From Anaeropeptidivorans aminofermentans (lineage in GTDB: Bacteria; Bacillota; Clostridia; Lachnospirales; UBA5962): a stretch of DNA of 64,000 nt. The notes under the pieces are model-generated. The model was not told the DNA's origin. It saw nothing but the letters and a program-made list of their open reading frames with translations, and searched no databases. The DNA lies in the NCBI RefSeq assembly GCF_940670685.1, contig NZ_OW711693.1:1054001-1118000 (forward strand). Direction: 5' to 3'. Made by a program: the position numbers and the translations under genes. This document shows, piece by piece, positions 1 to 64,000 of the stretch; positions within the stretch are counted from its first letter, which is position 1; the number at the start of each line of letters is the position of its first letter.

Positions 1-1137
1 ATTTCGGCCTTTGCAGGCAATACAGCGCTGCTCGATACGGAGGGCAAAGCCTTGCGTCAATTGTTTGAAAGCCATACCCAAAAGGAGGAATTTCTTAATT
101 TTTGTCACAAAAATCAAAAGTGGCTGGATAAATATGCTGTCTTTATGGCCTTACAGAATCAGTTTTGCGGTTTAAAATGGCAGAAATGGCCGAAAGAATA
201 CCGGCGATACAGTCCTAAGCTGAAGGAGGAACCAACTCTTCGGGAAGAGGTGCTTTACTATAAATATGGGCAGTTTGAATTTTTTCGTCAATGGCAAAAG
301 CTGCGGCGGTATGCAAGGGAAAAAGGCATCCGAATCATCGGGGATCTCCCCATGTACGTTTCCGAGGATTCGGCGGATGTTTGGGCGAATCAAGAGAAAT
401 TCTGCCTGGATACAGCAGGGTATAAGCGAGAGGAAGCAGGGGTGCCGCCGGATTATTTCTCTGCTCAGGGGCAGCTTTGGGGCAATCCTTTGTACGATTG
501 GAGAGTCATGGAGAAAAAGGGTTATGCCTGGTGGATTCACCGCCTGGCTTGGGCTTTTGAACTCTATGATTATGTGAGGCTGGATCATTTTCGGGGGTTT
601 GAATCCTTCTGGGCAGTGCCGAAGGGGAAGAAAGCCGCCGAAGGAAGATGGCTTTACGGGCCCGGTGCAGTGCTTTTTGAGATGGCCGAGAAAGAGCTGG
701 GTTCCCTTCCCGTGCTGGCGGAGGATTTGGGAAGCATCACGCCGGGAGTGCGCGCCTTGGCAGCGAAATGCGGTTTCGTGGGAACCGAAGTGATGCAGTT
801 CTACGACGGCGACCCACGAAAGGGATATGTTCCGCCGGAAGGTAAGGCGGTCTACACAGGCACCCATGACAATCAGACTTTGCTAAACTGGTGCAAGGAC
901 AGATATCCGGAAGAAGAACCTGAGAAAATGGCGGCAGAGCTTATGCTTCGTGCCATGGAAAGCAGCGCAGATCTAGTCATATTACCTCTTCAGGATGTGC
1001 TGGGACTGGACGATACCGCAAGGATGAACACGCCGGGGACGGTGGAGGAAAACTGGATGTGGCAGGCAGAACCGGCTGATTTTGACGGGGCAGCAAAGAG
1101 GCTTTCAGAACTGACAAAGTGTACTGGAAGGAGCTGA
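1..1137 (+). CDS. malQ: 4-alpha-glucanotransferase (amylomaltase), 5'-truncated by the window edge
   Basis: GH77 enzyme that transfers alpha-1,4-glucan segments between maltodextrins or glycogen in the cytoplasm. The frame is open from base 1, so the N-terminus lies outside the window. All three GH77 catalytic carboxylates can be seen: the nucleophile in RLDHFRG (about 574-594), the acid/base Glu in VLAEDLG (about 712-732) and the Asp in GTHDNQT (about 859-879). The binding motifs GDLPMYVS and LWGNPLYDW are also present. The stop overlaps the next start as TGATG, so it is translationally coupled to pgi in a malQ-pgi-pgm operon for glycogen or maltodextrin turnover. The coding sequence is markedly more GC-rich than most of the window. 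Confidence 0.96.
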   Translation: MSAFAGNTALLDTEGKALRQLFESHTQKEEFLNFCHKNQKWLDKYAVFMALQNQFCGLKWQKWPKEYRRYSPKLKEEPTLREEVLYYKYGQFEFFRQWQKLRRYAREKGIRIIGDLPMYVSEDSADVWANQEKFCLDTAGYKREEAGVPPDYFSAQGQLWGNPLYDWRVMEKKGYAWWIHRLAWAFELYDYVRLDHFRGFESFWAVPKGKKAAEGRWLYGPGAVLFEMAEKELGSLPVLAEDLGSITPGVRALAAKCGFVGTEVMQFYDGDPRKGYVPPEGKAVYTGTHDNQTLLNWCKDRYPEEEPEKMAAELMLRAMESSADLVILPLQDVLGLDDTARMNTPGTVEENWMWQAEPADFDGAAKRLSELTKCTGRS

Positions 1138-2795
1138 TGTATGAAATGGAAGGATTGAAGAGATTAAAAGATTCCCTTTATTATTCCCCAAAGACGCGCT
1201 TGATGCTGGACTGGAGCGGAATGGGGCTCACAGACAGCTATTTTGATGAGATGAGAGAGAAACTGGCCGGAGCTTTTGAAGCCATGGACCGGCTGGAAAA
1301 GGGCGCCATAGCAAACCCAAGTGAAGAGCGGATGGTCGGCCACTATTGGCTCCGCAATGCGGAAATGGCACCTGATGAGAAGGTGGCGGAAAGCATAAGG
1401 GATAACCTCTCACATATACAAAGCTTTACGAAAAAGATACATGGCGGAGAGCTGCAAAATGAGTCTGGCAGCCGATTCAAAAATATCATCGTGGCAGGGA
1501 TGGGCGGCAGCAGTCTGGGAACGGCTTTTGTGTATCATACGCTGCCGTGCCGAAGTCGGAAAATGAAGCTTTACTTCATGGATAACACGGACCCGGATGG
1601 TATGGATAATATCTTCGATGCGGTTGCGGCCGAGCTGGATGCCACCATGATTCTCATCATTTCCAAGAGTGGGAAAACGGTGGAGACAAGAAACTGCATG
1701 GAAGAAGCAAGGGTTTTCTATGAACGTCACGGCCTTTGCTTCTCAAAACATGCCGTTAGCATAAGCGAAAGAGACAACCTGCTGGACGCTATGGCTGCGG
1801 AGGAGAATTGGCTTGACCGCTTCTTCCTATGGGACTGGGTAGGGGGCAGAACCTCGGTGATGTCTGCCGTGGGACTTTTGCCCCTGTCTCTTGTAGGGGT
1901 TGATACCATGGCGCTGCTGCAGGGAGCCGCGGAATGCGACCAACTGACCCGAAGCCGCAGTCCCCGGAACAATCCGGCGGCGCTGATGGCCTTATCCTGG
2001 TATAGGTGCAGCGGCGGCAGGGGAAAAGAGACAATGGTTGTTCTGCCCTATAAGGATTCTCTCGAGCTTTTTGCAAAGCATCTGCAACAGCTTGTGATGG
2101 AATCTTTGGGCAAGGAGCATGATCTCTCCGGCCATGTGGTACATCAAGGTCTTACTGTTATCGGGAATAAGGGTTCTTCCGACCAGCATTCTTACGTACA
2201 GCAGCTTGTGGCCGGAGAAGACAATTATTTTGTGACCTTCGTTGAAGTTCTCCGGGATAGGGAAGGAGAATCCCCTGTTTTGAGCGATGGAAGCACCAGC
2301 GGTGCGTTCCTGCAGGCGTTCCTGCTGGGTACAAAAAAGGCCCTGGAAGCGCAGGGGCACAGAACCATGACCATCACCATACCAGCAGTAACGCCTTATT
2401 ATGTCGGAGCGCTGATTGCTCTTTTCGAAAGGGCCGTAGGATTTTACGCAAGCCTTATAAATGTAAATGCCTATGACCAGCCGGCGGTGGAGCAGGGTAA
2501 AAATGCAGCCAATGGACTCATTGCATTGAGAAATGCAGCCAGAAAATACCTTTCCGATAAAAGCGGTCAATTCATGACCGCCGAAGAAATCGCCGAGACT
2601 CTCAGTGCCAGAGCCGACGAGGTTTTTCGGCTGATGCTCCATCTTGCCGTCAATGACCCTCAGGTTATCATGCGGGAGGAAAAGCAGCTTTGGGAAAGCA
2701 CTTTTGCATTCAGAGAAGATAATTTAAGTTACATAGAAACCAGAGAGGGGGAAAGCCCATGGGGAACTTTAGAGCTTTACTCCAAGAATGGCTGA
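1137..2795 (+). CDS. pgi: glucose-6-phosphate isomerase (classical SIS-fold type)
   Basis: Interconverts glucose-6-P and fructose-6-P in the cytoplasm. About 552 residues. The N-terminal SIS phosphate-binding segment GMGGSSLGTAF lies near residue 120, followed by ISKSGKTVET and DWVGGRTSVMSAVG; a C-terminal lysine lies in QPAVEQGKNAANG. I start at ATG 1137 because AAGGAG sits 4 nt upstream and the ATG overlaps the malQ stop; a GTG at 1119 in the same frame has no ribosome site. The end overlaps the next gene by 37 nt. A second, non-homologous cupin-type phosphoglucose isomerase is encoded at 12207-13022. Confidence 0.93.
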   Translation: MYEMEGLKRLKDSLYYSPKTRLMLDWSGMGLTDSYFDEMREKLAGAFEAMDRLEKGAIANPSEERMVGHYWLRNAEMAPDEKVAESIRDNLSHIQSFTKKIHGGELQNESGSRFKNIIVAGMGGSSLGTAFVYHTLPCRSRKMKLYFMDNTDPDGMDNIFDAVAAELDATMILIISKSGKTVETRNCMEEARVFYERHGLCFSKHAVSISERDNLLDAMAAEENWLDRFFLWDWVGGRTSVMSAVGLLPLSLVGVDTMALLQGAAECDQLTRSRSPRNNPAALMALSWYRCSGGRGKETMVVLPYKDSLELFAKHLQQLVMESLGKEHDLSGHVVHQGLTVIGNKGSSDQHSYVQQLVAGEDNYFVTFVEVLRDREGESPVLSDGSTSGAFLQAFLLGTKKALEAQGHRTMTITIPAVTPYYVGALIALFERAVGFYASLINVNAYDQPAVEQGKNAANGLIALRNAARKYLSDKSGQFMTAEEIAETLSARADEVFRLMLHLAVNDPQVIMREEKQLWESTFAFREDNLSYIETREGESPWGTLELYSKNG

Positions 2796-4570
2796 ACCAG
2801 CCGCATTTGGACGAAGCGTTAAGAGAAGAACTTCTGGCCCTTACCGGTGAAAAGGAAATAGAGGACCGGTTTTACAGGGATTTGGAATTTGGCACCGGCG
2901 GTCTGCGGGGCCTTCTTGGACCAGGAACCAACCGGATGAATATCTACACGGTAAGGAGAACCAGCCAGGGATTTGCAGATTATATAAACGCCCATTACGG
3001 CAAGGGCAGCGAAGGCTATAAGGGTCGGAACCCCGCCATTGCCATCGCTTACGACAGCCGGAAAAATTCCCGGCTTTTTGCTCTGGAGGCAGCCTGCGTC
3101 TTTGCCGCCAACGAGATTAAAGCATATATTTATCCGGAGCTGATGCCGACGCCGGCTTTATCCTTTGCGGTTCGCCATTACGGCTGCGGCGGTGTAATGA
3201 TAACCGCCAGCCACAATCCGGCCCAGTATAACGGTTATAAGGTATACAATGAAGAAGGCTGCCAACTGACCTTGGAGGCTGCGGAAGAGGTTTTGAACTT
3301 CATCAATGAGATTCATATTTTTGAGGATGTAAAAACCATCAGCACGGACCTTGACTTGACCTTGGAAGAGCGGCTTGCTATGGCCTTGGCCCTTTCCGAT
3401 GATAGCGGCGTTCCGCTGATAGAGGTGATTCCTGATGCGGTGATACAGGCCTACATGGATGCTGTTTATGGGGAGCGAATGGGTGTGACGGGTTGTGACG
3501 CTCTTTCGGTGGTCTATACGCCGCTGAACGGTACCGGCTATAAGCCTGTTACCGCCATTCTCAAAAGAATCGGCGTAAAAAAGGTCGCTTTGGTAGAGGA
3601 ACAGCAATACCCCGATGAAACCTTCCGAACCTGCCCTTACCCGAATCCGGAAAAAATGGAGGCCTTAGCCCTGGGCCTCGGTCTGTGCAAAAGACTTGGT
3701 GAAGAAGGGGAGGCGCCGGATTTGCTGATTGCCACGGATCCGGACTGTGACCGGATAGGGGTTGCGGTTCGTCACTATAGAGAGGATTTTATGCGGCTTT
3801 CCGGCAATGAGATAGGTATTTTGCTGCTGGATTTTATTTGTCAGCGCAAGGCGCCTATGCCTGAAAACCCCCTTTTTATCAAGACCATTGTCTCAAGTTC
3901 CATGGCGGAGCCCGTGGCTAAGGCGTATGGGGTGGAGGTACAGAATGTCCTCACCGGATTTAAGTTTATCGGAGAGCAGATTGGTTTCATGGAAAAGGTT
4001 GGCATGGGAAAGCGCTTTATCTTCGGCTTTGAGGAAAGTTGCGGCTACCTGGCCGGCACCTACGTGCGGGATAAGGACGGCGTTGTAGCTGCCATGCTTC
4101 TCTGCGAAGCCGCAGCTTATTATAAGGCAATGGGTAAAACCCTGGTTGACAGATTGACGGAGCTCTATGACCAATACGGTTATTATATAAATGATTTGAT
4201 GGAGTTTGAATTCCCCGGTGCCGTGGGCATGCAAAAAATGACAGAACTTCTGGCGGCCTTGAGGGCAGAGGCCCCCTTAGAGATTGCAGGAAAAAAGGTG
4301 ATTCAGATTGCCGATTACCTCCTTTCCAAGAGGCGGATTGTTCCTGAGGAAAACGGCTGCGTATTATCCCCAGAGACTCTTCCCATTTCACTGCCAAAAT
4401 CCGACGTGCTGGAATATGTGCTGGAGGGGGATTCCAATGTCATCATCAGGCCCTCGGGAACAGAGCCCAAGCTGAAGGTATACCTTTCCGCAAAGGGAGA
4501 GACAAAGACGGCAGGCTTGGAAATAATCGAAGCCATCAAGAGGGATTTGGACGCTCTCTTGCGTCCATAG
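2759..4570 (+). CDS. pgcA: phosphoglucomutase / phosphomannomutase (alpha-D-phosphohexomutase)
   Basis: Interconverts glucose-1-P and glucose-6-P (possibly mannose phosphates), completing the operon with malQ and pgi. 603 residues, as expected for the large Firmicutes PgcA type. Four signature loops are visible: the phosphoserine loop TASHNPAQYNGYKV near residue 148, metal-binding DPDCDRIG near 329, sugar-binding GFEESCGY near 422 and phosphate-binding RPSGTEPK near 563. The start at 2759 has GAGGGGGAAA upstream and lies inside the end of pgi. Whether glucose or mannose is preferred cannot be told from the motifs. Confidence 0.94.
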   Translation: MGNFRALLQEWLNQPHLDEALREELLALTGEKEIEDRFYRDLEFGTGGLRGLLGPGTNRMNIYTVRRTSQGFADYINAHYGKGSEGYKGRNPAIAIAYDSRKNSRLFALEAACVFAANEIKAYIYPELMPTPALSFAVRHYGCGGVMITASHNPAQYNGYKVYNEEGCQLTLEAAEEVLNFINEIHIFEDVKTISTDLDLTLEERLAMALALSDDSGVPLIEVIPDAVIQAYMDAVYGERMGVTGCDALSVVYTPLNGTGYKPVTAILKRIGVKKVALVEEQQYPDETFRTCPYPNPEKMEALALGLGLCKRLGEEGEAPDLLIATDPDCDRIGVAVRHYREDFMRLSGNEIGILLLDFICQRKAPMPENPLFIKTIVSSSMAEPVAKAYGVEVQNVLTGFKFIGEQIGFMEKVGMGKRFIFGFEESCGYLAGTYVRDKDGVVAAMLLCEAAAYYKAMGKTLVDRLTELYDQYGYYINDLMEFEFPGAVGMQKMTELLAALRAEAPLEIAGKKVIQIADYLLSKRRIVPEENGCVLSPETLPISLPKSDVLEYVLEGDSNVIIRPSGTEPKLKVYLSAKGETKTAGLEIIEAIKRDLDALLRP

Positions 4571-4884
4571 GCGAGGGTTGTAAGATGCTTTACACACATG
4601 GCATGAGGCGAATTAGGAAGGCCATAATTGACTCTCGTCGGACCAATATCGCCATGAGAGAATCGTAACTTATCTGTCTCCATATGGTATAAGGGTTAAA
4701 AAGGCTATGAAAATACATACCAATTTGAGGGGTAAGAATTTGCAATTTTGTAATTAAAACGCAGTTCCTTCTGTTGTTACTATTATGGGGTATATGACCA
4801 AAGAAAAGCCAAATAACGAAGATTAATATTTATTTATCCTATTAAGTTCTGCCTTGCATGTTAAACAAAGATACGATTTTAAAT

Positions 4885-4936
4885 GGAGGCCTCTATACCA
4901 AGCATTTACTTGGGTATGGAGGTCCTTGTTTTATAA
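4885..4936 (+). terminator. long hairpin, probable terminator after the malQ-pgi-pgm operon
   Basis: GGCCTCTATACCAAG pairs with CTTGGGTATGGAGGTCC around a short loop, giving a near-perfect stem of about 15-17 bp followed by TTGTTTT. It lies about 300 nt after the mutase stop, so it may belong to a lost gene rather than to the operon. Confidence 0.55.
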
Positions 4937-5011
4937 ACTGATTCCGAAGTATTGGCTTATGATGTAGAAATCTGAGATAAGGGATACGCCGCCTAGCCAA
5001 TTAACCCATAT

Positions 5012-5047
5012 GAGAAAGCGCACTTTCGGCAGAGTGCTTTTTAGTTT
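5012..5047 (+). terminator. small terminator-like hairpin
   Basis: AAGCGCACT and AGAGTGCTTTTT form a short stem around TTCGGC, followed by a T run. It lies just ahead of the ATP synthase fossils. Confidence 0.5.
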
Positions 5048-5083
5048 TGAATTAATGACAATATCTGTCTATCCCGAGAGAAA

Positions 5084-5405
<322 letters not shown>

Positions 5406-5409
5406 TAAT

Positions 5410-5913
5410 ATGAATGAATTTTTAGATTTTATATCTATTAGTCTACCTACAATGATAATATCTGTAGCTAATATTTTTATTTTATACCTTATTTTAAAAC
5501 GATTTTTATTTTCTCCCATTAATAAAATTATTAATCAGAGAGAAACCGAAGTAAGCAATATATATAGATAAGGAAGAACTCAGTTTGGATGAAAGCGGCA
5601 AATTGAAGCAAGAGTACAAAAAAATGAACCTTATTCAGGTTGAAAAGGAAAACATGATTAAAGAGGCTCAGAAAGAAGCAAAAATTAAAGGTGCTTATAT
5701 TAAAGAAAGCAGAGATAATGCAGAGCAGATAAAAAAGAAACTATAAAGGATTTAGAAATCAAGCGCAAAAAAATGTATAAAGAAATTCAGACGAATGTTG
5801 CGGATTTGGCAGTTTCAATAGCAGAAAAGGTTATCGAGCGTGAAGTAAATGCAGATTTACATAAGGATATTGTAACGAATTTTGTAAATGAATTGGAGTT
5901 AACCCATGAATAA
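5410..5913 (+). pseudogene. atpF: ATP synthase F0 subunit b fossil (atpF)
   Basis: Starts well at ATG 5410 with a hydrophobic N-terminal anchor (ISLPTMIISVANIFILYLIL) and the following RFLFSPINKII. At about 5565 a stop (TAG-ATAA context) breaks the frame. The long charged helix resumes one frame over (DKEELSLDESGKLKQEYKKM), a second shift occurs near 5740, and the C-terminal helix ending VNELELTHE closes at 5913. At least two frameshifts in an otherwise full-length gene. It overlaps the atpH start (ATGAATAA), so the ancestral operon spacing is preserved. Confidence 0.85.
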
Positions 5914-6345
5914 TTTTGAAAATCATTATGGTAAAGCCTTATTTCAAATGGCCTTGAAACAAAATGAAGACCAAAACTTAAAAAGCAAATGGATGAGCTT
6001 TATAAATTGTACAAATCCAATGCAAACATCAATGAATTCTTAGATTCTATTAATGAGGGCCTTTTGGCCTCCTTTGACAAGGTATACAGCGGATTTATAA
6101 ATGAATATGACCAGGTTACCGCAACCTTACAATTAATATTGCCTCTGCCTTTCCTATTGAAGAAAATGAAGAATGCATGATTAAAAGTAAGCTTGAAGCC
6201 TTAACAGGTAAAAAAGTCGATCTTGTTTGCGAAGTAGACTCTTTATTGCTTGGCGGAATCATTATCAAATTTGATAAATATGAAATTGACGGCAGTTTAA
6301 AATCTAAGCTTAATGAAATTAAGAAAAGCATAATGCAGATTGTGA
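5906..6345 (+). pseudogene. atpH: ATP synthase F1 subunit delta fossil (atpH)
   Basis: Begins MNNFENHYGKALFQMALKQ at 5906 and shifts frame near 5985 to continue MDELYKLYKSNANINEFLDS. It shifts again near 6125, after which the diagnostic C-terminal region (KSKLEALTGKKVDLVCEVD, then LLGGIIIKFDKYEIDGSL) is read. In the last frame there is no stop before the atpA start, so the remnant runs in frame into atpA, an artefact of decay. Confidence 0.85.
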
Positions 6346-6353
6346 GGGGTGTT

Positions 6354-7864
6354 ATGAGTTTTGATATTGGTCAGCTAAGTAAAGATATTAAGGCAAGGCT
6401 GGAATTATCCGAATATGGTTCCAAAATTGAGAAAACAGGAACGGTAGTTAAAGTTAGCGACGGCATTGCCCAAATATATGGCCTTGAAAACTGCCTGATT
6501 TATGAGCTTATAGAATTTCAAGGCAAAGGTTTCGGCATGGCTATGAACCTTGAAAAAAATTCTGTGCTTGCGATATTGTTCTTCGGCGATTCAAGCCTTA
6601 AAGAAGGTGATAAGGCGTTAAGAACAAACAAAATCGTCTCCGTTCCTGTTGGCTATAATATGCTTGGCCGCGTAGTTAACGGCCTTGGCGCCTTTCTGGA
6701 CGGCGTAGGTGAAATAGAGGCAGATGAATTTTATCAAATTGAATGTTCCGCTAGGGGCATAATAGAAAGAAAAAGTGTAAGCGTATCTCTCGAAACAGGC
6801 ATAAAATCCATTGATTCAATGATACCGATAGCGTGAGGTGATTATCGAAGACAGGCAAACTGGAAAAACAAGCATAGCTCTTGATACAATTATAAATCAA
6901 AAAGGTAAGGATATTTATTGTGTATATGTTGTAATCGGCCAAAAGCAAAAATCAACCGTAGAGATAGTTGATGTTCTTCAGCAAAGCGGAGCGATGGAAT
7001 ATACCATTGTGGTATTCGCCCCCCGCCTCTGATTCGGCATTAATGCAATATATTGCTCCCTTTGCATCCTGCAGCATGGCTGAATTTTATATGGAACAGG
7101 TGAAAAATTCACTTATTGTTTATGATAATTTAACCCAGCACGCCATTGCATATAGAACCTTATCTTTACCGTTAAATCGTCCGCCAGGATTCGAAGCCTA
7201 TCCCGGAGATGTTTTTTATCTTCACAGCAGGCTTCTGGAAAGAGCCGCATGCCTTTCAGAAGAAGTTGCCAGCGGAACGCTTACCGCTCTTCCTATTATA
7301 GAAACACAGGCCGGAAATATAAGCGCATATACTCCCGCAAATATTATTTCCATTACAGATGGACAGATATTCTTGGAAAGCGAGCTTTTTAATTCTGGAA
7401 TACTGCCGGCTATAAATCCTGGTATTTCCGTAAGCCGCGTAGGAGGTTCGGCCCAGACAAAGGCAATGAAGAAGGTTTCAGGCAGCTTGAAAATTCTTTA
7501 TAGTCAATATCTTGAATTAAGAGATTTTGTAGAATTCGGAAGCGACCTTGACGAAAATACAAGAAAGCGTCTTGCCGTAGGCGAACGTATTGTGGAAATA
7601 TTAAAGTAAAATGAGCATAATCCTTTTGCCTTAGAAAATCAAATTACGATATTCTTTGCCTTATCAAACGGCTTCTTAAAAGATATACCGCTGGAATCTA
7701 TTCAATTATACGAGGCGGAGCTTTATGAGTACATGAAAATTAAAGCTCCTCAATTAATATTAGACCTTAAAAAAGACGCTTTTTCAGAGGATACCGCCGA
7801 GGCGTTAAAAAATTATATTCAGAAGTTTACTGAAGAATTTTTAAAAAGCATGAAAGAGGTGTAA
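6354..7864 (+). pseudogene. atpA: ATP synthase F1 subunit alpha fossil (atpA)
   Basis: Nearly the full length of the alpha subunit can be read across frames: MSFDIGQLSKDIKARLELSE at 6354, KTGTVVKVSDGIAQIYGLEN, GYNMLGRVVNGLG, and then a stop at 6837 where the RGQREL motif should be. The Walker A region reads EDRQTGKT instead of GDRQTGKT. A further shift near 7020 leads to [40 protein letters not shown] and [19 protein letters not shown]. Another stop at 7606-7608 is followed by the C-terminal helices down to 7864. At least three disruptions plus a damaged nucleotide loop; nonfunctional. Confidence 0.92.
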
Positions 7865-7867
7865 GCC

Positions 7868-8010
7868 ATGTCAAGTACATCTCTTACAGCAATAAAACGA
7901 AGAATGAGAGGTATCAACAGCCTTAGCAAAGCTACAAAAGCCATGGAGCTTACCGCAAGCGCACAAATATCGGCAGCGATAGACAAAACAAAGTGTTCTG
8001 AAGAATTATA
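7868..8010 (+). pseudogene. atpG: ATP synthase F1 subunit gamma, N-terminal stub (atpG)
   Basis: MSSTSLTAIKRRMRGINSLS, then KATKAMELTASAQISAA, is the start of the gamma subunit (expected about 280 residues). Similarity ends near 8010, where the sequence passes directly into a potassium-transporter fragment. The rest of atpG and all of atpD/atpC are missing, so a deletion removed the 3' half of the operon. Confidence 0.8.
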
Positions 8011-8285
8011 CTGGAATACAATAACCCAAACACCATCGGCAAATTTTCTTTAGGCCATAAAATCATTGCCGCGCTGTTTCAATCTGTTACCTTAAGAACA
8101 GCCGGATTCAGCTCAATGAATCGGCATAGATTGAATGAATCCTCAAAATTTATATCCTCAATTCTTATGATGATAGGAGGCTCTCCCGGAAGCATAGCCG
8201 GGGGGAATTAAAACAGTTACGATTGCGGTTATATTTTGCAGTATATGGTCAATCATTAAGAGCAGCAATGGAATACAGGTTATCT
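8011..8285 (+). pseudogene. TrkH/KtrB-type potassium uptake fragment fused to the atpG stub
   Basis: Read from CTG 8011: LEYNNPNTIGKFSLGHKIIA, then ALFQSVTLRTAGFSSM, then SKFISSILMMIGGSPGSIAG. After a one-base shift in a G run near 8206 it continues GIKTVTIAVIFCSIWSIIKS. SVTxRTAGF and GGSPGSxAGGIKTxT are the selectivity-filter and pore motifs of the TrkH/KtrB family. Only the last quarter is left. Together with the atpG stub it marks the endpoints of a deletion. Confidence 0.8.
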
Positions 8286-8574
8286 ATATAGACCCTATTT
8301 TTAAGATGTGTTTGATATTATGTAAAAATTCATGCTTCAAAAGTAAAACTATTCTAAGGCTTTCATTAATATAGATGATGGTATTCAAACTGGATAAGGC
8401 AGAAAAGACTAAATTCAAAAAACTTAAAGCCGGGGCTATTTTAACCACCGGCTTCAACCTTTTTGTGCTAATATTTACATCTTCTCTTGTAATACTAAAA
8501 TCTTCATCTGGCACAAAAGTAATATGGGATGTGAAATATAGTAATGTATATGGAGAGATATTATATTTGCTCAT
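8284..8574 (-). other. uncertain open frame with an HEFLH motif
   Basis: A 96-codon minus-strand frame without a convincing ribosome site. Its C-terminal part contains KHEFLHNIKH, which fits HExxH and could be a remnant of an M56/M48-type membrane peptidase. The evidence is one short motif only; it may equally be chance in decayed DNA between the trkH fragment and the PTS cluster. Confidence 0.2.
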
Positions 8575-8592
8575 CAGCAGACTGTTTTTGCT

Positions 8593-9255
8593 TTAGAGAC
8601 ATCGTAAATCTAATTCCTTGCCATGAGTATTAAATACTTGTAATGCAGAAATAGTCAAATTTTTATTAACCATTTTTTCAAACACATCATAGGCAATAGT
8701 GGCTGTCAGCGCACCGCTTTCCATGGCCTTAAGCACCTGATGAGCGTTTTTGAAACTGGCCGCCATCACTTTACAGGGTAATTGTTGCATCTTAAATATC
8801 TGATACATCTGATGAATCTGTTCAAAAGGATCAATATTATTATCTAGCATTCTGTTAACATAGGGCGCTACATAATTACAGCCAGCCATCCCTGCCAGAA
8901 TTCCTTGTTCCGCCGAATAAATTACGGTGCCTAAAATTGGCATTTCCGGATGCGTACTTCTAATTTGACGAACAGTTTCAAGCCCTGCCATATCTATCGG
9001 AACTTTTATGCCGATATTTCTGCCTTCCAATTTAGAAAGTATAGTTTTAAAATCTTCCATCCGCTGTTCAACTGTATTGCCTAAAAGCTGTATCAGTACC
9101 AGCCCAATTTCAGTATCCAGTATATCATTCAGCGCTTGGAACCGATTTTTCTTTTCTCTTAGCAGTATTGTGGGATTCGTTGTGACGCCCTTAAATAATC
9201 CTATTTTTTTCGCCATTTTAATCTCATCAACATCTGCCGTATCAATAAACAGCAT
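8593..9255 (-). CDS. transaldolase / fructose-6-phosphate aldolase family protein (TalC/FSA type)
   Basis: Small (220 aa) class I aldolase of the FSA/TalC group. The likely reaction is cleavage or formation of fructose-6-P (FSA) or dihydroxyacetone transfer (transaldolase); the two cannot be separated by eye. GVTTNPTILLRE lies near residue 23. The Schiff-base Lys84 is in GIKVPI, and SAEQGILAGMAGCNYVAPYV follows, ending in the family signature YVNR. AAGGGGGAG lies ahead of the ATG at 9255. It is the last gene of the minus-strand PTS/HPS-PHI cluster, suggesting it feeds triose-P or pentose-P out of the pathway. Confidence 0.88.
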   Translation of the reverse strand: MLFIDTADVDEIKMAKKIGLFKGVTTNPTILLREKKNRFQALNDILDTEIGLVLIQLLGNTVEQRMEDFKTILSKLEGRNIGIKVPIDMAGLETVRQIRSTHPEMPILGTVIYSAEQGILAGMAGCNYVAPYVNRMLDNNIDPFEQIHQMYQIFKMQQLPCKVMAASFKNAHQVLKAMESGALTATIAYDVFEKMVNKNLTISALQVFNTHGKELDLRCL

Positions 9256-9301
9256 ATCACTCCCCCTTACTTTCTATAGAATTTAAACGGTAAATAAACA
9301 C

Positions 9302-9994
9302 TTATATTTCTGTACGGCCAATGATATCAAAAATATCCTGGGTATTCTCTGCGTAACTTCTGTTTTGCCTGAAAATAGTTTTTGTCCCCAATACCAGTAT
9401 ATCAGCACCCTTATCCACTAAGAGGCGTGTTTCTTCCATACCAATACTGCCATCTGCTTCAATTGAAATATGTGCTCCGTTGTGCTTGTTTAAATAAGAC
9501 CTTGTCCGGGCCACCTTATCCAATATGTGCGTATTTAACGGTGCTGCACTTTCAAAGCCTTCCCGTATTAACAGATTGACCATGTGAATATAAGGCAATG
9601 CCTCTTCAATTACATAAATGGGGGTACCAATATTAATGGCAAGGCCTGGTAAGCCGCCTGCATTTTGAATTTTCTTAAGCAGTTTTGCCATGTTGTATCC
9701 GCATACCTCAGCCTGTATAACCACATAGCTTCCTGCACAATGGGGCAGCAATGCTTCAAAGAGCCTTTCAGGATAAGATACCAGAAGGTGGATATCCAAT
9801 TGCATTGATGTTATCTTTTTTATCATTGGTATCATATCTGTCGGCAGCATAATTTGGCTGCCATACACATCATAGGTAGTATCCATTAAATCAAAATGAA
9901 TTAATTCGATACCCACTTCCTCAAGTTTTCTTATTTCTCTCTCCATATTCATTAAATCCCCACGGGCTATGGAGGGTGCTAATCGAATTTTCAT
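9302..9994 (-). CDS. ribulose-phosphate 3-epimerase family protein, divergent paralog A
   Basis: TIM-barrel protein of the RPE family, about 230 aa. It starts KIRLAPSIARGDLMNMEREI and keeps HFDLMD (His and two Asp), DIHLLV (His) and the late Asp in IEADGS, all metal or acid-base positions in RPE. The DGxFVPN loop is replaced by DTTYDVYGS, and the NPGFGGQ phosphate loop by LIREGFESAAP, so the substrate may not be ribulose-5-P. I use ATG 9994; an in-frame ATG at 10006 with AGGAA one base upstream is less likely but possible. It lies between its paralog and the aldolase gene. Confidence 0.75.
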   Translation of the reverse strand: MKIRLAPSIARGDLMNMEREIRKLEEVGIELIHFDLMDTTYDVYGSQIMLPTDMIPMIKKITSMQLDIHLLVSYPERLFEALLPHCAGSYVVIQAEVCGYNMAKLLKKIQNAGGLPGLAINIGTPIYVIEEALPYIHMVNLLIREGFESAAPLNTHILDKVARTRSYLNKHNGAHISIEADGSIGMEETRLLVDKGADILVLGTKTIFRQNRSYAENTQDIFDIIGRTEI

Positions 9995-10043
9995 TTTCTC
10001 ACCCATTTCCTGTTATCATGATTTTAATTTTGCCAAACACTAC

Positions 10044-10715
10044 TTAAGATAGATATGCCCGAAAAGCATTGCACTGTTCTACAACAGAGTTCTCCTTGTT
10101 ATAAATGCTTTTCGTTCCCAGAACAAATATATTGGCACCCATTTCCATGGTTTTCTTTGCCACTTCAAACGATACGCCTCCATCTACTGAAATAGGTACG
10201 TGTTCACATCCGGCATCATCCAGCATTTTACGGGCGCGGCTAATCTTGTGCAGTAATTGAGCGTCTAAGTCAATTCTCGGTCCAGTCCCGCCGTTACCCA
10301 GTATAAGCAAAAGAAAATCGAGGGAAGGCAATACTTCCTCTATGGCGGATAGTGATGTGGCATAGTTTAAAGCGGCGCCTGCCTTTGCCCCGGCGTCCTT
10401 TGCCTTTTTTATAAGCCCCATTAGCTCAATTGTGGTTTCCGTATGGAAAGATATATAGTTGCCCTTGCAATAAGGGAGCAAATAATCTATAATACGTTGC
10501 GGTTTATCGATCATTACATGGATATCAACTGGGATATTCGTTATTTTATTAATGGCTGATATTAACATTGGCGGAAGCATTGTTGTTGTTGTGAAAGTAG
10601 TATCCATTACATCAAAATGTATAAGTTCCACTTTTGCCTCTTCCAACAGCCTGATTTCTCTCTCAAGGTTTAATAAATCTGCGCACATAATTGACGGCGC
10701 GAGCATTGGTTTCAC
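10044..10715 (-). CDS. rpe: ribulose-phosphate 3-epimerase family protein, divergent paralog B
   Basis: 223 aa TIM barrel closer to genuine RPE than paralog A: MLAPSIMCADLLNLEREI at the start, His33/Asp35/Asp38 in HFDVMD, His66 in DIHVMI and Asp178 in SVDGGV, the full set of metal and catalytic residues. Still odd: DGxFVPN reads DTTFTTTTMLPP, LNPGTP reads LNYATS, and VNPGFGGQ reads ILGNGGTG. Family members epimerise D-ribulose-5-P/D-xylulose-5-P or D-allulose-6-P/D-fructose-6-P; either fits the neighbourhood. Starts with GTG 10715, eight bases after AAAGGAGG. A palindromic repeat lies between it and the PHI gene. Confidence 0.8.
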   Translation of the reverse strand: MKPMLAPSIMCADLLNLEREIRLLEEAKVELIHFDVMDTTFTTTTMLPPMLISAINKITNIPVDIHVMIDKPQRIIDYLLPYCKGNYISFHTETTIELMGLIKKAKDAGAKAGAALNYATSLSAIEEVLPSLDFLLLILGNGGTGPRIDLDAQLLHKISRARKMLDDAGCEHVPISVDGGVSFEVAKKTMEMGANIFVLGTKSIYNKENSVVEQCNAFRAYLS

Positions 10716-10759
10716 AATCGTATCCTCCTTTATATATATTTATTTGGCTTGAAAACAGT

Positions 10760-10852
10760 CTTTCTATATTTAAGTTTAATAAGTTTTCCTACTATTTATA
10801 GTAAATAGACTTGGCCCTATTTTAAGTTTATTTACTATGTCACAAAAACATG
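10760..10852. repeat. palindromic intergenic element (TAGTAAATA..TATTTACTA type)
   Basis: Contains TATAGTAAATAGACTTGG and, inverted, AAGTTTATTTACTATG, preceded by TTTAAGTTTAATAAGTTTTC. The same arrangement recurs at 30545-30615 and 47550-47612, so this is a dispersed element inserted inside the minus-strand operon, between the PHI and epimerase genes. Confidence 0.6.
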
Positions 10853-10869
10853 GGTTGGCCGCCTCTCCA

Positions 10870-11424
10870 TCATTCCAAATTGGCATGCCGTATGGAGATA
10901 AATTGGTCTATATTCTGATTTTCTCTTACCACGCCCTTTTGAAGGGCCAAGTCAAGAAATAAGCTGTCACAAATTAACAGCATGCATTGCTCAAATGATG
11001 ATCCTTTTGGCTGAATGCTGTCTACGAGGCCAACAGGAATTTCAACAGTACAATCTGACAGTCTGCCAATGGTTGAATCAGGATTAAACGTAATAATTGC
11101 TATATCAGCACCAAGTTTTTTGGCTTTTTGCGCCATAATCGTAAGGGAACCTGTTTCACCCGAACCGGAGCCGAAAATGATTAAATCTCCTTTTTCAGCC
11201 GCCGGAGTGGCTATTTCACCGCATACATAAGCATGAAGCCCCAAATGCATCAGCCGCATACCAAAGCTTCTAATCATTAAGGCGGAGCGGCCGGCACCGG
11301 CAACATATACTTTATTTGCCTTTAATAACATTTCTGCCAGTTTTTCCAAAGACTCAGGTTCAACCTTTTCTATGATATCGCTCAATTCCTTCATTATTTT
11401 TTCGGCTATTTGTATGGCGTCCAT
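10870..11424 (-). CDS. hxlB: 6-phospho-3-hexuloisomerase (PHI), SIS domain
   Basis: Isomerises D-arabino-3-hexulose-6-P to fructose-6-P, the second RuMP-pathway step. 184 aa, a single SIS domain. VYVAGAGRSALMIRSFGMRL near residue 39, followed by MHLGLHAYVCGE, is the PHI-type sugar-phosphate site; GSGSGETGSLT follows, and PKGSSFEQ near 139 carries the acidic residue used as general base in PHI. AGGAGGT is 8 nt before ATG 11424. The HPS gene lies immediately upstream on the same strand, a pairing that strongly supports PHI over other SIS proteins. Confidence 0.92.
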   Translation of the reverse strand: MDAIQIAEKIMKELSDIIEKVEPESLEKLAEMLLKANKVYVAGAGRSALMIRSFGMRLMHLGLHAYVCGEIATPAAEKGDLIIFGSGSGETGSLTIMAQKAKKLGADIAIITFNPDSTIGRLSDCTVEIPVGLVDSIQPKGSSFEQCMLLICDSLFLDLALQKGVVRENQNIDQFISIRHANLE

Positions 11425-11543
11425 TATTTTTTTACCTCCTATACCGCAATTTAAACATTACAATAAAGCCTGCTTTGTCATTTCTTTTCGCATGAATTTA
11501 TAAAGTAAGCATCATATTTTGAATATTCTATTGTCTTCAAAAA

Positions 11544-12173
11544 TTACGCTTTGATAATTTCCTGGAATTTAATTACGGTTTCTCTGGGATTAGAAGAGCC
11601 AGTAATCTTGCTGCCCGCAATGACCACATCAGGGCCAATTTTTTTAATATTCGGCAATGTATCCATTCCAATACCGCCTGCTACAGACACTTTTGTATTT
11701 TTAACCACCTCAACAGCAATGCGCAGTTCGTCAATCGGATTATTTCCTTCGCCCTGAATATCGCTAGCGGTATGTACACCGATGTAATCTGCACCCCACC
11801 CATCCACTTCAATTACCCTGTTCTTAAAATTCGGATGGTTAATCATATCAATTAATACTTTTTTTCCATATTTGCGGGCTGTATCAATAGCACCTTTGAT
11901 AGTAGCGTCAGGTGCGGTGGCAAGCACTGTAACAATATCCGCTCCAGCTTTAATGGCATATTCTGCTTCAAGCATTCCGCCGTCCATAATTTTTGTATCC
12001 GAAAGAATTGTTAATTCAGGATATTTTTTCCTTAGCGCTTGAACGGGTTTCTGCCCTTCAAGAATAATCATGGGCGTACCAATTTCAACAATATCCACCA
12101 AATCATGTACTTTGCTAACCAATTCCAGCATTTCCTCTGTATTGCATAAATCTATGGCTAATTGTAATTGCAT
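11544..12173 (-). CDS. hxlA: 3-hexulose-6-phosphate synthase (HPS), OMP-decarboxylase superfamily
   Basis: Aldol condensation of ribulose-5-P with formaldehyde, or the reverse. 209 aa. Metal and catalytic residues are visible: Asp8 in LAIDL, Glu30 in VEIGTP, and the Asp59-Lys61-Asp64 motif in DTKIMDGG. IDMINHP, YIGVHTASDIQGEG and SVAGGIGMDTLP favour HPS over the homologous 3-keto-L-gulonate-6-P decarboxylase (UlaD), although UlaD is what an ascorbate-type PTS usually travels with. AGGAGG precedes ATG 12173. The adjacent PHI gene supports HPS; UlaD-like activity remains the main alternative. Confidence 0.87.
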   Translation of the reverse strand: MQLQLAIDLCNTEEMLELVSKVHDLVDIVEIGTPMIILEGQKPVQALRKKYPELTILSDTKIMDGGMLEAEYAIKAGADIVTVLATAPDATIKGAIDTARKYGKKVLIDMINHPNFKNRVIEVDGWGADYIGVHTASDIQGEGNNPIDELRIAVEVVKNTKVSVAGGIGMDTLPNIKKIGPDVVIAGSKITGSSNPRETVIKFQEIIKA

Positions 12174-12206
12174 TACATCAAATCCTCCTAATGGTTATTT
12201 AATTCA

Positions 12207-13022
12207 TTATTTAAGCAGTAAAGCATCTATTTGCAATTCATACTTTTCTGGGTTTGACAGATAATCAAAACGTTCCGGTTCATTTATAAAGGCTGTATAT
12301 AGAGGGGTGTCAAATGAGATACCCATATCCTTATTCTCCTGTGCCTTTGCAATTTTTAGCTGGGGCAGATTTCTGTATCGGGCATTGGGTACGAATACTA
12401 CATGCCCATTTATTTTTAATACATAATATCCAAATCCATGTTTTTTCTGGATAGGTTCATAAAACAGTGGGCTAGGGGCGGCTAAATTGCCGAAAGCCAT
12501 TGGACCTTCTCCAATATTGATAGCACAATGGGCATAGTAAGGCGGTACTATTAACTTTTCCCCAGGCTCTAAAAAAACCGCCAACATTTCATCTACTGCC
12601 AATTCTTCATCTATGTGAAAGTTGGTGGATTTTTGCAACAGAAAAACCGCTTTCCCCGTTAATATTTCATAAGCTTCCGGATAAGGCAACGTATGACCCT
12701 CTGTAATGCCGTGGTAATGTCCTGAATTTTTACGGCATTCTCCTCCAGTGGCGTCATTTGTAACCGGCATTAGCACCGTAATGCCGTTAGCATAGTCCCT
12801 GCTTTTAAAAAGCGTCTTATGTTCCTCTTTATAGATACCTGGGCAAAAGCTGTAACTTAATTCATCCTTTCCCAAGGCGGCATCAGGTTTATATAAAAGG
12901 CCAATGACCTGTTGCAGATATTTTGAGCTTCTGTCTTCCGGTTCAATGCCTTCTCCAAATTTAAGTCTATAGTCTGCCCCTTCAAGTGAAACTGGCAATC
13001 CAAATGTTTTTGTTAAGTCCAT
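12207..13022 (-). CDS. cupin-type glucose-6-phosphate isomerase
   Basis: Metal-dependent phosphoglucose isomerase of the cupin family first known from archaea, non-homologous to the classical enzyme at 1137-2795. About 271 aa. The cupin metal motif is readable: SGHYHGITEGHTLPYPEAYE (His, His and Glu) followed by PPYYAHCAINIG (His), with the family-typical LTGKAVFLLQ between. Start chosen at ATG 13022, five bases after GGAGG; a TTG at 13034 reads through that ribosome site. In this operon it would move fructose-6-P made by PHI to glucose-6-P, or act on a related hexose-6-P. Confidence 0.85.
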   Translation of the reverse strand: MDLTKTFGLPVSLEGADYRLKFGEGIEPEDRSSKYLQQVIGLLYKPDAALGKDELSYSFCPGIYKEEHKTLFKSRDYANGITVLMPVTNDATGGECRKNSGHYHGITEGHTLPYPEAYEILTGKAVFLLQKSTNFHIDEELAVDEMLAVFLEPGEKLIVPPYYAHCAINIGEGPMAFGNLAAPSPLFYEPIQKKHGFGYYVLKINGHVVFVPNARYRNLPQLKIAKAQENKDMGISFDTPLYTAFINEPERFDYLSNPEKYELQIDALLLK

Positions 13023-13040
13023 AATTGCCTCCAATTAAAA

Positions 13041-13475
13041 TTAAATGAATAAATTATACATATCTCGGCATGTTTTAGCGGCATAAACCTGCTCCATGCG
13101 TTCTTGACTGCTCAATACTTCACTTAAACTTCCCAAAGCATCCAGATGACTGGAAGAATCTGTTGCTGCAAGGCCAATTAACAGCTTTGTCGGTATTGTC
13201 TTTCCTTGAAACAGAACAGGTTTTTTAAGGAGTGTTATTGACATTTTCATATGACAAACCCCATCTTCAGGGCGTGCGTGGAGCAATGCCACCTCAGGCA
13301 ACAACATGTAATAGGCCCCGTGCTGTTCTGTAAGACGTATAACGGTATCAATGTAGTGCTGTGTAATACTGCCTGAGTCCAACAGCGGTTTTAAACTTAC
13401 ATAGACGCCCTCTTTCCAGTCATTAACGGATTCTATGATTTGAATGTTTTCAATTTGCAACAGTTCACTTATCAT
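13041..13475 (-). CDS. ulaC: PTS EIIA component, mannitol/fructose/ascorbate class (UlaC-like)
   Basis: Phosphocarrier accepting phosphate from HPr on His66 (in VALLHARPEDGV) and passing it to the EIIB encoded at 13643-13927. About 144 aa, one PTS EIIA type-2 domain. ATG 13475 has GGAG nine bases upstream; longer in-frame starts to 13535 lack a ribosome site. Its place with EIIB and UlaA-like EIIC makes a complete permease. Confidence 0.88.
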   Translation of the reverse strand: MISELLQIENIQIIESVNDWKEGVYVSLKPLLDSGSITQHYIDTVIRLTEQHGAYYMLLPEVALLHARPEDGVCHMKMSITLLKKPVLFQGKTIPTKLLIGLAATDSSSHLDALGSLSEVLSSQERMEQVYAAKTCRDMYNLFI

Positions 13476-13642
13476 TAAAGCCACTCCAATATTGATTTGA
13501 TGTCGGTCCATTCGTAAGTGAACCGAAATAAACATAAATTAAATACTAATTTATTGCAGTCATGGAACAGGCCTAAAACCGATATCATGGATACCGGCTT
13601 TAGGCCATTATCCAATAAATATTTAAATTGTGCTAATATAAA

Positions 13643-13927
13643 CTAATTTTTTTGTTCAAAATATGCTTTAAGTTTACTTCTAATCTCATCTATAGACATC
13701 AGATTTTCAAGGGGAATCGTTTCACCATATGCCTTACAGGATTCCTCCATATCCGACGAGCAAACAAATAAATCCGCAATACCAGGGGATACATCATTAA
13801 TTCCGCTGTGGGTAACCTCAATATCTCCAAGACCCAATTGCTCCAATACCTTTTTTACATTCATTTCAACCATAAAAGATGAACCAAGGCCAGACATACA
13901 GCAACATAGTATTTTTTTAACAGACAT
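13643..13927 (-). CDS. ulaB: PTS EIIB component, lactose/ascorbate class (UlaB-like)
   Basis: Small (94 aa) phosphocarrier. The phosphorylation loop CCCMSGLGSSF lies at residues 8-18, with Cys10 the likely phosphocysteine. ATG 13927 follows AGGAGGATTAAT closely. It sits 10 bp after the EIIC gene. An upstream in-frame extension to 14011 would overlap EIIC and lacks a ribosome site, so it was not used. Confidence 0.92.
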   Translation of the reverse strand: MSVKKILCCCMSGLGSSFMVEMNVKKVLEQLGLGDIEVTHSGINDVSPGIADLFVCSSDMEESCKAYGETIPLENLMSIDEIRSKLKAYFEQKN

Positions 13928-13937
13928 ATTAATCCTC

Positions 13938-15308
13938 CTAAACTGTTTGGGAAGGTTTCCTAAATCTTGCCGTAATAAGCGGCAACAGAAACAGAACAAT
14001 AATAACGCCAAATATTACCTGACCATTTATGTACCTGGACAGCAAGCCAAAGAAAATACCTACAACGCCGGTATCGCCGCCGCCAAATGTTGTGTTTTCC
14101 ATCATAACATTCCCTATGGAAATCAGGAAAGACGGAATAAACTGCGCAATTATCATTGCGATAAATGAACCGATTACAACACCTCGCACACCGCCTTCTT
14201 TGTTGCATAAAGCTCCAAATGTCGCGCCAAAAAAGAATGAGGTAAACAACGTAGGAATAATAACAGGTAAATCTACCCCCGAACCAACTAATGCCAGCTG
14301 GATAAAGAAGGCCACAAGTCCCGCAACAGTTGAAACCAGAAACCCAAGAAGCACAGAATTGGGCTGGTATGGATACAAAACAGGAATATCAAGACAAGCT
14401 CTTGCATCTGGAATCAGCTTATCGGCGATGCCTTTAAAAGCCGGCAATAAGTCTGCCAAAACCATACGGACACCAGCCTGAATTACATAAACCCCAGCCG
14501 CGAAATTCATGGAACTGATAATAATAGAGATAAACCAATTGCTTTCACCATAAACTTCTTTGATAACTTCCGGCATCGCTATATTGACAACAAGGCAAAC
14601 TACAAAATAAACAATTAACATTGCCAGCGATAAGGAAACCGTTAAATCCCGAAGGAAGTTTAAACTTTTTGGAATATTTAAATCTTCTGCTGATTTTTCC
14701 TTATTGCCCACTACTTTTGCTATGGCGGCGGCAACCCAGTAAAAAACTGTACCGGTATGGGCTACACCAACATCATTATTGCCTATAACTTTTGCAACAG
14801 ATTTTTGAATCATACTTGGCGCAACCGTCATATATAAACCTACGAACATACCGCCGCCGACAACGACCTGCCAGTAAGGCAATCCAGCCCAGTTTAAAGC
14901 GATTGCCATAACCGTTGAAATCCACATGGCCTCATGGCCAGTTAAATAAATATTCTTGAAATTTGAGAATCGAGCTAAAAATAAATTCAATATCCAACCA
15001 ATCGCAAGTATTGCCGCCATCTGTGTGCCATACTGAGTTACAGATACCGCAAACATTACTTCATTAATCGGTACAATGCCTGTAACATTAAAAGCAGCAG
15101 CCAGTAAATCATTCAGCGGCGTCAAGCCGCCTATGACAACACCTGCACCTGCACCGATTAGCAAAAAACCTACAATTGTTTTTACAGTGCCCTTAATAAT
15201 GTCAGATACCGGTTTTTTCTGAATCGCCAGTCCAATAAAAGCCATTAACCCTACCATCAAAGAGCCTTGCTGAAGGAATTGTTCCAAAAAACCCAAAATC
15301 ATGTTCAT
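13938..15308 (-). CDS. ulaA: PTS EIIC component of the ascorbate (UlaA/SgaT) family
   Basis: Membrane permease of 456 aa with about ten or more hydrophobic segments. Family hallmarks are IIKGTVKTIVGFLLIGAGAG near residue 38, YLTGHEAMW near 121 and VIQAGVRMVLADLLPAFKGI near 275, all matching the UlaA fold. The substrate is not necessarily ascorbate: the catabolic genes downstream (HPS, PHI, epimerases, cupin isomerase) differ from the ula set, so another sugar or sugar acid is plausible. A ribosome site GAAAGGGGAA precedes ATG 15308. Confidence 0.92.
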   Translation of the reverse strand: MNMILGFLEQFLQQGSLMVGLMAFIGLAIQKKPVSDIIKGTVKTIVGFLLIGAGAGVVIGGLTPLNDLLAAAFNVTGIVPINEVMFAVSVTQYGTQMAAILAIGWILNLFLARFSNFKNIYLTGHEAMWISTVMAIALNWAGLPYWQVVVGGGMFVGLYMTVAPSMIQKSVAKVIGNNDVGVAHTGTVFYWVAAAIAKVVGNKEKSAEDLNIPKSLNFLRDLTVSLSLAMLIVYFVVCLVVNIAMPEVIKEVYGESNWFISIIISSMNFAAGVYVIQAGVRMVLADLLPAFKGIADKLIPDARACLDIPVLYPYQPNSVLLGFLVSTVAGLVAFFIQLALVGSGVDLPVIIPTLFTSFFFGATFGALCNKEGGVRGVVIGSFIAMIIAQFIPSFLISIGNVMMENTTFGGGDTGVVGIFFGLLSRYINGQVIFGVIIVLFLLPLITARFRKPSQTV

Positions 15309-15499
15309 TCAAAATTCCCCTTTCTCAAACAAATGATAAACATATACGCCTTCTCCTTTTAGCTTTTGACATATATGACGGTTACAACAATATCTTACCA
15401 TCTACCTATGAGGAATAATACATAATTATCTGCTATTATTTGCACATATTTCGTGAAATAAATTGTACTTATTGGAAATTATAATTATATATATTTGTT
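15309..15499 (-). other. gap between regulator and PTS genes, AT-rich
   Basis: 190 bp between the PRD regulator and EIIC, strongly AT-rich. I see no clear terminator or RAT/hairpin pair typical of BglG antitermination. The operon promoter may lie here, as expected if the PRD protein is a DNA-binding activator (LicR/MtlR type) rather than an RNA-binding antiterminator. Confidence 0.4.
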
Positions 15500-17551
15500 T
15501 TAATTGGGGAATTTATGATTTTTAAAAAATTCTCTGACTATATCAACGGCATTAAATGAATTCGAGCGTAACAGCTTATCCAATATATGAGGATTTTCAT
15601 ACAGATGCACTATCTCCCTCAGTAAATAAAGATGGTCATTTTGATTTGGCGTAGCCAATACAAAGAGAAACTGTATATTGAATCTTCCAAAATCAAGGCC
15701 ATTAGGAAATATTGTGCAGGTTAACGCAAGTCTCCGTACCCCATCCGCTGGATTGGCATGGGCAATGGCCATCCTCTCATTAACAACGATATAAGGTCCA
15801 TGCTGCTCCACCAAATTAATCATTTTTGTCACATAGCCATTCGTTATGTACTTTTCATCTACTAATATACTGGAAGCATTGTATATAGCCTTCCGCCAGT
15901 CCATACCTGCCGTTTCATCGAAACGAATACCGAAGGTCTCGAACATTTCCACAATGCCTGCTACTTTATTTTCTTCAATATGTAAAAGTGACTCTCCCAT
16001 ATTCATCATTTCATAGAGTTCATTGCGTATTTTAACCAAAGTTTCCTGATTCACATGTTTTCCAATAACTGATAATATCTTATTGTACTGTCTCTGATTG
16101 ACTCTATACGCAAAAGGAGAGGTCATCAGGAAAGAAGCAATTTGGGACCTGTCTTCCGGTGTTAATATGGGATTTACCAGTATAACCGGATGGCGGCTCT
16201 CAAATTTTACTGTTGCAATTACAAAGTCAACATTATCATAATTATCAATTTGTTCTATCGGTACTGCCGCCAGAATTCGTATTTGCTCAAAATAAGTATC
16301 AATCTCATTTTGCAAAAGTGCCGATGTGGTTTTTCCGTTGGGGCAGACAATCAAAGCATTAAACCGTTTTTGCTGTAATACTCCTTTATTCAGGGAGGAA
16401 CCGAAATGCATACTCAGATAAGCGATTTCCTCTTCAAAAAGCGGGAATGGGAATTGTTCTTGATGATATTTACAACAATAAGCCGTAATTTTAAATAAAT
16501 CCTGATAGTTCTCTTTAATCTCTTCTGCCAGCGGATTTATGAAGGATGCGGAATAAGAATAAATATATAAAGACAGTTTTAAATGCAGATAAATGGAATT
16601 TACCAAATTTTCCTTTTCATTGAATTGTATACAAGCAATTCTCTCAAAAGTGTTTACCAGCTCCCTGGACAAGGTCAATGTTTTTATATCCTGCTGTTTG
16701 CTAATAAGTTCCGTATCCTGAAGAAAATCCCTGTTTTCCCGAAAACCTAACAAATGTATCGTCAAATACAACATTTGATGCTCTTTTAATTCTGTAAAAT
16801 TGTCTTTTATCAGCTTGAACTCTTTAGAAGCATACAGGGTTTTTAAATCCATTACATTAAAATCATAGCTATCTTCCTCATTATGGACCAACACATATAT
16901 CAGGCAGGCCATAGCTATTTGACGCTCTTCAGTAATTATAATTCCAAGCTGCTTTAATACTATCTTAAGCCTATTCCATATATGCTCAAGTATATCTATT
17001 TTGTATAGGGGCAAGTTTCTGTAATTAATGCACTTAAGCAGCAATGAAGTATAATGCAATAACACTGACCGCTTTCGAAATTCCTCTCCCTGAACAGAAT
17101 AACCTGCCTTTTTGCTGAATAAAAAGCTAAGTCCGGATTTTTCCAATACCTGTTTAACCTCAGCTAAATCATTTATAATTGTATTCCGCGACATTCCGAG
17201 CAAATCGGTTAATGTAGTTAAATAAATAGGCTCTCGGGGATAAATAACACAGCATATAAGATAGTAATTGCGTACTTTAGAATCCAAAACAACGTTTACA
17301 GGCCCCATTTTCCCCAGTAATTTTTCTTTCTGAGCTTCTGGAATAAAATAGCCGTTTTTATCGGTTTGTAATGGTCTGAGTTTCATTGATAATAGATATT
17401 CATCAATATTATTTATTGCATAGTAAACAGAACGACGGGAAATTTTAAGTTGCTTCTCCATTTTGGATACAGAAGCGTGGCTTTGGTTTGTAAATAGAAA
17501 ATCCATTACTTGACGGGCATTTTTTGATAGTTTAACTTTATTTTGAGGCAT
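15500..17551 (-). CDS. PRD-domain transcriptional activator with EIIB- and EIIA-like domains (MtlR/LicR type)
   Basis: 683 aa multidomain PTS-controlled regulator. In order: N-terminal winged helix (SVSKMEKQLKISRRSVYYAI) and a second HTH-like segment (GMSRNTIINDLAEVK), two PRD domains (about 170-390), an EIIB-like domain with Cys in IVCPNGKTT near residue 402, and a C-terminal EIIA-like domain with His in MAIAHANPADGV near 598. Phosphorylation by HPr and the cognate EII proteins would tune activity to substrate import. ATG 17551 has GAAGGG about 9 nt upstream; the in-frame ATG at 17560 touches that site. Its gene heads the PTS/HPS-PHI operon. Confidence 0.9.
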   Translation of the reverse strand: MPQNKVKLSKNARQVMDFLFTNQSHASVSKMEKQLKISRRSVYYAINNIDEYLLSMKLRPLQTDKNGYFIPEAQKEKLLGKMGPVNVVLDSKVRNYYLICCVIYPREPIYLTTLTDLLGMSRNTIINDLAEVKQVLEKSGLSFLFSKKAGYSVQGEEFRKRSVLLHYTSLLLKCINYRNLPLYKIDILEHIWNRLKIVLKQLGIIITEERQIAMACLIYVLVHNEEDSYDFNVMDLKTLYASKEFKLIKDNFTELKEHQMLYLTIHLLGFRENRDFLQDTELISKQQDIKTLTLSRELVNTFERIACIQFNEKENLVNSIYLHLKLSLYIYSYSASFINPLAEEIKENYQDLFKITAYCCKYHQEQFPFPLFEEEIAYLSMHFGSSLNKGVLQQKRFNALIVCPNGKTTSALLQNEIDTYFEQIRILAAVPIEQIDNYDNVDFVIATVKFESRHPVILVNPILTPEDRSQIASFLMTSPFAYRVNQRQYNKILSVIGKHVNQETLVKIRNELYEMMNMGESLLHIEENKVAGIVEMFETFGIRFDETAGMDWRKAIYNASSILVDEKYITNGYVTKMINLVEQHGPYIVVNERMAIAHANPADGVRRLALTCTIFPNGLDFGRFNIQFLFVLATPNQNDHLYLLREIVHLYENPHILDKLLRSNSFNAVDIVREFFKNHKFPN

Positions 17552-17649
17552 GTAAACCATCCCTTCTTACATAGCTTTATCAGATACAATCCAGCATGAA
17601 AAAAGACGGGTCTTACAGAAGAAACAGACTAAAAATGTTATTTAAAATA

Positions 17650-17678
17650 AGTATAGCATTACAATAATCCGAAGTCAA
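17650..17678 (-). promoter_or_regulatory. sigma-A-type promoter for the PRD regulator gene
   Basis: On the minus strand TTGACT (17673-17678) is followed after exactly 17 bases by TATACT (17650-17655). It lies about 100 bp upstream of ATG 17551 and diverges from the DeoR promoter. Confidence 0.65.
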
Positions 17679-17726
17679 AGCAAAGGCAGTTATTCTATCG
17701 GTTTATCGCAACTTATACCAATCACT

Positions 17727-17755
17727 TTGACGTTTTGGCTTTCATATGTTATTTT
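17727..17755 (+). promoter_or_regulatory. sigma-A-type promoter for the deoR-family gene
   Basis: TTGACG (17727-17732), 17-base spacer, TATTTT (17750-17755), 32 bp before ATG 17787. The two -35 boxes of the divergent genes are about 50 bp apart, so regulators could act on both. Confidence 0.55.
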
Positions 17756-17786
17756 AGTATTAAGAGTAAATTAAGGAAGGTATTGT

Positions 17787-18551
17787 ATGAAATCAAAATC
17801 CATAACCGCTGAAAGAAGAAATAAACTTGCACAAATTATTGTGAGTGAAGGCAGTGCTAAAGTAAGTGATATTGCAAAACACTTTCATGTCACAACAGAA
17901 ACCATACGGAAAGATCTGATATTTTTAGAAGAGCAAGGTATTGTCAAAAAAAGTCATGGCGGTGCCGTATCTGCCAGCTCTTTTTTAGAGCGCCCGATAT
18001 CAATTAAAGAAAGTGAAAATATAGAGCCGAAAGCACAGATTGCAATCAAGGCTTTGGAATTGATACCAGATAACGCAATAATTATGATGGATGGCGGCAG
18101 TACCACATTTCATATAGCAAAACTGCTGACTTTAAAAGAAAATATTACTGTTATCACAAATTCATTGATTATTGCCCAGGTACTGGCAAACACATCGAAT
18201 AATATTTTATGCCTTGGCGGTAAATTGCGTGGTTCCAGCAGGGCGGTTACAGGCGCCTGGGCTACAGATATTATAAAGACGCTTACGGTTGACCTGGCCT
18301 TTATCGGCACCGATAGCCTTGATGATAAAGGCCCCAGCACACTTTCGTACGAGGAAGCCCAGGTTAAACAGGCCATGCTCGAACATAGCAATAAAACCAT
18401 TGTCGTATCCGACAGCAGTAAGCTTAAACGACAGGGGTTATTCCATTGCGGCAAATGGTCTGACATTGACTATCTTATTACCGATAGTGGAATTAATCTA
18501 TCAGAGATTGATTTTATAACTAGTAAAACTACCGTTTTGATAGGAGAATAA
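17787..18551 (+). CDS. DeoR-family transcriptional repressor
   Basis: 254 aa, typical DeoR length. The N-terminal HTH reads SAKVSDIAKHFHVTTETIRK followed by DLIFLEEQG, and the C-terminal sugar-phosphate sensor domain shows MMDGGSTTFHIAKLL, VITNSLIIAQ and IVVSDSSKL. AAGGAAGG precedes ATG 17787. Members repress sugar catabolic operons and are released by a phosphorylated intermediate; the divergent position suggests control of the PTS/HPS-PHI cluster next door. The operator is not identified. Confidence 0.9.
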   Translation: MKSKSITAERRNKLAQIIVSEGSAKVSDIAKHFHVTTETIRKDLIFLEEQGIVKKSHGGAVSASSFLERPISIKESENIEPKAQIAIKALELIPDNAIIMMDGGSTTFHIAKLLTLKENITVITNSLIIAQVLANTSNNILCLGGKLRGSSRAVTGAWATDIIKTLTVDLAFIGTDSLDDKGPSTLSYEEAQVKQAMLEHSNKTIVVSDSSKLKRQGLFHCGKWSDIDYLITDSGINLSEIDFITSKTTVLIGE

Positions 18552-18584
18552 TTTCGTTATTTTATCTATAAATCCTTTAATAAC

Positions 18585-18746
18585 ATGAGAAGAAAAGACC
18601 TGATTCACATAAAAAATGATATAAGAATTTCTCCGGCAGCAATAATTGCCTATTACCCAAAAACCTATAAGCGGAAATATACATTAGTACTGGAAAATTT
18701 TGAAAATACAGGCGATTGGTATTTATTTAATATTTATTGGGATTAA
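18585..18746 (+). CDS. short open frame, doubtful gene
   Basis: 53 codons, starting MRRKDLIHIKNDIRISPAA. No ribosome site is visible and I recognise no family. It could be a fragment of a larger decayed gene. Confidence 0.2.
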   Translation: MRRKDLIHIKNDIRISPAAIIAYYPKTYKRKYTLVLENFENTGDWYLFNIYWD

Positions 18747-19100
18747 CCAGACAGTATATACAAAATACGTAGTATTGCCACACTCACAACTCTGATATTA
18801 TTTAATGATGGTTATTATCTATATCACTAATTCACATCAGGCATAAAGCACTCCTTTCACTGGTTAGTTTTCTTGATATAAATATTCGACTAAAATCTGT
18901 CAAATAACAAGTATATACTGGCTTATCATGACTTTTTGAAGTTATATTTATTACATAGTATCTATATTTGTCACAGTAAGCCAAACCGCGTGGTAATGTT
19001 AAACCCTGTCATTAAGATTACCCCATAGTTATAAATATAATGAACGTAAAAAAGTAGTAATTCACATGATGCTTTGGTGAATTGCTACTTTTCTAGTTCC
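18747..19100. other. AT-rich gap with one terminator-like hairpin
   Basis: No gene seen. At 19048-19093, AAAGTAGTAATTCAC and GTGAATTGCTACTTT form a strong stem-loop with T/A runs on both sides. It sits just past the 3' end of the istB fossil and could be its terminator. Confidence 0.5.
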
Positions 19101-19104
19101 TATT

Positions 19105-19745
19105 TTTTAACAGACTTTTCATAGTTATAAGAGGTTAAGGCTTTCACTTGTGAACACAAAAATATACGAATGATGTATTAACCTTTCTACCAAAGTTGCA
19201 GTTAGCCGATTATTTCCAAAAACAGTATTCCATTGGCTAAACTTTAAATTTAAAGTGATTATCAGGCTTTTACGCTTGTAACAATCCAATACTATCTGAA
19301 AAGCAACCCCTCAGCATCTTTATGTAAGACACAAAGCCCATTTCATCTATAACCGTGAATTTAAATAAATTCAACTTTATTCAGCATTATAAGAAAGCTT
19401 TTGAGCATACGTTTTTGTTGTTTCGTTCCAACAGGATATTTGCCAGTGAAGCGGCAGTAAAGGAGCGGTATGCATACCGCGCTGGTAAGCCATAAAGACA
19501 AAGCAATTCTAGATGCGATTTATATAATCCAACTTCACCCAACAGTATCAGATTCTCTTTCTTATCCCAAAAACGAAGGGCAATTATTTCTTCTTTTGCA
19601 ATGCCTGGGAGAATGGCAATATTATTCATTCAGGTAAACCCACCTTAAATCCGGAAGTTTTGACAAGACGGTTGACTCGGTTAATTTCTTATTCTTTTAA
19701 CTCAATTTTTAATAAATTGGTTACATACCGTTCTACAATTTGAAA
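19105..19745 (-). pseudogene. istB: IS21-family istB (helper ATPase) fossil
   Basis: Reading the minus strand across frames: KIELKEEINRVNRL-like N-terminus near 19700, then RFWDKKENLILLGEVGLYKS in place of the ENVLLLGPPGTGKT Walker A. The Walker B remnant TVIDEMGFV lies near 19350, CYKRKSLIITLNLKFSQWN near 19260 and NRLTATLVERLIHH near 19170. Stops and shifts occur throughout. No istA partner is recognisable. A dead IS21 copy, evidence that mobile DNA passed through this decayed region. Confidence 0.75.
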
Positions 19746-20344
19746 TTTTACGGAATATCACTCTTTCACTAATTCGCCAAGTTTCAGTATCCATACGTTC
19801 TTCTCTATCCAGTCATCTGGCATCCGCTGATAACACCGCCTGTTGCGGTCATAAATATAAGTTAAGAATATAGTTGACATCAGGCATTAATGAAGAGAAT
19901 AGAGCAGGCGGCGGGTGGTATTCAGATGGTGAGATCATGTAATAACATTACCGAATGCTTTCTGTATCAGAGCAACCGCATTTACGAGCAAAAGAGATTG
20001 CTTTATCATTATGTGATAACTATAGACTGTATATCATTAAAAATAATCTTATATTTATTAATTTAATGTGGTTTTAAAATAACTTATAATTAAATCATAC
20101 CTAATACTTTATCTTAAAATATACTATGAAAACCATATTCTTTGTTTTGGCAGAATAAATTTGATATTAAGAATATTTCTTTTATGTTTTATATTAATTC
20201 CATAGAAAATATATTTAAAGATAAAGTAGTCAATAGCTATAAGAATTAATTGTAACAATTTAAATTACAGTATAAATCTATAGAAATAATAATCAATATG
20301 TTAAGTTAATTACAGTAAATTAGGAATTAGAAATAGAGGATATT
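19746..20344. other. AT-rich gap without recognisable genes
   Basis: About 600 bases. Very AT-rich from 20020 on. A CG-richer patch at 19800-19990 has no frame of note. I see nothing else that can be supported. Confidence 0.6.
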
Positions 20345-21290
20345 ATGAGTAAATGGACTCTCAGAAAAATAGAGCGTAGCAACAAAAAATTAATTAATGG
20401 CATCTCTTCATTTGGTTTTCATGACCCTTAGGTCATGTTTATTTAGCAGAATTCTCAGGAAATTACATAGGCTGTATCTATAATGGTACCGTAGAATGGA
20501 CTGCCGGCGCAAATAATCCTAGTTATCTCCAGTTCACTATCAAATCAACATAAAAGAGCCTAAATATCCTGACAAAGCCTTTCATTATAACTCCTTGCTG
20601 ATTTCGGGACAAAAATTTATTTATAGAATGAATTTAGACACAAATAAATTTATGCCTCTTATTGACAAGGAAAAGGCCAATATTATTGACATTGCAAACT
20701 GTGTGTATGATAAAAAGGATACTACTATACGGGTTAATGACATACAAGGCTATAAAGTGCTTCACTTCGATTTTAACAGGAATTTAATTAGAAACTATAG
20801 GACAAGGTATACCCAGGTTTCAAATAGATACCATAGGTTATTCTAAGGCATTATTTAACTGGATATACGATATTCGATTAGGTGCTAATGAAAATATTTA
20901 TGTTCTGGACAGCAAAAACTATGCCATTAGAATGATAGATATAAAAAATAAAAAGGTTATGACCATATGCGGCAATGAAACAGGAGGATATTCAAGAGAT
21001 GGGGTAAAGTAATAAATGCTACCTTAGGCAGCAATCCAAATAAATTCTTTAATGGTCCATGGGCCTTATCTATTGACGAAGATAATAATATTTATATTGG
21101 CGATACACAAAACCATGCAATTAGAATGATTGATAGCAAGAAAAATATTATAAATACCATAGCAAATGCCAATATGTATAAAAATTATTTTGAAAAAATC
21201 TGCAGCATGGAGTATTATAATGGAAAGCTTTATATTCCCAATTGGCAGATAGATGATCCTGACATCTTGATTATTCTTTCTAAAAGTTAA
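20345..21290 (+). pseudogene. NHL-repeat (beta-propeller) protein pseudogene
   Basis: Frames broken at about 20430, 20555, 20820 and 21010 can be joined into one protein beginning MSKWTLRKIERSNKKLINGI. Repeats of the NHL/SMP-30 type are clear: ANENIYVLDSKNYAIRMID and, later, PWALSIDEDNNIYIGDTQNH followed by AIRMID. The C-terminus YIPNWQIDDPDILIILSKS ends at 21290. Original function unknown; such propellers are often secreted or ligand-binding. Confidence 0.7.
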
Positions 21291-21372
21291 TTTTATATAA
21301 GAAGGTTTAAATCAAATCGTAAAAAATTTTGCATTGCTAGTTTCAGAGAATATAATATAAAAATATACGAAC

Positions 21373-21409
21373 AAAACCCCAGTAAACACGGATGTTTACT
21401 GGGGTTTTA
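21373..21409 (-). terminator. terminator of the initiator tRNA gene
   Basis: AAAACCCCAGTAAACA pairs perfectly with TGTTTACTGGGGTTTT; the minus-strand side lies immediately 3' of the tRNA. Confidence 0.85.
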
Positions 21410-21411
21410 AA

Positions 21412-21485
<74 letters not shown>

Positions 21486-21557
21486 GCATTTTTGACACAT
21501 GCTTAGTATATACATAATTACTAAAATTGTCAAGGCTTCTTACAAGGATTTTTAAAT

Positions 21558-21594
21558 AAAAAGCCTTTCTGATAAAATCAGGAAGGCTTTTTGT
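21558..21594 (-). terminator. terminator of the SLH protein gene
   Basis: AAAAAGCCTTTCTGAT and ATCAGGAAGGCTTTTT form a perfect hairpin with flanking A/T runs, 14 bp past the minus-strand stop codon. Confidence 0.85.
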
Positions 21595-21607
21595 TTGAAA
21601 AATGAGA

Positions 21608-23449
21608 TTATTTAGCCGGATGAAGGGCATTCATTAAATAAGAATAAGCCCAGTGGTCAGAAGGAATATCTGTGTAAGTATAAGGTCCGTCCCTATGGGT
21701 TGTTCCTCTGCCGAAGGCACGGCTTATGATTGAAACAGCTTCCGCCTTTGTAACGGTTGCATCGGGTCTTAAAGTATTATCGGGATAGCCTGAAATGGCT
21801 CCGATGTTTACAAGCTGGGCCATTGCTTCATAGGCCCAATGGTCTTTTTCCAATAAGGAAAGTTCCACATCTTCATTCAGCTTTAAAATATTATTTAATA
21901 TTATGGATATTTCTCCACGGGTAACGGATTTATTCGGTCTGAATGTTCCGTCAGTATACCCTGAAACGAAGCCCTTTGAACCGCAGAAACTTACTGCATT
22001 GGCATACTGGGCAGAAACGTCATAAAAATTGCCTACATAAAATTTATCCTTATCTGCAAAAAGCTCAAAGAGCATTTGGCAAAGTTCCGCTCTTGAAACT
22101 TCCCTTTGGGGCTGAACGAGACCGTTTTCTGCCGTAATATAAGGTTTCAGTTTAAATTCGTCAAGCTCTATTAAATCGTTTATAGAATAATTTTCGAGGT
22201 TTGCGGGAGCTGTAGGAACCTTTTCATAGTATTCTGTATCTGTTTTTACTGCTGCGGTAAAGCTTTGGGGCTCAAGGTTCGTTTTCATATAATTTTTAAT
22301 TTGCAGATTAATATTTCCTTTGGGAACCGTATCGTCTGCCACTAATTTAAGGCCTGTTATGGTAAGGGTTGAGATTTCATCTCTTCTGGATTTTTCAATG
22401 CCTTTTAACTCAACAAAAACCCTTGAATAATTTACCTCACCGGCAGGGTAATGGTAAGTAAGGGTATAGTCCTTATCGTTTATGCCGTAGCCGCTTCTTT
22501 TTGTATCTTTCGTCCATTTGATATTTTCTGAAAGATGGAGTTTAACGGCGCTTTCGCCGTTTACTGTCATATTCAGGGCTTTATAGTCATTTTCTTTTAT
22601 AAGATCTGAAGGAACATCGGGAAGTATCTTAACCCCCTGGGGAGCAGTGATTTCAAAAGTCCCTTCGGATATGGTGCCTACTACTTTTTCAGAAATTGTT
22701 ATTTTATCTATGGGAAATACTGTTTTTCCCTCGACGGGAGTTTTAACCTCTGTTATGCTCTTTTTAATTTTCTTTGCTGCTTCTGAAATACCGCTGTAAG
22801 GTACAGCTTCGGCAAATTTATGGGTGGAAGAGCTTATTTCATTATAGCTTTCTATGGTTACATACATATCTTCATATTGGAGAGCTCTTGTTACTAAAGG
22901 CACTCTTATGGATTCGCCTTCTTTTCCGTCTCTTGAAGTTACAAGAGTTGCAACGGAGTCATCTGAACCTATGTGAAGAATGTAAGGAATTTCATTGGCA
23001 GCTGTTACAATCCTTGTATATACGCCGCTTGTTGACGTACTGGAGGTAGGGATGAATTCTCCCACGGTGGTATTATAGTTGGTGGGAAGCTTTTCTTCTA
23101 TTCCTCCGGTGTAGTATTCATTGGCGTATTGGTCACCATTTAGGTTAACGCTTCTGAAAAACCATACGCCGTTTTGGAGGGTAAGCTTTACAGAAGAGTT
23201 TGCAGGAAGATCGTCTTTTAATTCTATTACAAGCTCTGAAGCGGGGAAAGCATATTTTACACCTTTTACATAATTATCTGCCGAAATAAGGCCTTTAACG
23301 CTGATGACATCTGTATACATGGTTTCCTCGTCCATGACGTCAAGCTGTTTTGTAAGATGATTTTCGGAAGCAGCGTATACGTTAGGAGGAAATGTTAAGG
23401 ACGAAATCACAAATATTGAAGCAAAAAGAGCAGAGAGCCTTTTTTTCAT
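21608..23449 (-). CDS. secreted protein with three C-terminal SLH domains
   Basis: 613 aa. Signal peptide MKKRLSALFASIFVISSLTF followed by a likely cleavage site after VYA (residue 26). A large middle part of unknown fold is rich in beta-type repeats (KDDLPANSSVKLTLQNGVWF). Three SLH modules lie within the last 190 residues (GFVSGYTDGTFRPNKSVTRG, AISGYPDNTLRPDATVTKAE), which anchor proteins to pyruvylated secondary cell-wall polymer. Start at ATG 23449 after AAAGGAG; a longer frame to 23500 would bury the signal peptide. The function of the N-terminal region is unknown. Confidence 0.9.
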   Translation of the reverse strand: MKKRLSALFASIFVISSLTFPPNVYAASENHLTKQLDVMDEETMYTDVISVKGLISADNYVKGVKYAFPASELVIELKDDLPANSSVKLTLQNGVWFFRSVNLNGDQYANEYYTGGIEEKLPTNYNTTVGEFIPTSSTSTSGVYTRIVTAANEIPYILHIGSDDSVATLVTSRDGKEGESIRVPLVTRALQYEDMYVTIESYNEISSSTHKFAEAVPYSGISEAAKKIKKSITEVKTPVEGKTVFPIDKITISEKVVGTISEGTFEITAPQGVKILPDVPSDLIKENDYKALNMTVNGESAVKLHLSENIKWTKDTKRSGYGINDKDYTLTYHYPAGEVNYSRVFVELKGIEKSRRDEISTLTITGLKLVADDTVPKGNINLQIKNYMKTNLEPQSFTAAVKTDTEYYEKVPTAPANLENYSINDLIELDEFKLKPYITAENGLVQPQREVSRAELCQMLFELFADKDKFYVGNFYDVSAQYANAVSFCGSKGFVSGYTDGTFRPNKSVTRGEISIILNNILKLNEDVELSLLEKDHWAYEAMAQLVNIGAISGYPDNTLRPDATVTKAEAVSIISRAFGRGTTHRDGPYTYTDIPSDHWAYSYLMNALHPAK

Positions 23450-23583
23450 CAATAATTCTCCTTTCCTGTTCATAATTTTATAATTTACTCTACTATACAT
23501 GGTAACATTTTATTGTTTTAAAGTAATAACAAAATTGTTAAGAATTTGTAACTATTGTGTTCTTGAATATAATTTATTATAAT

Positions 23584-23711
23584 TATAGCAAAACAAGATT
23601 AAGGTAAGAACAAAAATCTATTTTTCATAAATGGCTTAAAATATAGAATCGCTATTTTAAGCCATTCAAAATATACAATTTTTGTTACGCTAATTCATTG
23701 TTTTACTATGG
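23584..23711. repeat. MITE-B copy (TATAG.AAAACAA .. TTGTTTTACTAT)
   Basis: About 128 bp. Terminal inverted repeats TATAGCAAAACAAG and TTGTTTTACTATG, with an internal palindrome of TTCATAAATGGCTTAAAATA and TTTTAAGCCATTCAAAATAT. Same family as 37735-37854. Confidence 0.7.
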
Positions 23712-23931
23712 TTATCATAAACGCTTTACTTTTTATGAATATGACAGAAAATTATATATAAAATATCTTAAGAAACACAGTGCAATTGATAGGCGTTATG
23801 GTTCAAAAAGATAAAGCTTTCTTTATGAATTATAAGGAGATGCTTGCTTAAAAAACGGTTTCCAAGCTTGTGTGCATTATTTTTTATCTTCACTTAGTAT
23901 ATATAAATAATTATATAACGGGAGGCGCTTC
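23712..23931. repeat. gap ahead of pepP containing a short palindromic element
   Basis: At about 23845-23903, GATGCTTGCTTAAAAAACGG faces ATCTTCACTTAGTATATATA. This matches the dispersed GCGCTTAC..TTAGTATAA element family seen at 25756, 25899, 30348 and 37870. Nothing else coding is visible. Confidence 0.5.
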
Positions 23932-25707
23932 ATGGATAGTATAAATGTAAAATTAGAAAAGTTAAGAGGGCTTATGGCTGAAAATGGTATAGATGCTTAT
24001 CTTATAACTAAGGCGGACCCGCATCAATCTGAAAATGCCAGAGCGTATTGGAACGGGGTTCAGTTTATATCAGGCTTTAAAGGCTCTGCAGGAACTGTAG
24101 TTGTAACGAAAGATAAAGCTGGCTTATGGACAGACGGAAGATATTCCATTCAATCCAGAGAGCAGGTTAAGGGAACGGAATTTAACGTTTACATCACTTC
24201 CGAGCCGGGGACGAAAAGCTATGTTGATTTCATAAAAAATGAAGTGAAGGAAAAGGGAAGGCTTGGCTTTGATTCAAGAACTTTAAGCGTATCTGATGCA
24301 GAAAAGCTTGAAAACACCTTAAAGGAGAAAGAAATAGTGCTTTTCGGAAACAAGGATTTACTTGGGCCTATTTGGGAAAACAGGCCTGAGGACATTGGCG
24401 GAAAGGTATTTGACCATTTAACAAAATACTGCGGAACAGACAGGGTTAAAAAAATTGAAGACGTAAGAAAAAGCATGGCGGAAAAAGAGGGCGATACTTA
24501 TATTATATCCTCCCTTGACGATATCGCATGGCTTTTGAACCTTAGATGTGCAGACGACGAAACTTTATGCTTTCCTGCCTATGTAGTCATGACGAAAGAA
24601 AGAACTATATTATTTGCAAATGAAGAAAAGCTTTCAGACGTTCTTGATATTCTTAAAAGAGATCAAGTTGAAATAATGCCCTATGAAAGCATCAATGAAT
24701 TTTTAAATACCCTTGAAAGTCCGGGGAAAATTATAATAACTCCTTCCAAAACAAGCTATTCTCTTTATTCTGAAATAAAAAATGAAAAAATCGTAAAGCT
24801 TGATTTTGATATCACAACAAATATGAAAGCGAGAAAAAATCCCATCGAAATAGAAAACAATAAAGAAATAAGCATAAAAGACGGAGCCGCCCTCGTTAAA
24901 TTTATAATATGGATAAAGGAAGCATGCAAAACTTCTCCGATAAGCGAATATGAAGCAGGCCTTAAAATGGATAGCCTCCGTAAAGAAATAGAAGGTTTTG
25001 TCCACACAAGCTTTTCAACTATTTGCGGTTATGGGGGAAATGCTGCTCAAGCCCATTATAGAGCAACAGAAGATAAAAACAGCGTTATAAAGCCCGAAGG
25101 CTTTCTCCTTGTGGATTCCGGCGGAAATTATCTTAAAGGAACTACAGATATCACAAGGACCTTTGCCCTTGGAAAAATAACGGAAGAAATGAAAAGAAAT
25201 TTTACTTTAGTTTTAAAATGCCATATTGCTCTAGCGAAAGCAAAATTTTTATACGGAGCCACAGGAGCAAACCTTGATATTTTGGCAAGGCTTCCCTTAT
25301 GGGAGGAATGCCTTGATTTTAAGCATGGCACAGGTCACGGCATAGGCTTTGCTCTTAACTGCCACGAAGGCCCTCACAGAATCAATCTTACGGCAGGTCC
25401 TATACGCCTTGAGGAAGGCATGCTTGTTTCCAATGAACCGGGATTTTATGCCGAAAACCAATATGGCATAAGAAGTGAGAATATTATTCTTGTTAAGGAA
25501 TACGGTGAAAGCCCTTACGGCAAATTTATGGAATTTGAAACCATTTCGTTCTGTCCTTTTGACCTTGAATCCATTGATAAGGACCTTTTAACAAAAGAAG
25601 AAACAAAATGGCTTAATGACTATCATAAGGACGTTTACGAAAAGCTGAGCCCGTATCTTAATGACGAAGAAAAGGCATGGCTTAAAGAAAATACAAGAGT
25701 AATATAA
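23932..25707 (+). CDS. pepP: Xaa-Pro aminopeptidase (M24B, aminopeptidase P)
   Basis: Removes N-terminal residues that precede proline; cytoplasmic. 591 aa, the longer eukaryote-like M24B form with two creatinase-type N-terminal domains before the pita-bread catalytic domain. Metal ligands visible: two Asp in LLVDSGG (about 391) and GTTDITRTF (about 402), His in GHGIGFALN (about 470), Glu in SNEPGFY (about 500) and Glu in RSENIIL (about 516). GGGAGG lies a few bases before ATG 23932. Apparently monocistronic. Confidence 0.95.
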   Translation: MDSINVKLEKLRGLMAENGIDAYLITKADPHQSENARAYWNGVQFISGFKGSAGTVVVTKDKAGLWTDGRYSIQSREQVKGTEFNVYITSEPGTKSYVDFIKNEVKEKGRLGFDSRTLSVSDAEKLENTLKEKEIVLFGNKDLLGPIWENRPEDIGGKVFDHLTKYCGTDRVKKIEDVRKSMAEKEGDTYIISSLDDIAWLLNLRCADDETLCFPAYVVMTKERTILFANEEKLSDVLDILKRDQVEIMPYESINEFLNTLESPGKIIITPSKTSYSLYSEIKNEKIVKLDFDITTNMKARKNPIEIENNKEISIKDGAALVKFIIWIKEACKTSPISEYEAGLKMDSLRKEIEGFVHTSFSTICGYGGNAAQAHYRATEDKNSVIKPEGFLLVDSGGNYLKGTTDITRTFALGKITEEMKRNFTLVLKCHIALAKAKFLYGATGANLDILARLPLWEECLDFKHGTGHGIGFALNCHEGPHRINLTAGPIRLEEGMLVSNEPGFYAENQYGIRSENIILVKEYGESPYGKFMEFETISFCPFDLESIDKDLLTKEETKWLNDYHKDVYEKLSPYLNDEEKAWLKENTRVI

Positions 25708-26404
25708 AACATAAATATAGTTATTAATCTTAAAAATAAATTTGATAATTATATGAGGGCGCTTACCTAAAAAGACTTACAAGCTAACCCTTGTATCTTT
25801 TTCAAAATTCGCTTAGTATAAACTATTATAAGGGCAAAGACATCTATGGTAATCAAGATATCCCTAACGAACTTAAAAAAAGCCCGTTAGGGGTAAGAGG
25901 GCGCTTACTTGAAAACGATTTATAAGTTTATTCAGCTTATATCATTTTTAAGTTTGCTTCGTATAAATTGATTTGCTGTATTGATGTTTTTGCCCTTGCG
26001 TTTTATAATGGAAGACCTGATATTTTAAAAAATATTTAATTTATTTCATTTTATGTGGAACAAAAATCATTTATGAAACGTCTTAAATATGTATGGCGAT
26101 GATTTATTCAGTTAAAAATAATCTTAATAAAGATTTTATAATAGATATAATACTTTTTAAAAAGCTTTTCGTATATAGATAAAGTATGGCTTTTAGTTTA
26201 TATTAGTGATCTGTCGGCGGACATGCCTTATAAATAAAGTTTGTCTGCCTTATATATAATAAATAAAATTTAATAAGGCCAAAAATTTTGCAGTAAAAAT
26301 TCCATGCTTCAAGGAGTTTTTTGAGAAATTTTTGCATCTTTTGTTTTTTATTTAGTATAAAAATTAATCTGCAGTTTTTTTTGCGGATTAACAGGAGGTT
26401 TACC
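25708..26404. repeat. gap with two copies of the GCGCTTAC..TAGTATAA palindromic element
   Basis: Elements at about 25756-25820 and 25899-25972 both begin GAGGGCGCTTAC and end near CTTAGTATAA or TTCGTATAAA. A hairpin, CCCTAACG and CGTTAGGGG, lies at about 25861-25893. At 26211-26250, GGCGGACA and TGTCTGCC can pair. No gene seen; strongly AT-rich. Confidence 0.55.
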
Positions 26405-27676
26405 ATGATATGTAAAAAGTGCAAGACTGCTGTTGGAGAAAACGATAATATATGCCAAAACTGTGGCAATAATCTTAAAAAAGGCAGGAATATGTGGATT
26501 GTTGCAGTAATCCTTATTATAGCGGCGTTGGCTGTAATATATTTTGCCGGAAAAGGCGGCAACGGCGATAATACGCCAGGCGACGCTATAGAAAGCCCGG
26601 AACCTGATTTTACGCCTCCTTCTTCTGAGGAGCCGAAACAGGAGGAAACCGAAAGCCCGGAGCCCACGGAAAGCGCAGAACCTGTGCCAAGCAGTGAGGC
26701 GGATTTGGATAGACCGATAGAAGAAACATGGGAAATGATAGATAATTTGATTTACAGCGTATCGGATTATTATAAAAATTATAATGAAACGGTTTCTTTT
26801 GTTTCTAAAAATGGCTATTTATATGACTTTCCTGCAAAGGCCTATGTTTTCCCCGAGGATTTGCTTGATTTAACAGATATGGACCCTAAATATGCTGAAG
26901 AAGGAGCTTTGTTCTTCTTTTTAAGGCCTGCAGACTTAAAGGGCTACGGTGATTTAAGAGTTTCCGACAGTGATGAGCTTGAAATTTTTGTGGGATATGA
27001 AACGTCAGAAGGATATGCGATTTCTTCCGAAAGTGAGCCCGGAGGCATCATACCCAATAAAGATTTAAAGGCTGTTCTTGAAAAATATCAATGGGAACAC
27101 GGAAGCCAAAAGAAGTATGATAAGGATTCCGACGAGCTTATTAAAATTATAGACGCTATAAACAGATATGACGATTCTCAAAAGGCCTATGATATAAGAA
27201 GGATAAAAGCCGACGATAAATATATCAGCATCGTCCTTTCGGAAAAGGGTCAGTCTTCCGCTTTAAAGCATTATATTATTGAATTCAGCGGAGATGTTTA
27301 TAATGTTATTCTTTCCGGAATCGAGGCAGAGACCACAAGCGAAGTATATGTTAACAGGAGCCTTCCTGATTTTAATATGAGTCTTTTGCCGGAATATAGT
27401 GTTTCCACAGTTTCAAGGTATTTGAAAAGCGATTTTCAAAATATAGTTGAAGTTATGAGGCAAAACGAGCTCATAGAAGAAAGTGACCTTCCGCTTTTAT
27501 TCAGTTCAGGAACCGATGAATTCTTATATTTTGAATTTACATCCGGAAAGTTTTTCATAGGCTATTTTGAAAACGATACATGGCAGCTTTATCTGGTTAA
27601 CGGCTATGACGACGCCAAAAGCTTTATGGAAAGTATCGTAAATAAGCCGCCTTTATTCATCCTTAAAGAGTTTTAA
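26405..27676 (+). CDS. zinc-ribbon, single-pass membrane protein of unknown function
   Basis: 423 aa. N-terminal double zinc knuckle MICKKCKTAVGENDNICQNC (Cys3, 6, 17, 20), one membrane helix at about 30-50, then a Pro/Glu/Ser-rich linker to about residue 100 and an extracytoplasmic domain I do not recognise. The layout resembles Firmicutes zinc-ribbon membrane proteins suspected of cell-envelope roles. ATG 26405 has AGGAGG five bases upstream; an in-frame extension to 26321 has none. A small stem, TTAATCTGC with GCGGATTAA, precedes the ribosome site. Followed by a strong terminator. Confidence 0.75.
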   Translation: MICKKCKTAVGENDNICQNCGNNLKKGRNMWIVAVILIIAALAVIYFAGKGGNGDNTPGDAIESPEPDFTPPSSEEPKQEETESPEPTESAEPVPSSEADLDRPIEETWEMIDNLIYSVSDYYKNYNETVSFVSKNGYLYDFPAKAYVFPEDLLDLTDMDPKYAEEGALFFFLRPADLKGYGDLRVSDSDELEIFVGYETSEGYAISSESEPGGIIPNKDLKAVLEKYQWEHGSQKKYDKDSDELIKIIDAINRYDDSQKAYDIRRIKADDKYISIVLSEKGQSSALKHYIIEFSGDVYNVILSGIEAETTSEVYVNRSLPDFNMSLLPEYSVSTVSRYLKSDFQNIVEVMRQNELIEESDLPLLFSSGTDEFLYFEFTSGKFFIGYFENDTWQLYLVNGYDDAKSFMESIVNKPPLFILKEF

Positions 27677-27699
27677 AAATTATTGACTTTGAAATAAAA

Positions 27700-27740
27700 G
27701 AATAGCAGCCGCCTGAGAGAGTCAGGCGGCTGCTATTTTC
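27700..27740 (+). terminator. strong terminator after the zinc-ribbon gene
   Basis: AATAGCAGCCGCCTGA and TCAGGCGGCTGCTATTTT form a perfect stem with a T-rich tail, about 30 bp past the stop. Confidence 0.9.
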
Positions 27741-27788
27741 ATAAACGGCCGATATATGTTTTTAAGCTAAGCGTAAGAAATTTCCCAA

Positions 27789-27900
27789 ACCATAAGCAAA
27801 ACAACTTTTAAGAAAGTAACAAAAATCCATTTTCATAAACGGTTTTATTATAAAAGCTTTATCTAAAATATACGATTTTTGTTATCTTGATTTTTGTTTA
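27789..27900. repeat. degenerate MITE-B copy between convergent genes
   Basis: AAAACAACTTTTAAGAAAGT then AACAAAAATCC at the left, and ATACGATTTTTGTTATC at the right, match the arms of the 37735-37854 element. The terminal TATAG is lost. Lies just past the pdxK stop. Confidence 0.5.
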
Positions 27901-27903
27901 GCT

Positions 27904-28716
27904 CTATTTGCAAAGGCGGTATGCCGCATGGTATACGGGACCTACATATTGATTGAATGCAAAACCATGCTTTATGGCTGCATAAGCAAAGTCTTTTGCT
28001 TTGCAAACTGCGTCCCTTACGGAAAGGCCTGTTGCAAGGCCGGCAGCTACGGCTGCGGCAAAAGTACAGCCGGCGCCGTGATTGTTATTTGTGGGAAGCT
28101 TGGGAAGTGAAAATACTTCAAATTCCTTTCCGTCGTAAAAAAGGTCTATGGCGTCTCCATTTTCTAATGATTTGCCGCCTTTAATCACTACACTTTTTGC
28201 CCCTAAGGCACATATTTTAACAGCGGCTTCTTTCATGTCTTCTAATCCCTTTAATTTACCCATGCCGGATAATACGCCGGCTTCAAAAAGATTGGGTGTT
28301 GCAACGGTTGCTAAAGGAATAAGCATGTCCCTTAAGGCGTCTGCGTTTTCAGGGTTTAAAACCTCGGCTTCGCCCTTGCATACCATTACAGGATCAATTA
28401 CTATATTTTTTATATCGCCTTTTTCAAGCGTTTCCTTAACTATTTTTATTATTTCAACATTAGGAAGCATTCCTGTTTTCATTGCGGCGATTTCTCCGCC
28501 GGCGGTTGCTGTTTTTATCTGCTGCTTTAAAAGCAACGGGTCTATGGCAGTTACGCCGTGGCTCCAGCCGTTATCCGGATCCATGGTAACGATAGAGGTA
28601 ATTGCCGTAAGGCCGTAGGTTCCATATTCTTCAAAGGTCTTTAAATCGGCCTGTAATCCGGCTCCGCCGCTGGAATCACTGCCGGCTATGGTTAAAGTTT
28701 TAGGTATTGTATTCAT
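27904..28716 (-). CDS. pdxK: pyridoxal/pyridoxine kinase of the ThiD-like (PdxK) group
   Basis: 270 aa ribokinase-fold kinase phosphorylating B6 vitamers; homologous to HMP kinases (ThiD). AGSDSSGGAGLQADLKTFEE at the start, MKTGML near residue 79, DPVMVCKGEAEVL near 108, and the catalytic loop NNHGAGCTFAAA near 210. The N-terminal pattern and the C-terminal NQYVGP are the form found in the Bacillus PdxK/ThiD2 type. The divergent MocR regulator of PdxR type makes B6 salvage the best reading; thiamin HMP kinase is the alternative. GGAGG precedes ATG 28716. Confidence 0.82.
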   Translation of the reverse strand: MNTIPKTLTIAGSDSSGGAGLQADLKTFEEYGTYGLTAITSIVTMDPDNGWSHGVTAIDPLLLKQQIKTATAGGEIAAMKTGMLPNVEIIKIVKETLEKGDIKNIVIDPVMVCKGEAEVLNPENADALRDMLIPLATVATPNLFEAGVLSGMGKLKGLEDMKEAAVKICALGAKSVVIKGGKSLENGDAIDLFYDGKEFEVFSLPKLPTNNNHGAGCTFAAAVAAGLATGLSVRDAVCKAKDFAYAAIKHGFAFNQYVGPVYHAAYRLCK

Positions 28717-28863
28717 AAAGATACCTCCATTAATAATAATAAATATAATACAAAGCAGGCTATAGCTTATATTGAATAATTTATAATATTATTATACAAT
28801 GAAACCGAACCCAAAAAAAGATACGGTTTTAGATAAAACTAAGGGGACAGTTTGGAGGAACAT

Positions 28864-30258
28864 ATGATATACATTGATAAAAATTCTCATGAATCTTTTT
28901 ATATGCAGATTTACAACCAAATAAAGGAAGGAATTCTTTCGGGTAAAATTGTTACGGGAGAAAAGCTTCCCGGAATACGTTCATTATCAAAAGACATTGG
29001 GGTTGCAAGAAATACGGTAGAGAAGGCATATGCTCAGCTTTCTCTGGAAGGCTATATAGAATCGAAGCCAGGCTCCGGTTTTGTGGTTCAAAATACGGGG
29101 ATAGGATTTTTCATACACAGGCCTGACAAAAGCGATATAGGGGGTATAAAAGAAGAAGCTAAAAGAGAGAAATATAAATATGATTTTCAATACGGCGCTC
29201 TACCTATGGATAAATTTCCTGTAAAGCTTTGGAAGCAATATACCGCTAATGCCCTTTCTTCTATGGTTTCTGAAAAAATAGACCAATATCAGGATAATCT
29301 CGGAGATTACATGTTAAGAGAAGAGCTTAAAAAATACCTCTATCGGTCAAGAGGAGTAATCTGTTCTTCCGAACAAATCATCGTAAGCTGCGGCCTTCAT
29401 TACTGCATTGAAATTATATGCAGGCTTTTAGGAGAAAAAAAGACGATTGCCTTTGAAGAGCCGGGCTATCTTGGCCCAAGGGACGTATTTATAAAAAATA
29501 ATTATACCATAGAGCCTATATATGCGGATGAAAAGGGAATCGATTTATCTTCTCTTAACGCTTCAAAGGCTTCCGGAGCATATGTAACATGTTCTCATCA
29601 ATTTCCCTATGGAACGGTAATGTCCATAAAAAAAAGGAGACAGCTTCTCCAATGGGCATCTGAAAATGACGCATACATTATAGAGGATGATTATGACAGC
29701 GAATTCCGATATGATTCAAACCCGGTTCCTTCCCTTCAATCCATAGACAAATTTGACAGAGTGATTTATGTGGGAACCTTTTCAAAATCTCTTTCTCCTT
29801 CCATGAGAGTAAATTACCTTGTGCTTCCCAACAGGCTTCTTCCCCAATATCATGAAAGATATAAGGGCTATGCATGTCCCGTTTCATGGATAACCCAAAG
29901 AATTCTTGCAAGCTTCATAGAAAACGAGGACTATGAAAGGCATACTCGTAAAATGGCTATTATATGCAAAAAAAAGCATGATAAATTCGTTCAAATCGCA
30001 GAACAGCTTATGGGTGATAAAATAAAGCTTTATGGAAAAGGGTCAGGGCTTCACTTTATTATGGAATTCCCTTCTGAGCAAAAGCAAGACAGGCTCATTG
30101 AAAAAGCTGCTGTTAATGGGGTCAAGGTGTATCCTACCAAGCCTTTTTGGAATAATAAGTCCATGTATAAGGAAAATACATTGTTCATGGGCTACGGCAT
30201 GATGACAGAATTAGAAATAGAAGAGGGCCTTAAAATTCTACACAAGGCTTGGTTTTAA
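28864..30258 (+). CDS. pdxR: MocR/PdxR-family regulator (GntR winged helix fused to aminotransferase fold)
   Basis: 464 aa. N-terminal GntR winged helix (LPGIRSLSKDIGVARNTVEK, residues about 40-60), a linker, then a fold-type I aminotransferase domain with the PLP lysine in GTFSKSLSPS near residue 307 and the upstream IIEDDYDSEF motif. Such proteins sense PLP and control B6 genes. Start at ATG 28864 with GGAGG five bases upstream; a TTG at 28852 reads through the ribosome site. Divergent from pdxK with 147 bp between them, the classical PdxR arrangement. Confidence 0.9.
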   Translation: MIYIDKNSHESFYMQIYNQIKEGILSGKIVTGEKLPGIRSLSKDIGVARNTVEKAYAQLSLEGYIESKPGSGFVVQNTGIGFFIHRPDKSDIGGIKEEAKREKYKYDFQYGALPMDKFPVKLWKQYTANALSSMVSEKIDQYQDNLGDYMLREELKKYLYRSRGVICSSEQIIVSCGLHYCIEIICRLLGEKKTIAFEEPGYLGPRDVFIKNNYTIEPIYADEKGIDLSSLNASKASGAYVTCSHQFPYGTVMSIKKRRQLLQWASENDAYIIEDDYDSEFRYDSNPVPSLQSIDKFDRVIYVGTFSKSLSPSMRVNYLVLPNRLLPQYHERYKGYACPVSWITQRILASFIENEDYERHTRKMAIICKKKHDKFVQIAEQLMGDKIKLYGKGSGLHFIMEFPSEQKQDRLIEKAAVNGVKVYPTKPFWNNKSMYKENTLFMGYGMMTELEIEEGLKILHKAWF

Positions 30259-30739
30259 ATACAAAAAAATAAAACTGAATAATTTAAAGGCTTACAATAA
30301 TACCGCATCAAAATTATATTTATAAAAGCTAAAGATACGATAATGTGAAATTATACTAAGCGAGGGTGAAAAATTACGTAAGGTAAGCCAGTAAGTCGTT
30401 TTTCAAGTGAGGGTCTTCTTGTAGCTAATAAACATTTTTCTATTTTTGTCAAGGATATATAGTCAATTTGCTTTTATTCCGAAGTGAATATTTGGATTGA
30501 GACGGTTATACTTATTAAAATTTAAAATTGTTTTTTGCTTTTTAGTTTTAATAAGTTTCTTTAAGTCTATAAGTAAACAAACGTAATCTTTACTAAGTTT
30601 ATTTACGATATCAGATAAGAGAAAAGCAAATTGACAATGATATTATTTCATATTGAATCAAATATAGTTCTCCCCGAGAAATTTATTTGTGAACAAAATC
30701 AAGCACCGCCTGATTTTGTTCATACCTTACCTTGCAATA
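30259..30739. repeat. gap filled with nested palindromic elements
   Basis: 30348-30418 is an inverted copy of the TTATACTAAGCGA..AAGTGAGGG element. From about 30460 to 30637, TCAATTTGCTTTT and AAAAGCAAATTGAC bracket a second element (TAAACAAACG..AAGTTTATTTACGA at about 30585-30615). At 30688-30725, GTGAACAAAATCAAGC and CCTGATTTTGTTCAT form a hairpin that may terminate the following minus-strand gene. No coding sequence supported. Confidence 0.6.
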
Positions 30740-31423
30740 CTAGTCGCATCTGGGCGGTACCACGTTCGGATTTACAAAAGGAATAATAAACTCAGGAATA
30801 CCTACCGCATAAGGCGCTATCTGATATTGCTGGAAGAATATTGTTATTCCGGAGCCGGTAAGATAATAATTATGAATATTAAAATATTCTGCTACATTTT
30901 CTTCATAATTGTCAAAATAAATATTATTTCCATTATCAATCTGTCTTTTTATTTCCCCTTCTATAAAGGATAAGATGTAATTGCTATAATCGAGATCAGG
31001 TACAAAAAGAGACTGCAGCTTTGTAAAGCCATAGCCTTGAAGATCCCATGTATCACCTCTGCGTATTGTATTACCATGAGCTCCGCCGGTATATTCGTAC
31101 CTGTCCATATATAAGCTGACGGAGCAGTTTTGATTATAAGTAATATCTGTTGTATTTGATGCCTCAAAAGGCCTCACGGGAATACCTAGACTTCTCGATT
31201 CGTTATACTGCTTTGTTGCAAGATTAAAAAGGTCATTTCTGCAATATCTTTCATACTCTGAAGCCTTTATTCTATAAAATTCATTCATGGTTTCAGTAGC
31301 ATTGAAAAATCTAATGGATTGAAATTGCGGAAATTCTATTGTATAGCTTAATACCAGAACATTATTATAATACATCTTTTCTTGGCGTACGATCATATTG
31401 ACATCGACACTATAACCCAACAT
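30740..31423 (-). CDS. DUF4163/DUF3298 (RsiV/PdaC-like) domain protein
   Basis: 227 aa. The DUF3298 hallmark is visible: DRYEYTGGAHGNTIRRGDTW in the middle and FFQQYQIAPYAVGIPEFIIP at the C-terminus. These are the two strands best conserved in the extracellular domains of RsiV-type anti-sigma factors and PdaC-type deacetylases. No signal peptide or membrane helix is present, so this copy would be cytoplasmic or non-classically exported, which is unusual. AAAGGAGG precedes ATG 31423. Role unknown. Confidence 0.75.
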   Translation of the reverse strand: MLGYSVDVNMIVRQEKMYYNNVLVLSYTIEFPQFQSIRFFNATETMNEFYRIKASEYERYCRNDLFNLATKQYNESRSLGIPVRPFEASNTTDITYNQNCSVSLYMDRYEYTGGAHGNTIRRGDTWDLQGYGFTKLQSLFVPDLDYSNYILSFIEGEIKRQIDNGNNIYFDNYEENVAEYFNIHNYYLTGSGITIFFQQYQIAPYAVGIPEFIIPFVNPNVVPPRCD

Positions 31424-31927
31424 ATAAATTAAACCTCCTTTTATATAGAATATGCCAAATGTTTCATTAAGATTAAGATTTATAGTATAATTAATAAATT
31501 TTATGAGTTTGCATAAAGTAATATTAATAACCTTTGAAAAAAGGTTTTAAAATAGTAGATAAAAGGTATATCAGGCCTTTGTTTAATATTTTAATTAGTA
31601 AAATATATGGTAATAAAGCCTGTCTCTTCTGTCATTAATTTTTTGAAAATAAAATTTAGATTCACTTTATCCAAACTGTCCTGTCTAGTTTGTGTTAATA
31701 AAAAAGCAGAAATTACCCTCGCTATGCTTTCAGGCATAAGCTCAGGCAAATTCTGCTTTCTGTTATTTGTAGTTAATAAATATGAAATAGTAACATTATC
31801 AATTTGCTTTTCTCTTATTATATCCGCTAGAAACAGATACTTACAGAGTTATAAAAGCAAATGAACTATATAATGCAGTAAATTAAGACTTAAAATAAGT
31901 AAATAAATTTGAGGATAAATTTAGAAG
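31424..31927. other. AT-rich gap with two palindromic features
   Basis: 31701-31759: AAAGCAGAAATT and AATTCTGCTTT frame a terminator-like hairpin. 31790-31868: TATCAATTTGCTTTT and AAAAGCAAATGAACT mark a copy of the CAATTTGCTTTT element family. No gene seen. Confidence 0.5.
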
Positions 31928-32104
31928 CTATTCTTCCTTTTCCAGCTGGTGGCTGTTATTTTGAATGGCACAGTCTCTTGTTCCGTTAAAAAGGCATGAG
32001 CTGCAAAGGGGATTATCTTCATTGGGTGTATTTAAATACCCGCCTTCTTGGTCAATAGACTGATACCTTACGCATCTTCTTAAAATATTGTTATATGACG
32101 GCAT
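31928..32104 (-). CDS. small cysteine-containing protein (58 aa), unknown
   Basis: Starts MPSYNNILRRCVRYQSIDQE, ending LEKEE. Four cysteines at about 11, 35, 38 and 47 (RRC, LCSSC, DCA) could bind a metal. Excellent ribosome site (AAAGGAGG, 6 nt before ATG 32104). Too short for most ORF callers but well supported by start signals and cysteine spacing. It is followed, in the minus-strand direction, by AT-rich repeat DNA. I do not recognise the family. Confidence 0.65.
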   Translation of the reverse strand: MPSYNNILRRCVRYQSIDQEGGYLNTPNEDNPLCSSCLFNGTRDCAIQNNSHQLEKEE

Positions 32105-32162
32105 ACGATACCTCCTTTTACTTTAGTATTGCCTTTTAATAAAAGGGTATGCATAATAAATA

Positions 32163-32392
32163 TTAGGGCGTTTCTGAAAACTCCAAACTCTAGTATATTT
32201 TGCCATAAAAGCATGACTTCATCGTCGAAAATCCTCAAGATATGCCGTACAGGTTTACCTAGGGTAAACCTGCACGCTCAACATTTTTGCATAAAGCAAA
32301 AATGTAAATGCGTGCTATCTCTGCGGTTTTCTTCTCGAATTCAAGCTTTCTTGCAAAATATCCATCGGTTTTCCGGTTTTCAGAAACTGCCT
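32163..32392. repeat. MITE-C copy 1 (about 230 bp)
   Basis: Terminal inverted repeats TTAGGGCGTTTCTGAAAAC and GTTTTCAGAAACTGCCTAG. Inside are GCCGTACAGGTTTACCT, AGGGTAAACCTGCACGC and a further palindrome CATTTTTGC..GCAAAAATG. The copy at 41968-42196 shares the ends and most of the interior. No transposase; non-autonomous. Confidence 0.8.
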
Positions 32393-32455
32393 AGGACATT
32401 ATATTAAATAAATTTATATCTGAACCTGTAAAAATAATCTGAAAGGAAGTTTAAA

Positions 32456-33856
32456 ATGAATATTTCATATCTGATAGACAAAGATACGGCTAAGGATATG
32501 CTTCTAAGGGCTTTAAAAACAGGAGGAAGCTTTGCGGAAATATTTGTTGAGCATACTGTAAAAAACAGTATGACTTTAATTAACGGCAGTATAGACAGAG
32601 CTGTAAGCGGCGTTGATTATGGCCTTGGCTTAAGGATATTTGACGGCTTCGGTGCTATCTATGCCTACACCAACGACTTATCCTACGAAAACCTTATGAG
32701 AATAGCCGATGAAGCGGCAGAAGCCGTTAAAAACCCTGTAGAAGGCATCAGAGTTATGGACTTTACAGTAAAAAAGGCCCGTAATATTTCCCCGATTAAA
32801 ATAATGCCTGAAAAGGTTTCTAAAAAGGAAGTTTCAGATCTTTTAAAAGAAGCTTCCGACAGCGCTTTTAAATACAGCACCTTAATTACCCAAACCAACG
32901 GAAGCTATTCTGATGTGGTACAGAAGGTTAACATCATTACAAGCGAAGGACTCTGGGCAGAAGACGAGCGGGTTTTAACGAATATTACCGTTGCTTCTGT
33001 TGCTTCAAGCGAAACGGAAAAGCAAAACGGTTTTATAAGAAAAGGCGCAAGAAAGGGCTTTGAGCTTCTTGAAGAAATTAATATGGCAGAATACGGCAGA
33101 AAAAGCGCGGAAACCGCCGTTACAATGCTAAAGGCAGATTTATGCCCCAGTGGAAGTATGCCGGTAGTTATAGATAACGGCTTTGGGGGTGTAATATTCC
33201 ATGAAGCCTGCGGTCACGGCCTGGAAGCTACTGCCGTTGCCAAAAACGCCTCTGTTTTCTGCGGAAAGCTCGGTAAGCAAATAGCCTCTGAAAAGGTAAC
33301 AGCCATAGACGACGGTGCAATGCCTAACGAATGGGGAAGCCTTAACATAGACGACGAAGGAACGCCTACCCAAAAGAATATTCTCATTGAAAAGGGTATT
33401 TTAAAATCATATTTAGTAGATAAGCTGAATGGCCTTAAAATGAATATGAATTCCACAGGCTCCGGCAGAAGAGAATCTTATCGATTTGCACCTACCTCAA
33501 GAATGAATAATACTTATCTTGCAGCAGGAACAGACAAAAAAGAAGATATTATATCTTCTGTAGAATACGGTCTTTATGCCAAGAACATGGGCGGAGGCTC
33601 TGTATCCACCGCCACGGGAGATTTTAACTTTGCCGTAAACGAAGCCTATATGATAGAAAAGGGCAAAATAACGAACCCCGTAAGAGGCGCAACATTAATA
33701 GGAAAAGGCTCTGAAATCCTTATGGATATCGATATGGTATCGGATAACCTTGCCCTTGCCCAGGGAATGTGCGGTTCCATAAGCGGTTCTATTCCTGCAA
33801 ATGTAGGCCAGCCTACCATAAGAGTAAAGAAAATTACTGTAGGAGGCAGAAAATAA
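32456..33856 (+). CDS. tldD: TldD, metalloprotease subunit of the TldD/TldE pair
   Basis: 466 aa. The TldD-type zinc site HEACGH lies near residue 248 (preceded by GFGGVIF, followed by GLEATAVAKN), and the glycine-rich C-terminus ends IRVKKITVGGRK. TldD forms a heterodimer with TldE and degrades unfolded or modified peptides; in some bacteria it matures RiPPs. AAAGGAAG precedes ATG 32456. The stop overlaps the tldE start (TAATG). No RiPP precursor is seen nearby. Confidence 0.93.
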   Translation: MNISYLIDKDTAKDMLLRALKTGGSFAEIFVEHTVKNSMTLINGSIDRAVSGVDYGLGLRIFDGFGAIYAYTNDLSYENLMRIADEAAEAVKNPVEGIRVMDFTVKKARNISPIKIMPEKVSKKEVSDLLKEASDSAFKYSTLITQTNGSYSDVVQKVNIITSEGLWAEDERVLTNITVASVASSETEKQNGFIRKGARKGFELLEEINMAEYGRKSAETAVTMLKADLCPSGSMPVVIDNGFGGVIFHEACGHGLEATAVAKNASVFCGKLGKQIASEKVTAIDDGAMPNEWGSLNIDDEGTPTQKNILIEKGILKSYLVDKLNGLKMNMNSTGSGRRESYRFAPTSRMNNTYLAAGTDKKEDIISSVEYGLYAKNMGGGSVSTATGDFNFAVNEAYMIEKGKITNPVRGATLIGKGSEILMDIDMVSDNLALAQGMCGSISGSIPANVGQPTIRVKKITVGGRK

Positions 33857-35205
33857 TGGATATAAAATTATTTAAAGAGATGCTTTTTGAAAAAGCCGCG
33901 GAATACGGCTTTTCGGAATACGAGCTTTATTATGATAAAAGCCTTGTATTTGACGTTAGAGTATTTGAAAAGGAAATCGCCCAGTATAAAAACGCTGTCT
34001 TACATGGTGTAGGCTTCAGAGGGCTTTATCATGGGAAAATGGGTTATTCCTACAGCGAAAAAATCGAAAGTGATGTTATCGATTTCCTTTTAAGCTCCGC
34101 CAAGGAAAATGCAGAGGTTATGGACGAAGGGGAGGAGAGGCTTTTTAAAGGTTCTGATTCCTATCCCGAAAGCAAAGGTGTAAGCCTCGAGCTTAATATC
34201 CCCTCTGCCGAAGAAAAGATAAACTGGGCGATGCTGATGGAAGAAACTGCCCTTAAAGAAGACAAAAGGGTGGAAGGGGTGGACTATTCCGTTGTTTCAA
34301 ACGTTCAGGGAGATAATTATATCGCTAATTCCTACGGATTGGAGCTTTCTCAGGAAAACGGTTATGCCATAGCCTATGTTATTATAAGAGTAAAAGATGG
34401 AGACGATATAAAAACAGGTTTTGAAATTTATCAGGGAAAGGATTTTAAGGATTTTGACCCTGTTCAATTAAGCAAAAAGGCAGTTAAAAAGGCTATTGAT
34501 TCTCTTGGGGCAAAGCCCTGCGGAAGCGGCAAAACGGATATAATTTTAAGAAACGATATGGCTTCCGAGCTTTTCAGTGTATTTGTTCAAGGCTTTTACG
34601 GTGAAAATGTACAAAAGGGCTTTTCTCTTCTGAAAGGCAAAACGGGAAGCAAAATAGCTGCGGATATCGTTCATATTAAAGATGTTCACTATCACGAAAA
34701 AAGCCTTGCTGACGTTTCCTTTGACTCTGAGGGGGTTTGTGCAGAAGATAAGATTATCGTTGAAAATGGTGTTTTAAAAGGTTTTATGCATAATTTGAAA
34801 TCGGCTTTAAAGGAAGGTGTTCCTCCCACGGGAAACGGCTTCAAGCCCTCTTATAAAGGCTCTGTTTCAACAAGCTATACGAATTTTTATATGGAGCCTT
34901 CGGACTTAGACTTTGAAGGATTAAAAAAGAAGCTTGGCAAAGGCCTTATCATTACGGACCTTGCGGGTCTCCATTCAGGGGCCAATGCCATATCCGGCGA
35001 CTTTTCCCTTCTTGCGGAAGGATTTCTCGTAGAAGAAGGAGAAATCATAAGACCTGTTGAGCAAATAACCATTGCCGGCAATTTCTATGATGTTTTAAAA
35101 AATATTACCGCTATAGGCTCCGATTTAAGATTTGAGCCCGGCGGCGCAGGCGGTATTGGCATGCCTTCTCTTATTGTAAAAGATATCAGTGTTTCAGGAA
35201 TATAA
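33856..35205 (+). CDS. tldE: TldE/PmbA, partner subunit of TldD
   Basis: 449 aa. Homologous to TldD but without HExxxH, as expected for TldE. SGKTDIILRNDMASELFSVF and GLHSGANAISGDFSLLAEGF are family motifs. ATG 33856 overlaps the tldD stop by one base and has AGGAGG just upstream, so the subunits are coupled. Longer in-frame starts would run far into tldD. Confidence 0.93.
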   Translation: MDIKLFKEMLFEKAAEYGFSEYELYYDKSLVFDVRVFEKEIAQYKNAVLHGVGFRGLYHGKMGYSYSEKIESDVIDFLLSSAKENAEVMDEGEERLFKGSDSYPESKGVSLELNIPSAEEKINWAMLMEETALKEDKRVEGVDYSVVSNVQGDNYIANSYGLELSQENGYAIAYVIIRVKDGDDIKTGFEIYQGKDFKDFDPVQLSKKAVKKAIDSLGAKPCGSGKTDIILRNDMASELFSVFVQGFYGENVQKGFSLLKGKTGSKIAADIVHIKDVHYHEKSLADVSFDSEGVCAEDKIIVENGVLKGFMHNLKSALKEGVPPTGNGFKPSYKGSVSTSYTNFYMEPSDLDFEGLKKKLGKGLIITDLAGLHSGANAISGDFSLLAEGFLVEEGEIIRPVEQITIAGNFYDVLKNITAIGSDLRFEPGGAGGIGMPSLIVKDISVSGI

Positions 35206-35306
35206 GAAAATAAAGAGCAGGAAAAACAGCCCATTTCAGGCGAAGGGCTTCCGTCTTTCGCCTTTTTATGTCAATTACAGTAAATAGGAGATGAGTCAGG
35301 AGGAAA

Positions 35307-35828
35307 ATGCAGGATATGGAAACGAAAAGGCTTCTGATTCGAAGCACCCAAGAAGCCGACGGCCCGGCATGCCTTAATATTTGGCTAGATGAGGAAATGG
35401 GAAAATATCTAGCCGATCCGCCGAAAGATAAGGCAGATGAAGCAACTCTTAATTTTGCTGTAGGAATAGAAAACGACGAAGGTTGGTATCCTATGGTGGT
35501 ATTTCATAAAGATATAGGAGATTTTATGGGAACTTGCAGCATTGTACCCATGGATAAAGGAAGCCGGTGGGATTTAGGCTATGACCTACATAAAAAATAT
35601 TGGCAAAAAGGTTATGGAACAGAGCTTCTTCAAAAGCTCATTGAAATCGGCAAAGAGAAAGGAATTCGCACCTTCAGTGCAAAGGTTGCCAAAGAAAACA
35701 TGGCTTCCAATGCCCTTCTAAAGAAGCTTGGATTTCATGTATGGAAGGATGCGGGAAGCTTTAAAAAGCGGGGAACGGATATTGTTTTTGCCGAGTATAT
35801 ATATTTACTTAATATAGAGAGGCAATAA
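35307..35828 (+). CDS. GNAT acetyltransferase, RimJ/RimL-like
   Basis: 173 aa. METKRLLIRSTQEADGPACL at the start and the acetyl-CoA site HKKYWQKGYGTELLQKLIEI near residue 92. KVAKENMASNALLKKLGF is the common C-terminal motif of this group. AGGAGG is 3 nt before ATG 35307 and 12 nt before ATG 35316; either start is possible. Substrate unknown. Confidence 0.85.
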   Translation: MQDMETKRLLIRSTQEADGPACLNIWLDEEMGKYLADPPKDKADEATLNFAVGIENDEGWYPMVVFHKDIGDFMGTCSIVPMDKGSRWDLGYDLHKKYWQKGYGTELLQKLIEIGKEKGIRTFSAKVAKENMASNALLKKLGFHVWKDAGSFKKRGTDIVFAEYIYLLNIERQ

Positions 35829-35915
35829 GCTTAAATTTAAAGCTTTCATTGTCTATGCCAAGGCTGAATGAAATATTATGATATTAAAACAAACAGCAAT
35901 TTCCAAGGGGGTACA

Positions 35916-36194
35916 ATGGTTATGGAAGAGCTTATTAAAATGGGTTTAAATGGTGAAGCACCGCTAAAGCTTATTTTATGCGGAAATGTTCAAAATACGG
36001 GAAGCGATAAAGTAGGGGTGGTATCCGTTGTCTATGCCACTACAAATAAGGTGCTGGCAGAAGAAAAAATACGAAAGTTCATGGCTGAAAACCCCGATCA
36101 TTACTATATGGTGTACAGCGTTCCTCTGGATATAGACCTAACGAAGCTTGCGCATTACCCATCTATCGCCATTGATAAAAGTGATTTGGAATAA
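35916..36194 (+). CDS. conserved-looking small protein, unknown
   Basis: 92 aa beginning MVMEELIKMGLNGEAPLKLI, ending SIAIDKSDLE. AAGGGGG lies a few bases before ATG 35916; an in-frame ATG at 35868 lacks a site. Mixed alpha/beta composition, no signal peptide or membrane segment. I do not recognise the family. Confidence 0.65.
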   Translation: MVMEELIKMGLNGEAPLKLILCGNVQNTGSDKVGVVSVVYATTNKVLAEEKIRKFMAENPDHYYMVYSVPLDIDLTKLAHYPSIAIDKSDLE

Positions 36195-36274
36195 ACCGAT
36201 TTATTAATTTCCTATAAGCAAAATATATTTTCTATGGAAAAGTTTAAAATCTGCTATGATATGAGGTGGCTGAT

Positions 36275-36978
36275 TTGCCGGATAAAGAAGAAGCAATGAA
36301 AGAAACCCTTTTAAAATCCTATTTTTATCATCATGGCCTTTTGCTGTGCAACGAAAATAAAGAACTGCCGTCTCTTTCTTCCGTGGGCGGTGATTGGAAC
36401 AGCATCGTTATTATGATAGAGCAGGGGGAAATATTTTACAGTAAGCTTTATAAAGGCAGAGTAACCTATTTATCACAGGATTTTTATGCCCAGATAAAGC
36501 CTTTTCGCCAGCGGCTTAATACCGTATCCCCAATAAGCAGAGATATCTTTGATTTTCTAAACAAAAAGGAATATGCCGATACAGCTGAAATTAAAAATAT
36601 TTTTATGCTCTCCGGCAAAGAATTTCCAAAAGCCATGGACGAGCTATTCAAGGAGCTTTTATAGTAAATTTTATATAAAGAAGTAGCAAAAGCCTATTCC
36701 CATCAGGTTAAAAAATACGGATTTCCTTCGGAAACGGTACATTTTTGAACCTGTGTAAATATACGGCTTTGCTACTGTTTAACTTTAAATTTACTATAGT
36801 TACTGCCATTAAAAGAAAAAGCACAATGAATATAAATTGGAGCTCATTTTATTGGGGAACCTATACAACATGGGAAAATATGCACCCCCTACCGGAAATT
36901 GAAGTTTCAGAAGCAGCCCTGAAATCTTTTATCTCAGGTCTTTTGACAGATAGGCAGATAAACAGGCTTTTAAAGTAA
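36275..36978 (+). pseudogene. gene of unknown function split by a MITE-A insertion
   Basis: The N-terminal part (TTG 36275 after GAGGTGG, or ATG 36296) runs MKETLLKSYFYHHGLLLCNE.. to KAMDELFKELL and stops at TAG 36662-36664, a codon supplied by the MITE terminus. After the element the frame resumes VTAIKRKSTMNINWSSFYWG and ends GLLTDRQINRLLK at 36978. Deleting 36662-36798 (element plus one TA) gives KELLVTAIKRK in frame, so this was one protein of about 190 aa. I do not recognise its family; the middle resembles a winged-helix (SPISRDIFDFLNKKEYADTA). Confidence 0.82.
36660..36798 (-). repeat. MITE-A copy 1, inserted in a coding sequence at TA
   Basis: 139 bp including the TA on both sides. 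Terminal inverted repeats TATAGTAAATTT and TAAATTTACTATA. The reverse complement matches copies 43310-43449 and 51618-51756 over almost the whole length (shared core GTACCGTTTCCGAAGGAAAT). TA duplication is what IS630/mariner-type transposases leave. Confidence 0.9.
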
Positions 36979-37093
36979 AGAAAGGCATTCTATTTGGCTG
37001 AAAAATTAATTTGTAGTAAGTTGCACCTGATTTCTATATCTGTATTGCAAAGGCAATGGATCTATGGACGAAATTTATATGGAGGGCTTTAGC

Positions 37094-37573
37094 ATGAATA
37101 AAAAAATCGAGTCAATTGAAATAAACAATAGAGAAGCGGCAGAAATGACTGCTTCATTACAGGATAGTAAAGTTTTGGATGCCGGTCCCTTCTATCATGG
37201 CACAAAAGCCGATTTAAAGCCAGGGGATTTGCTTGCGCCCGGATATAGTTCCAACTATGGTGAGGGAAAGAAAGCCAATTACGTCTATATGGCAGCAACC
37301 TTAGATGCGGCCATATGGGGTGCAGAACTTGCAATGGGCGATCGCCTCGGCCGTATTTATCGTGTGGAACCCACCGGTATCTTTGAAAATGATCCTAATT
37401 TGACAGATAAGAAGTTCCCGGGCAATCCCACCAGGTCCTACCGTACAAAATATCCCTTGCGTATTGTAGGCGAGGTCTTGGAATGGGAAGGCCACTCACC
37501 GGAAGTACTCCAGAAAATGCGAGAGGGTCTTGAGGAACTTAAACGTCTTGGCATTGAAGCGATAAATGATTAA
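37094..37573 (+). CDS. arr: rifampin ADP-ribosyltransferase
   Basis: Inactivates rifamycins by NAD-dependent ADP-ribosylation. 159 aa, about 20 longer at the N-terminus than classical Arr. The core is unmistakable: GPFYHGTKADLKPGDLLAPG, YVYMAATLDAAIWGAELA, GRIYRVEPTGIFENDPN and NLTDKKFPGNPTRSYRTK. The NAD-binding H-Y-D-type residues fall in FYHGT, YMAATLD and DPNLTDKKFPGN. ATG 37094 has GGAGGG about 7 nt upstream; GTG/ATG codons further up do not. It follows the MITE-split gene and stands alone; no integron or IS flanks it. Confidence 0.94.
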   Translation: MNKKIESIEINNREAAEMTASLQDSKVLDAGPFYHGTKADLKPGDLLAPGYSSNYGEGKKANYVYMAATLDAAIWGAELAMGDRLGRIYRVEPTGIFENDPNLTDKKFPGNPTRSYRTKYPLRIVGEVLEWEGHSPEVLQKMREGLEELKRLGIEAIND

Positions 37574-38160
37574 ATGTAATATATTTAGTTAAATTCAAAA
37601 CCGCTATCTGTATTTGGATAGTTTTGAATTTATATTAAGGGAACTGAAAGATGATATAAGCGTAAACTGATAAATACTTTTTAAGTGAGCCCCTTATAGG
37701 TAACAAAGATGAAAACATCTTTGTTATAGTAAAACAACTTTAAAGTAGGAACAAAAGCCTATTTTTCATAAATGGCTTAATAGAATAGAGCCCCTTCTAT
37801 TAAGCCATTCAAAATATACGGCTTTTGTTACTGTAATCTAATTGTTTTACTATAACTATAAGGGGATGTTCGCCTGAAAACACTTTTGCAGTTTCCCTGT
37901 AAGTGTTTTCAGGTTCACTAAGTATAAATTTGCTTTTCCTTGATTTTATGCCTTCCTTAAAGCCCGTTATGCACTGCGGAAGAAAAGCAAATTCATTGTA
38001 TAATGTTCCGCAATAACTAAAGGCAATAAACTTTTATCGGTTATTTATATAATTTTGCTTTTGGGTTTGTTGGCTATCGTAGATGAACCTAAAAAGAAAC
38101 TGAATTTATCATAAGTATTCAGTATAGCCAATCAATTCAATGGATTGGTTGGCCTATAAA
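37574..38160. repeat. repeat-filled gap after arr
   Basis: 37660-37734 and 37855-37871 are halves of an older palindrome (AAGTGAGCCCCTTATAGG / CTATAAGGGG) into which MITE-B (37735-37854) inserted. 37872-37930 carries CGCCTGAAAACACTTTT paired with AAGTGTTTTCAGG. 37926-38000 is a CAATTTGCTTTT-family element (AAATTTGCTTTTCC..GAAAAGCAAATTC). No gene seen. Confidence 0.6.
37735..37854. repeat. MITE-B type copy (120 bp)
   Basis: Terminal inverted repeats TATAGTAAAACAA and TTGTTTTACTATA. Inner arms AACAAAAGCC and GGCTTTTGTT, then CATAAATGGCTTAATAGAA and TTCTATTAAGCCATTC. It folds into one long hairpin. Relatives at 23584-23711, 27789-27900 and 57234-57441. Confidence 0.85.
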
Positions 38161-38164
38161 TAAA

Positions 38165-38205
38165 GAAAGAAGGCCCCGAAACAATTTGTTTCAGGGCCTC
38201 TTCTA
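38165..38205 (-). terminator. terminator hairpin downstream of hutH
   Basis: AGAAGGCCCCGAAACAA and TTGTTTCAGGGCCTCTTCT form a strong stem with A/T-rich flanks. It is about 260 bp past the hutH stop on the minus strand, with a degenerate MITE-A between. Confidence 0.7.
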
Positions 38206-38233
38206 TTTTAGGTGTATATCGAGCATTCCCTCT

Positions 38234-38365
38234 ATATTTACAGCAAATTTAAAGTTAATAGCAACAAAGCCGTATATTCACGCAAGCTTAAAAATGTACC
38301 GTTTCCAAGGGGAATCCATGCTGCTTTTAAGTTTTTTAAATAGGCATTTGTTATAGTAGGTGCAC
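38234..38365. repeat. degenerate MITE-A copy
   Basis: TTACAGCAAATTTAAAGTTA, AGCCGTATATTCACGCAAGC and GTACCGTTTCC follow the MITE-A consensus. The right end (TTTGTTATAGTAGG) has decayed. Located between the hutH stop and its terminator. Confidence 0.65.
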
Positions 38366-38460
38366 TTTAAAAAGGCTTATTAATTTAATTTTAATTTATT
38401 TTACGCCCTTCGGACTGCAGACTATAGTTCATTATGAAATTTACTTTAAGGTATTAATTT

Positions 38461-40002
38461 TTAAAAATTATATAAACAGCCTACTTCTTTTTCAACGGCA
38501 GAAACGATGGTATTATTTTCTATTAATTTAGCTGCTTTTTCAAATTCTTTATACATTATTGTGTCTTTATCAATATAGTCGATATGTTCTCTTATAATGT
38601 CGTAGGCGATTTTACTGCCTTTACCCAGAGGCCTTCCTTTGTATTCCTTATTCATATCGATGGCCTGGCATGCGGCAATAAGCTCTATGGCGATAACTCT
38701 GCTTACATTAAAGCAAATATCCCTTGCTTTTCTTGCGGCAATTGTACCCATGCTTACATGGTCCTCCTGATTGGCGGAGGAAGGAATGGAATCTACGCTT
38801 GCAGGGTGGGCAAGAACTTTATTTTCGCTTACAAGGGCCGCGGCAGAATACTGGGCAATCATAAAGCCGGAATTAAGGCCGCCGTTTTCCGTAAGAAATG
38901 CAGGAAGACCGCTTAACTGAGGATTTACAAGCCTTTCTATTCTTCTTTCGGAGATGTTTGCAAGCTCTGAAAGGGCAATTCCCAGGAAATCAAAGGCAAG
39001 GGCCATAGGCTGACCGTGGAAATTTCCGCAGGAAATAGCCATATCCTCATCGGCAACGATGATAGGATTATCCGTAACGGAATTAATTTCTATATTTACT
39101 TTATCTATTACGTATTTTATTGCGTCTTTGCTTGCGCCGTGAACCTGAGGAGCGCATCGTAAGCTGTAAGCATCCTGAACCCTTACTTTTCCTTGATTTG
39201 TTGTATGGGCGCTTCCCGAAAGAATGGAAAGGAAGTTTCTAGCAGTGTCTATCTGCCCCTTATGAGGCCTTACCTCATGGAGAACAGGAAGGAAGGCATC
39301 TGTAATGCCGTTTAAAGCTTCTATTGTAAGAGAAGCAGAGATATCGCTTAATTTAACTAAATTGATAGCATCATAAACGGTTAAAACCCCAACTGCCGTC
39401 ATTACCTGTGTTCCGTTTATGAGGGCAAGGCCTTCTTTTGATGTAAGGGCTACAGGAGTAAGGCCGCATTTTTCCAATGCTTCTTTAGAACTTGTAAGAA
39501 TGCCGTTATAATAGCATTCTCCTTCGCCTATCAAGGTAAGAACCATATGTGAAAGGGGAGCCAAATCGCCGCTTGCTCCCAAAGAACCTTTTTCGGGTAT
39601 TGCCGGATATATTCCGCTGTTTAAAAGGGCAACTAAAGCCTCTATCGTTTCAAGGCGAATACCGGAGAAGCCTTTTAAAAGAGCATTTGCACGAAGAAGC
39701 ATAATGGCTCTTGCAATGTCTTCTGAAAAATGGCTTCCAACACCGCAGGCATGGCTTATAATGAGATTTCTTTGAAGAGTCTTAGATTCTTCCTTGGAAA
39801 TATTCACGTCGCTGAACTTTCCGAAGCCTGTGGTTATGCCGTAAACAGTGCGCTCGTCTTCTACAAGCTTATCAACGTATTCTCTTGATTTTTTAACATT
39901 TTTAATTGCGGATTCTGAAAGCTTAACTTTCGCTTTTTCTCTTGCAACCTTCACAACGTCATAAATAGTCAGGCTATGGCCGTCTATTATAACTTCATGC
40001 AT
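38461..40002 (-). CDS. hutH: histidine ammonia-lyase
   Basis: Deaminates L-histidine to trans-urocanate. 513 aa. The Ala-Ser-Gly triad that forms the MIO cofactor lies in GSLGASGDLAPLSHM at about residue 142, with YGITTGFGKF near 59 and SSANQEDHVSMG near 407, all diagnostic for HAL. GGGAGA precedes ATG 40002. Other hut genes (hutU, hutI) are not in the window. A 208-bp inverted-repeat element begins 20 bp before the start codon. Confidence 0.95.
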   Translation of the reverse strand: MHEVIIDGHSLTIYDVVKVAREKAKVKLSESAIKNVKKSREYVDKLVEDERTVYGITTGFGKFSDVNISKEESKTLQRNLIISHACGVGSHFSEDIARAIMLLRANALLKGFSGIRLETIEALVALLNSGIYPAIPEKGSLGASGDLAPLSHMVLTLIGEGECYYNGILTSSKEALEKCGLTPVALTSKEGLALINGTQVMTAVGVLTVYDAINLVKLSDISASLTIEALNGITDAFLPVLHEVRPHKGQIDTARNFLSILSGSAHTTNQGKVRVQDAYSLRCAPQVHGASKDAIKYVIDKVNIEINSVTDNPIIVADEDMAISCGNFHGQPMALAFDFLGIALSELANISERRIERLVNPQLSGLPAFLTENGGLNSGFMIAQYSAAALVSENKVLAHPASVDSIPSSANQEDHVSMGTIAARKARDICFNVSRVIAIELIAACQAIDMNKEYKGRPLGKGSKIAYDIIREHIDYIDKDTIMYKEFEKAAKLIENNTIVSAVEKEVGCLYNF

Positions 40003-40022
40003 AAAAATATCTCCCTCTCTTT

Positions 40023-40230
40023 AAGGCTTGTCCTAAAAATCATGGATATTCTGAGATTAATTTTTTAGGCTTTGCCGATTAAAATAATATACTGATTAAA
40101 TATGTAAAACCCATAAGAATAAGTCTTACAGCAACTTGCTTAAATAAGGCAAATATTAAGCGGTTGCCTATATCTGCAAATTACTGTAAGGCGTGTAGGC
40201 TTAATTAAATAACGCTTAGGACAAGTTCTT
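40023..40230. repeat. inverted-repeat element in the hutH 5' region
   Basis: Ends AAGGCTTGTCCTAAAAAT and ACGCTTAGGACAAGTTCTT are imperfect inverted repeats. A second pair, CTTACAGCAA and TTACTGTAAG, lies inside. About 208 bp, no coding capacity. It occupies the place where the hutH leader or promoter should be. Confidence 0.55.
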
Positions 40231-40483
40231 ATGTTATTTAATTAAGGTGCTATGAATGGTATACTTTATATTTATCATATTTAATAATTAAAGTCAATAA
40301 AGAGGTATAATAGCATTAGACCGATTATGGATTTTACAATGAAAAAAGTCTTTAGAAAAACAAAATTTATACCTTAAAAAGACCAATTTAAGGTGCTTTT
40401 TCCGCGGGAACAGATTTTTGCCTTGAATTGAAATATAAGCTATAGTAATATTGTTATAACAATTATTTAGATATAATATGAAT
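40231..40483. other. AT-rich gap, nothing coding recognised
   Basis: Short frames only, none with a ribosome site. AAAAAGACCAATTTAAGGTGC and neighbours show no clear structure. Confidence 0.5.
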
Positions 40484-40929
40484 AAAATCAAGCTTTGCTT
40501 GATTTTATTCACGAATACATTTCACAAAGGGAAATGTATGAGCAAGAACTAAGCTTATGCATCACACAAGTAAAATCAAGCTTTGCTTGATTTTATTCAC
40601 GAATACATTTCGCGAAGGGGAATGTATGAGTAAAGACTAAGGCTATGCATCACACAAGTAAAATCAAGCTTTGCTTGATTTTATTCACGAATACATTTCA
40701 CGAAGGGGAATGTATGAGTAAGAACTAAGCTTATGTATCACACAAGTAAAATCAAGCTTTGCTTGATTTTATTCACGAATACATTTCGCAAAGGGAAATG
40801 TATGAGCAAGAACTAAGCTTATGCATCACACAAGTAAAATCAAGCTTTGCTTGATTTTATTCACGAATACATTTCACGAAGGAAAATGTATGAGCAAAGA
40901 CTAAGGCTAAGCCTATGCATGATACAAGT
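40484..40929. repeat. tandem array of five 88-bp units, each with two hairpins
   Basis: Units start at 40484, 40572, 40660, 40748 and 40836, exactly 88 bp apart; the fifth is about 94 bp through a small insertion near its end. Each unit opens with the palindrome AAAATCAAGC-TTT-GCTTGATTTT and continues ATTCACGAATACATTTC..GAAATGTATGAG, a second stem-loop. Units differ by only a few bases, so the array expanded recently. No ribosome-linked frame runs through it. It ends 40 bp before the phosphodiesterase gene. Confidence 0.92.
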
Positions 40930-40969
40930 AAGATTAAGGCTATATTTTTTACCAGATAGAGGTGTTTAA

Positions 40970-41491
40970 TTGAGACTGCTGATTTTAAGCGATTCTCATA
41001 GACAAATAAGAGAGATGTCTATGATTATTGAAAAGCTTCAAAAAGACTGTGATGCAATACTTCACGCAGGAGATTTTGTAGATGACATATTGGTTTTTCA
41101 GGAGCTTTATAAAAATAAGAAATTTTACTATGTAAAAGGAAACTGCGATTTCGGTAACGAAGCAAAAAAAGAATTGATAATTGAAATGGGCGGAGTTCGG
41201 ATATTTATGACTCATGGCCATGAATACAGCGTAAAATACAATACCGACAGGATTATTTACGCGGCGATGGAAAAGCAGGCAGATGTCTGCATATTTGGCC
41301 ATACTCATTGCCCCACATGCTTTTATGAAAATGGCATTCTTATAATGAATCCCGGAAGCATTTCCATGCCCAGAGGGTATAAGTATCCTACTTACGGAAT
41401 AATAAATATAGAGGACAAAACGCCCAGGGGAAGCATTGTTGCCATAGAAGGCAGCATTATAAAGCCTGCAGAAAACATTCAAAGATACTAA
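40970..41491 (+). CDS. metallophosphoesterase, YfcE/MJ0936 phosphodiesterase family
   Basis: 173 aa. Dinuclear-metal motifs in order: LSDSHR (residue about 7), HAGDFVDD, KGNCD, MTHGHEY and FGHTHCP. Starts with TTG 40970, five bases after GAGGTG; the motif begins at residue 5, so no upstream start is needed. Likely a cytoplasmic phosphodiesterase of unknown natural substrate. The GNAT gene follows directly. Confidence 0.92.
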   Translation: MRLLILSDSHRQIREMSMIIEKLQKDCDAILHAGDFVDDILVFQELYKNKKFYYVKGNCDFGNEAKKELIIEMGGVRIFMTHGHEYSVKYNTDRIIYAAMEKQADVCIFGHTHCPTCFYENGILIMNPGSISMPRGYKYPTYGIINIEDKTPRGSIVAIEGSIIKPAENIQRY

Positions 41492-41509
41492 ATGAAAAGG
41501 CATGATAAA

Positions 41510-41950
41510 ATGGAGATAAAAAAATTTGAAGGAAATAAAAAGGACTATATCGATTTGCTTTTACTGGCAGACGAAGAGGAAGCCATGGTAGATAAATATA
41601 TTAACAAAGGAGATATGTTTATCCTTGATGACGGCGGAGTTAAGGCAGAATGTATTGTAACAGCAGAAGCAGAGGGCGTATACGAAATAAAAAATATTGC
41701 AGTATCCCCCGAATTTCAAAAAATGGGCTATGGAAGAAAGCTGATAGAGTTTGTTTTATCTTATTATATGGATTGGAATCAATTCTTGGTCGGAACAGGA
41801 GAAAGCCCTAAAACATTAGATTTCTACCGTAGATGCGGTTTCAGGGACGCCTATAGAATAGAGAATTTCTTCACAGACAATTATGAAAAGCCGATATATG
41901 AAGACGGTAAACAATTAGTTGATATGATTTATTTAAAAATTGAGAGATAA
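41510..41950 (+). CDS. GNAT-family N-acetyltransferase
   Basis: 146-152 aa. Acetyl-CoA loop AVSPEFQKMGYGRKLIEFVL, followed by GTGESPKTLDFYRRCGF, a common Firmicutes GNAT signature. An in-frame ATG at 41492 touches the previous stop but lacks a ribosome site; ATG 41510 has AAAAGG upstream and the protein begins MEIKKFEGN. Substrate unknown. Likely cotranscribed with the phosphodiesterase. Confidence 0.85.
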   Translation: MEIKKFEGNKKDYIDLLLLADEEEAMVDKYINKGDMFILDDGGVKAECIVTAEAEGVYEIKNIAVSPEFQKMGYGRKLIEFVLSYYMDWNQFLVGTGESPKTLDFYRRCGFRDAYRIENFFTDNYEKPIYEDGKQLVDMIYLKIER

Positions 41951-41967
41951 TAGTCTTTTATTTATAC

Positions 41968-42196
41968 TAGAGCGTGTCTGAAAAATTCAAACCCTAGTTT
42001 ATTTTGCTATCAAAGTGCGGCTTCATCGCCGGAAGTCCTTAAAATATGCCGTACAGGTTTACTCAGGGTAAACCTGTAGCTACACTTTTAGCCCTATGCT
42101 AAAAGTGTATGGCATGCTATTTCTGTAGTTTTCTCCTTGGAGTCACGTTTTTTACAAAATATTCGTTGGTTTGGCTGTTTTGAGACACTGCCTAAG
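41968..42196. repeat. MITE-C copy 2 (about 229 bp)
   Basis: Ends CTAGAGCGTGTCTGAAAAAT and GTTTTGAGACACTGCCTAAG. Shares GCCGTACAGGTTTAC and AGGGTAAACCTG and the overall layout with 32163-32392. Inside, ACACTTTTAGC and GCTAAAAGTGT form the inner hairpin. It lies just upstream of the leader region of the methyltransferase gene. Confidence 0.8.
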
Positions 42197-42264
42197 CAAA
42201 TTTTAAAAACAATATAAGTGCAAGCTTGTGAATTGTTTTTAGTTTATTAACGATGAGCCCTATC

Positions 42265-42420
42265 GGAGGTGAATGCATGATGATGCAGCTCCTTATATTT
42301 AAAAACCCCTTGCGGTCAAATTAAGCAGGCCTTAATAAACAGTTGGCGCTAAATATTTATGCCGAAAGATGGCAAGGGGCAGAATAAGCTTGCTTAATAT
42401 ACGATCGCAAGGCCTTCTAT
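42265..42420 (+). promoter_or_regulatory. attenuator-like leader with a short peptide and alternative stems
   Basis: CGGAGG (42264-42269) precedes a 15-codon frame, MMMQLLIFKNPLRSN (42277-42324). Its last codons lie in CCCCTTGCGGTC (42306-42317). That arm can pair with GCAAGGGG (42372-42379) or with GATCGCAAGG (42403-42412). The second choice extends through ATTAAGCAGGC (42320-42330) with GCTTGCTTAAT (42388-42398) into a helix of about 21 bp. Mutually exclusive helices overlapping a leader frame are the layout of ribosome-mediated attenuation, common ahead of antibiotic-inducible genes. The inducer is unknown. Confidence 0.55.
42277..42324 (+). CDS. putative leader peptide MMMQLLIFKNPLRSN
   Basis: 15 codons with a near-consensus ribosome site (CGGAGG, spacing 7). 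Three consecutive ATG codons open it. It ends inside the first arm of the alternative stems, so ribosome position would decide which helix forms. Not detectable by length-based gene callers. Confidence 0.45.
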   Translation: MMMQLLIFKNPLRSN

Positions 42421-42440
42421 AGCATTTTAAATAAAATAAA

Positions 42441-42479
42441 AAGGAGGCGTATACGGTATTTATCCGTATACAGATTCGT
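42441..42479 (+). promoter_or_regulatory. ribosome site separated from its start by an 8-bp hairpin
   Basis: AAGGAGG at 42441-42447 is 32 bases from ATG 42480, too far for normal initiation. Between them GTATACGG and CCGTATAC (42449-42456, 42464-42471) form a perfect stem with a 7-base loop. Folding removes 23 bases and leaves an effective spacing of about 9. No ATG, GTG or TTG lies in frame between them. Confidence 0.6.
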
Positions 42480-43232
42480 ATGAATAAACATGAGCTTATG
42501 GAATATTTATTAAAAGAGGAAAAGAAAGCATTTACCGGCTGGGATTTTTCTTATTTAGACGGAAGATATGTAGATACTGAACCCCCATGGAATTATAAAG
42601 ACATCATTGGAAAATATAATAAACCGAATTATAAGCTTCTTGATATGGGAACAGGGGGCGGAGAATTCATAAGAGAATTAGGCCATCCCTATAGTTTAAT
42701 ATCTGTTACAGAGAGCTATGAGCCCAATTTAACCCTATGCAGAAAGGTTCTTTCACCTCTCGGTATCGACGTAAGAAAAACAGGGGAAGAAGAAAAGCTT
42801 CCCTTTGATGATGAGAGCTTTGATATTGTCATTAACAGGCATGAATCCTTTGCTATGGACGAGGTTAGAAGAGTCCTTAAAAAGCAAGGCTATTTTATAA
42901 CCCAGCAGGTAGGAGGAAAGAACAATACAGCCCTTTCCAAAAGGCTTATTGAGGATTTTAAGGAGCCTTTCCCAGACCATGACCTGAAGCATAATATAGA
43001 ATTAATAGAAAAATCGGGATTTACAATTTTAGAATCGGGAGAAAGCTTTCTTCCTTCCTATTTTCATGATATAGGCGCTGTTGTGTATTTGGCTAAAATA
43101 CTTGTGTGGGAGTTTCCCAGATTTTCCGTATCAAAATGCTTTGATAAGCTCTGGCATATGGAGGAGGAGCTTTCTGAAAAGGGTTTTATTGAAGCGATGG
43201 AACATCGGTTTTATATTGCAGCCATGAAATAA
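42480..43232 (+). CDS. class I SAM-dependent methyltransferase
   Basis: 250 aa. SAM-binding motif I LLDMGTGGGEFIRELG near residue 53, motif II around SVTESYEPN, and the acidic motif SFDIVINRHESF near 118. QQVGGKNN and a C-terminal EHRFYIAAMK follow the pattern of a common but uncharacterised Firmicutes methyltransferase family. Substrate unknown. The leader described at 42265-42420 would make it conditionally expressed, as for translation-linked resistance methylases, but that is inference only. A strong terminator follows. Confidence 0.85.
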   Translation: MNKHELMEYLLKEEKKAFTGWDFSYLDGRYVDTEPPWNYKDIIGKYNKPNYKLLDMGTGGGEFIRELGHPYSLISVTESYEPNLTLCRKVLSPLGIDVRKTGEEEKLPFDDESFDIVINRHESFAMDEVRRVLKKQGYFITQQVGGKNNTALSKRLIEDFKEPFPDHDLKHNIELIEKSGFTILESGESFLPSYFHDIGAVVYLAKILVWEFPRFSVSKCFDKLWHMEEELSEKGFIEAMEHRFYIAAMK

Positions 43233-43256
43233 TAAATAAAGCTAAATTTTTATACA

Positions 43257-43302
43257 TAAAAGGCCTGATACAGTCAGTCACTGACTGTATCAGGCCTTTT
43301 AA
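43257..43302 (+). terminator. strong terminator after the methyltransferase gene
   Basis: AAAGGCCTGATACAGTCAG and CTGACTGTATCAGGCCTTTT form a perfect stem ending in a T run, also usable from the minus strand. Confidence 0.92.
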
Positions 43303-43309
43303 AGCACTT

Positions 43310-43449
43310 TATAGTAAATTTAAAGCAAAATAGGAGCAAAACCGTATATTCGTGCAGGCTCAAAAATATACCGTTTCCGAAGGAAAATCTGTGTTTTTGA
43401 GCCTGCCGGGAATAGGCTTTTGCTACTTCCTCATAATAAATTTACTATA
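43310..43449 (+). repeat. MITE-A copy 2
   Basis: 140 bp, TATAGTAAATTTA to TAAATTTACTATA, with inner arms AGGCTCAAAAA and TTTTTGAGCCT. Roughly 85 percent identical by eye to the copy at 51618. A partial second element with TTTACTATA follows to about 43535. Confidence 0.88.
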
Positions 43450-43535
43450 AAATATAGTCTTGCCTGCGGCAATCTGTGTTTTTGAATCTATAGTGAATCG
43501 GTTTCATTATTTCTTTATAAGAAATTTACTATACA

Positions 43536-44504
43536 TTATAAATGGCAGGCAACCCAATGATTCGGTGCTTTTTCTACAAGAGGCGGCTCTGCCTCCGAGC
43601 ATATGCTTGCGGCATAAGGGCATCTCGTATGGAAACGGCAGCCCTTTGGGATATTAGAGGCACTTGGAACTTCCCCTTTCAGAATGATTCTTTCCCTTTG
43701 CTTTCTTCCTGCAAGGATAGGGATTGCCGAAAGGAGGGCTTGGGTGTAAGGGTGCTGGGGATGGCTGAAAAGCTCCTCATTATCTGCAAGCTCAACGATT
43801 TTACCAAGATACATCACAACGACTCTGTCGGATATGTATTCAACCACATTAAGGGCGTGGGAAATGAATAAATAAGTCATATTATTGTATTGTTCCTTTA
43901 AGTCCATCAAAAGATTAATGATTTGAGACTGTATGGAAACATCGAGGGCGGATACGGCCTCGTCGCAGACAAGAAATTCAGGCTTTAAGGCGATGGCCTT
44001 GGCGATGGCAACCCTTTGCCGCTGCCCGCCGGAAAATTCATGGGGGTATCTTTGGGCATAGACTGGGCTTAATCCTACTTGGCTTAAAATGGTGCTTGTA
44101 TGTTCAAGGGCCTCGGCTTTTGTCATTCCCATCTGAACCGTTAAAACCTCGCCCAAAAGTCTTTTTATAGTATGCCTTGGATTAAGGGAAGAGTAGGGGT
44201 CCTGGAAAATAATCTGTATTTGTTTTCTGAGCTTTCGAAGCTCTTCCCCTTCGGTCTTTAAGATATCCTTTTCACTGTTCAGAAGAATTTGGCCGGAGGT
44301 TGGGCTGTTAAGCCGTACAATGGACCTTCCTATGGTGGTTTTTCCGCAGCCGGATTCTCCTACAAGGCCGACGGTTTCACCTCTTTTGATGTCTATACTT
44401 ACGCCGTCAACCGCTTTAATGTGGCCTACAGTTCTTTGCATTATCCCGGCTTTAATTGGAAAGTATACCTTTAAGTTTTCTATTTTAAGTATGGAATCAT
44501 TCAT
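43536..44504 (-). CDS. dppF: dipeptide/oligopeptide ABC transporter ATPase, DppF/OppF type
   Basis: 322 aa. Walker [17 protein letters not shown] near residue 50, LSSGG-type signature [15 protein letters not shown] near 160, Walker [13 protein letters not shown]. The C-terminal oligopeptide-transporter extension has the cysteine cluster [14 protein letters not shown], which in this family coordinates a 4Fe-4S cluster. ATG 44504 sits 8 nt after AAGGGGG; the ATG at 44510 is too close. It overlaps dppD by 8 nt and closes the operon. Confidence 0.93.
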
Positions 44505-45480
44505 GGCCATTCCCCCTTAAAAAACAGCTTACTTTTCTGCTGCCGTTTACGTATTGTTCCGGCTCTTTCTGCCTGCATATATCCATAGCGTAGGGACATC
44601 TTGGTGAAAATCTGCACCCCTTAGGAAAATTCAGCGGGTTTGGAACAGTTCCCACAATGGCTTCAAGGCGGCCGCCTCTTGTGACCTTAATCCCCGGTAT
44701 GGAAAGGATAAGGAGTTTCGTATAGGGGTGCCACGGGTCTGTGAAAATATCGTTTAGATTGCCTTCTTCTATAATTTTACCGGCGTACATAACGGCCACT
44801 CTATCGGCTATTTGGGAAACTACGCCGAAGTCATGGGTAATCATCAAAATGGACATTTTCATATCCTTTTGAAGGGATCTTAAAAGGTCAAGGATTTGGG
44901 CCTGAATGGTTACGTCAAGGGCCGTCGTAGGCTCATCGGCGATAAGCATTTGAGGATTTGCCGCAAGAGAAATGGCAATCATGACCCTTTGCCTCAGTCC
45001 TCCTGAAAGCTGATGAGGATATACTTTTAAACGCTCTGCGGGATTGGGTATGCCTACTTTTTTAAGTATTTCTATGGAAAGCTCCTTTACCTGCTCCTTT
45101 GTAAGAGAAGGATTATGAAGGGTGAAAACCTCGCCTAATTGGCGTTCTATTTTATATACAGGGTTCAGAGAAGTCATAGGCTCTTGAAAAATCATCGATA
45201 TTTTAGAGCCTCTGATGCTTCTGGCTTCCGATTTTGAAAGCTCTTTTATTTCCTTTCCGTCGAGCATGAATAAATCTGCATTAATATCTGCCGTATCCGG
45301 TAAAAGCCTGATAAGGGAGAGGGAGGTTACGGTTTTTCCGCAGCCTGATTCTCCTACTAAAGCAAGGGTTTCGCCCTTTTTTATTGAGAAGGAAACGCCG
45401 TCTACGGATTTTACAACGCCCTCAGGTGTATTAAAATAGGTACGAAGGTTTTCCACCTCAAGATAATTTTCGTTTATCAT
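44497..45480 (-). CDS. dppD: dipeptide/oligopeptide ABC transporter ATPase, DppD/OppD type
   Basis: 327 aa. Walker [16 protein letters not shown] near residue 40, signature [16 protein letters not shown] near 155, Walker [13 protein letters not shown]. The C-terminal [14 protein letters not shown] extension is the same cysteine cluster as in DppF. It pairs with DppF as a heterodimeric motor for the DppB/DppC channel. TAGGTG precedes ATG 45480. Confidence 0.94.
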
Positions 45481-45491
45481 AATTTATGCAC

Positions 45492-46415
45492 CTACTTTCT
45501 CATTTTAGGGTCGAAGGCGTCTCTTAAACCGTCTCCGATCCAGTTCATGGCAAGAACCGTAGCGGAAATGGCAAGGCCCGGTATGGTCGTAAGATAGGAC
45601 GCTTTTTGGAGATAATTTCTTCCCTGGCTAAGCATAAGACCCCAGTCGGGAGCGGCAGCGTCTGCACCAAGGCCTAAATAGCTCAAGCTGGACGCCGATA
45701 ATATTGCTCCGCCTATAGCGAGGGTTCCCTGAATAATCAAAGGGCCCATGCAGTTTGGCAGCACATGGAGAAATATAATTCTGAAATTCTTAAATCCTGC
45801 GACCTTTGCCGATTCTACATATTCCGTTTCCTTAACCGCAAGCACCTGCCCCCTTGTGAGTCTTGCAAATTTAGGCCAGCCTACAATGGCCAGAGAAATA
45901 ATAACGTTTCGCTGGCTGGAGCCTAGAACCGACATAATGGCAATGGCAACAATCAGAAAAGGAAAAGAAAGCATAATATCCGTAAACCTCATAAGGATAC
46001 TTTCAACAATGCCGCCGAAAAATCCGCTGAAAAGCCCTATGGCAACCCCGATACAGGCGGAAAACAAAGCGACTGACATGCCTGTAAGAACAGAGTTTCT
46101 TCCGCCGTATAGAAGCCTTGACCAAATATCACGGCCTAAATCGTCGGTTCCTAAGGGGTGGCCGGGGGTTCCGGGGGGAAGAAGCATATCAACAAGATTC
46201 ATATCCGTAACAGGGTGATAAGGAGTAAAAAGAGGAGCAAATACACAAAGCACAACGATAATCGTCATGGCTATAAAGCCTACAATGGCTATTTTATTTT
46301 TTCTGAAACGCCTTAAAACATCTGCCATATAAGTGGTGGCGGGAAGCGCTTCTATTCCGATTTCAGCCTGAGGCTCATTTGATACAGCTGTTTTAAGATT
46401 GTTATTATCATTCAT
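45492..46415 (-). CDS. dppC: dipeptide/oligopeptide ABC transporter permease, DppC type
   Basis: About 307 aa. N-terminal OppC-type segment with a first membrane helix near 45-65, then five more helices. The EAA-like coupling loop reads VESAKVAGFKNFRIIFLHVL near residue 205, and GTDDLGRDIWSRLLYG near 92 is typical of DppC. ATG 46415 lies 8 nt after AAGGAGG; ATG 46421 is nearer than expected. It forms the channel with DppB. Confidence 0.93.
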   Translation of the reverse strand: MNDNNNLKTAVSNEPQAEIGIEALPATTYMADVLRRFRKNKIAIVGFIAMTIIVVLCVFAPLFTPYHPVTDMNLVDMLLPPGTPGHPLGTDDLGRDIWSRLLYGGRNSVLTGMSVALFSACIGVAIGLFSGFFGGIVESILMRFTDIMLSFPFLIVAIAIMSVLGSSQRNVIISLAIVGWPKFARLTRGQVLAVKETEYVESAKVAGFKNFRIIFLHVLPNCMGPLIIQGTLAIGGAILSASSLSYLGLGADAAAPDWGLMLSQGRNYLQKASYLTTIPGLAISATVLAMNWIGDGLRDAFDPKMRK

Positions 46416-46430
46416 ATCCATGGCCTCCTT

Positions 46431-47390
46431 CTATTTTTTATCAAGACGTATCCGAGGATCTACATAGGCGTATATAATGTCTACTAAAAGGTTGATTGCA
46501 AGATAGCTTATGCAGATGCAAAGGGTTATGCCTTGTATCATGGGATAATCTCTTTTGGAAATGGAATTTACCGCAAGCCTTCCGACCCCGGGCCATGAGA
46601 ATATAGATTCCGTAACTACCGCACCGCCCAGAAGAGCGCCGATTTCTCCGCCTATGATGGTTATAACCGGGATCATGGAGTTTTTAAAAGCATGCCGGAA
46701 GATTACTATTTTTTCTCTGAGGCCTTTGCTTCTGGCATATCTTACATAATCCTGATTTAATACATCAAGCATACTTGAACGTATCATTCTCGTTTGGGTT
46801 GCGGCCATTCCCAGGGCAAGAGAGGAGGCAGGCATTATGATAAACTTAAGAAAGGGAACGATTCCCTGAGAAATATCTGCATATCCCGTGCTTGGCAGCC
46901 ACCCCAGTTTAAGGGAAAACAAGATAATAAGCACAAGGCCGAACCAAAACCGAGGTAAAGATACGCCTACGGTTGCAAGAGCAGTCGCCATAGAGTCCCA
47001 AATGCTGTTATGCTTTATTGCCGCAAGGACGCCTAAAGGCACCGATATAATAAGGGCCAAGGCCATGGAAAAGGCCGTAAGAATTAATGTTGCCGGCATA
47101 CGGATCATGACGCTTTCAAAAACCGGCTGCCCCGTAATATAAGAAAAGCCTAAATCTCCCCTTACTGCCTTTGCTACAAAATCAACGTATCTTATAATAA
47201 AAGGCTTATCAAGCCCCCATTCCTTTTCGATAATTACCCTTTGTTCTTCGGAAATACGCTGGTCTTCTGTTCCGAGAATCATTTCCACAGGGTCTCCCGG
47301 GGTTATGTAAAGGAGAGAAAATACTAAAAAAGATATAACAAGCAAGGTTGGTATCGCCTGCAAGAGCCTTCTGATAATGTATGTTTTCAT
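46431..47390 (-). CDS. dppB: dipeptide/oligopeptide ABC transporter permease, DppB type
   Basis: 319 aa. Starts MKTYIIRRLLQAIPTLLVIS, the DppB/OppB hallmark, followed by TPGDPVEMILG. The coupling loop is YVRYARSKGLREKIVIFRHA near residue 215, and SWPGVGRLAVNSISKRDYPM lies near 265. Six membrane helices. AAAGGAG precedes ATG 47390. It is separated from dppA by almost 490 bp of repeat DNA. Confidence 0.94.
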   Translation of the reverse strand: MKTYIIRRLLQAIPTLLVISFLVFSLLYITPGDPVEMILGTEDQRISEEQRVIIEKEWGLDKPFIIRYVDFVAKAVRGDLGFSYITGQPVFESVMIRMPATLILTAFSMALALIISVPLGVLAAIKHNSIWDSMATALATVGVSLPRFWFGLVLIILFSLKLGWLPSTGYADISQGIVPFLKFIIMPASSLALGMAATQTRMIRSSMLDVLNQDYVRYARSKGLREKIVIFRHAFKNSMIPVITIIGGEIGALLGGAVVTESIFSWPGVGRLAVNSISKRDYPMIQGITLCICISYLAINLLVDIIYAYVDPRIRLDKK

Positions 47391-47876
47391 AAAGACGCTC
47401 CTTTTTTAAAGCTAATTTATATAATCAATTTACCTTTATGGCTTTGTAAGTATTTGGTTTTAGAGGGCATAAAATGAGAAAAAAGCAAATTGACAATGCG
47501 GCTATAGTTATTAAACTTGAAAACTACTTTTTGTTTTTAGGTTTAATAAGTTTTCCTTTAGTTTATAGTAAATAAACTTAGTGTTTCTTCAAGCTTATTT
47601 ACTATAGTTCATATGAATTCAGATATAATGTAAAATACGGGCCTCTAAGTGAGCATATTCCTTAGAGGCCCTCTTAAAAATACAATGAATGAATGTGAGT
47701 TCAGGGGAATTAAAATTCCCATTAAGCTTATAAAACTATTCGTACAAATTTGCAGAAAAATACTGCAATGCGTACCCTTAAAGGTGTACTTAAGGTTTTA
47801 TACTCATAATGTGAAAAGCCTTCTGGGCCTTCCCTTGGTTCACCAAAGGGTTCGATAAAGTCAAACTCACATTAAA
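47391..47876. repeat. repeat-filled gap between dppA and dppB
   Basis: 47425-47500: CAATTTACC..AAAAGCAAATTGAC element. 47505-47562: TTATTAAACTTGAAAAC / GTTTTTAGGTTTAATAAG hairpin. 47563-47615: TATAGTAAATAAACTT / AAGCTTATTTACTATAG palindrome. 47637-47673: terminator. 47692-47873 is bounded by ATGTGAGTT and AACTCACAT, an inverted repeat of about 180 bp that contains CCCTTGG..CCAAAGGG. No gene seen. Confidence 0.6.
47637..47673 (-). terminator. strong hairpin within the dpp gap, possible attenuating terminator
   Basis: GGGCCTCTAAG and CTTAGAGGCCC form a perfect 11-bp stem with an 11-base loop. It can act on transcripts leaving dppA and reduce expression of dppBCDF relative to the binding protein. 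Confidence 0.65.
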
Positions 47877-49574
47877 TTAATCGGCTATGCCTACGTTTCT
47901 TTCTTCGCTGCAAAGAGCGTTATAAACGGTGGCATAATCAAAATCTGTCACTCTGTTGTTATAGCCTACCTGAGCATATTCAAAATATCCGCCTAAATGG
48001 GCATTTTCAGAAACGAATATTGCGCTTGCATCATAAATAAGCTTTACGCGGTCATCATAATCTATAGTTTTGTAAGCATCTTCAAGAAGACGGTCGACTT
48101 CATCGCTTGCATATTTGCAGTTAGGGCTGAAATTGCTTTCATCAGAGTGCATTAAACGGTAAGGGCCGTCAAGGTTTCCATATCCGCCGAGAATATACAT
48201 TTCCACATTTCCATATTTAATGTCGTCGGTGTGGGTTCCCCATTCAACAGTCTGGGCGGTGCATTCTATGCCTATGGCCTGAAGCTGAGAAGAGACGATG
48301 ACTGCTAATTTCTCACGGTTTGCATCGTTATTTCCCACTTGGAGCTTAAAGCTGAAACGCTGGCCGTCTTTTGCGTAAATGCCGTCGGAGCCTTTCGCCC
48401 AGCCTTTGGATTCAAGAATTTTTTGTGCTTCTTCGGGATTATACGATGGGGTAAGCCCCTTCCAGCCTTCCTGATTGGAGCCGGGGCGTTCAGGAGATAT
48501 AGGACCATAAGCTCTTACGGCAAGGTCTATATTTGCGTCATTTGCGAATATGGCTTTCACGGCTCCGTCTATATCTACAGCCATTGTAAGAGCTTTTCTT
48601 ATTTCAGGGTCTGTAAATAAGGGGTGTCCGCAGTTAAAGCCAATCCATCTTAAAGAACCTATGCCGGAGTCGGTGATGGTTAAATAATCTTTGCTTGCTA
48701 TTGCGCCAACTTCTGTGGGAAGAACTGCCAAAGCAATGTCTATTTCCTTATTTTGAAGAGCGATGGCGGAAACAGATTTATCGGTTATAATTTTGTATGT
48801 AATTTTATCAAGAGCGGGCTCTTTCCAGTAATCTTCGTTCTTTTCAAGAATCACATGGGAATCTATCACATGCTCAACAAATTTATAGGCTCCTGAGCCA
48901 ACGGGAAAAGCGTGGAAATCCCAGCCTTCTTCAACGCCCTTTTTAGGAATGATGTAGTTTTGATACATCTTATATTCGAAAAGAACATCAATATCATTTG
49001 TTACAAACTGAATTGTAAAATCATCTATTACGTCTATGCTTTTGATACTTTCTATAAGGTTTGAATACCGCACAGAGCCGGTTTCGGGAAGAAGATAATA
49101 TTCATAAGAGTATTTTACGTCTTCTGCCGTAACCTGAACCTTTTCATCGCCGAAAAGGCCGTTCCCGGTCTGCCAGTAAACATCGTCCCTAAGCTTTATT
49201 GTCCATGTAACGCCGTCTTCTGCGCATTCCCAGCTTTTTGCAAGGCTCGGAGTGAATTTAGACTCTTTATTCATCTCCACAAGGGTATGATAGATTTGCC
49301 TTATAACATAGCCGTCGCCGTCTGATGTGGTTTTCCAAGGCACTAAAGTTGTAATGGGCATATAAGTACCGATTATCAGCTCTTTGGGCTCATTCTTTAC
49401 TTCCGTTGGGCTTTCTGATGCCTTTTTTTCTTCGGAAGGTTTTTCAGAAGATACTGCTTCCTTCGGCTGGCCGCTGGAATCTGGGCTTTGTGCCGTTTTA
49501 TTCCCGCAGGCCCCAAGGATAAAAACCAAGGCCATGAGTATTGACAGTGACGTCAATAATTTTCTTTTTTTCAT
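47877..49574 (-). CDS. dppA: dipeptide/oligopeptide ABC transporter substrate-binding lipoprotein
   Basis: 565 aa. Lipoprotein signal MKKRKLLTSLSILMALVFIL followed by GAC, the lipid-modified Cys23, then a Ser/Glu-rich tether (KEAVSSEKPSEEKKASESPT). SBP family 5 domain: KSWECAEDGVTWTIKLRDDV near residue 120, with the family repeat pattern to the end. ATG 49574 has AAAGGGGGA upstream; longer frames to 49769 would hide the signal peptide. The operon order is dppA-B-C-D-F. Peptide specificity cannot be inferred. Confidence 0.93.
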   Translation of the reverse strand: MKKRKLLTSLSILMALVFILGACGNKTAQSPDSSGQPKEAVSSEKPSEEKKASESPTEVKNEPKELIIGTYMPITTLVPWKTTSDGDGYVIRQIYHTLVEMNKESKFTPSLAKSWECAEDGVTWTIKLRDDVYWQTGNGLFGDEKVQVTAEDVKYSYEYYLLPETGSVRYSNLIESIKSIDVIDDFTIQFVTNDIDVLFEYKMYQNYIIPKKGVEEGWDFHAFPVGSGAYKFVEHVIDSHVILEKNEDYWKEPALDKITYKIITDKSVSAIALQNKEIDIALAVLPTEVGAIASKDYLTITDSGIGSLRWIGFNCGHPLFTDPEIRKALTMAVDIDGAVKAIFANDANIDLAVRAYGPISPERPGSNQEGWKGLTPSYNPEEAQKILESKGWAKGSDGIYAKDGQRFSFKLQVGNNDANREKLAVIVSSQLQAIGIECTAQTVEWGTHTDDIKYGNVEMYILGGYGNLDGPYRLMHSDESNFSPNCKYASDEVDRLLEDAYKTIDYDDRVKLIYDASAIFVSENAHLGGYFEYAQVGYNNRVTDFDYATVYNALCSEERNVGIAD

Positions 49575-49769
49575 ACGGATCCCCCTTTTTGTAAAATTAA
49601 TGAATTTTTTCCGGTAGTCCGAAGCCGGAATACCATAAATCCTCATACCAAAGATTTTGATACGAAAATAATTACGTTTGAAAATATTCCTAAGGAATGA
49701 ATTATCAGTATAGTCTATTGCGAATATAGCTAGTTTATGAAATATAATTATGCAGTTTTTAAATAACAA

Positions 49770-50305
49770 AATTAATTTATATATTTAGTTTTTGGATAAT
49801 CATAATGGAAATGACGGTTATTTAAGCCCTGAATGTGATAGGAGAAGATGTTTAGAATAATAGCCGTGATTTGTAAATAATCTACATGTAAAGGATTTAA
49901 AATGAAAGGATAATAGTGCAATATAATATTTAGAAGTTGAAATTAATGCAAATATATATAGATATATTGAAGAGTATTACTGCAAGATGCCGAAAGGTCT
50001 GAGAAAGGGATTTTTAATACAAAATAGCATTATGATTAATTTATAAATAAATATTAAAAGATATGATGGGAAATTTATAAAAAAAATATGTATATTTTTT
50101 TTTGCTTTTTATGAGGGCGTGGTCACATCAAATAAATGTGCAGATAAAAGAGATGCTATTTAGCCAGCCATGGAATTAGTTATTATAATAACTAAACTAC
50201 GGGGCGATGGCGCATTTACTATAAGCAGTATGTCTAATTAAGAGACGCTCACAAAGAGTGATATAATTGCAGCCTTTATATTAATGGGAACACTCCCTAA
50301 GGGCA
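49770..50305. other. AT-rich gap, no gene recognised
   Basis: About 530 bases between dppA upstream DNA and the tyrS terminator. I see no open frame with a ribosome site. A moderately GC-rich patch at 50105-50260 has no structure I can name. Confidence 0.5.
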
Positions 50306-50306
50306 T

Positions 50307-50340
50307 AAAAAAACAGAGCGGATTTCCGCTCTGTTTTAAG
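50307..50340 (-). terminator. tyrS terminator
   Basis: AAAACAGAGCGGATTTCCGCTCTGTTTT is a perfect stem-loop (arms ACAGAGCGGA and TCCGCTCTGT), just past the minus-strand stop of tyrS. Confidence 0.9.
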
Positions 50341-50349
50341 CTTTTAATT

Positions 50350-51585
50350 TTAGCCGTTTAAAGTTACTTTATGGAATACTTTTTTGCCTTTTTGAATCAT
50401 AAGCTCTCCGTCTTTAAAATCATCGGCAGTTATGACTTTATCAAAGGCTTCAACCTTCTCGTCATTTACTTTTATTCCGCCTTGGGTTATAAGCCTTCTG
50501 CCTTCTCCTCTTGAGGGGATAAGGGAAGCCTTTTCCAAAAGCTCTATGATAGAGATGCCTTTTTCTATATCTGATTTTTCAATTTCCGTAGCAGGGATGC
50601 TTCCGCCGTGAGCGCCTCCTGCAAATAAAGCTCTTGCAGCTTCCAAAGCTTTCTTTGCTTCTTCTTCACCGTGAACATTCTTTGTGATTTCGTATGCCAA
50701 TGCTTCTTTGGCGATGTTAATATCTTTATCTTGAAGGCTTCCAAGGCGTCTTACTTCTTCCATAGGAAGGAATGTTAAAAGACCGAGGCATTTTTCAACG
50801 CTTGCGTCCTCAACATTTCTCCAGTATTGGAAAAATTCGTATGGTGTAGTTTTTTCAGGGTCAAGCCAAACGGCGCCCCTTTGGGTTTTGCCCATTTTCT
50901 TATTGTCGCTTGTTGTAAGCAAGGTAAAGGTTAAGCCGTAAGCGTCCTGATTTTCTACTTTCCTTATAAGCTCAACACCGCCGATGATATTGGACCATTG
51001 GTCGTTTCCGCCAAGCTGCATTTTACAGCCGTATCTTCTGTAAAGCTCTAAAAAGTCGTAGGACTGCATGAGCATGTAATTAAATTCAAAGAAGGACAGG
51101 CCTTTTTCAAATCTTGTACGGTAGGAATCTGCCGTAAGCATTCTGTTAACTGAAAAATGAACACCGTAATCCCTTATAAAGTCAACGTATTTAAGGTTTA
51201 AAAGCCAGTCGGCATTATTTGCCATAATGGCCTTGTCGTCTTCAAAGTCTATGAATTTTGAAAGCTGCTTTTTGAAGCAGTCTACATTATGCTGTACTTC
51301 CTCCGCAGTCATCATTTTTCTCATATCTGTACGGTCCGTAGGGTCACCGACCATTCCCGTGCCGCCGCCTACAAGAATGATGGGTCTGTGGCCGGCTTTC
51401 TGCATATGGCTCATTGCCATAACCGTTAAAAAGTGACCTACGTGAAGGCTGTCTGCGGTGGGGTCAAAGCCTATATAAAAAGTAACGCGCTCCTTTGAAA
51501 GAAGCTCTTTTATTTCCGCTTCATGGGTAGCCTGGGCTATAAAGCCGCGTTCCTGTAAAATGTCGAATGCATTTTTATTATCCAT
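50350..51585 (-). CDS. tyrS: tyrosyl-tRNA synthetase
   Basis: Class Ic synthetase charging tRNA-Tyr. 411 aa. [20 protein letters not shown] carries the HIGH-type motif (HVGH, residue about 48); KKMGKT near 229 is the KMSKS loop. The C-terminal S4 RNA-binding domain is visible ([20 protein letters not shown]). AAAGGAGG precedes ATG 51585. Expression is under a tyrosine T-box located beyond an inserted MITE. Confidence 0.96.
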
Positions 51586-51617
51586 AGAATCCTCCTTTTA
51601 TATTTTTATAAACTGTA

Positions 51618-51756
51618 TATAGTAAATTTAAAGTTAAACAGCAGCAAAGCCGTATATTCACGAAGGCTCAAAAGTGTACCGTTTCCGAAGGAAATCCGTG
51701 TTTTTGAGCCTTAAGGGAATAGGCTTTTGCTACTTCTTTATGATAAATTTACTATA
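51618..51756 (+). repeat. MITE-A copy 3, between the T-box and tyrS
   Basis: 139 bp, TATAGTAAATTTA to TAAATTTACTATA, inner arms AAGGCTCAAAA and TTTTTGAGCCTT. Inserted in the untranslated leader after the T-box terminator and 33 bp before the tyrS start codon. Confidence 0.9.
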
Positions 51757-51784
51757 ATTTAAAATTTCAGAAATAAAACCAAAT

Positions 51785-52001
51785 AAAAAACGCCCACCCC
51801 TATAAGGGTGAGCGCTGCTCACGGTACCACCTTACTTTGCGAAAAAAATCGCCTCTGGGCCGCTGTAACGTGCGGAACACGTGGAAATCCATGCTCAAAA
51901 TGCGTATATAGCAGCATGTTCTGCAAACCTTTCACCCTCCGGCCTGCTCTCTATATTGTAACCATACAGCCTTTTACATTTTTCTTCGCTTTATCAGATA
52001 T
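51785..52001 (-). promoter_or_regulatory. tyrosine T-box riboswitch
   Basis: Read on the minus strand, the T-box core GGTGGTACCGTGAGCAGCG (near 51810-51828) is followed by the terminator CGCTCACCC / GGGGTGGGCG and TTTTTT (51785-51812). The antiterminator is formed by the T-box sequence with the GAGCAGCGCTCACC arm. Upstream, stem I contains GGAGGGTGAAAGG and the specifier region CTGCTATATACGCA, where TAT or TAC (Tyr) codons fit. Uncharged tRNA-Tyr would switch on tyrS. Confidence 0.93.
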
Positions 52002-52007
52002 TTTAAT

Positions 52008-52036
52008 ATAATATCAGAGCTTTTTAATTTTGTCAA
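52008..52036 (-). promoter_or_regulatory. tyrS T-box promoter
   Basis: Minus-strand TTGACA (52031-52036), 17-base spacer, TATTAT (52008-52013). Near-consensus sigma-A promoter placing the start of RNA at about 52001. Confidence 0.85.
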
Positions 52037-52152
52037 ACAGGATTATTTTTAAATGAGATTTATTTTATAACAGCAATAAATTCTTTCTATAATATATGCC
52101 GTAATTAAAGCTTACGGTCATATTTTACCCTGATTTTAAAATAAAACACGCA

Positions 52153-53385
52153 TTAATTTGTTTTTTCAACAAGCTCAATGATTTTAACAATAGTTTCGCT
52201 TGCTTTTATCATGGACTGAATGCAAACATATTCATAAGGGCCATGGAAATTATGCCCGCCGGTGAATATATTAGGACAAGGCGTTCCCATGAAGGAAAGC
52301 TTGCTTCCGTCTGTACCGCCTCTGATGGGGACTACATTGGGCGTTACGCCTACTTCTTTCATGGCCTTTTGAGCAAGCTCAAGAACTTCGGGTTTATCTT
52401 TCAGAACTTCAAGCATGTTATAATATTGGTCCTGCATAACCATTTTAAATGCGCCGTCATACTTTTGGTTGAATTCGGCTACTTTGTTTGTCAGGTATTG
52501 CTTTCTTTCCTCAAATTTAGCCTTGTCAAAATCTCTTATCATATAGTCTAAAACGGCCTTTTCACAGGACATGCTTCCTCCGTTAATATGGTAATAGCCC
52601 TGATAGCCTTCTGTTGTTGCAGGAGTTTCATTTTCAGGAAAGCTTTGGATAAATTCTGCCGCAAGAAGCCCTGCGTTAACCATAAGGCCTTTTGCGCTGC
52701 CTGGGTGAACGCTTTTGCCTGTGATTGTGATTTTTGCTTTAGCAGCGTTAAATGTTTCGTAAGTAAATTCTCCAAGTTCTCCGCCGTCTATGGTATAGGC
52801 GAAATCTGCCGCAAAGTCTTTGGCGTCAAAATGGTCCATGCCTGTTCCGATTTCTTCGTCTTGATTGAAGGCCACTCTTACATCGCCATGCTTAATTTCA
52901 GGATTATTCACTAAATATACAAGGGCCGCTAAGATTTCCGCAATGCCTGCTTTATCGTCGGCGCCTAAGAGGGTTGTGCCGTCGGTTGTTATAAGGTCTT
53001 GCCCTATATATTTATTCAAGCTTACAAATTCCTTTGGAGAAAGAATGAGGCTATCTCCAAGCTTAATGTCTTTTCCGTCGTAATTTTCTATGATCTGAGG
53101 CTTAATGTTTTCGCCGGAAGCTGCATTAACCGTATCATGATGAGCCATAAAGCCTACTGTCGGAACCTTTCTGTCAATATTTGAAGGAAGGGTAAGAGTT
53201 ACATAACCTGCATCGTGCACCTTTACATCTGAAAGGCCCAGGTTTTTACAGTCCTCAGCAAGTATTTTTGCAAAATCCATTTGCCTTTGAGTAGAAGGAA
53301 CTGTTTTAGATTCAGGATCCGATGTTGTGTCGTAGGAAACAAATTTTAAAAACAAATCAACTAACAGCTTTCTGTCAATATTCAT
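52153..53385 (-). CDS. pepT: peptidase T (tripeptide aminopeptidase)
   Basis: 410 aa, M20B zinc peptidase cutting N-terminal residues from tripeptides. GFMAHHDTVNAASGEN near residue 77 (His ligand and catalytic Asp), LGADDKAGIAEILAALVYL near 143 (bridging Asp), FNQDEEIGTGMDHFD near 175 (catalytic Glu and ligand), GTDGSKLSFMG and GGHNFHGPYEYVCI near the end. GAGGAGGT lies 6 nt before ATG 53385. Apparently monocistronic. Confidence 0.95.
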   Translation of the reverse strand: MNIDRKLLVDLFLKFVSYDTTSDPESKTVPSTQRQMDFAKILAEDCKNLGLSDVKVHDAGYVTLTLPSNIDRKVPTVGFMAHHDTVNAASGENIKPQIIENYDGKDIKLGDSLILSPKEFVSLNKYIGQDLITTDGTTLLGADDKAGIAEILAALVYLVNNPEIKHGDVRVAFNQDEEIGTGMDHFDAKDFAADFAYTIDGGELGEFTYETFNAAKAKITITGKSVHPGSAKGLMVNAGLLAAEFIQSFPENETPATTEGYQGYYHINGGSMSCEKAVLDYMIRDFDKAKFEERKQYLTNKVAEFNQKYDGAFKMVMQDQYYNMLEVLKDKPEVLELAQKAMKEVGVTPNVVPIRGGTDGSKLSFMGTPCPNIFTGGHNFHGPYEYVCIQSMIKASETIVKIIELVEKTN

Positions 53386-53522
53386 TATTTACCTCCTCAA
53401 TATTTTGCATAAGTAAATTAAGTACGTTTCGTGTTAAAGCAAATAAATGCTATTTATATTTTACACTTTATTTTCCATATAGGCAATAAGCACATAAGCT
53501 GTTTCCACAGCAATATTCATGT

Positions 53523-54146
53523 CTATCTTCCCTTCAAAAGCTCTTCTACTGTGGCTATTGTGGATATATCCCCTACGAAAATAATTCTATCCTTTTCCAT
53601 AAGTTTTGAGTAAGGCCCCGGAGACACAAAAGTATTGTCGTCTCTGTATATGGCAACTACTGTAGCACCGGTTTCATGCCAGAAATTGATTTCAGAAAGG
53701 GTTTTCCCCGATACAGGAGAGTTTTCAGGAACCATAACCTCATAAGACTGAAAAGGATTATTCCGGGGAAAGCGATGGTTTGTTTCAATAAGGTCGTTTA
53801 TGGTTTCTCTTATTTTTAAATGAATTTCTTCCTGTTCTTCCAGTAGGGATTTTAGCTTTTTCTGCAAAGAACGGGTATTTTGGTTTTCTTTAAATTGAAG
53901 AATATATTCGTTGGCTTTTTGCTGGGAAATTACTGTTGCACCGCTGTTTTGCTTTATTTCAATAATGCCCTTATCGGCAAGCTGCTTTAAAGCCCTTCGT
54001 ATGGTTTCGGGGGAAACCCCGTATTCAGAGCTCATGACGGAACGACCGTATATTTTTGAATTTTCTTTAAGCTCTCCTATAGCGATTCTCATGGCTATAT
54101 CTAAGGCTATTCTGTCATATAGAGGAAACATTTTATCCTGATTCAT
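53523..54146 (-). CDS. busR: GntR/RCK_C (TrkA_C) regulator, BusR-like
   Basis: 207 aa. N-terminal GntR-type winged helix (SSEYGVSPETIRRALKQLAD, residues about 39-58), a coiled-coil helix rich in Lys/Glu (about 80-120) and a C-terminal RCK_C domain (GKTLSEINFWHETGATVVAI.. EKDRIIFVGDISTI, about 145-200). That order is the BusR architecture, in which the RCK_C domain binds c-di-AMP and the dimer of dimers represses the compatible-solute transporter. The divergent opuC-like operon carries a matching bipartite site. Ligand binding is inferred from family only. Confidence 0.88.
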   Translation of the reverse strand: MNQDKMFPLYDRIALDIAMRIAIGELKENSKIYGRSVMSSEYGVSPETIRRALKQLADKGIIEIKQNSGATVISQQKANEYILQFKENQNTRSLQKKLKSLLEEQEEIHLKIRETINDLIETNHRFPRNNPFQSYEVMVPENSPVSGKTLSEINFWHETGATVVAIYRDDNTFVSPGPYSKLMEKDRIIFVGDISTIATVEELLKGR

Positions 54147-54660
54147 TTATATTCCAATTCCTTTGCGAAGTATTTTTACAAGACCAGGTATAAAGCAAAA
54201 TTATTTAAGAAATGTTTATTTTTGAAACCGCCTGAGGATAAAAATTTACAAGCTGTAACTTTATGATAGGCGTTTGATATTCAAATTAAAAATTGTTATT
54301 TTTTGATACAAAAAAACTACTTAATTACTACAAAACAAAGGACTTTTGCATTAGCTGGATTGTATCATATGGAAGCGGTTTTTGCAAGAAATGCCCTTTG
54401 AATAAGCTTCAGCAATATTTTATGAATAAGTAAAAATTATTATAGGAAAATAAAATTTTCATTTTGGATAAAACTTACAATTACATTATGGATGCTTCTC
54501 AAAAAACATTAATCCTGGATGAAAAATAAATTTAATTGATACTGTAAATTTTAAATTTTGAGAATTGCTTCTGACAAATAGACTAAAAAGTTTTGTGAAT
54601 TTTTTAAAATATTATATGCATTTTATGAAATAAATACTTAATTTTATAGGTAAAAAATCA
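54147..54660. other. AT-rich intergenic region between busR-like and opuC-like genes
   Basis: No gene seen. The sequence is extremely AT-rich with only short frames. The busR promoter must lie here but no pair of boxes is convincing. Confidence 0.5.
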
Positions 54661-54670
54661 GTAAGCTGAT

Positions 54671-54712
54671 TTGACATAGTGACAACCTTAGTGTATCATA
54701 TAAGTTGTTACT
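54671..54712 (+). promoter_or_regulatory. opuC promoter overlapped by a bipartite inverted repeat (candidate BusR operator)
   Basis: TTGACA (54671-54676), exactly 17 bases, TATCAT (54694-54699). The half-sites AGTGACA (54678-54684) and TGTTACT (54706-54712) are inverted repeats, one mismatch, 21 bases apart. One half lies between the boxes and the other just after the -10, so binding would block RNA polymerase. Widely separated half-sites are the form described for BusR. Confidence 0.7.
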
Positions 54713-54806
54713 TTACAAATTATCGATAAAAAAGGTGAAAATATAGAGCTTAGTAGGAATCAAGCTGCAGAAATTTATTAAGAAACCTTTTTAAGGAGGG
54801 GTGCTG

Positions 54807-55943
54807 ATGGTTAAGTTTGAAAATGTAAAAAAATCCTATGGAGGAAAAATCATTATAGAGGATTTGAACCTTGAAATACCGAAGGGCCAGTTTACAGTAT
54901 TAATCGGACCAAGCGGCTGCGGTAAAACCACGACTTTAAAGATGGTAAACAGGCTTATAGACCCTACATCGGGAGAAATCTACATAGAAGGAAAGAAGAT
55001 TTCAGAGCTTAATCCTGTTAATTTGAGAAGGCAGATTGGTTATGTGATACAGCAGATAGGTCTTTTTCCCAATATGACTATAGGCCAGAACATCGAGGTT
55101 GTGCCAAAGCTTTTAGGGTGGGATAAAAACAAGAGAAGAGAAAGGGCAGAAGAGCTTCTGAACATGGTGGGAATGAATCCTTCCGAATATGTGAATCGCT
55201 ATCCTTCGGAATTAAGCGGCGGGCAGCAGCAGAGAATCGGCGTACTTCGCGCCCTTGCCATAGAACCGCCGCTGCTTCTGATGGATGAACCTTTCGGGGC
55301 CCTTGACCCTATCACAAGAGACCTTCTTCAAGACGAAATTAAAAAGCTTCAGAAAAAGCTTGGAATAACCATAATATTTGTTACTCATGACATGGATGAG
55401 GCCATTAAGCTTGCAGACGTCATTGTGCTTATGAAGGATGGGAAAATAGAGCAGGAGGCATCGCCGGAGAGGCTGCTTTCAAAGCCTGCCAATGATTTTG
55501 TACAGGAGTTCATAGGCAAAAAGCATATGAATAATAATTATGAAATCGAAAAGGTCAATGAAATCATGAATCCCAATGCAGTAACCACCACAAAGGATAA
55601 GGGAATCAATGAAAGCATAGCCCTTATGCGAAAAAGAAATGTAGATACTTTGATTGTTGTAGACGATGATATGAAGCTTGAAGGCGTTATAACCGTAGAA
55701 GAAATAAGAGCAATTGGAAGCGGAGAGCAAAGAGCAAGAACAATAGGAGATTTAGAGCTTAAAAACATATCTTCCATAAACATTAATTCCCCGGCTCAAG
55801 ATGCTTTTGACCTTATTGTTGAAGAAAAGGGGCAGCTTCTTGTGGCAGTGGATGATGATAACAGAGTCTGCGGAGTAGTTACGAAAACCACTATGGTTAG
55901 GGCACTTGCCGGCATTGTATGGCGAGGTGATGAAGATGAATAA
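54807..55943 (+). CDS. opuCA: quaternary amine ABC transporter ATPase with CBS pair (OpuCA/ProV type)
   Basis: 378 aa. Walker A LIGPSGCGKTTTLKM near residue 31, signature ELSGGQQQRIGVLRA near 137, Walker B LLLMDEPFGALD, then two CBS domains (about 250-310 and 315-375) that in OpuA proteins bind c-di-AMP or sense ionic strength. ATG 54807 has AAGGAGG seven bases upstream. Powers uptake of betaine, carnitine, choline or a related solute. Confidence 0.94.
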   Translation: MVKFENVKKSYGGKIIIEDLNLEIPKGQFTVLIGPSGCGKTTTLKMVNRLIDPTSGEIYIEGKKISELNPVNLRRQIGYVIQQIGLFPNMTIGQNIEVVPKLLGWDKNKRRERAEELLNMVGMNPSEYVNRYPSELSGGQQQRIGVLRALAIEPPLLLMDEPFGALDPITRDLLQDEIKKLQKKLGITIIFVTHDMDEAIKLADVIVLMKDGKIEQEASPERLLSKPANDFVQEFIGKKHMNNNYEIEKVNEIMNPNAVTTTKDKGINESIALMRKRNVDTLIVVDDDMKLEGVITVEEIRAIGSGEQRARTIGDLELKNISSININSPAQDAFDLIVEEKGQLLVAVDDDNRVCGVVTKTTMVRALAGIVWRGDEDE

Positions 55944-56574
55944 TTTTGCTGTTTTCTTTGCAAGAAATAAAGGCGCTTTAATAAATGCATTGGGAATACA
56001 TTTGAGGCTATCCTTCATGGCTGTTATTATTGGAATTTTTATTGCCGTACCACTCGGAATCATACTTACAAGATACCCGAAAATTTCTTCAAAGGTTCTT
56101 GGCATTTCGGGCATATTTCAGACGATTCCCAGTATGGTAATGTTCGGTATCGCTTTACCCCTATTAGGAATAGGAATGAGAACGGCGCTTATTGTTCTTA
56201 TTATATACTCTGTTTTTCCTATATTAAGAAATACTTATACGGGAATATCTGAAATACCCGAGCAATATATTCTTGCGGCAAAAGGTATGGGGATGAATAC
56301 GGTTCAGTCTTTAATTCAGGTTGAGCTCCCCCTTGCAAGACCTATAATCATATCGGGCATACAGATTTCCGCTGTTTATATTATCAGCTGGTCTACGGTG
56401 GCCGCCCTTGTGGGCGCAGGAGGTCTTGGGGACCTTATATATACAGGAATACAGACCTATAATTATTCCATGATACTGCTAGGAGCAGTTCCGGCATGTA
56501 TTTTGGCAGTTTTTACAAGCTTTGCCATAGGATTTATTGCTAAAATGTCGACGCCAAGAGGTATGAGAACTTAG
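55936..56574 (+). CDS. opuCB: quaternary amine ABC transporter permease (OpuCB type)
   Basis: About 212 aa with five or six membrane helices. The GIFQTIPSMVMFGIALPLLG and YTGISEIPEQYILAAKGMGM (EAA loop, near residue 120) motifs identify OpuC/ProW permeases. ATG 55936 is 8 nt after GAGG and overlaps the ATPase stop; ATG 55930 is also in frame. Confidence 0.92.
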   Translation: MNNFAVFFARNKGALINALGIHLRLSFMAVIIGIFIAVPLGIILTRYPKISSKVLGISGIFQTIPSMVMFGIALPLLGIGMRTALIVLIIYSVFPILRNTYTGISEIPEQYILAAKGMGMNTVQSLIQVELPLARPIIISGIQISAVYIISWSTVAALVGAGGLGDLIYTGIQTYNYSMILLGAVPACILAVFTSFAIGFIAKMSTPRGMRT

Positions 56575-56588
56575 AAAGGAGGCCGCTT

Positions 56589-57185
56589 ATGAATGTGCTT
56601 ATAGCAAGAACAGTTTCACATATTCTTATTTCATGGGGAGGCGTTTTCCTCGCGGCTTTTATAGGGGTTGTGCTGGGGATAATCCTTACAAGGATACAAA
56701 TCCTTTCAGGTATTGTTATAGGGGTCGCTGAAATTTTACAGACAATACCTTCCCTTGCAATGCTTGCGCTTTTGATGATGGTTTTCGGCCTTGGCAATTC
56801 GACGGCCGTTGCGGCTATTTTCCTGTATTCTCTTCTTCCTATTGTTAGAAATACCTATACAGCCCTTAAAGAAGTACCCAAGGCCTTACTTGAAGCAGGC
56901 AGGGGAATGGGTATGAATAAATTACAGCTTCTTTTTCAGGTAGAGCTTCCTAATGCCTTTCCCGTAATACTTTCAGGCATACGGGTATCCTTAATAACGG
57001 CATACGGAATCGTGACTATTGCCGTTCTTGTCGGAGGAGGGGGCCTTGGGGGCTATATTTACAGAGGAACCCAGACGGTAGATATGAGAATGATTCTAAC
57101 TGGAGCAATCCCCATATTTATTATGGCCGTAGGAACAGATTTTTTCCTTAACAGGCTGGAAGATAGATTGCATATTTCAAAATAG
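56589..57185 (+). CDS. opuCD: quaternary amine ABC transporter permease (OpuCD type)
   Basis: 198 aa, second channel subunit. AEILQTIPSLAMLALLMMVF and YTALKEVPKALLEAGRGMGM (EAA loop near residue 97) mirror the first permease. GAAAGGAGG precedes ATG 56589, 14 bp after the first permease stop. Confidence 0.92.
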   Translation: MNVLIARTVSHILISWGGVFLAAFIGVVLGIILTRIQILSGIVIGVAEILQTIPSLAMLALLMMVFGLGNSTAVAAIFLYSLLPIVRNTYTALKEVPKALLEAGRGMGMNKLQLLFQVELPNAFPVILSGIRVSLITAYGIVTIAVLVGGGGLGGYIYRGTQTVDMRMILTGAIPIFIMAVGTDFFLNRLEDRLHISK

Positions 57186-57475
57186 CATTTGAAATATAAA
57201 AATACGTAAACAGGCACTGTTGCCGGTCTTATTTATAGTAAAATAATTTAATTGCCGTAACAAAATCCATGTGTTTTATACTTAGTGATACTGAAAATAC
57301 TTACAGTGAAGCTAGGGGAACATTCTTTCATAGTTAACAAAGATTTTTGTTGACCATGAACAGCTTACTATAAGTGTTTCTATTATATTAAGCCGTTTAT
57401 GGAAAATAGGCTTTTGTTACTGCCTTGAAACAATTTCACTATAAAGGCTAGGCGGCTATAAAAAGGAGGAAATTT
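57186..57475. repeat. nested repeats between permease and binding-protein genes
   Basis: About 57234-57441: MITE-B-like ends TATAGTAAAATAATTTAA and TTGAAACAATTTCACTATA with inner GTAACAAAATCC / GGCTTTTGTTAC. The interior (57270-57380) carries an element with TTTATACTTAGTGATACTG. It separates opuCC from the rest of the operon, though the strand and spacing suggest it is still transcribed with it. Confidence 0.6.
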
Positions 57476-58360
57476 ATGATGAAATTAAAAGGATTTTTAA
57501 TAACGGTGATGATACTTTCTGCTTCGCTTTTATGGTCAGGATGCGGAAAGTCCGGAGATACTGTGGTAGTAGGCGGAAAAAACTATACGGAAGCTCTGTT
57601 GACGTCGGAAATTATAGCCCAGCTTCTTGAAAAAAACACGGATTTAAATATAGAGAGAAAAAACAATTTAGCTGCTGCCGTAGCCTTTGAAGGTGTAAGA
57701 AGCGGAGAGATTGATATTTTCCCGGATTATACCGGCGGAGCATTAATCCACTATTTAAAGCTTGATCCCATAAGTGACCCTGTAGAAGCATACAATGTAG
57801 TAAAGGAAGAATATGAAAAGCAATTTGATCTTATATGGCTTGAAAGCTTTGGGTTTAATAATACCTATGCAAACGCCATAAGAACAGATTTTGCGGAAGC
57901 GAATAATATTAAAACCAACAGTGACCTTGCAGCATTTACCAAAGACTTGGTTTACGGTGCAGAACACGGATATCTTGACAGGGAAGACGGATATTACCCT
58001 ATGTGTGAGCTTTACGGATATGATTTTAAAGATACCCTTCAAATGGACGTAAGTATCATATACCAATCAATTAATCAGGGAAGCATAGATGTAGCCAATG
58101 TCTACACAACAGACGGACTTTTATATGAATATGACCTTACGGTTCTTGAAGACGATAAGCAGTTTTTCCCTTCTTATTACTGTGCACCGGTTGTAAGAAA
58201 AGATACTCTTGAGAAGCACCCTGAAATAGAAGAAGCGCTTAAAGGCCTCAAAGACTGTGCAACAGAAGAAGATATGATAAAATATAACTATATGGTTGAC
58301 GGGCAGAAAATGTCTATAGAAGACGTAGCAAAACAATTTATAGAAGATAAGGGATTATAA
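57476..58360 (+). CDS. opuCC: quaternary amine ABC transporter binding lipoprotein (OpuCC type)
   Basis: 294 aa. Lipoprotein signal with Cys23 in LLWSGCGKS. OpuAC-type fold: VVGGKNYTEALLTSEIIAQL near residue 32 and DIFPDYTGGAL near 82 are standard; the aromatic ligand box is suggested by YTGG and later YYCAP. AAAGGAGG precedes ATG 57476. Delivers betaine-like solutes to OpuCB/OpuCD. Confidence 0.93.
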   Translation: MMKLKGFLITVMILSASLLWSGCGKSGDTVVVGGKNYTEALLTSEIIAQLLEKNTDLNIERKNNLAAAVAFEGVRSGEIDIFPDYTGGALIHYLKLDPISDPVEAYNVVKEEYEKQFDLIWLESFGFNNTYANAIRTDFAEANNIKTNSDLAAFTKDLVYGAEHGYLDREDGYYPMCELYGYDFKDTLQMDVSIIYQSINQGSIDVANVYTTDGLLYEYDLTVLEDDKQFFPSYYCAPVVRKDTLEKHPEIEEALKGLKDCATEEDMIKYNYMVDGQKMSIEDVAKQFIEDKGL

Positions 58361-58362
58361 TA

Positions 58363-58575
58363 TATAATAAATTTAAACAGTAACAAAACAGTGTATCCCT
58401 TGAATTCATGTAAAATAGTAGCATTATCAATTTGCTTATACCCTCTGCAGCCAAATGCTTATTGGAGTATAAAAGCAAATTGACTATATATAGGCTCAAA
58501 ATGTATCGTTTTCTGCAAAAACACGTATTTTTGAATCTTTAGTAAATAAATTTTAGTTACTTCTTTGAAAGAAAT
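58363..58575. repeat. MITE-A relic interrupted by a CAATTTGC element
   Basis: Degenerate MITE-A ends at 58363 (TATAATAAATTTAAACAGTA) and 58510-58575 (AAAATGTATCGTTTTC..TTTGAATC..). Inside, 58424-58490 is ATTATCAATTTGCTTATACC..TATAAAAGCAAATTGACT, a copy of the CAATTTGCTTTT family. A clear insertion of one element in another. Confidence 0.65.
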
Positions 58576-58581
58576 TCATTA

Positions 58582-58612
58582 AAAAACCGGCTTTAAAGCC
58601 GGTTTTTTCTAT
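58582..58612 (+). terminator. terminator of the opuC operon
   Basis: AAAACCGGCTTTAAAGCCGGTTTT is a perfect stem (arms ACCGGCTTT and AAAGCCGGT) followed by T6. Confidence 0.9.
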
Positions 58613-58647
58613 TCTAATAAAAACTTTATTAATAATAAAAATGAACA

Positions 58648-58699
58648 TTGCAAAATGATATAAAAAATGTTAAACTCAACTAAGTTAGGTTTAGCTAAC
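58648..58699 (+). promoter_or_regulatory. promoter with a DtxR/IdeR-box-like palindrome ahead of the ABC exporter pair
   Basis: TTGCAA (58648-58653), 17 bases, TAAACT (58671-58676). Immediately after, GTTAGGTTTAGCTAAC (58684-58699) has arms GTTAG and CTAAC, and TTAGGTTTAGCTAAC resembles the iron- or manganese-responsive DtxR/IdeR box TTAGGTTAGGCTAACCTAA in about 14 of 19 positions. It suggests metal control. Weak -35. Confidence 0.45.
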
Positions 58700-59072
58700 T
58701 ATCTGCCGAAAATATGAAGAAGGGGAGGGAGATCATTTTATATAGCAGTCGCAAGAATAGAAGGCTTACAGGGAAATTTTCTCAGTACAGTGAACTTATA
58801 CTAAATAAATATGGAAAAAGATGCAAAGGTAAGCTTGTAAATTTTTTAAGTGAGTGCCCTATTACAGTTATTAAACTTAAATTTAAGTTTGATAACTGTA
58901 ATAGGAAATACTGCTGTTGTCAATTTACTTTTACTGTATTTAAAGCTATTTAAAGTTATATATCTATGGCGGAATAAAAATAAATTGACAATATAAGCCC
59001 TATTCTTAAATTTTATTTTTGGCAGATAGATTATGAACCCGGAAAATATTCAATAAAAAGAGGGGTTTAACA
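58700..59072. repeat. leader region with palindromic element
   Basis: At about 58820-58960, TTTTTTAAGTGAGTGCCC leads into CCTATTACAGTTATTAAAC / GTTTGATAACTGTAATAGG, a nearly perfect long palindrome, then TGTCAATTTACTTTT / AAATAAATTGACA. The same AAGTGAGC.. elements occur at 37660 and 62755. An AGGGGAGGGAG at 58720-58730 has no start after it. No gene supported. Confidence 0.55.
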
Positions 59073-60896
59073 ATGAAAGAAAAAGACAAAGGGGCTTCAG
59101 AGCCTAAGAAAGGAATGTCTAGGCTTTTAGAGCTTGCCGCGACGAAAAAGACGTTTATTGTTTTGTCTGTAATATTGTCGGCTCTTGCTTCAGTAGCATC
59201 ATTCATTCCTCATATTGTAATTTATTACGTGGTTATGGAAGTTATGAAAGCCTATCCCAACTTCTCGGCGCTGGATACTTCCAAAGTAATAAGCCTTGGC
59301 TGGGCCGCCTTCGGCGGAATCGTCCTTAATATATTGCTTTATTTTGCCGCTTTGATGTTTTCTCATCTTGCGGCTTTCGGAACATTGTATGAGCTGAAAG
59401 TAAACTTTGCTTCTCATTTGGCAAGGGTGCCTTTAGGGTTCCATGTTCTTACAGGAAGCGGAAAACTCAGAAAAATAATGGATGAAAATATAGAGAAGAT
59501 TGAAGGCTTTATTGCCCATCAGCTTCCCGATTTAGTTGCGTCTTTAGTTGCGCCTGTCGTTATGTTTATCATCCTTCTTGCAGTTGACTGGAGATTCGGC
59601 CTTTCTGCAATTTTAGGCATTATCATTGCCTTTATGATTCAAATTAAGGCCTATGGAAATCAAGGGGCAAAGATTATGATGGATAATTATCAGAATTCTC
59701 TTGAGGATATGAATAATGCTTCCGTTGAATACATAAGGGGCATCACCGTTGTAAAGGCTTTTCGGCAGACGGTGTATTCCTTTAGGAGAATGCATGACGC
59801 CATAAAGGAATATACGAAAATGGTAATCCCTTATACTTTAAGCTGGGAAAATTATATGTCGGCATTTGTAACTCTTATAAATAATATATATCTTTTTATC
59901 ATTCCCGTGGGAATACTCGTCGGCATGAAGGCTTCTGACTATACTGCTTATGCCGGTAATTTTATTTTTTATCTCATATTTGTTCCTTCCATAGCGTCAA
60001 TAATGCTTAAAATTATGTACGTTTCAAGCAGTGGAATGCAGATTGTAGGCGGTGTTGAAAGAATGGATGAAATCCTTTATACGCCTCATCTTAAGCAGCC
60101 TGAAAACCCGAAAACCATAGATGATTATGATATTATATTCGATAATGTTTCATTTTCTTATATCAATCAGGAAAACGAGGCTTTGTCCGGTGTTTCCTTT
60201 AAAGCGCAAAAAAATCAGATAACGGCTATTGTCGGCCCGTCAGGCGGAGGAAAAACCACCATTGCCCATCTTATACCGCGGTTTTTTGATATTACGGCCG
60301 GAAGCATAAAAATAGGCGGAGTGGATATAAGGGACATGAGCTCAGCGTACCTTATGGAAAAGGTGAGTTTTGTTTTTCAGGATGTATTCCTTTTTAAACA
60401 GAGCATCATGGATAACATAAGGCTTGGCAATCAAAATGCCACAGACGAAGAGGTAATCGCTGCCGCAAAGGCGGCTCAGTGCCATGAGTTTATAGAAAAG
60501 CTGCCGAAGAAATACCATACTGTAATAGGTACAAGAGGCGTCCACCTTTCAGGCGGAGAGCAGCAGAGAATAGCCATAGCAAGAGCAATCGTTAAGGATG
60601 CCCCTATTATAGTCCTTGACGAGGCTACAGCATTTTCAGACCCGGAAAACGAGTATTTAATACAAAAAGCCTTTGAGAAGCTTATGAAGGGTAAAACCGT
60701 TATCATGATTGCCCATAGGTTATCTACCATAAGAAGCGCAGATAAAATAATTGTAATGGATAAGGGAGCCCTCATAGAAGAAGGAACCCACCAGGAGCTT
60801 CTGGACCAGAAGGGGAAATATTACCATATGTGGACGACTTATTCAAAAACTCTCGACTGGAAAATGAGCAGAAAGGAGGGCGAGGCTTATGCATAG
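59073..60896 (+). CDS. ABC transporter, fused membrane and ATPase domains, subunit 1 of a pair
   Basis: 607 aa half-transporter. Six-helix exporter domain about 20-320, then ATPase domain with Walker A GPSGGGKTTIA near residue 388, signature LSGGEQQRIAIARAI near 493, Walker B PIIVLDEATAFSDPE. The aromatic ATAFSDPENE form is that of the IrtAB/YbtPQ-like group of siderophore or peptide importers/exporters. AGAGGGG precedes ATG 59073. It overlaps the next gene by 8 nt (ATGCATAG), a heterodimeric pair. Confidence 0.92.
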   Translation: MKEKDKGASEPKKGMSRLLELAATKKTFIVLSVILSALASVASFIPHIVIYYVVMEVMKAYPNFSALDTSKVISLGWAAFGGIVLNILLYFAALMFSHLAAFGTLYELKVNFASHLARVPLGFHVLTGSGKLRKIMDENIEKIEGFIAHQLPDLVASLVAPVVMFIILLAVDWRFGLSAILGIIIAFMIQIKAYGNQGAKIMMDNYQNSLEDMNNASVEYIRGITVVKAFRQTVYSFRRMHDAIKEYTKMVIPYTLSWENYMSAFVTLINNIYLFIIPVGILVGMKASDYTAYAGNFIFYLIFVPSIASIMLKIMYVSSSGMQIVGGVERMDEILYTPHLKQPENPKTIDDYDIIFDNVSFSYINQENEALSGVSFKAQKNQITAIVGPSGGGKTTIAHLIPRFFDITAGSIKIGGVDIRDMSSAYLMEKVSFVFQDVFLFKQSIMDNIRLGNQNATDEEVIAAAKAAQCHEFIEKLPKKYHTVIGTRGVHLSGGEQQRIAIARAIVKDAPIIVLDEATAFSDPENEYLIQKAFEKLMKGKTVIMIAHRLSTIRSADKIIVMDKGALIEEGTHQELLDQKGKYYHMWTTYSKTLDWKMSRKEGEAYA

Positions 60897-62637
60897 ATTA
60901 AAAAATGCCCTTATGCTTACAGATAAAGGGTATTCAGACCTTAAAAAGGCTATTTTTGCCTGTACCCTTACAAACTTTTCATTAATGCTTCCCTTTACTG
61001 TTACCATACAGCTTCTTGCAGAGCTTTTGAAGCCTCTTATGGGGCAGGAGCTTTCCTGGCAGAAAATGTGGATATTGTTCGGCCTTGGAGTACTCTCTGC
61101 AATTATCGTATTTATAGCAAGCAAAAATGATTATAAAAAAACCTATGTTACTTCCTACATGGAAGCAGAGGTTTCAAGAATACGTATAGCAGAGCATATC
61201 AGAAAGCTGCCTATGAGCTTTTTTAACTCCAAGGATTTATCGGAGCTTACGACAAATATCATGGCTGACTGTTCGACGACGGAGCATGTTTTAAGCCATA
61301 TCATTCCTCAGCTTCTGGCAAACGCTATTTCAATAACTTTAATATGCCTTATGATAGCGGCTTTTGACTGGAGGCTTGCCCTTGCCGTATTCATTACGGT
61401 TCCTGTAGCATTTTTTGTAATACTGGGAAGCAGAAAGATACAGAGAAAGCTGAGTGAAAAGCATGTTGAAGCAAAGCTTAAGGCCTCAGGCCAGGTTCAG
61501 GAATATTTAGAGGGCATAAAGGTGATAAAGGCCTGTGGTCTTGACGGCTCTAAATTTGCGGCTTTGGACAATGCATTAAAGCATATGATGGATATGGCTA
61601 TCAGAATGGAAGTCGTAACGGGAACATTCGTAACAGGAGCTCAGGTCATTCTCCAATCAGGCGTAGGGCTCACGGTATTTCTCGGTACTTATCTTTTTAC
61701 AAAGGGAGAAATAGAGCTTGTGCCTATGCTTATGTTCTTTATAATAGTAATAAGGATATACGGACCTATTCTTGTAGAGCTTACCCTTCTTCCGGAGCTT
61801 CTTTATCACAGAACATCGACGGAGCGTATGAGAACCCTTATGGGCGTACCTATTATGACGGGAGATGAAGAAAAGCCTGTAACTAAATGGAATATAGAAT
61901 TTGAAAATGTATCTTTCAGCTATAATGCAAAGGATACGGAGGAGCCGGTTATTAAAGATATTACGTTTTCCATTCCGTCGGATTCGATTACGGCTCTCGT
62001 AGGGCCTTCCGGCTGCGGAAAGAGCACCGTTTCAAGACTTATTGCCAGGTTCTGGGATGTGGATAAGGGGTGTGTTAAAATCGGAGGAATAGACGTTAAA
62101 ACCCTTGACCCCGAGCATTTAATGAGCTATATGTCCTTTGTTTTTCAAGATGTTGTTCTGTTTAATGACACGATTTATAACAATATCCGTATAGGCAATT
62201 TAAACGCCGCCGAAGAAGAGGTTATGGAAGCCGCGAAGGCCGCATGCTGTGACGATTTTGTAAATCTCCTTCCAGAAGGGTATAATACGATGCTCGGAGA
62301 AAACGGAAGCACCCTTTCAGGGGGAGAGCGCCAGAGAATCTCTATAGCAAGGGCCCTTTTAAAGAATGCCCCTATTGTGCTTCTTGATGAGGCTACAGCC
62401 TCTTTGGACCCTGAAAATGAAGAATATATCCAGCAGGCTATTTCAAAGCTGATATACGGCAAAACCGTTATTGTAATAGCCCATCGCTTAAGAACCATAG
62501 TGGGGGCTGATAAAATAATCGTCCTTCAAGAGGGCAGACTTGAAGAACAAGGTACCCATGAGGAGCTTATAGCTAAAAAAGGCCTTTATGAAAAACTTTA
62601 TCATATCCAGCAGGAAAGCTTAGGCTGGAGCGTATAA
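60889..62637 (+). CDS. ABC transporter, fused membrane and ATPase domains, subunit 2 of a pair
   Basis: 582 aa. N-terminal six-helix domain (about 20-310), Walker A VGPSGCGKSTVSRL near residue 371, signature LSGGERQRISIARAL near 474, Walker B PIVLLDEATASLDPENEEYI. AAAGGAGG lies just upstream inside the first gene. Partner of the previous gene. Substrate unknown; the metal-box-like site upstream would fit an iron or manganese related role but is not proof. Confidence 0.92.
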   Translation: MHRLKNALMLTDKGYSDLKKAIFACTLTNFSLMLPFTVTIQLLAELLKPLMGQELSWQKMWILFGLGVLSAIIVFIASKNDYKKTYVTSYMEAEVSRIRIAEHIRKLPMSFFNSKDLSELTTNIMADCSTTEHVLSHIIPQLLANAISITLICLMIAAFDWRLALAVFITVPVAFFVILGSRKIQRKLSEKHVEAKLKASGQVQEYLEGIKVIKACGLDGSKFAALDNALKHMMDMAIRMEVVTGTFVTGAQVILQSGVGLTVFLGTYLFTKGEIELVPMLMFFIIVIRIYGPILVELTLLPELLYHRTSTERMRTLMGVPIMTGDEEKPVTKWNIEFENVSFSYNAKDTEEPVIKDITFSIPSDSITALVGPSGCGKSTVSRLIARFWDVDKGCVKIGGIDVKTLDPEHLMSYMSFVFQDVVLFNDTIYNNIRIGNLNAAEEEVMEAAKAACCDDFVNLLPEGYNTMLGENGSTLSGGERQRISIARALLKNAPIVLLDEATASLDPENEEYIQQAISKLIYGKTVIVIAHRLRTIVGADKIIVLQEGRLEEQGTHEELIAKKGLYEKLYHIQQESLGWSV

Positions 62638-62646
62638 AATATTATA

Positions 62647-62678
62647 AGCAAAACCCCTGTGAATACAGGGGTTTTTAA
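62647..62678 (+). terminator. terminator of the ABC exporter pair
   Basis: AAAACCCCTGTGAATACAGGGGTTTTT is a short strong stem (arms CCCCTGT and ACAGGGG) followed by T5, 10 bp past the stop codon. Confidence 0.9.
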
Positions 62679-62679
62679 G

Positions 62680-62838
62680 TATACTTATAATAAATATCTT
62701 AAGTTTTTGGCAATTTGTAAGCCTGTAACCCCTTTTTAAGTGAGCGTTTTCTTATGGTTATCAAACTTATTTTTGTTTGGTAACCATAAGCCTGCTGAGA
62801 ATAGGCTTTTGCTGCTTCTTCATAATAAATTTACTATA
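62680..62838. repeat. composite repeat with a MITE-A right end
   Basis: Right half GAATAGGCTTTTGCTGCTTC and TAAATTTACTATA (62826-62838) is MITE-A. The left half instead carries TTTTTAAGTGAGCG and the palindrome TTATGGTTATCAAAC / GTTTGGTAACCATAA (about 62755-62790). A chimera or nested insertion. Confidence 0.6.
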
Positions 62839-63163
62839 CAGTAAACTCGTTTAAGTGGAATTTACCGCTTAAATGACCAACTGTAGCAAAGCCTTAAGTC
62901 TGATAATGAAGGTTTTATTAAAAGGAAAATTAAGGCTTGATATTCTATAGGGCTTATGATTAAATAAGGTTGTGTTCACGCAAATCTAAACAAGCATCTA
63001 AAAGAGCATTATTACGCACAGGGTCAGTATCTCCTAATGTATATACTACTTTTCCTACGCTGTATGAATAAGTAGTTTGTCGGCTAAATACCACCTCTTT
63101 TATCTGTATGCTTATATAGTGGGAACACGTGTTAAGGAAATTCAGCTTGCAGGGAGGCAGCAA
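62839..63163. other. gap before wecB, no gene recognised
   Basis: AAACTCGTTTAAG and CTTAAATGACC give a weak stem near 62845-62880. No frame with a ribosome site. A minus-strand 67-codon frame at 62960-63163 lacks support. Confidence 0.5.
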
Positions 63164-64000
63164 ATGAAGAAAGTAAAAGTGCTCAGTGTCTTTGGAACAC
63201 GTCCTGAGGCCATAAAAATGGCTCCTTTAATAAAAGAAATAGAAAAAGATGAAAGCCTTGAAAGCCTTGTTTGCGTAACGGCCCAGCATAGGGACATGCT
63301 TGACCAGGTGATGGATATATTTGATTTAAAGGCCAACGTGGACCTTGATATCATGCAGAAGAGCCAAACCCTTACGGATATAACCACAAGGGCGTTAATC
63401 GGCCTTGAAGGGGCATTTAAAGCGCTTAAACCGGACCTTGTTCTTGTGCATGGGGACACTACCACGACCTTTGCGGCAGGGCTTGCGGCCTTTTATTCTA
63501 AGATAGCTGTAGGGCATGTAGAAGCAGGCCTTAGAACATACGATAAATATCAGCCCTTTCCTGAGGAAATGAACAGAAAGCTTACAACCGCCTTAGCGGA
63601 TTTATATTTTGCTCCTACGCCTTATTCAAGGAATAATCTTTTAAAGGAGAATATCCCTGAAAAAAATATTTTTGTTACGGGAAATACGGCAATCGACTGT
63701 TTAAGCCTTACGATTTCAGATGAGTATGAATTTATGGAGAAATCCTTAAATCACATTAACTTTGAAGGAAAGCGCATCATCACCATGACCGCCCACAGGA
63801 GAGAAAATATTGGTGAACCCCTCGAGGCTATATGCAAAGCCGTAAAAAGGATTGTTGAAGATAATGAGGATATTGAAGTTATATATCCTGTCCATTCAAA
63901 CCCTGCTGTAAGAGAAACAGCGGAAAGAATTCTTGATGGAAATAAAAGAATACATCTTCTGAATCCCCTTGATATAAAGGATATGCATAACTTAATGAAT
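63164..64000 (+). CDS. wecB: UDP-N-acetylglucosamine 2-epimerase, 3'-truncated by the window edge
   Basis: Converts UDP-GlcNAc to UDP-ManNAc for teichoic acid, secondary cell-wall polymer or capsule. 279 codons visible of about 370. LSVFGTRPEAIKMAPLIKEI at the start, LVLVHGDTTTTFAAGLAAFY near residue 89, VGHVEAGLRTYDKYQPFPEE near 115, TMTAHRRENIGEPL near 207 and YPVHSNPAV near 243 are all family signatures. AGGGAGG lies 7 nt before ATG 63164. The product could supply the pyruvylated wall polymer that binds the SLH protein encoded at 21608-23449. Confidence 0.96.
   Translation, partial: MKKVKVLSVFGTRPEAIKMAPLIKEIEKDESLESLVCVTAQHRDMLDQVMDIFDLKANVDLDIMQKSQTLTDITTRALIGLEGAFKALKPDLVLVHGDTTTTFAAGLAAFYSKIAVGHVEAGLRTYDKYQPFPEEMNRKLTTALADLYFAPTPYSRNNLLKENIPEKNIFVTGNTAIDCLSLTISDEYEFMEKSLNHINFEGKRIITMTAHRRENIGEPLEAICKAVKRIVEDNEDIEVIYPVHSNPAVRETAERILDGNKRIHLLNPLDIKDMHNLMN

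Follow-up and report, generated by a model that had tools for sequence, protein, structure and literature searches.

The window, a 64,000-nucleotide stretch of the Anaeropeptidivorans aminofermentans genome, carries at positions 8593-18551 ten minus-strand open reading frames and a divergent DeoR gene. The ten encode a PRD regulator, a Ula-type EIIC/B/A set (EIIB and EIIA assigned to Ula at the Pfam family level only), a cupin-type phosphoglucose isomerase (cPGI), HPS, PHI, two RPE-fold proteins and FSA. Families were assigned with Pfam and NCBIfam profiles, curated NCBIfam equivalog cut-offs serving as the family tests, and these assignments, together with the list of open reading frames, confirm the gene set that an earlier, sequence-only reading of this DNA had described:

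8593..9255, minus strand: fructose-6-phosphate aldolase-type (FSA/TalC) protein; PF00923; TIGR00875 151 bits, cut-off 246
9302..10006, minus strand: RPE2, second member of the RPE1 clade; PF00834 107 bits; tree and residues
10044..10715, minus strand: RPE1, RPE-fold epimerase, new clade; PF00834; below Rpe and AlsE cut-offs
10870..11424, minus strand: 6-phospho-3-hexuloisomerase (PHI, HxlB); TIGR03127 196 bits, cut-off 160
11544..12173, minus strand: hexulose-6-phosphate synthase family protein (HPS); TIGR03128 257 bits, cut-off 200
12207..13034, minus strand: long cupin-type phosphoglucose isomerase family protein (cPGI), 275 aa; PF06560 98 bits
13041..13535, minus strand: PTS EIIA (EIIA-2 family); PF00359; 26% identical to UlaC
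13643..13927, minus strand: PTS EIIB (lactose/cellobiose-type IIB); PF02302; 60% identity to the EIIB of locus L043
13938..15308, minus strand: PTS EIIC, Ula/ascorbate (EIIC-GAT) family; PF03611 359 bits; NF006919 435 bits, cut-off 380
15500..17560, minus strand: PRD-domain transcriptional regulator with C-terminal EIIA-2 domain (HTH, Mga HTH, PRD, EIIA); PF00874, PF00359, PF05043
17787..18551, plus strand: divergent DeoR-family regulator; PF00455, PF08220

The likely start of EIIB is the ATG at 13927; a longer open reading frame from TTG 14011 overlaps EIIC. Along the ten minus-strand genes the intergenic gaps are 191, 10, 107, 6, 33, 119, 154, 37 and 46 bases. Candidatus Cryosericum hinesii (locus L043) has the window's order, PRD-EIIC-EIIB-EIIA-cPGI-HPS-PHI-RPE-RPE, with protein identities of 45-63% for eight genes, the regulator excluded; the regulator in the equivalent position is a homologue with 23% identity. 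Given this match, the window's gene order is, as judged by comparison of the two loci, beyond chance. Promoter-like and terminator-like sites in the cluster are no more frequent than in shuffled sequence, which leaves co-transcription likely rather than demonstrated. The Rfam scan returned no element except one tRNA.

The AlphaFold model of cPGI (pLDDT 95) has Pyrococcus furiosus PGI (1x82) as its top PDB match, and H106, H108, E120 and H169 are invariant in a 26-row alignment; the modelled protein thus has the metal ligands, the catalytic Glu (GHxH...E...H) and the cupin fold expected of a cupin-type PGI. It is of a long form, extended at both the N and the C terminus relative to archaeal cupin PGI, and carries the N-type motif RKNSGHYH. 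Position T85, a phosphate contact in the Pyrococcus PGI literature, is N in the window's clade. All HPS-linked cPGIs form a single clade (support 99/99). Possession of any long cPGI is not diagnostic, because a wider search of the window's phylum gave matches in 79 of 398 genomes, and the 29 non-window loci fetched from it form a separate clade (27-34% identical) with no HPS or PHI in flanks of about 1.5 kb or less. The short cPGIs of the class (L005-L011) likewise have no HPS/PHI linkage within flanks of about 1.5 kb. A Salmonella cupin PGI is reportedly active on glucose and fructose 6-phosphates.

HPS and PHI are known mainly for formaldehyde fixation, and annotation pipelines label every copy accordingly. 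The active-site residues of the window HPS (D112, S139, A169) match those of plasmid hxlA genes except at position 139 and phosphate-site position 192. Position 139 is variable (Y in the compared plasmid hxlA genes; S/T/V/F/L/Y in the cPGI-linked set) and was left out as substrate evidence. The top PDB match is 3f4w, a putative hexulose 6 phosphate synthase.

RPE1 and RPE2 both have the H/D/H/D metal and acid-base residues (H33/D35/H66/D178 in RPE1), and RPE1 matches the RPE fold with a TM of 0.90. The substrate loop NPGFGGQ is not kept in either protein, reading GNGGTGP in RPE1 and IREGFES in RPE2. Both pass Pfam and miss the curated Rpe and AlsE cut-offs (for RPE1, 120 bits against 271 for AlsE), so the earlier description of them as divergent was correct, and a tree sets the RPE1 clade apart from Rpe, AlsE and SgcE with support 99/98. 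On these sequence criteria, the two proteins define a new family of predicted RPE-like epimerases. Genes of the RPE1 clade adjoin the trio of cPGI, HPS and PHI in nine of nine N-type loci, Candidatus Cryosericum included; no T-type locus that carries HPS has one beside it. The FSA-type protein retains the FsaA-type VAPYVNR motif and is 32% identical to E. coli FsaA, although the equivalog cut-off is missed; the genome also encodes a DHA kinase able to use the product of FSA.

How widely is this combination spread? A genome scan by cPGI sequence pattern alone, in which the enterobacterial and Lachnospiraceae families were covered in part, picked out 31 loci from five named phyla; HPS flanks cPGI in 29 of them, and both HPS and PHI are present in 27. 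Most of these loci carry their own sugar importer, and their regulators are of sugar type (PRD, DeoR, SgrR, RpiR). The importer itself varies: it is a Ula PTS in the window and L043, a Glc PTS in L060, L063, L067 and L068, and an ABC transporter with a ROK kinase in L044, L048, L057, L059 and L062. The core unit is cPGI, HPS and PHI rather than the Ula PTS, and the import module is interchangeable. The swapping of importers suggests a sugar 6-phosphate as the common entry point, and the tie of HPS and PHI to cPGI and an importer across phyla implies a sugar pathway that is not in the databases searched. Among open-access papers, we found no account of the trio or of such a pathway, in searches that included hxlA/B with a PTS, Salmonella cupin PGI, allose-hexulose and hamamelose.

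We propose, with a probability of roughly 0.4, that these genes form a catabolic operon, coupled to its own transporter, which breaks down a rare aldohexose; the likeliest substrate would be D-allose or a near relative that shares its D-ribo arrangement. The Ula-type PTS would import the sugar and deliver its 6-phosphate, which the long cPGI, a member of a family assigned by profile, would convert to the 2-ketose 6-phosphate, e.g. allose 6-phosphate to allulose 6-phosphate. Carbon 3 would then be corrected to give fructose 6-phosphate, by the metal-type RPE1 and RPE2, by PHI via the 3-ketose, or by both. HPS and PHI, again of assigned family, may link fructose 6-phosphate through hexulose 6-phosphate to ribulose 5-phosphate and formaldehyde, either as a carbon drain to pentose phosphate or for epimerisation through retro-aldol/aldol chemistry, and FSA would cleave fructose 6-phosphate to dihydroxyacetone and glyceraldehyde 3-phosphate. 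The gene content upholds the PTS-linked sugar-phosphate pathway of the sequence-only reading, and its funnel of hexose or hexulose phosphates into fructose 6-phosphate is still the best reading: the allulose 6-phosphate option fits the allose-type transporter and kinase of relatives, whereas nothing positive speaks for the pentulose option. We hold a bolder reading tentatively: in a catabolic module shared across phyla and not described before, cPGI would move the carbonyl of an imported aldohexose 6-phosphate from C1 to C2 and PHI would take it on to C3, with stereocentres corrected by the RPE-like family or by HPS retro-aldol/aldol chemistry, or with a one-carbon unit released. If true, this carbonyl walk would put formaldehyde-pathway enzymes into ordinary rare-sugar catabolism, in gut bacteria as well as in E. 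coli and Salmonella.

The link to allose runs through relatives, as there is no allose-specific gene among those of the window. The point of reference is the E. coli als operon for D-allose (AlsB/A/C importer, AlsK, RpiB, AlsE), which has in common with the window cluster the logic of an aldose/ketose isomerase plus an RPE-fold epimerase; the window differs in having cPGI for RpiB, epimerases outside the AlsE clade, PTS import, and HPS and PHI in addition. The AlsB-like binding proteins of L044 and L045 score 302 and 321 bits against the D-allose model, just below its cut-off of 335, and share the AlsB residues K9, W16, W164, N190, D215 and Q235 (RbsB numbering); that of L044 has 1gub as its first PDB match, and the AlsK-family ROK kinase of L044 scores 258 against a cut-off of 253 for allose kinase. 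In L072, a cPGI+AlsE cluster, the cPGI falls outside the HPS-linked clade; a hexokinase and an AlsE that is a true orthologue are encoded beside it, and the DeoR of this cluster is 41% identical to that of the window. A psicose 3-epimerase homologue is encoded in L059 and L062 (365 bits for the L059 copy, cut-off 300), and DeoC-like genes lie near the trio in L047, L052, L070 and L073; DeoC can form allose 6-phosphate in vitro (PMC8879981). The binding proteins of L057, L059 and L062 are no nearer AlsB than RbsB, and the ROK kinases of L048, L050, L053, L057 and L062 resemble glucokinases. E. coli K-12 carries als genes, and the Glc-PTS version of the cluster in other E. coli may thus serve another sugar. 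For allose alone HPS would be superfluous, yet no other partner is as well conserved.

Might the sugar simply be glucose? A PTS, or an ABC transporter and kinase, would yield glucose 6-phosphate, cPGI would give fructose 6-phosphate, and PHI and HPS would release ribulose 5-phosphate and formaldehyde, supplying pentose phosphate without an oxidative pathway, as archaea do by reverse RuMP. This route, which we think unlikely, is the sum of the canonical activities of the trio; the three enzyme families are those of the archaeal system, the cPGI fold resembles the archaeal PGI, T-type relatives have glucokinase-like ROK kinases and Glc-type PTS, and A. aminofermentans has no G6PDH gene. The window cluster is, however, bacterial, with a long cPGI in an operon with an importer, and trio genomes are not enriched for absence of G6PDH (missing from 16 of 21, against 168 of 199 genomes of the window's phylum), which leaves the pentose-supply role unsupported; we rejected the trio as a stand-in for a missing oxidative pentose pathway. 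Enterobacterial carriers of the trio possess G6PDH, the two classical PGIs encoded in the A. aminofermentans genome would make a cupin PGI superfluous, and a glucose route gives off formaldehyde and leaves the allose-type genes and new epimerases unexplained. Less probable again is formaldehyde detoxification or assimilation: formaldehyde would be fixed by HPS and PHI, with cPGI returning fructose 6-phosphate to glucose 6-phosphate in a cycle, and the transporter would do no more than feed carbon. By the curated cut-offs both HPS and PHI are genuine, the window sharing with the HxlR-regulated RuMP hxlAB system both families and the HPS active site, and Exiguobacterium groups hxlAB with zwf, pgi and gnd, a known dissimilatory cycle (PMC8879981). 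Without G6PDH, though, that cycle cannot close in A. aminofermentans. None of the five hxlAB plasmid loci examined has a sugar transporter within 4 kb, and in three of them a winged-helix regulator lies in or near the pair; the window trio, in contrast, is tied to sugar import and sugar-type regulators, and the cluster genes include neither HxlR nor a methanol or formaldehyde dehydrogenase.

We give a slim chance to a branched or unusual hexose, e.g. hamamelose (2-C-hydroxymethyl-ribose), whose phosphate the trio would rearrange or split, the outcome being either hexulose 6-phosphate or the pair ribulose 5-phosphate plus formaldehyde. Retro-aldol cleavage of a branched-hexose phosphate should give exactly that pair, which would explain an obligatory HPS, and relatives have ribose/allose-type importers; against it, we found no metabolic report on hamamelose in the open-access papers searched. 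Most improbable of all is a variant ascorbate (ula/sga) operon with HPS as 3-keto-L-gulonate-6-P decarboxylase and the RPE-fold proteins replacing UlaE and UlaF. Both systems have Ula-type EIIC/B/A and an HPS-superfamily protein, and EIIC exceeds the 'PTS ascorbate IIC' cut-off (NF006919), yet it is only 31% identical to E. coli UlaA. The window HPS has D112 and A169 in place of the E112/R139/T169 of UlaD and falls far below the UlaD model (95 bits, cut-off 294). No UlaG-type lactonase, UlaE or UlaF is present in the cluster, every gene of which belongs to another family, and the breakdown of ascorbate includes no step for PHI or cPGI. On the HPS active site and gene content we rejected the ascorbate operon, in keeping with the earlier statement that this is not the standard ula set.

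Returning to the proposed rare-aldohexose operon, a counterpart in tractable hosts is the SgrR-ptsG-like-cPGI-hxlB-hxlA cluster of Salmonella and E. coli. It has the same trio, with cPGI 35-38% and HPS about 42% identical to the window proteins, and differs in its Glc-type PTS (43% to PtsG), SgrR, T-type cPGI motif and absence of RPE1, RPE2 and FSA. Its deposited annotation gives no pathway function. Among 5426 complete E. coli genomes, 132 (2.4%) have the trio intact, and some Salmonella carry it too, which makes the pathway testable in such hosts. These associations also raise the possibility that the role of the HPS in structure 3f4w is other than its name indicates.

We conclude with high confidence that the long cupin-type phosphoglucose isomerase (cupin PGI), HPS and PHI belong to a transporter-linked module that is real, conserved and, as far as open-licence papers go, apparently undescribed. 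In the window, this trio lies within ten same-strand genes running from 17560 to 8593 with a divergent DeoR gene, as the sequence-only reading had it, and domain searches agree on the families: a PRD/EIIA regulator, Ula-family EIIC, EIIB (start corrected to 13927) and EIIA, the trio, two RPE-fold proteins and an FSA-type aldolase. The genes discussed most are:

12207..13034, minus strand, cupin PGI
11544..12173, minus strand, HPS
10870..11424, minus strand, PHI
10044..10715, minus strand, RPE1 (RPE-fold protein)
9302..10006, minus strand, RPE2 (RPE-fold protein)

HPS, PHI and EIIC exceed curated equivalog cut-offs; RPE1, RPE2 and the aldolase score below them and can be placed in a family but not with certainty by substrate. 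Intergenic gaps measure 6 to 191 bases and terminator-like sites, in scans, are not above chance, which makes an operon likely.

GTDB species genomes were scanned with cupin PGI as the sole query (an alignment of the window protein and two Salmonella homologues from tblastn), so linkage to HPS and PHI is not built in. With a pattern step biased toward the window's PGI type, the scan gave 31 loci, including L049, which a contig end cuts; HPS adjoins in 29 and HPS plus PHI in 27. By their organism lines, these loci span Bacillota, Pseudomonadota, Chloroflexota, Actinomycetota and Candidatus Cryosericota. In a tree of 72 cupin PGIs, the HPS-linked proteins form one clade (support 99/99), separate from short archaeal-like forms, the common unlinked long form and L072; L064 falls inside this clade yet lacks HPS and PHI. 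The window's own subclade (100/100, nine rows) carries N in the motif K[N/T]SGHYH and the remainder of the clade carries T. Among complete E. coli genomes, 132 of 5426 carry the whole trio. Of 398 genomes sampled from the window's phylum, 79 encode a cupin PGI near this profile; the 29 phylum loci fetched (window's excluded) belong to a different long PGI clade, and their short fetched flanks contain neither HPS nor PHI.

Import modules are interchangeable around the trio. A Ula PTS serves the window and Candidatus Cryosericum hinesii; a Glc-type PTS is found in L060, L068 and the Enterobacteriaceae loci (L063, L066, L067, L069, a Salmonella plasmid and E. coli), the latter carrying SgrR; and RbsABC/AlsBAC-type ABC importer genes, in several cases with a ROK kinase, occur in L044, L045, L046, L048, L049, L053, L057, L059 and L062. 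We infer that the import product common to all versions is a hexose 6-phosphate. Adjoining the E. coli trio, L076:13239-16132 encodes a divergent PTS of the glucitol type together with a Gfo/Idh/MocA dehydrogenase, and a Gfo/Idh-like gene likewise sits beside the Citrobacter trio (L067), possibly a second linked sugar route. The window's genome has a further EIIC-GAT gene near a separate short transketolase pyrimidine-binding domain gene (316-residue frame; G000:C1:280792-284004).

HPS is both the best conserved partner and the hardest one to account for. In an alignment to UlaD of E. coli, the window protein and all 29 relatives have D112 and A169, matching the HPS encoded by plasmid hxlA and differing from UlaD (E112/R139/T169); against the UlaD model the window protein scores 95 bits (cut-off 294). 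These results rule out an ascorbate (ula) operon and bear out the earlier view that this is not a standard ula set. HPS itself could drain hexulose 6-phosphate by converting it to formaldehyde and ribulose 5-phosphate, epimerise by retro-aldol/aldol chemistry, or fix formaldehyde. Substitution for a missing oxidative pentose pathway would suit the window's genome, which lacks G6PDH, but is not supported, G6PDH being absent from 16 of 21 trio genomes and, for comparison, from 168 of the 199 genomes of the phylum.

RPE1-type genes stand beside the trio in 9/9 loci of the window's PGI subclade and in 0 of the other HPS-linked loci (Fisher value 4e-7, not a probability of independent events because the loci share ancestry). 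RPE1 and RPE2 group with their relatives in a clade of good support (99/98), distinct from Rpe, AlsE and SgcE. The RPE1 AlphaFold model resembles RPE (TM 0.90), and RPE1 and RPE2 retain all four metal and acid-base residues; the loop NPGFGGQ gives way to GNGGTGP in RPE1 and to IREGFES in RPE2, a change that points to a different substrate.

Most likely, with moderate confidence, the module is a rare-aldohexose catabolic route, whose steps past family assignment we infer. The leading substrate candidate, tentatively (probability about 0.4), is a D-allose-like sugar. The hints of allose or allulose phosphates all come from other loci, none from the window. L044 and L045, both of the window's PGI subclade, encode AlsB-like binding proteins that score 302 and 321 bits (cut-off 335) and share 43% identity with AlsB; the L044 protein has D-allose-binding protein as its top PDB match, and the L044 kinase exceeds the allose kinase cut-off. 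Psicose 3-epimerase homologues occur in L059 (above cut-off) and L062, and DeoC-like genes adjoin the trio in L047, L052, L070 and L073; DeoC can form allose 6-phosphate in vitro (PMC8879981). L072:7612-11526 groups a mannose-6-phosphate-isomerase-like cupin, hexokinase, cupin PGI and an AlsE orthologue without HPS or PHI, likely a D-allose route using cupin PGI in place of RpiB, and its DeoR is the closest to the window's among these loci (41% identity). Counting against this reading, binding proteins of the remaining ABC loci are RbsB-like or unassigned and their kinases resemble glucokinases; the substrate may therefore vary from one PGI subclade to another. Adjoining DeoC and the trio in L047 is a protein of 552 residues (7446-9104) that starts like a P-loop kinase at its N terminus and contains a transaldolase-like region.

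Two classical PGIs are encoded in the window's genome, one of them at 1119-2795 of the window, so glucose 6-phosphate is unlikely to require cupin PGI there. The surrounding plus-strand stretch, 52-4570, encodes 4-alpha-glucanotransferase, this PGI and phosphoglucomutase at about 51% G+C, versus 31-45% elsewhere in the window. At 6177-8053 (plus strand), F-type ATP synthase genes are disrupted, reflecting either a decayed operon or sequencing frameshifts: the delta end is joined in frame to the alpha start, the alpha nucleotide-binding domain is divided among frames at about 6836 and 6968-7032, and gamma is a short piece only.

Follow-up and report, generated by a model that had tools for sequence, protein, structure and literature searches.

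Two short open reading frames follow each other in the window, by which we mean the whole analyzed stretch of 64,000 nucleotides from Anaeropeptidivorans aminofermentans (contig NZ_OW711693.1, positions 1,054,001 to 1,118,000), and a small repeat element, MITE-A, lies between them. This arrangement raises the question whether the frames are two neighboring genes or the remains of a single gene into which the element has moved. We hold with high confidence that a MITE inserted at a TA within an intact, single-copy AlkZ-related gene, and that it was moved in trans, most likely by an IS630-type transposase.

Reading frame and homologs of the interrupted gene

Both halves are encoded on the same strand and in the same frame (Table 1). 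The upstream frame starts with TTG at 36275, an in-frame GTG being also present at 36266, and it ends AAG GAG CTT TTA TAG, where the TAG at 36662-36664 is located inside the left terminal repeat of the element. Joining position 36661 to 36799, which takes out 137 bases and keeps one TA, gives GAG CTT TTA GTT ACT GCC (E L L V T A) and a continuous frame of 191 codons from the GTG or 188 codons from the TTG, terminated by TAA at 36976-36978. When the junction is moved by 1 base no useful spanning frame results, and a shift of 2 bases yields a frame of 89 codons only. Neither half contains a further stop or frameshift; the empty site expected with one TA is CTTTTAGTTACT. The first-pass annotation had placed a 139-bp MITE-A copy between two halves of one coding sequence, had assigned the end of the first half to the TAG of the terminal repeat and had predicted that removal of the element and one TA restores KELL/VTAIKRK in frame (the slash marks the junction). 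Its coordinates and element ends are correct, and both the stop and the restored frame were borne out.

It had also proposed a search for an intact homolog spanning the junction, and four were found in other bacteria. A whole-genome search revealed an intact frame of 198 codons in genome G020, and three further homologs came from scanning the species-genome collection: one from a goat-rumen MAG of the Clostridia (55% over residues 8-191, gap-free), one from Blautia schinkii DSM 10518 (44% identity) and one from a Bacillota MAG (38% identity, cut by the contig end). All four pass through the junction without insertion or deletion: our joined KELL/VTAIKRK corresponds to QELL/VTAIQRD in the goat-rumen MAG, to KELF/ITAVAKE in B. 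schinkii and to KKLM/ITVLERG and KNLL/ITVLHGD in the two remaining homologs. Had homologs of the first half ended at this position and the second half belonged to another family, as the first-pass annotation had considered, the split would be a misreading; instead the two halves, taken singly, find the same proteins, and in the correct order. Against the goat-rumen MAG protein, the N-terminal half shows 54% (E = 2e-49) and the C-terminal half 56% (E = 9e-24).

By its profile score the interrupted gene is assigned to the AlkZ-related family (PF24741), a family name that does not by itself demonstrate glycosylase activity. The joined protein reaches 35.9 bits and the G020 homolog 42.7 bits at a Pfam gathering cut-off of 26.5 bits. 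Comparison with the homologs places a conserved WSSFYWGTY..WE block in the C-terminal half. A search of the strain's own genome found no second intact copy of the AlkZ-related protein. The annotation is corrected accordingly: what was listed as two small ORFs is a single AlkZ-related gene that has been broken.

Table 1. Location of the broken gene, the inserted element and related features (window positions unless a contig or locus is named).
Feature	Location	Strand	Basis or remark
N-terminal half of interrupted AlkZ-related gene	36275..36664	+	ORF list; homologs extend beyond; PF24741
MITE-A copy	36660..36798		139 bp with both TA; perfect terminal inverted repeats of 12 bp; close to a palindrome over its whole length
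TA target duplication, left copy	36660..36661		frame and homologs allow only 2-bp TA
TA target duplication, right copy	36797..36798		frame and homologs allow only 2-bp TA
C-terminal half of interrupted gene, 59 codons and stop	36799..36978	+	ORF list; homologs
Rifampin ADP-ribosyltransferase homolog (Arr), gene after the broken one	37064-37573	+	PF12120, E = 2e-48
MITE-B examples	G000:C1:30501-30630 (L053); 665392-665521 (L064)
MITE-C sites	30458; 58477-58488; L035-L044 at 1501	+ (30458); - (58477-58488)
Hybrid D repeat sites	about 62717-62838; L005, L016, L021, L038, L053, L058

The inserted element, its ends and its family

The MITE-A copy starts with TATAGTAAATTT and ends with AAATTTACTATA. 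It folds with about -43 kcal/mol on either strand (z about -6.8), contains stops in all six frames and carries no transposase gene; a search against Rfam gave nothing significant for it. Within the window the 12-mer occurs 12 times at ≤1 mismatch compared to 1.83 expected, a count reached by 0 of 100 shuffles. Both exact 12-bp ends were found 95–125 bp apart at 84 places genome-wide, with 0 for the reversed control pattern, which establishes the high copy number. These places fall into two length classes, and among the 64 listed of the 84 most are the 139-bp MITE-A. The 36 MITE-A copies that were aligned are mostly 138–140 bp long and mostly 90–97% alike. Because the window copy shows few differences (6 from the consensus, 4 from its nearest relative, 1 of them unique) it appears to be a recent insertion for this family. 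Short, bounded by terminal inverted repeats, free of a transposase gene, present in many uniform copies and accompanied by a target-site duplication, the element has the features by which a MITE is recognized. When the joining procedure was applied to 63 distinct exact-ended copies, only the window copy turned out to split a recognizable gene. The other joined frames of more than 100 codons were one of 117 codons that is not gene-like (L006) and one that is an ordinary gene with the element in its upstream region (L079).

Since TATA stands at either end of the exact-ended copies, these alone are compatible with 0, 2 or 4 duplicated bases. A single split gene with intact homologs settles this point and fixes the element ends, because the frame and the gap-free homologs allow only TA: keeping 0 bases of the ambiguous TATA leads to a frameshift, keeping 4 leads to TAG. 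At the protein level, with homologs at 36–55% identity, the evidence establishes a 2-bp TA duplication and a net insertion of 137 bp. The first-pass annotation had taken the arrangement as proof that the element arrived after the gene existed, with TA duplication and with precisely known ends. All three points are supported, but proof is too strong a word for a comparison with homologs of this similarity rather than with an empty site in DNA. The family member most similar to the copy in the window sits within an older hybrid MITE (L005 1409-1680); read as a second empty site, it leaves a joined target one base longer than the family consensus and so is not a clean one.

Other small elements in the genome resemble MITE-A to varying degrees. 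MITE-B, about 130 bp long and by our reading accounting for 17 of those 64 listed places, shares the exact TATAGTAAATTT and AAATTTACTATA ends and differs in its inner sequence. MITE-C starts with TATAGTMAATTTGCTTTT and typically ends with ...TTCGAGTATA, the two ends being unlike each other; it was detected at 160 sites at ≤1 mismatch (0 in the control), often directly upstream of genes. We also considered TATAGTMAATTTGCTTTT as the termini of a full-length element and rejected this, as the ten loci of this genome that were read contain short elements next to host genes and no transposases. The hybrid D repeat of about 120 bp combines the right end of MITE-A with a different left half (GTAAGCCTGTAACCCCTTTTT..GTGAGCGTTTTCTTATGG). 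Positions 43310-43533 of the window hold a MITE-A copy (43310-43449) and, after it, a half element ending in a second AAATTTACTATA at 43522-43533, an arrangement that is either partially tandem or nested.

Outside this genome the MITE element had no match in the four genomes carrying the intact gene. Nor was one detected in 390 further genomes drawn from the class or in viral contigs, plasmids or phages, collections from which records very near the source genome may be missing.

Mobilization of the element and fate of the gene

The non-autonomous palindromic MITE inserted at the TA between the L and V codons, whereby the TA was duplicated and the net gain was 137 bp. With the TAG at the end of the element, translation stops after ...KELL, and the 59 C-terminal residues with the WSSFYWGTY..WE block are lost. 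The gene is clearly interrupted and probably dead, because its conserved C-terminal part is cut off; a loss of function would follow from this. The element most likely moved in trans by means of a Tc1/mariner-type (IS630 family) transposase recognizing TAGTAAATTT ends and inserting at TA.

TA duplication is a hallmark of IS630/Tc1-mariner elements, and MITEs driven by them show TA duplication, short A+T-rich ends and no coding sequence. Since the duplication is typical of this group, we infer mobilization by IS630/Tc1-mariner, which fits the TA duplication seen here. A search for a transposase of this kind with matching terminal repeats elsewhere in the genome had been suggested by the first-pass annotation. 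No full-length one was found in the genome, which is a single contig: DDE_3 (PF13358) and DDE_Tnp_1 (PF01609) gave no match and NF033545 gave sub-threshold matches only, of which the top three lie in IS3-like genes. Another of these matches is an IS630-like HTH fragment (L051 1369-1703; G000:C1:1262367) that lacks the catalytic domain and has no TATAGT ends nearby. The fragment is a relic of an IS630-like transposase and shows that such elements once entered the genome. Helper loss commonly follows MITE expansion, and the likeliest history, we infer, is that the family spread with a helper that later disappeared or persists in other strains.

If the two frames were independent neighbors, the element would simply occupy the space between two genes, and the frame would be kept across the junction by chance. 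This would agree with the behavior of the family as a whole, in which a recognizable gene is split at only 1 of 63 exact copies and insertion outside genes is the rule. Intact homologs crossing the junction nevertheless refute it, as both halves match one protein in four other genomes, in order and gap-free across the junction, and share strand and frame; we give it practically no credence. Very improbable, too, is a tolerated insertion, with the halves expressed as two pieces, the C-terminal one from a start inside the element, and some function kept. The halves are indeed free of further stops and frameshifts, an ORF of 77 codons that starts with TTG inside the element continues in frame into the C-terminal half, and in Rickettsia function survives some repeat insertions into genes (PMC3049150). 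However, with a copy that appears young within its family the lack of decay says little, and promoter-like sites around the junction, like promoter or terminator sites in the element, are no more numerous than expected by chance. A disrupting insertion is the reading we prefer.

Regarding the transposase, it is unlikely that the family was moved by one outside the IS630/Tc1-mariner group or by one of extrachromosomal origin. The missing PF13358 match in a single-contig genome with 84 exact-ended copies would be in line with such a source, but PF01609 is absent too, the duplication bears the IS630/Tc1-mariner hallmark, an IS630-like HTH relic is present, and helpers are commonly lost once MITEs have expanded. 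Distinctly unlikely is a broader version in which MITE-A, B, C and hybrid D, with their TATAGTMAATTT ends, were all moved by a TA-duplicating transposase that belongs to an undescribed family or is supplied only extrachromosomally. The TATAGTMAATTT-ended group occupies well over a hundred sites and, in the genomes sampled, was seen in no other lineage. An IS630-type transposase acting in trans is retained as the most likely mover.

Comparison with known systems

RUP is a MITE of Streptococcus pneumoniae that inserts at TA and whose proposed mover is IS630-Spn1 (PMC2229807). Like MITE-A, it is a short A+T-rich hairpin present in about a hundred mostly intergenic copies, with TA at the termini, insertion at TA, stops in six frames and insertions that split genes (PMC2229807, PMC3049150). 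RUP insertions disrupt several pneumococcal genes, among them one that had been entered in the annotation as two CDSs, and a DNA alkylation repair gene of pneumococcus is interrupted by a BOX element (PMC3049150). RUP and MITE-A are likened by description, with 107 bp and 9-bp terminal inverted repeats in the former and 139 bp and 12-bp repeats in the latter. RUP furthermore has a resident IS630-Spn1 with similar ends, whereas none was found in the present genome.

A second parallel, again drawn by description, is Chunjie-1 of Geobacter uraniireducens, which disrupts a phosphate uptake operon: as for MITE-A, a functional gene region is disrupted by a single copy of a family that otherwise lies between genes, although Chunjie-1 is reported to measure 178–235 bp and belongs to another phylum (PMC10969869). 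The Correia/NEMIS elements share with MITE-A the terminal TA, the terminal inverted repeats and the disruption of coding sequences, which in Neisseria is strain-dependent (PMC2229807, PMC10969869). They differ in their 24-bp terminal inverted repeats and their host, and the 107-bp Correia form provides open frames that are fused in frame to genes, whereas MITE-A stops the frame at once. Gene-splitting MITE insertions are already well described, RUP being the direct precedent, and the case in the window is a cleanly documented example of an otherwise ordinary event.
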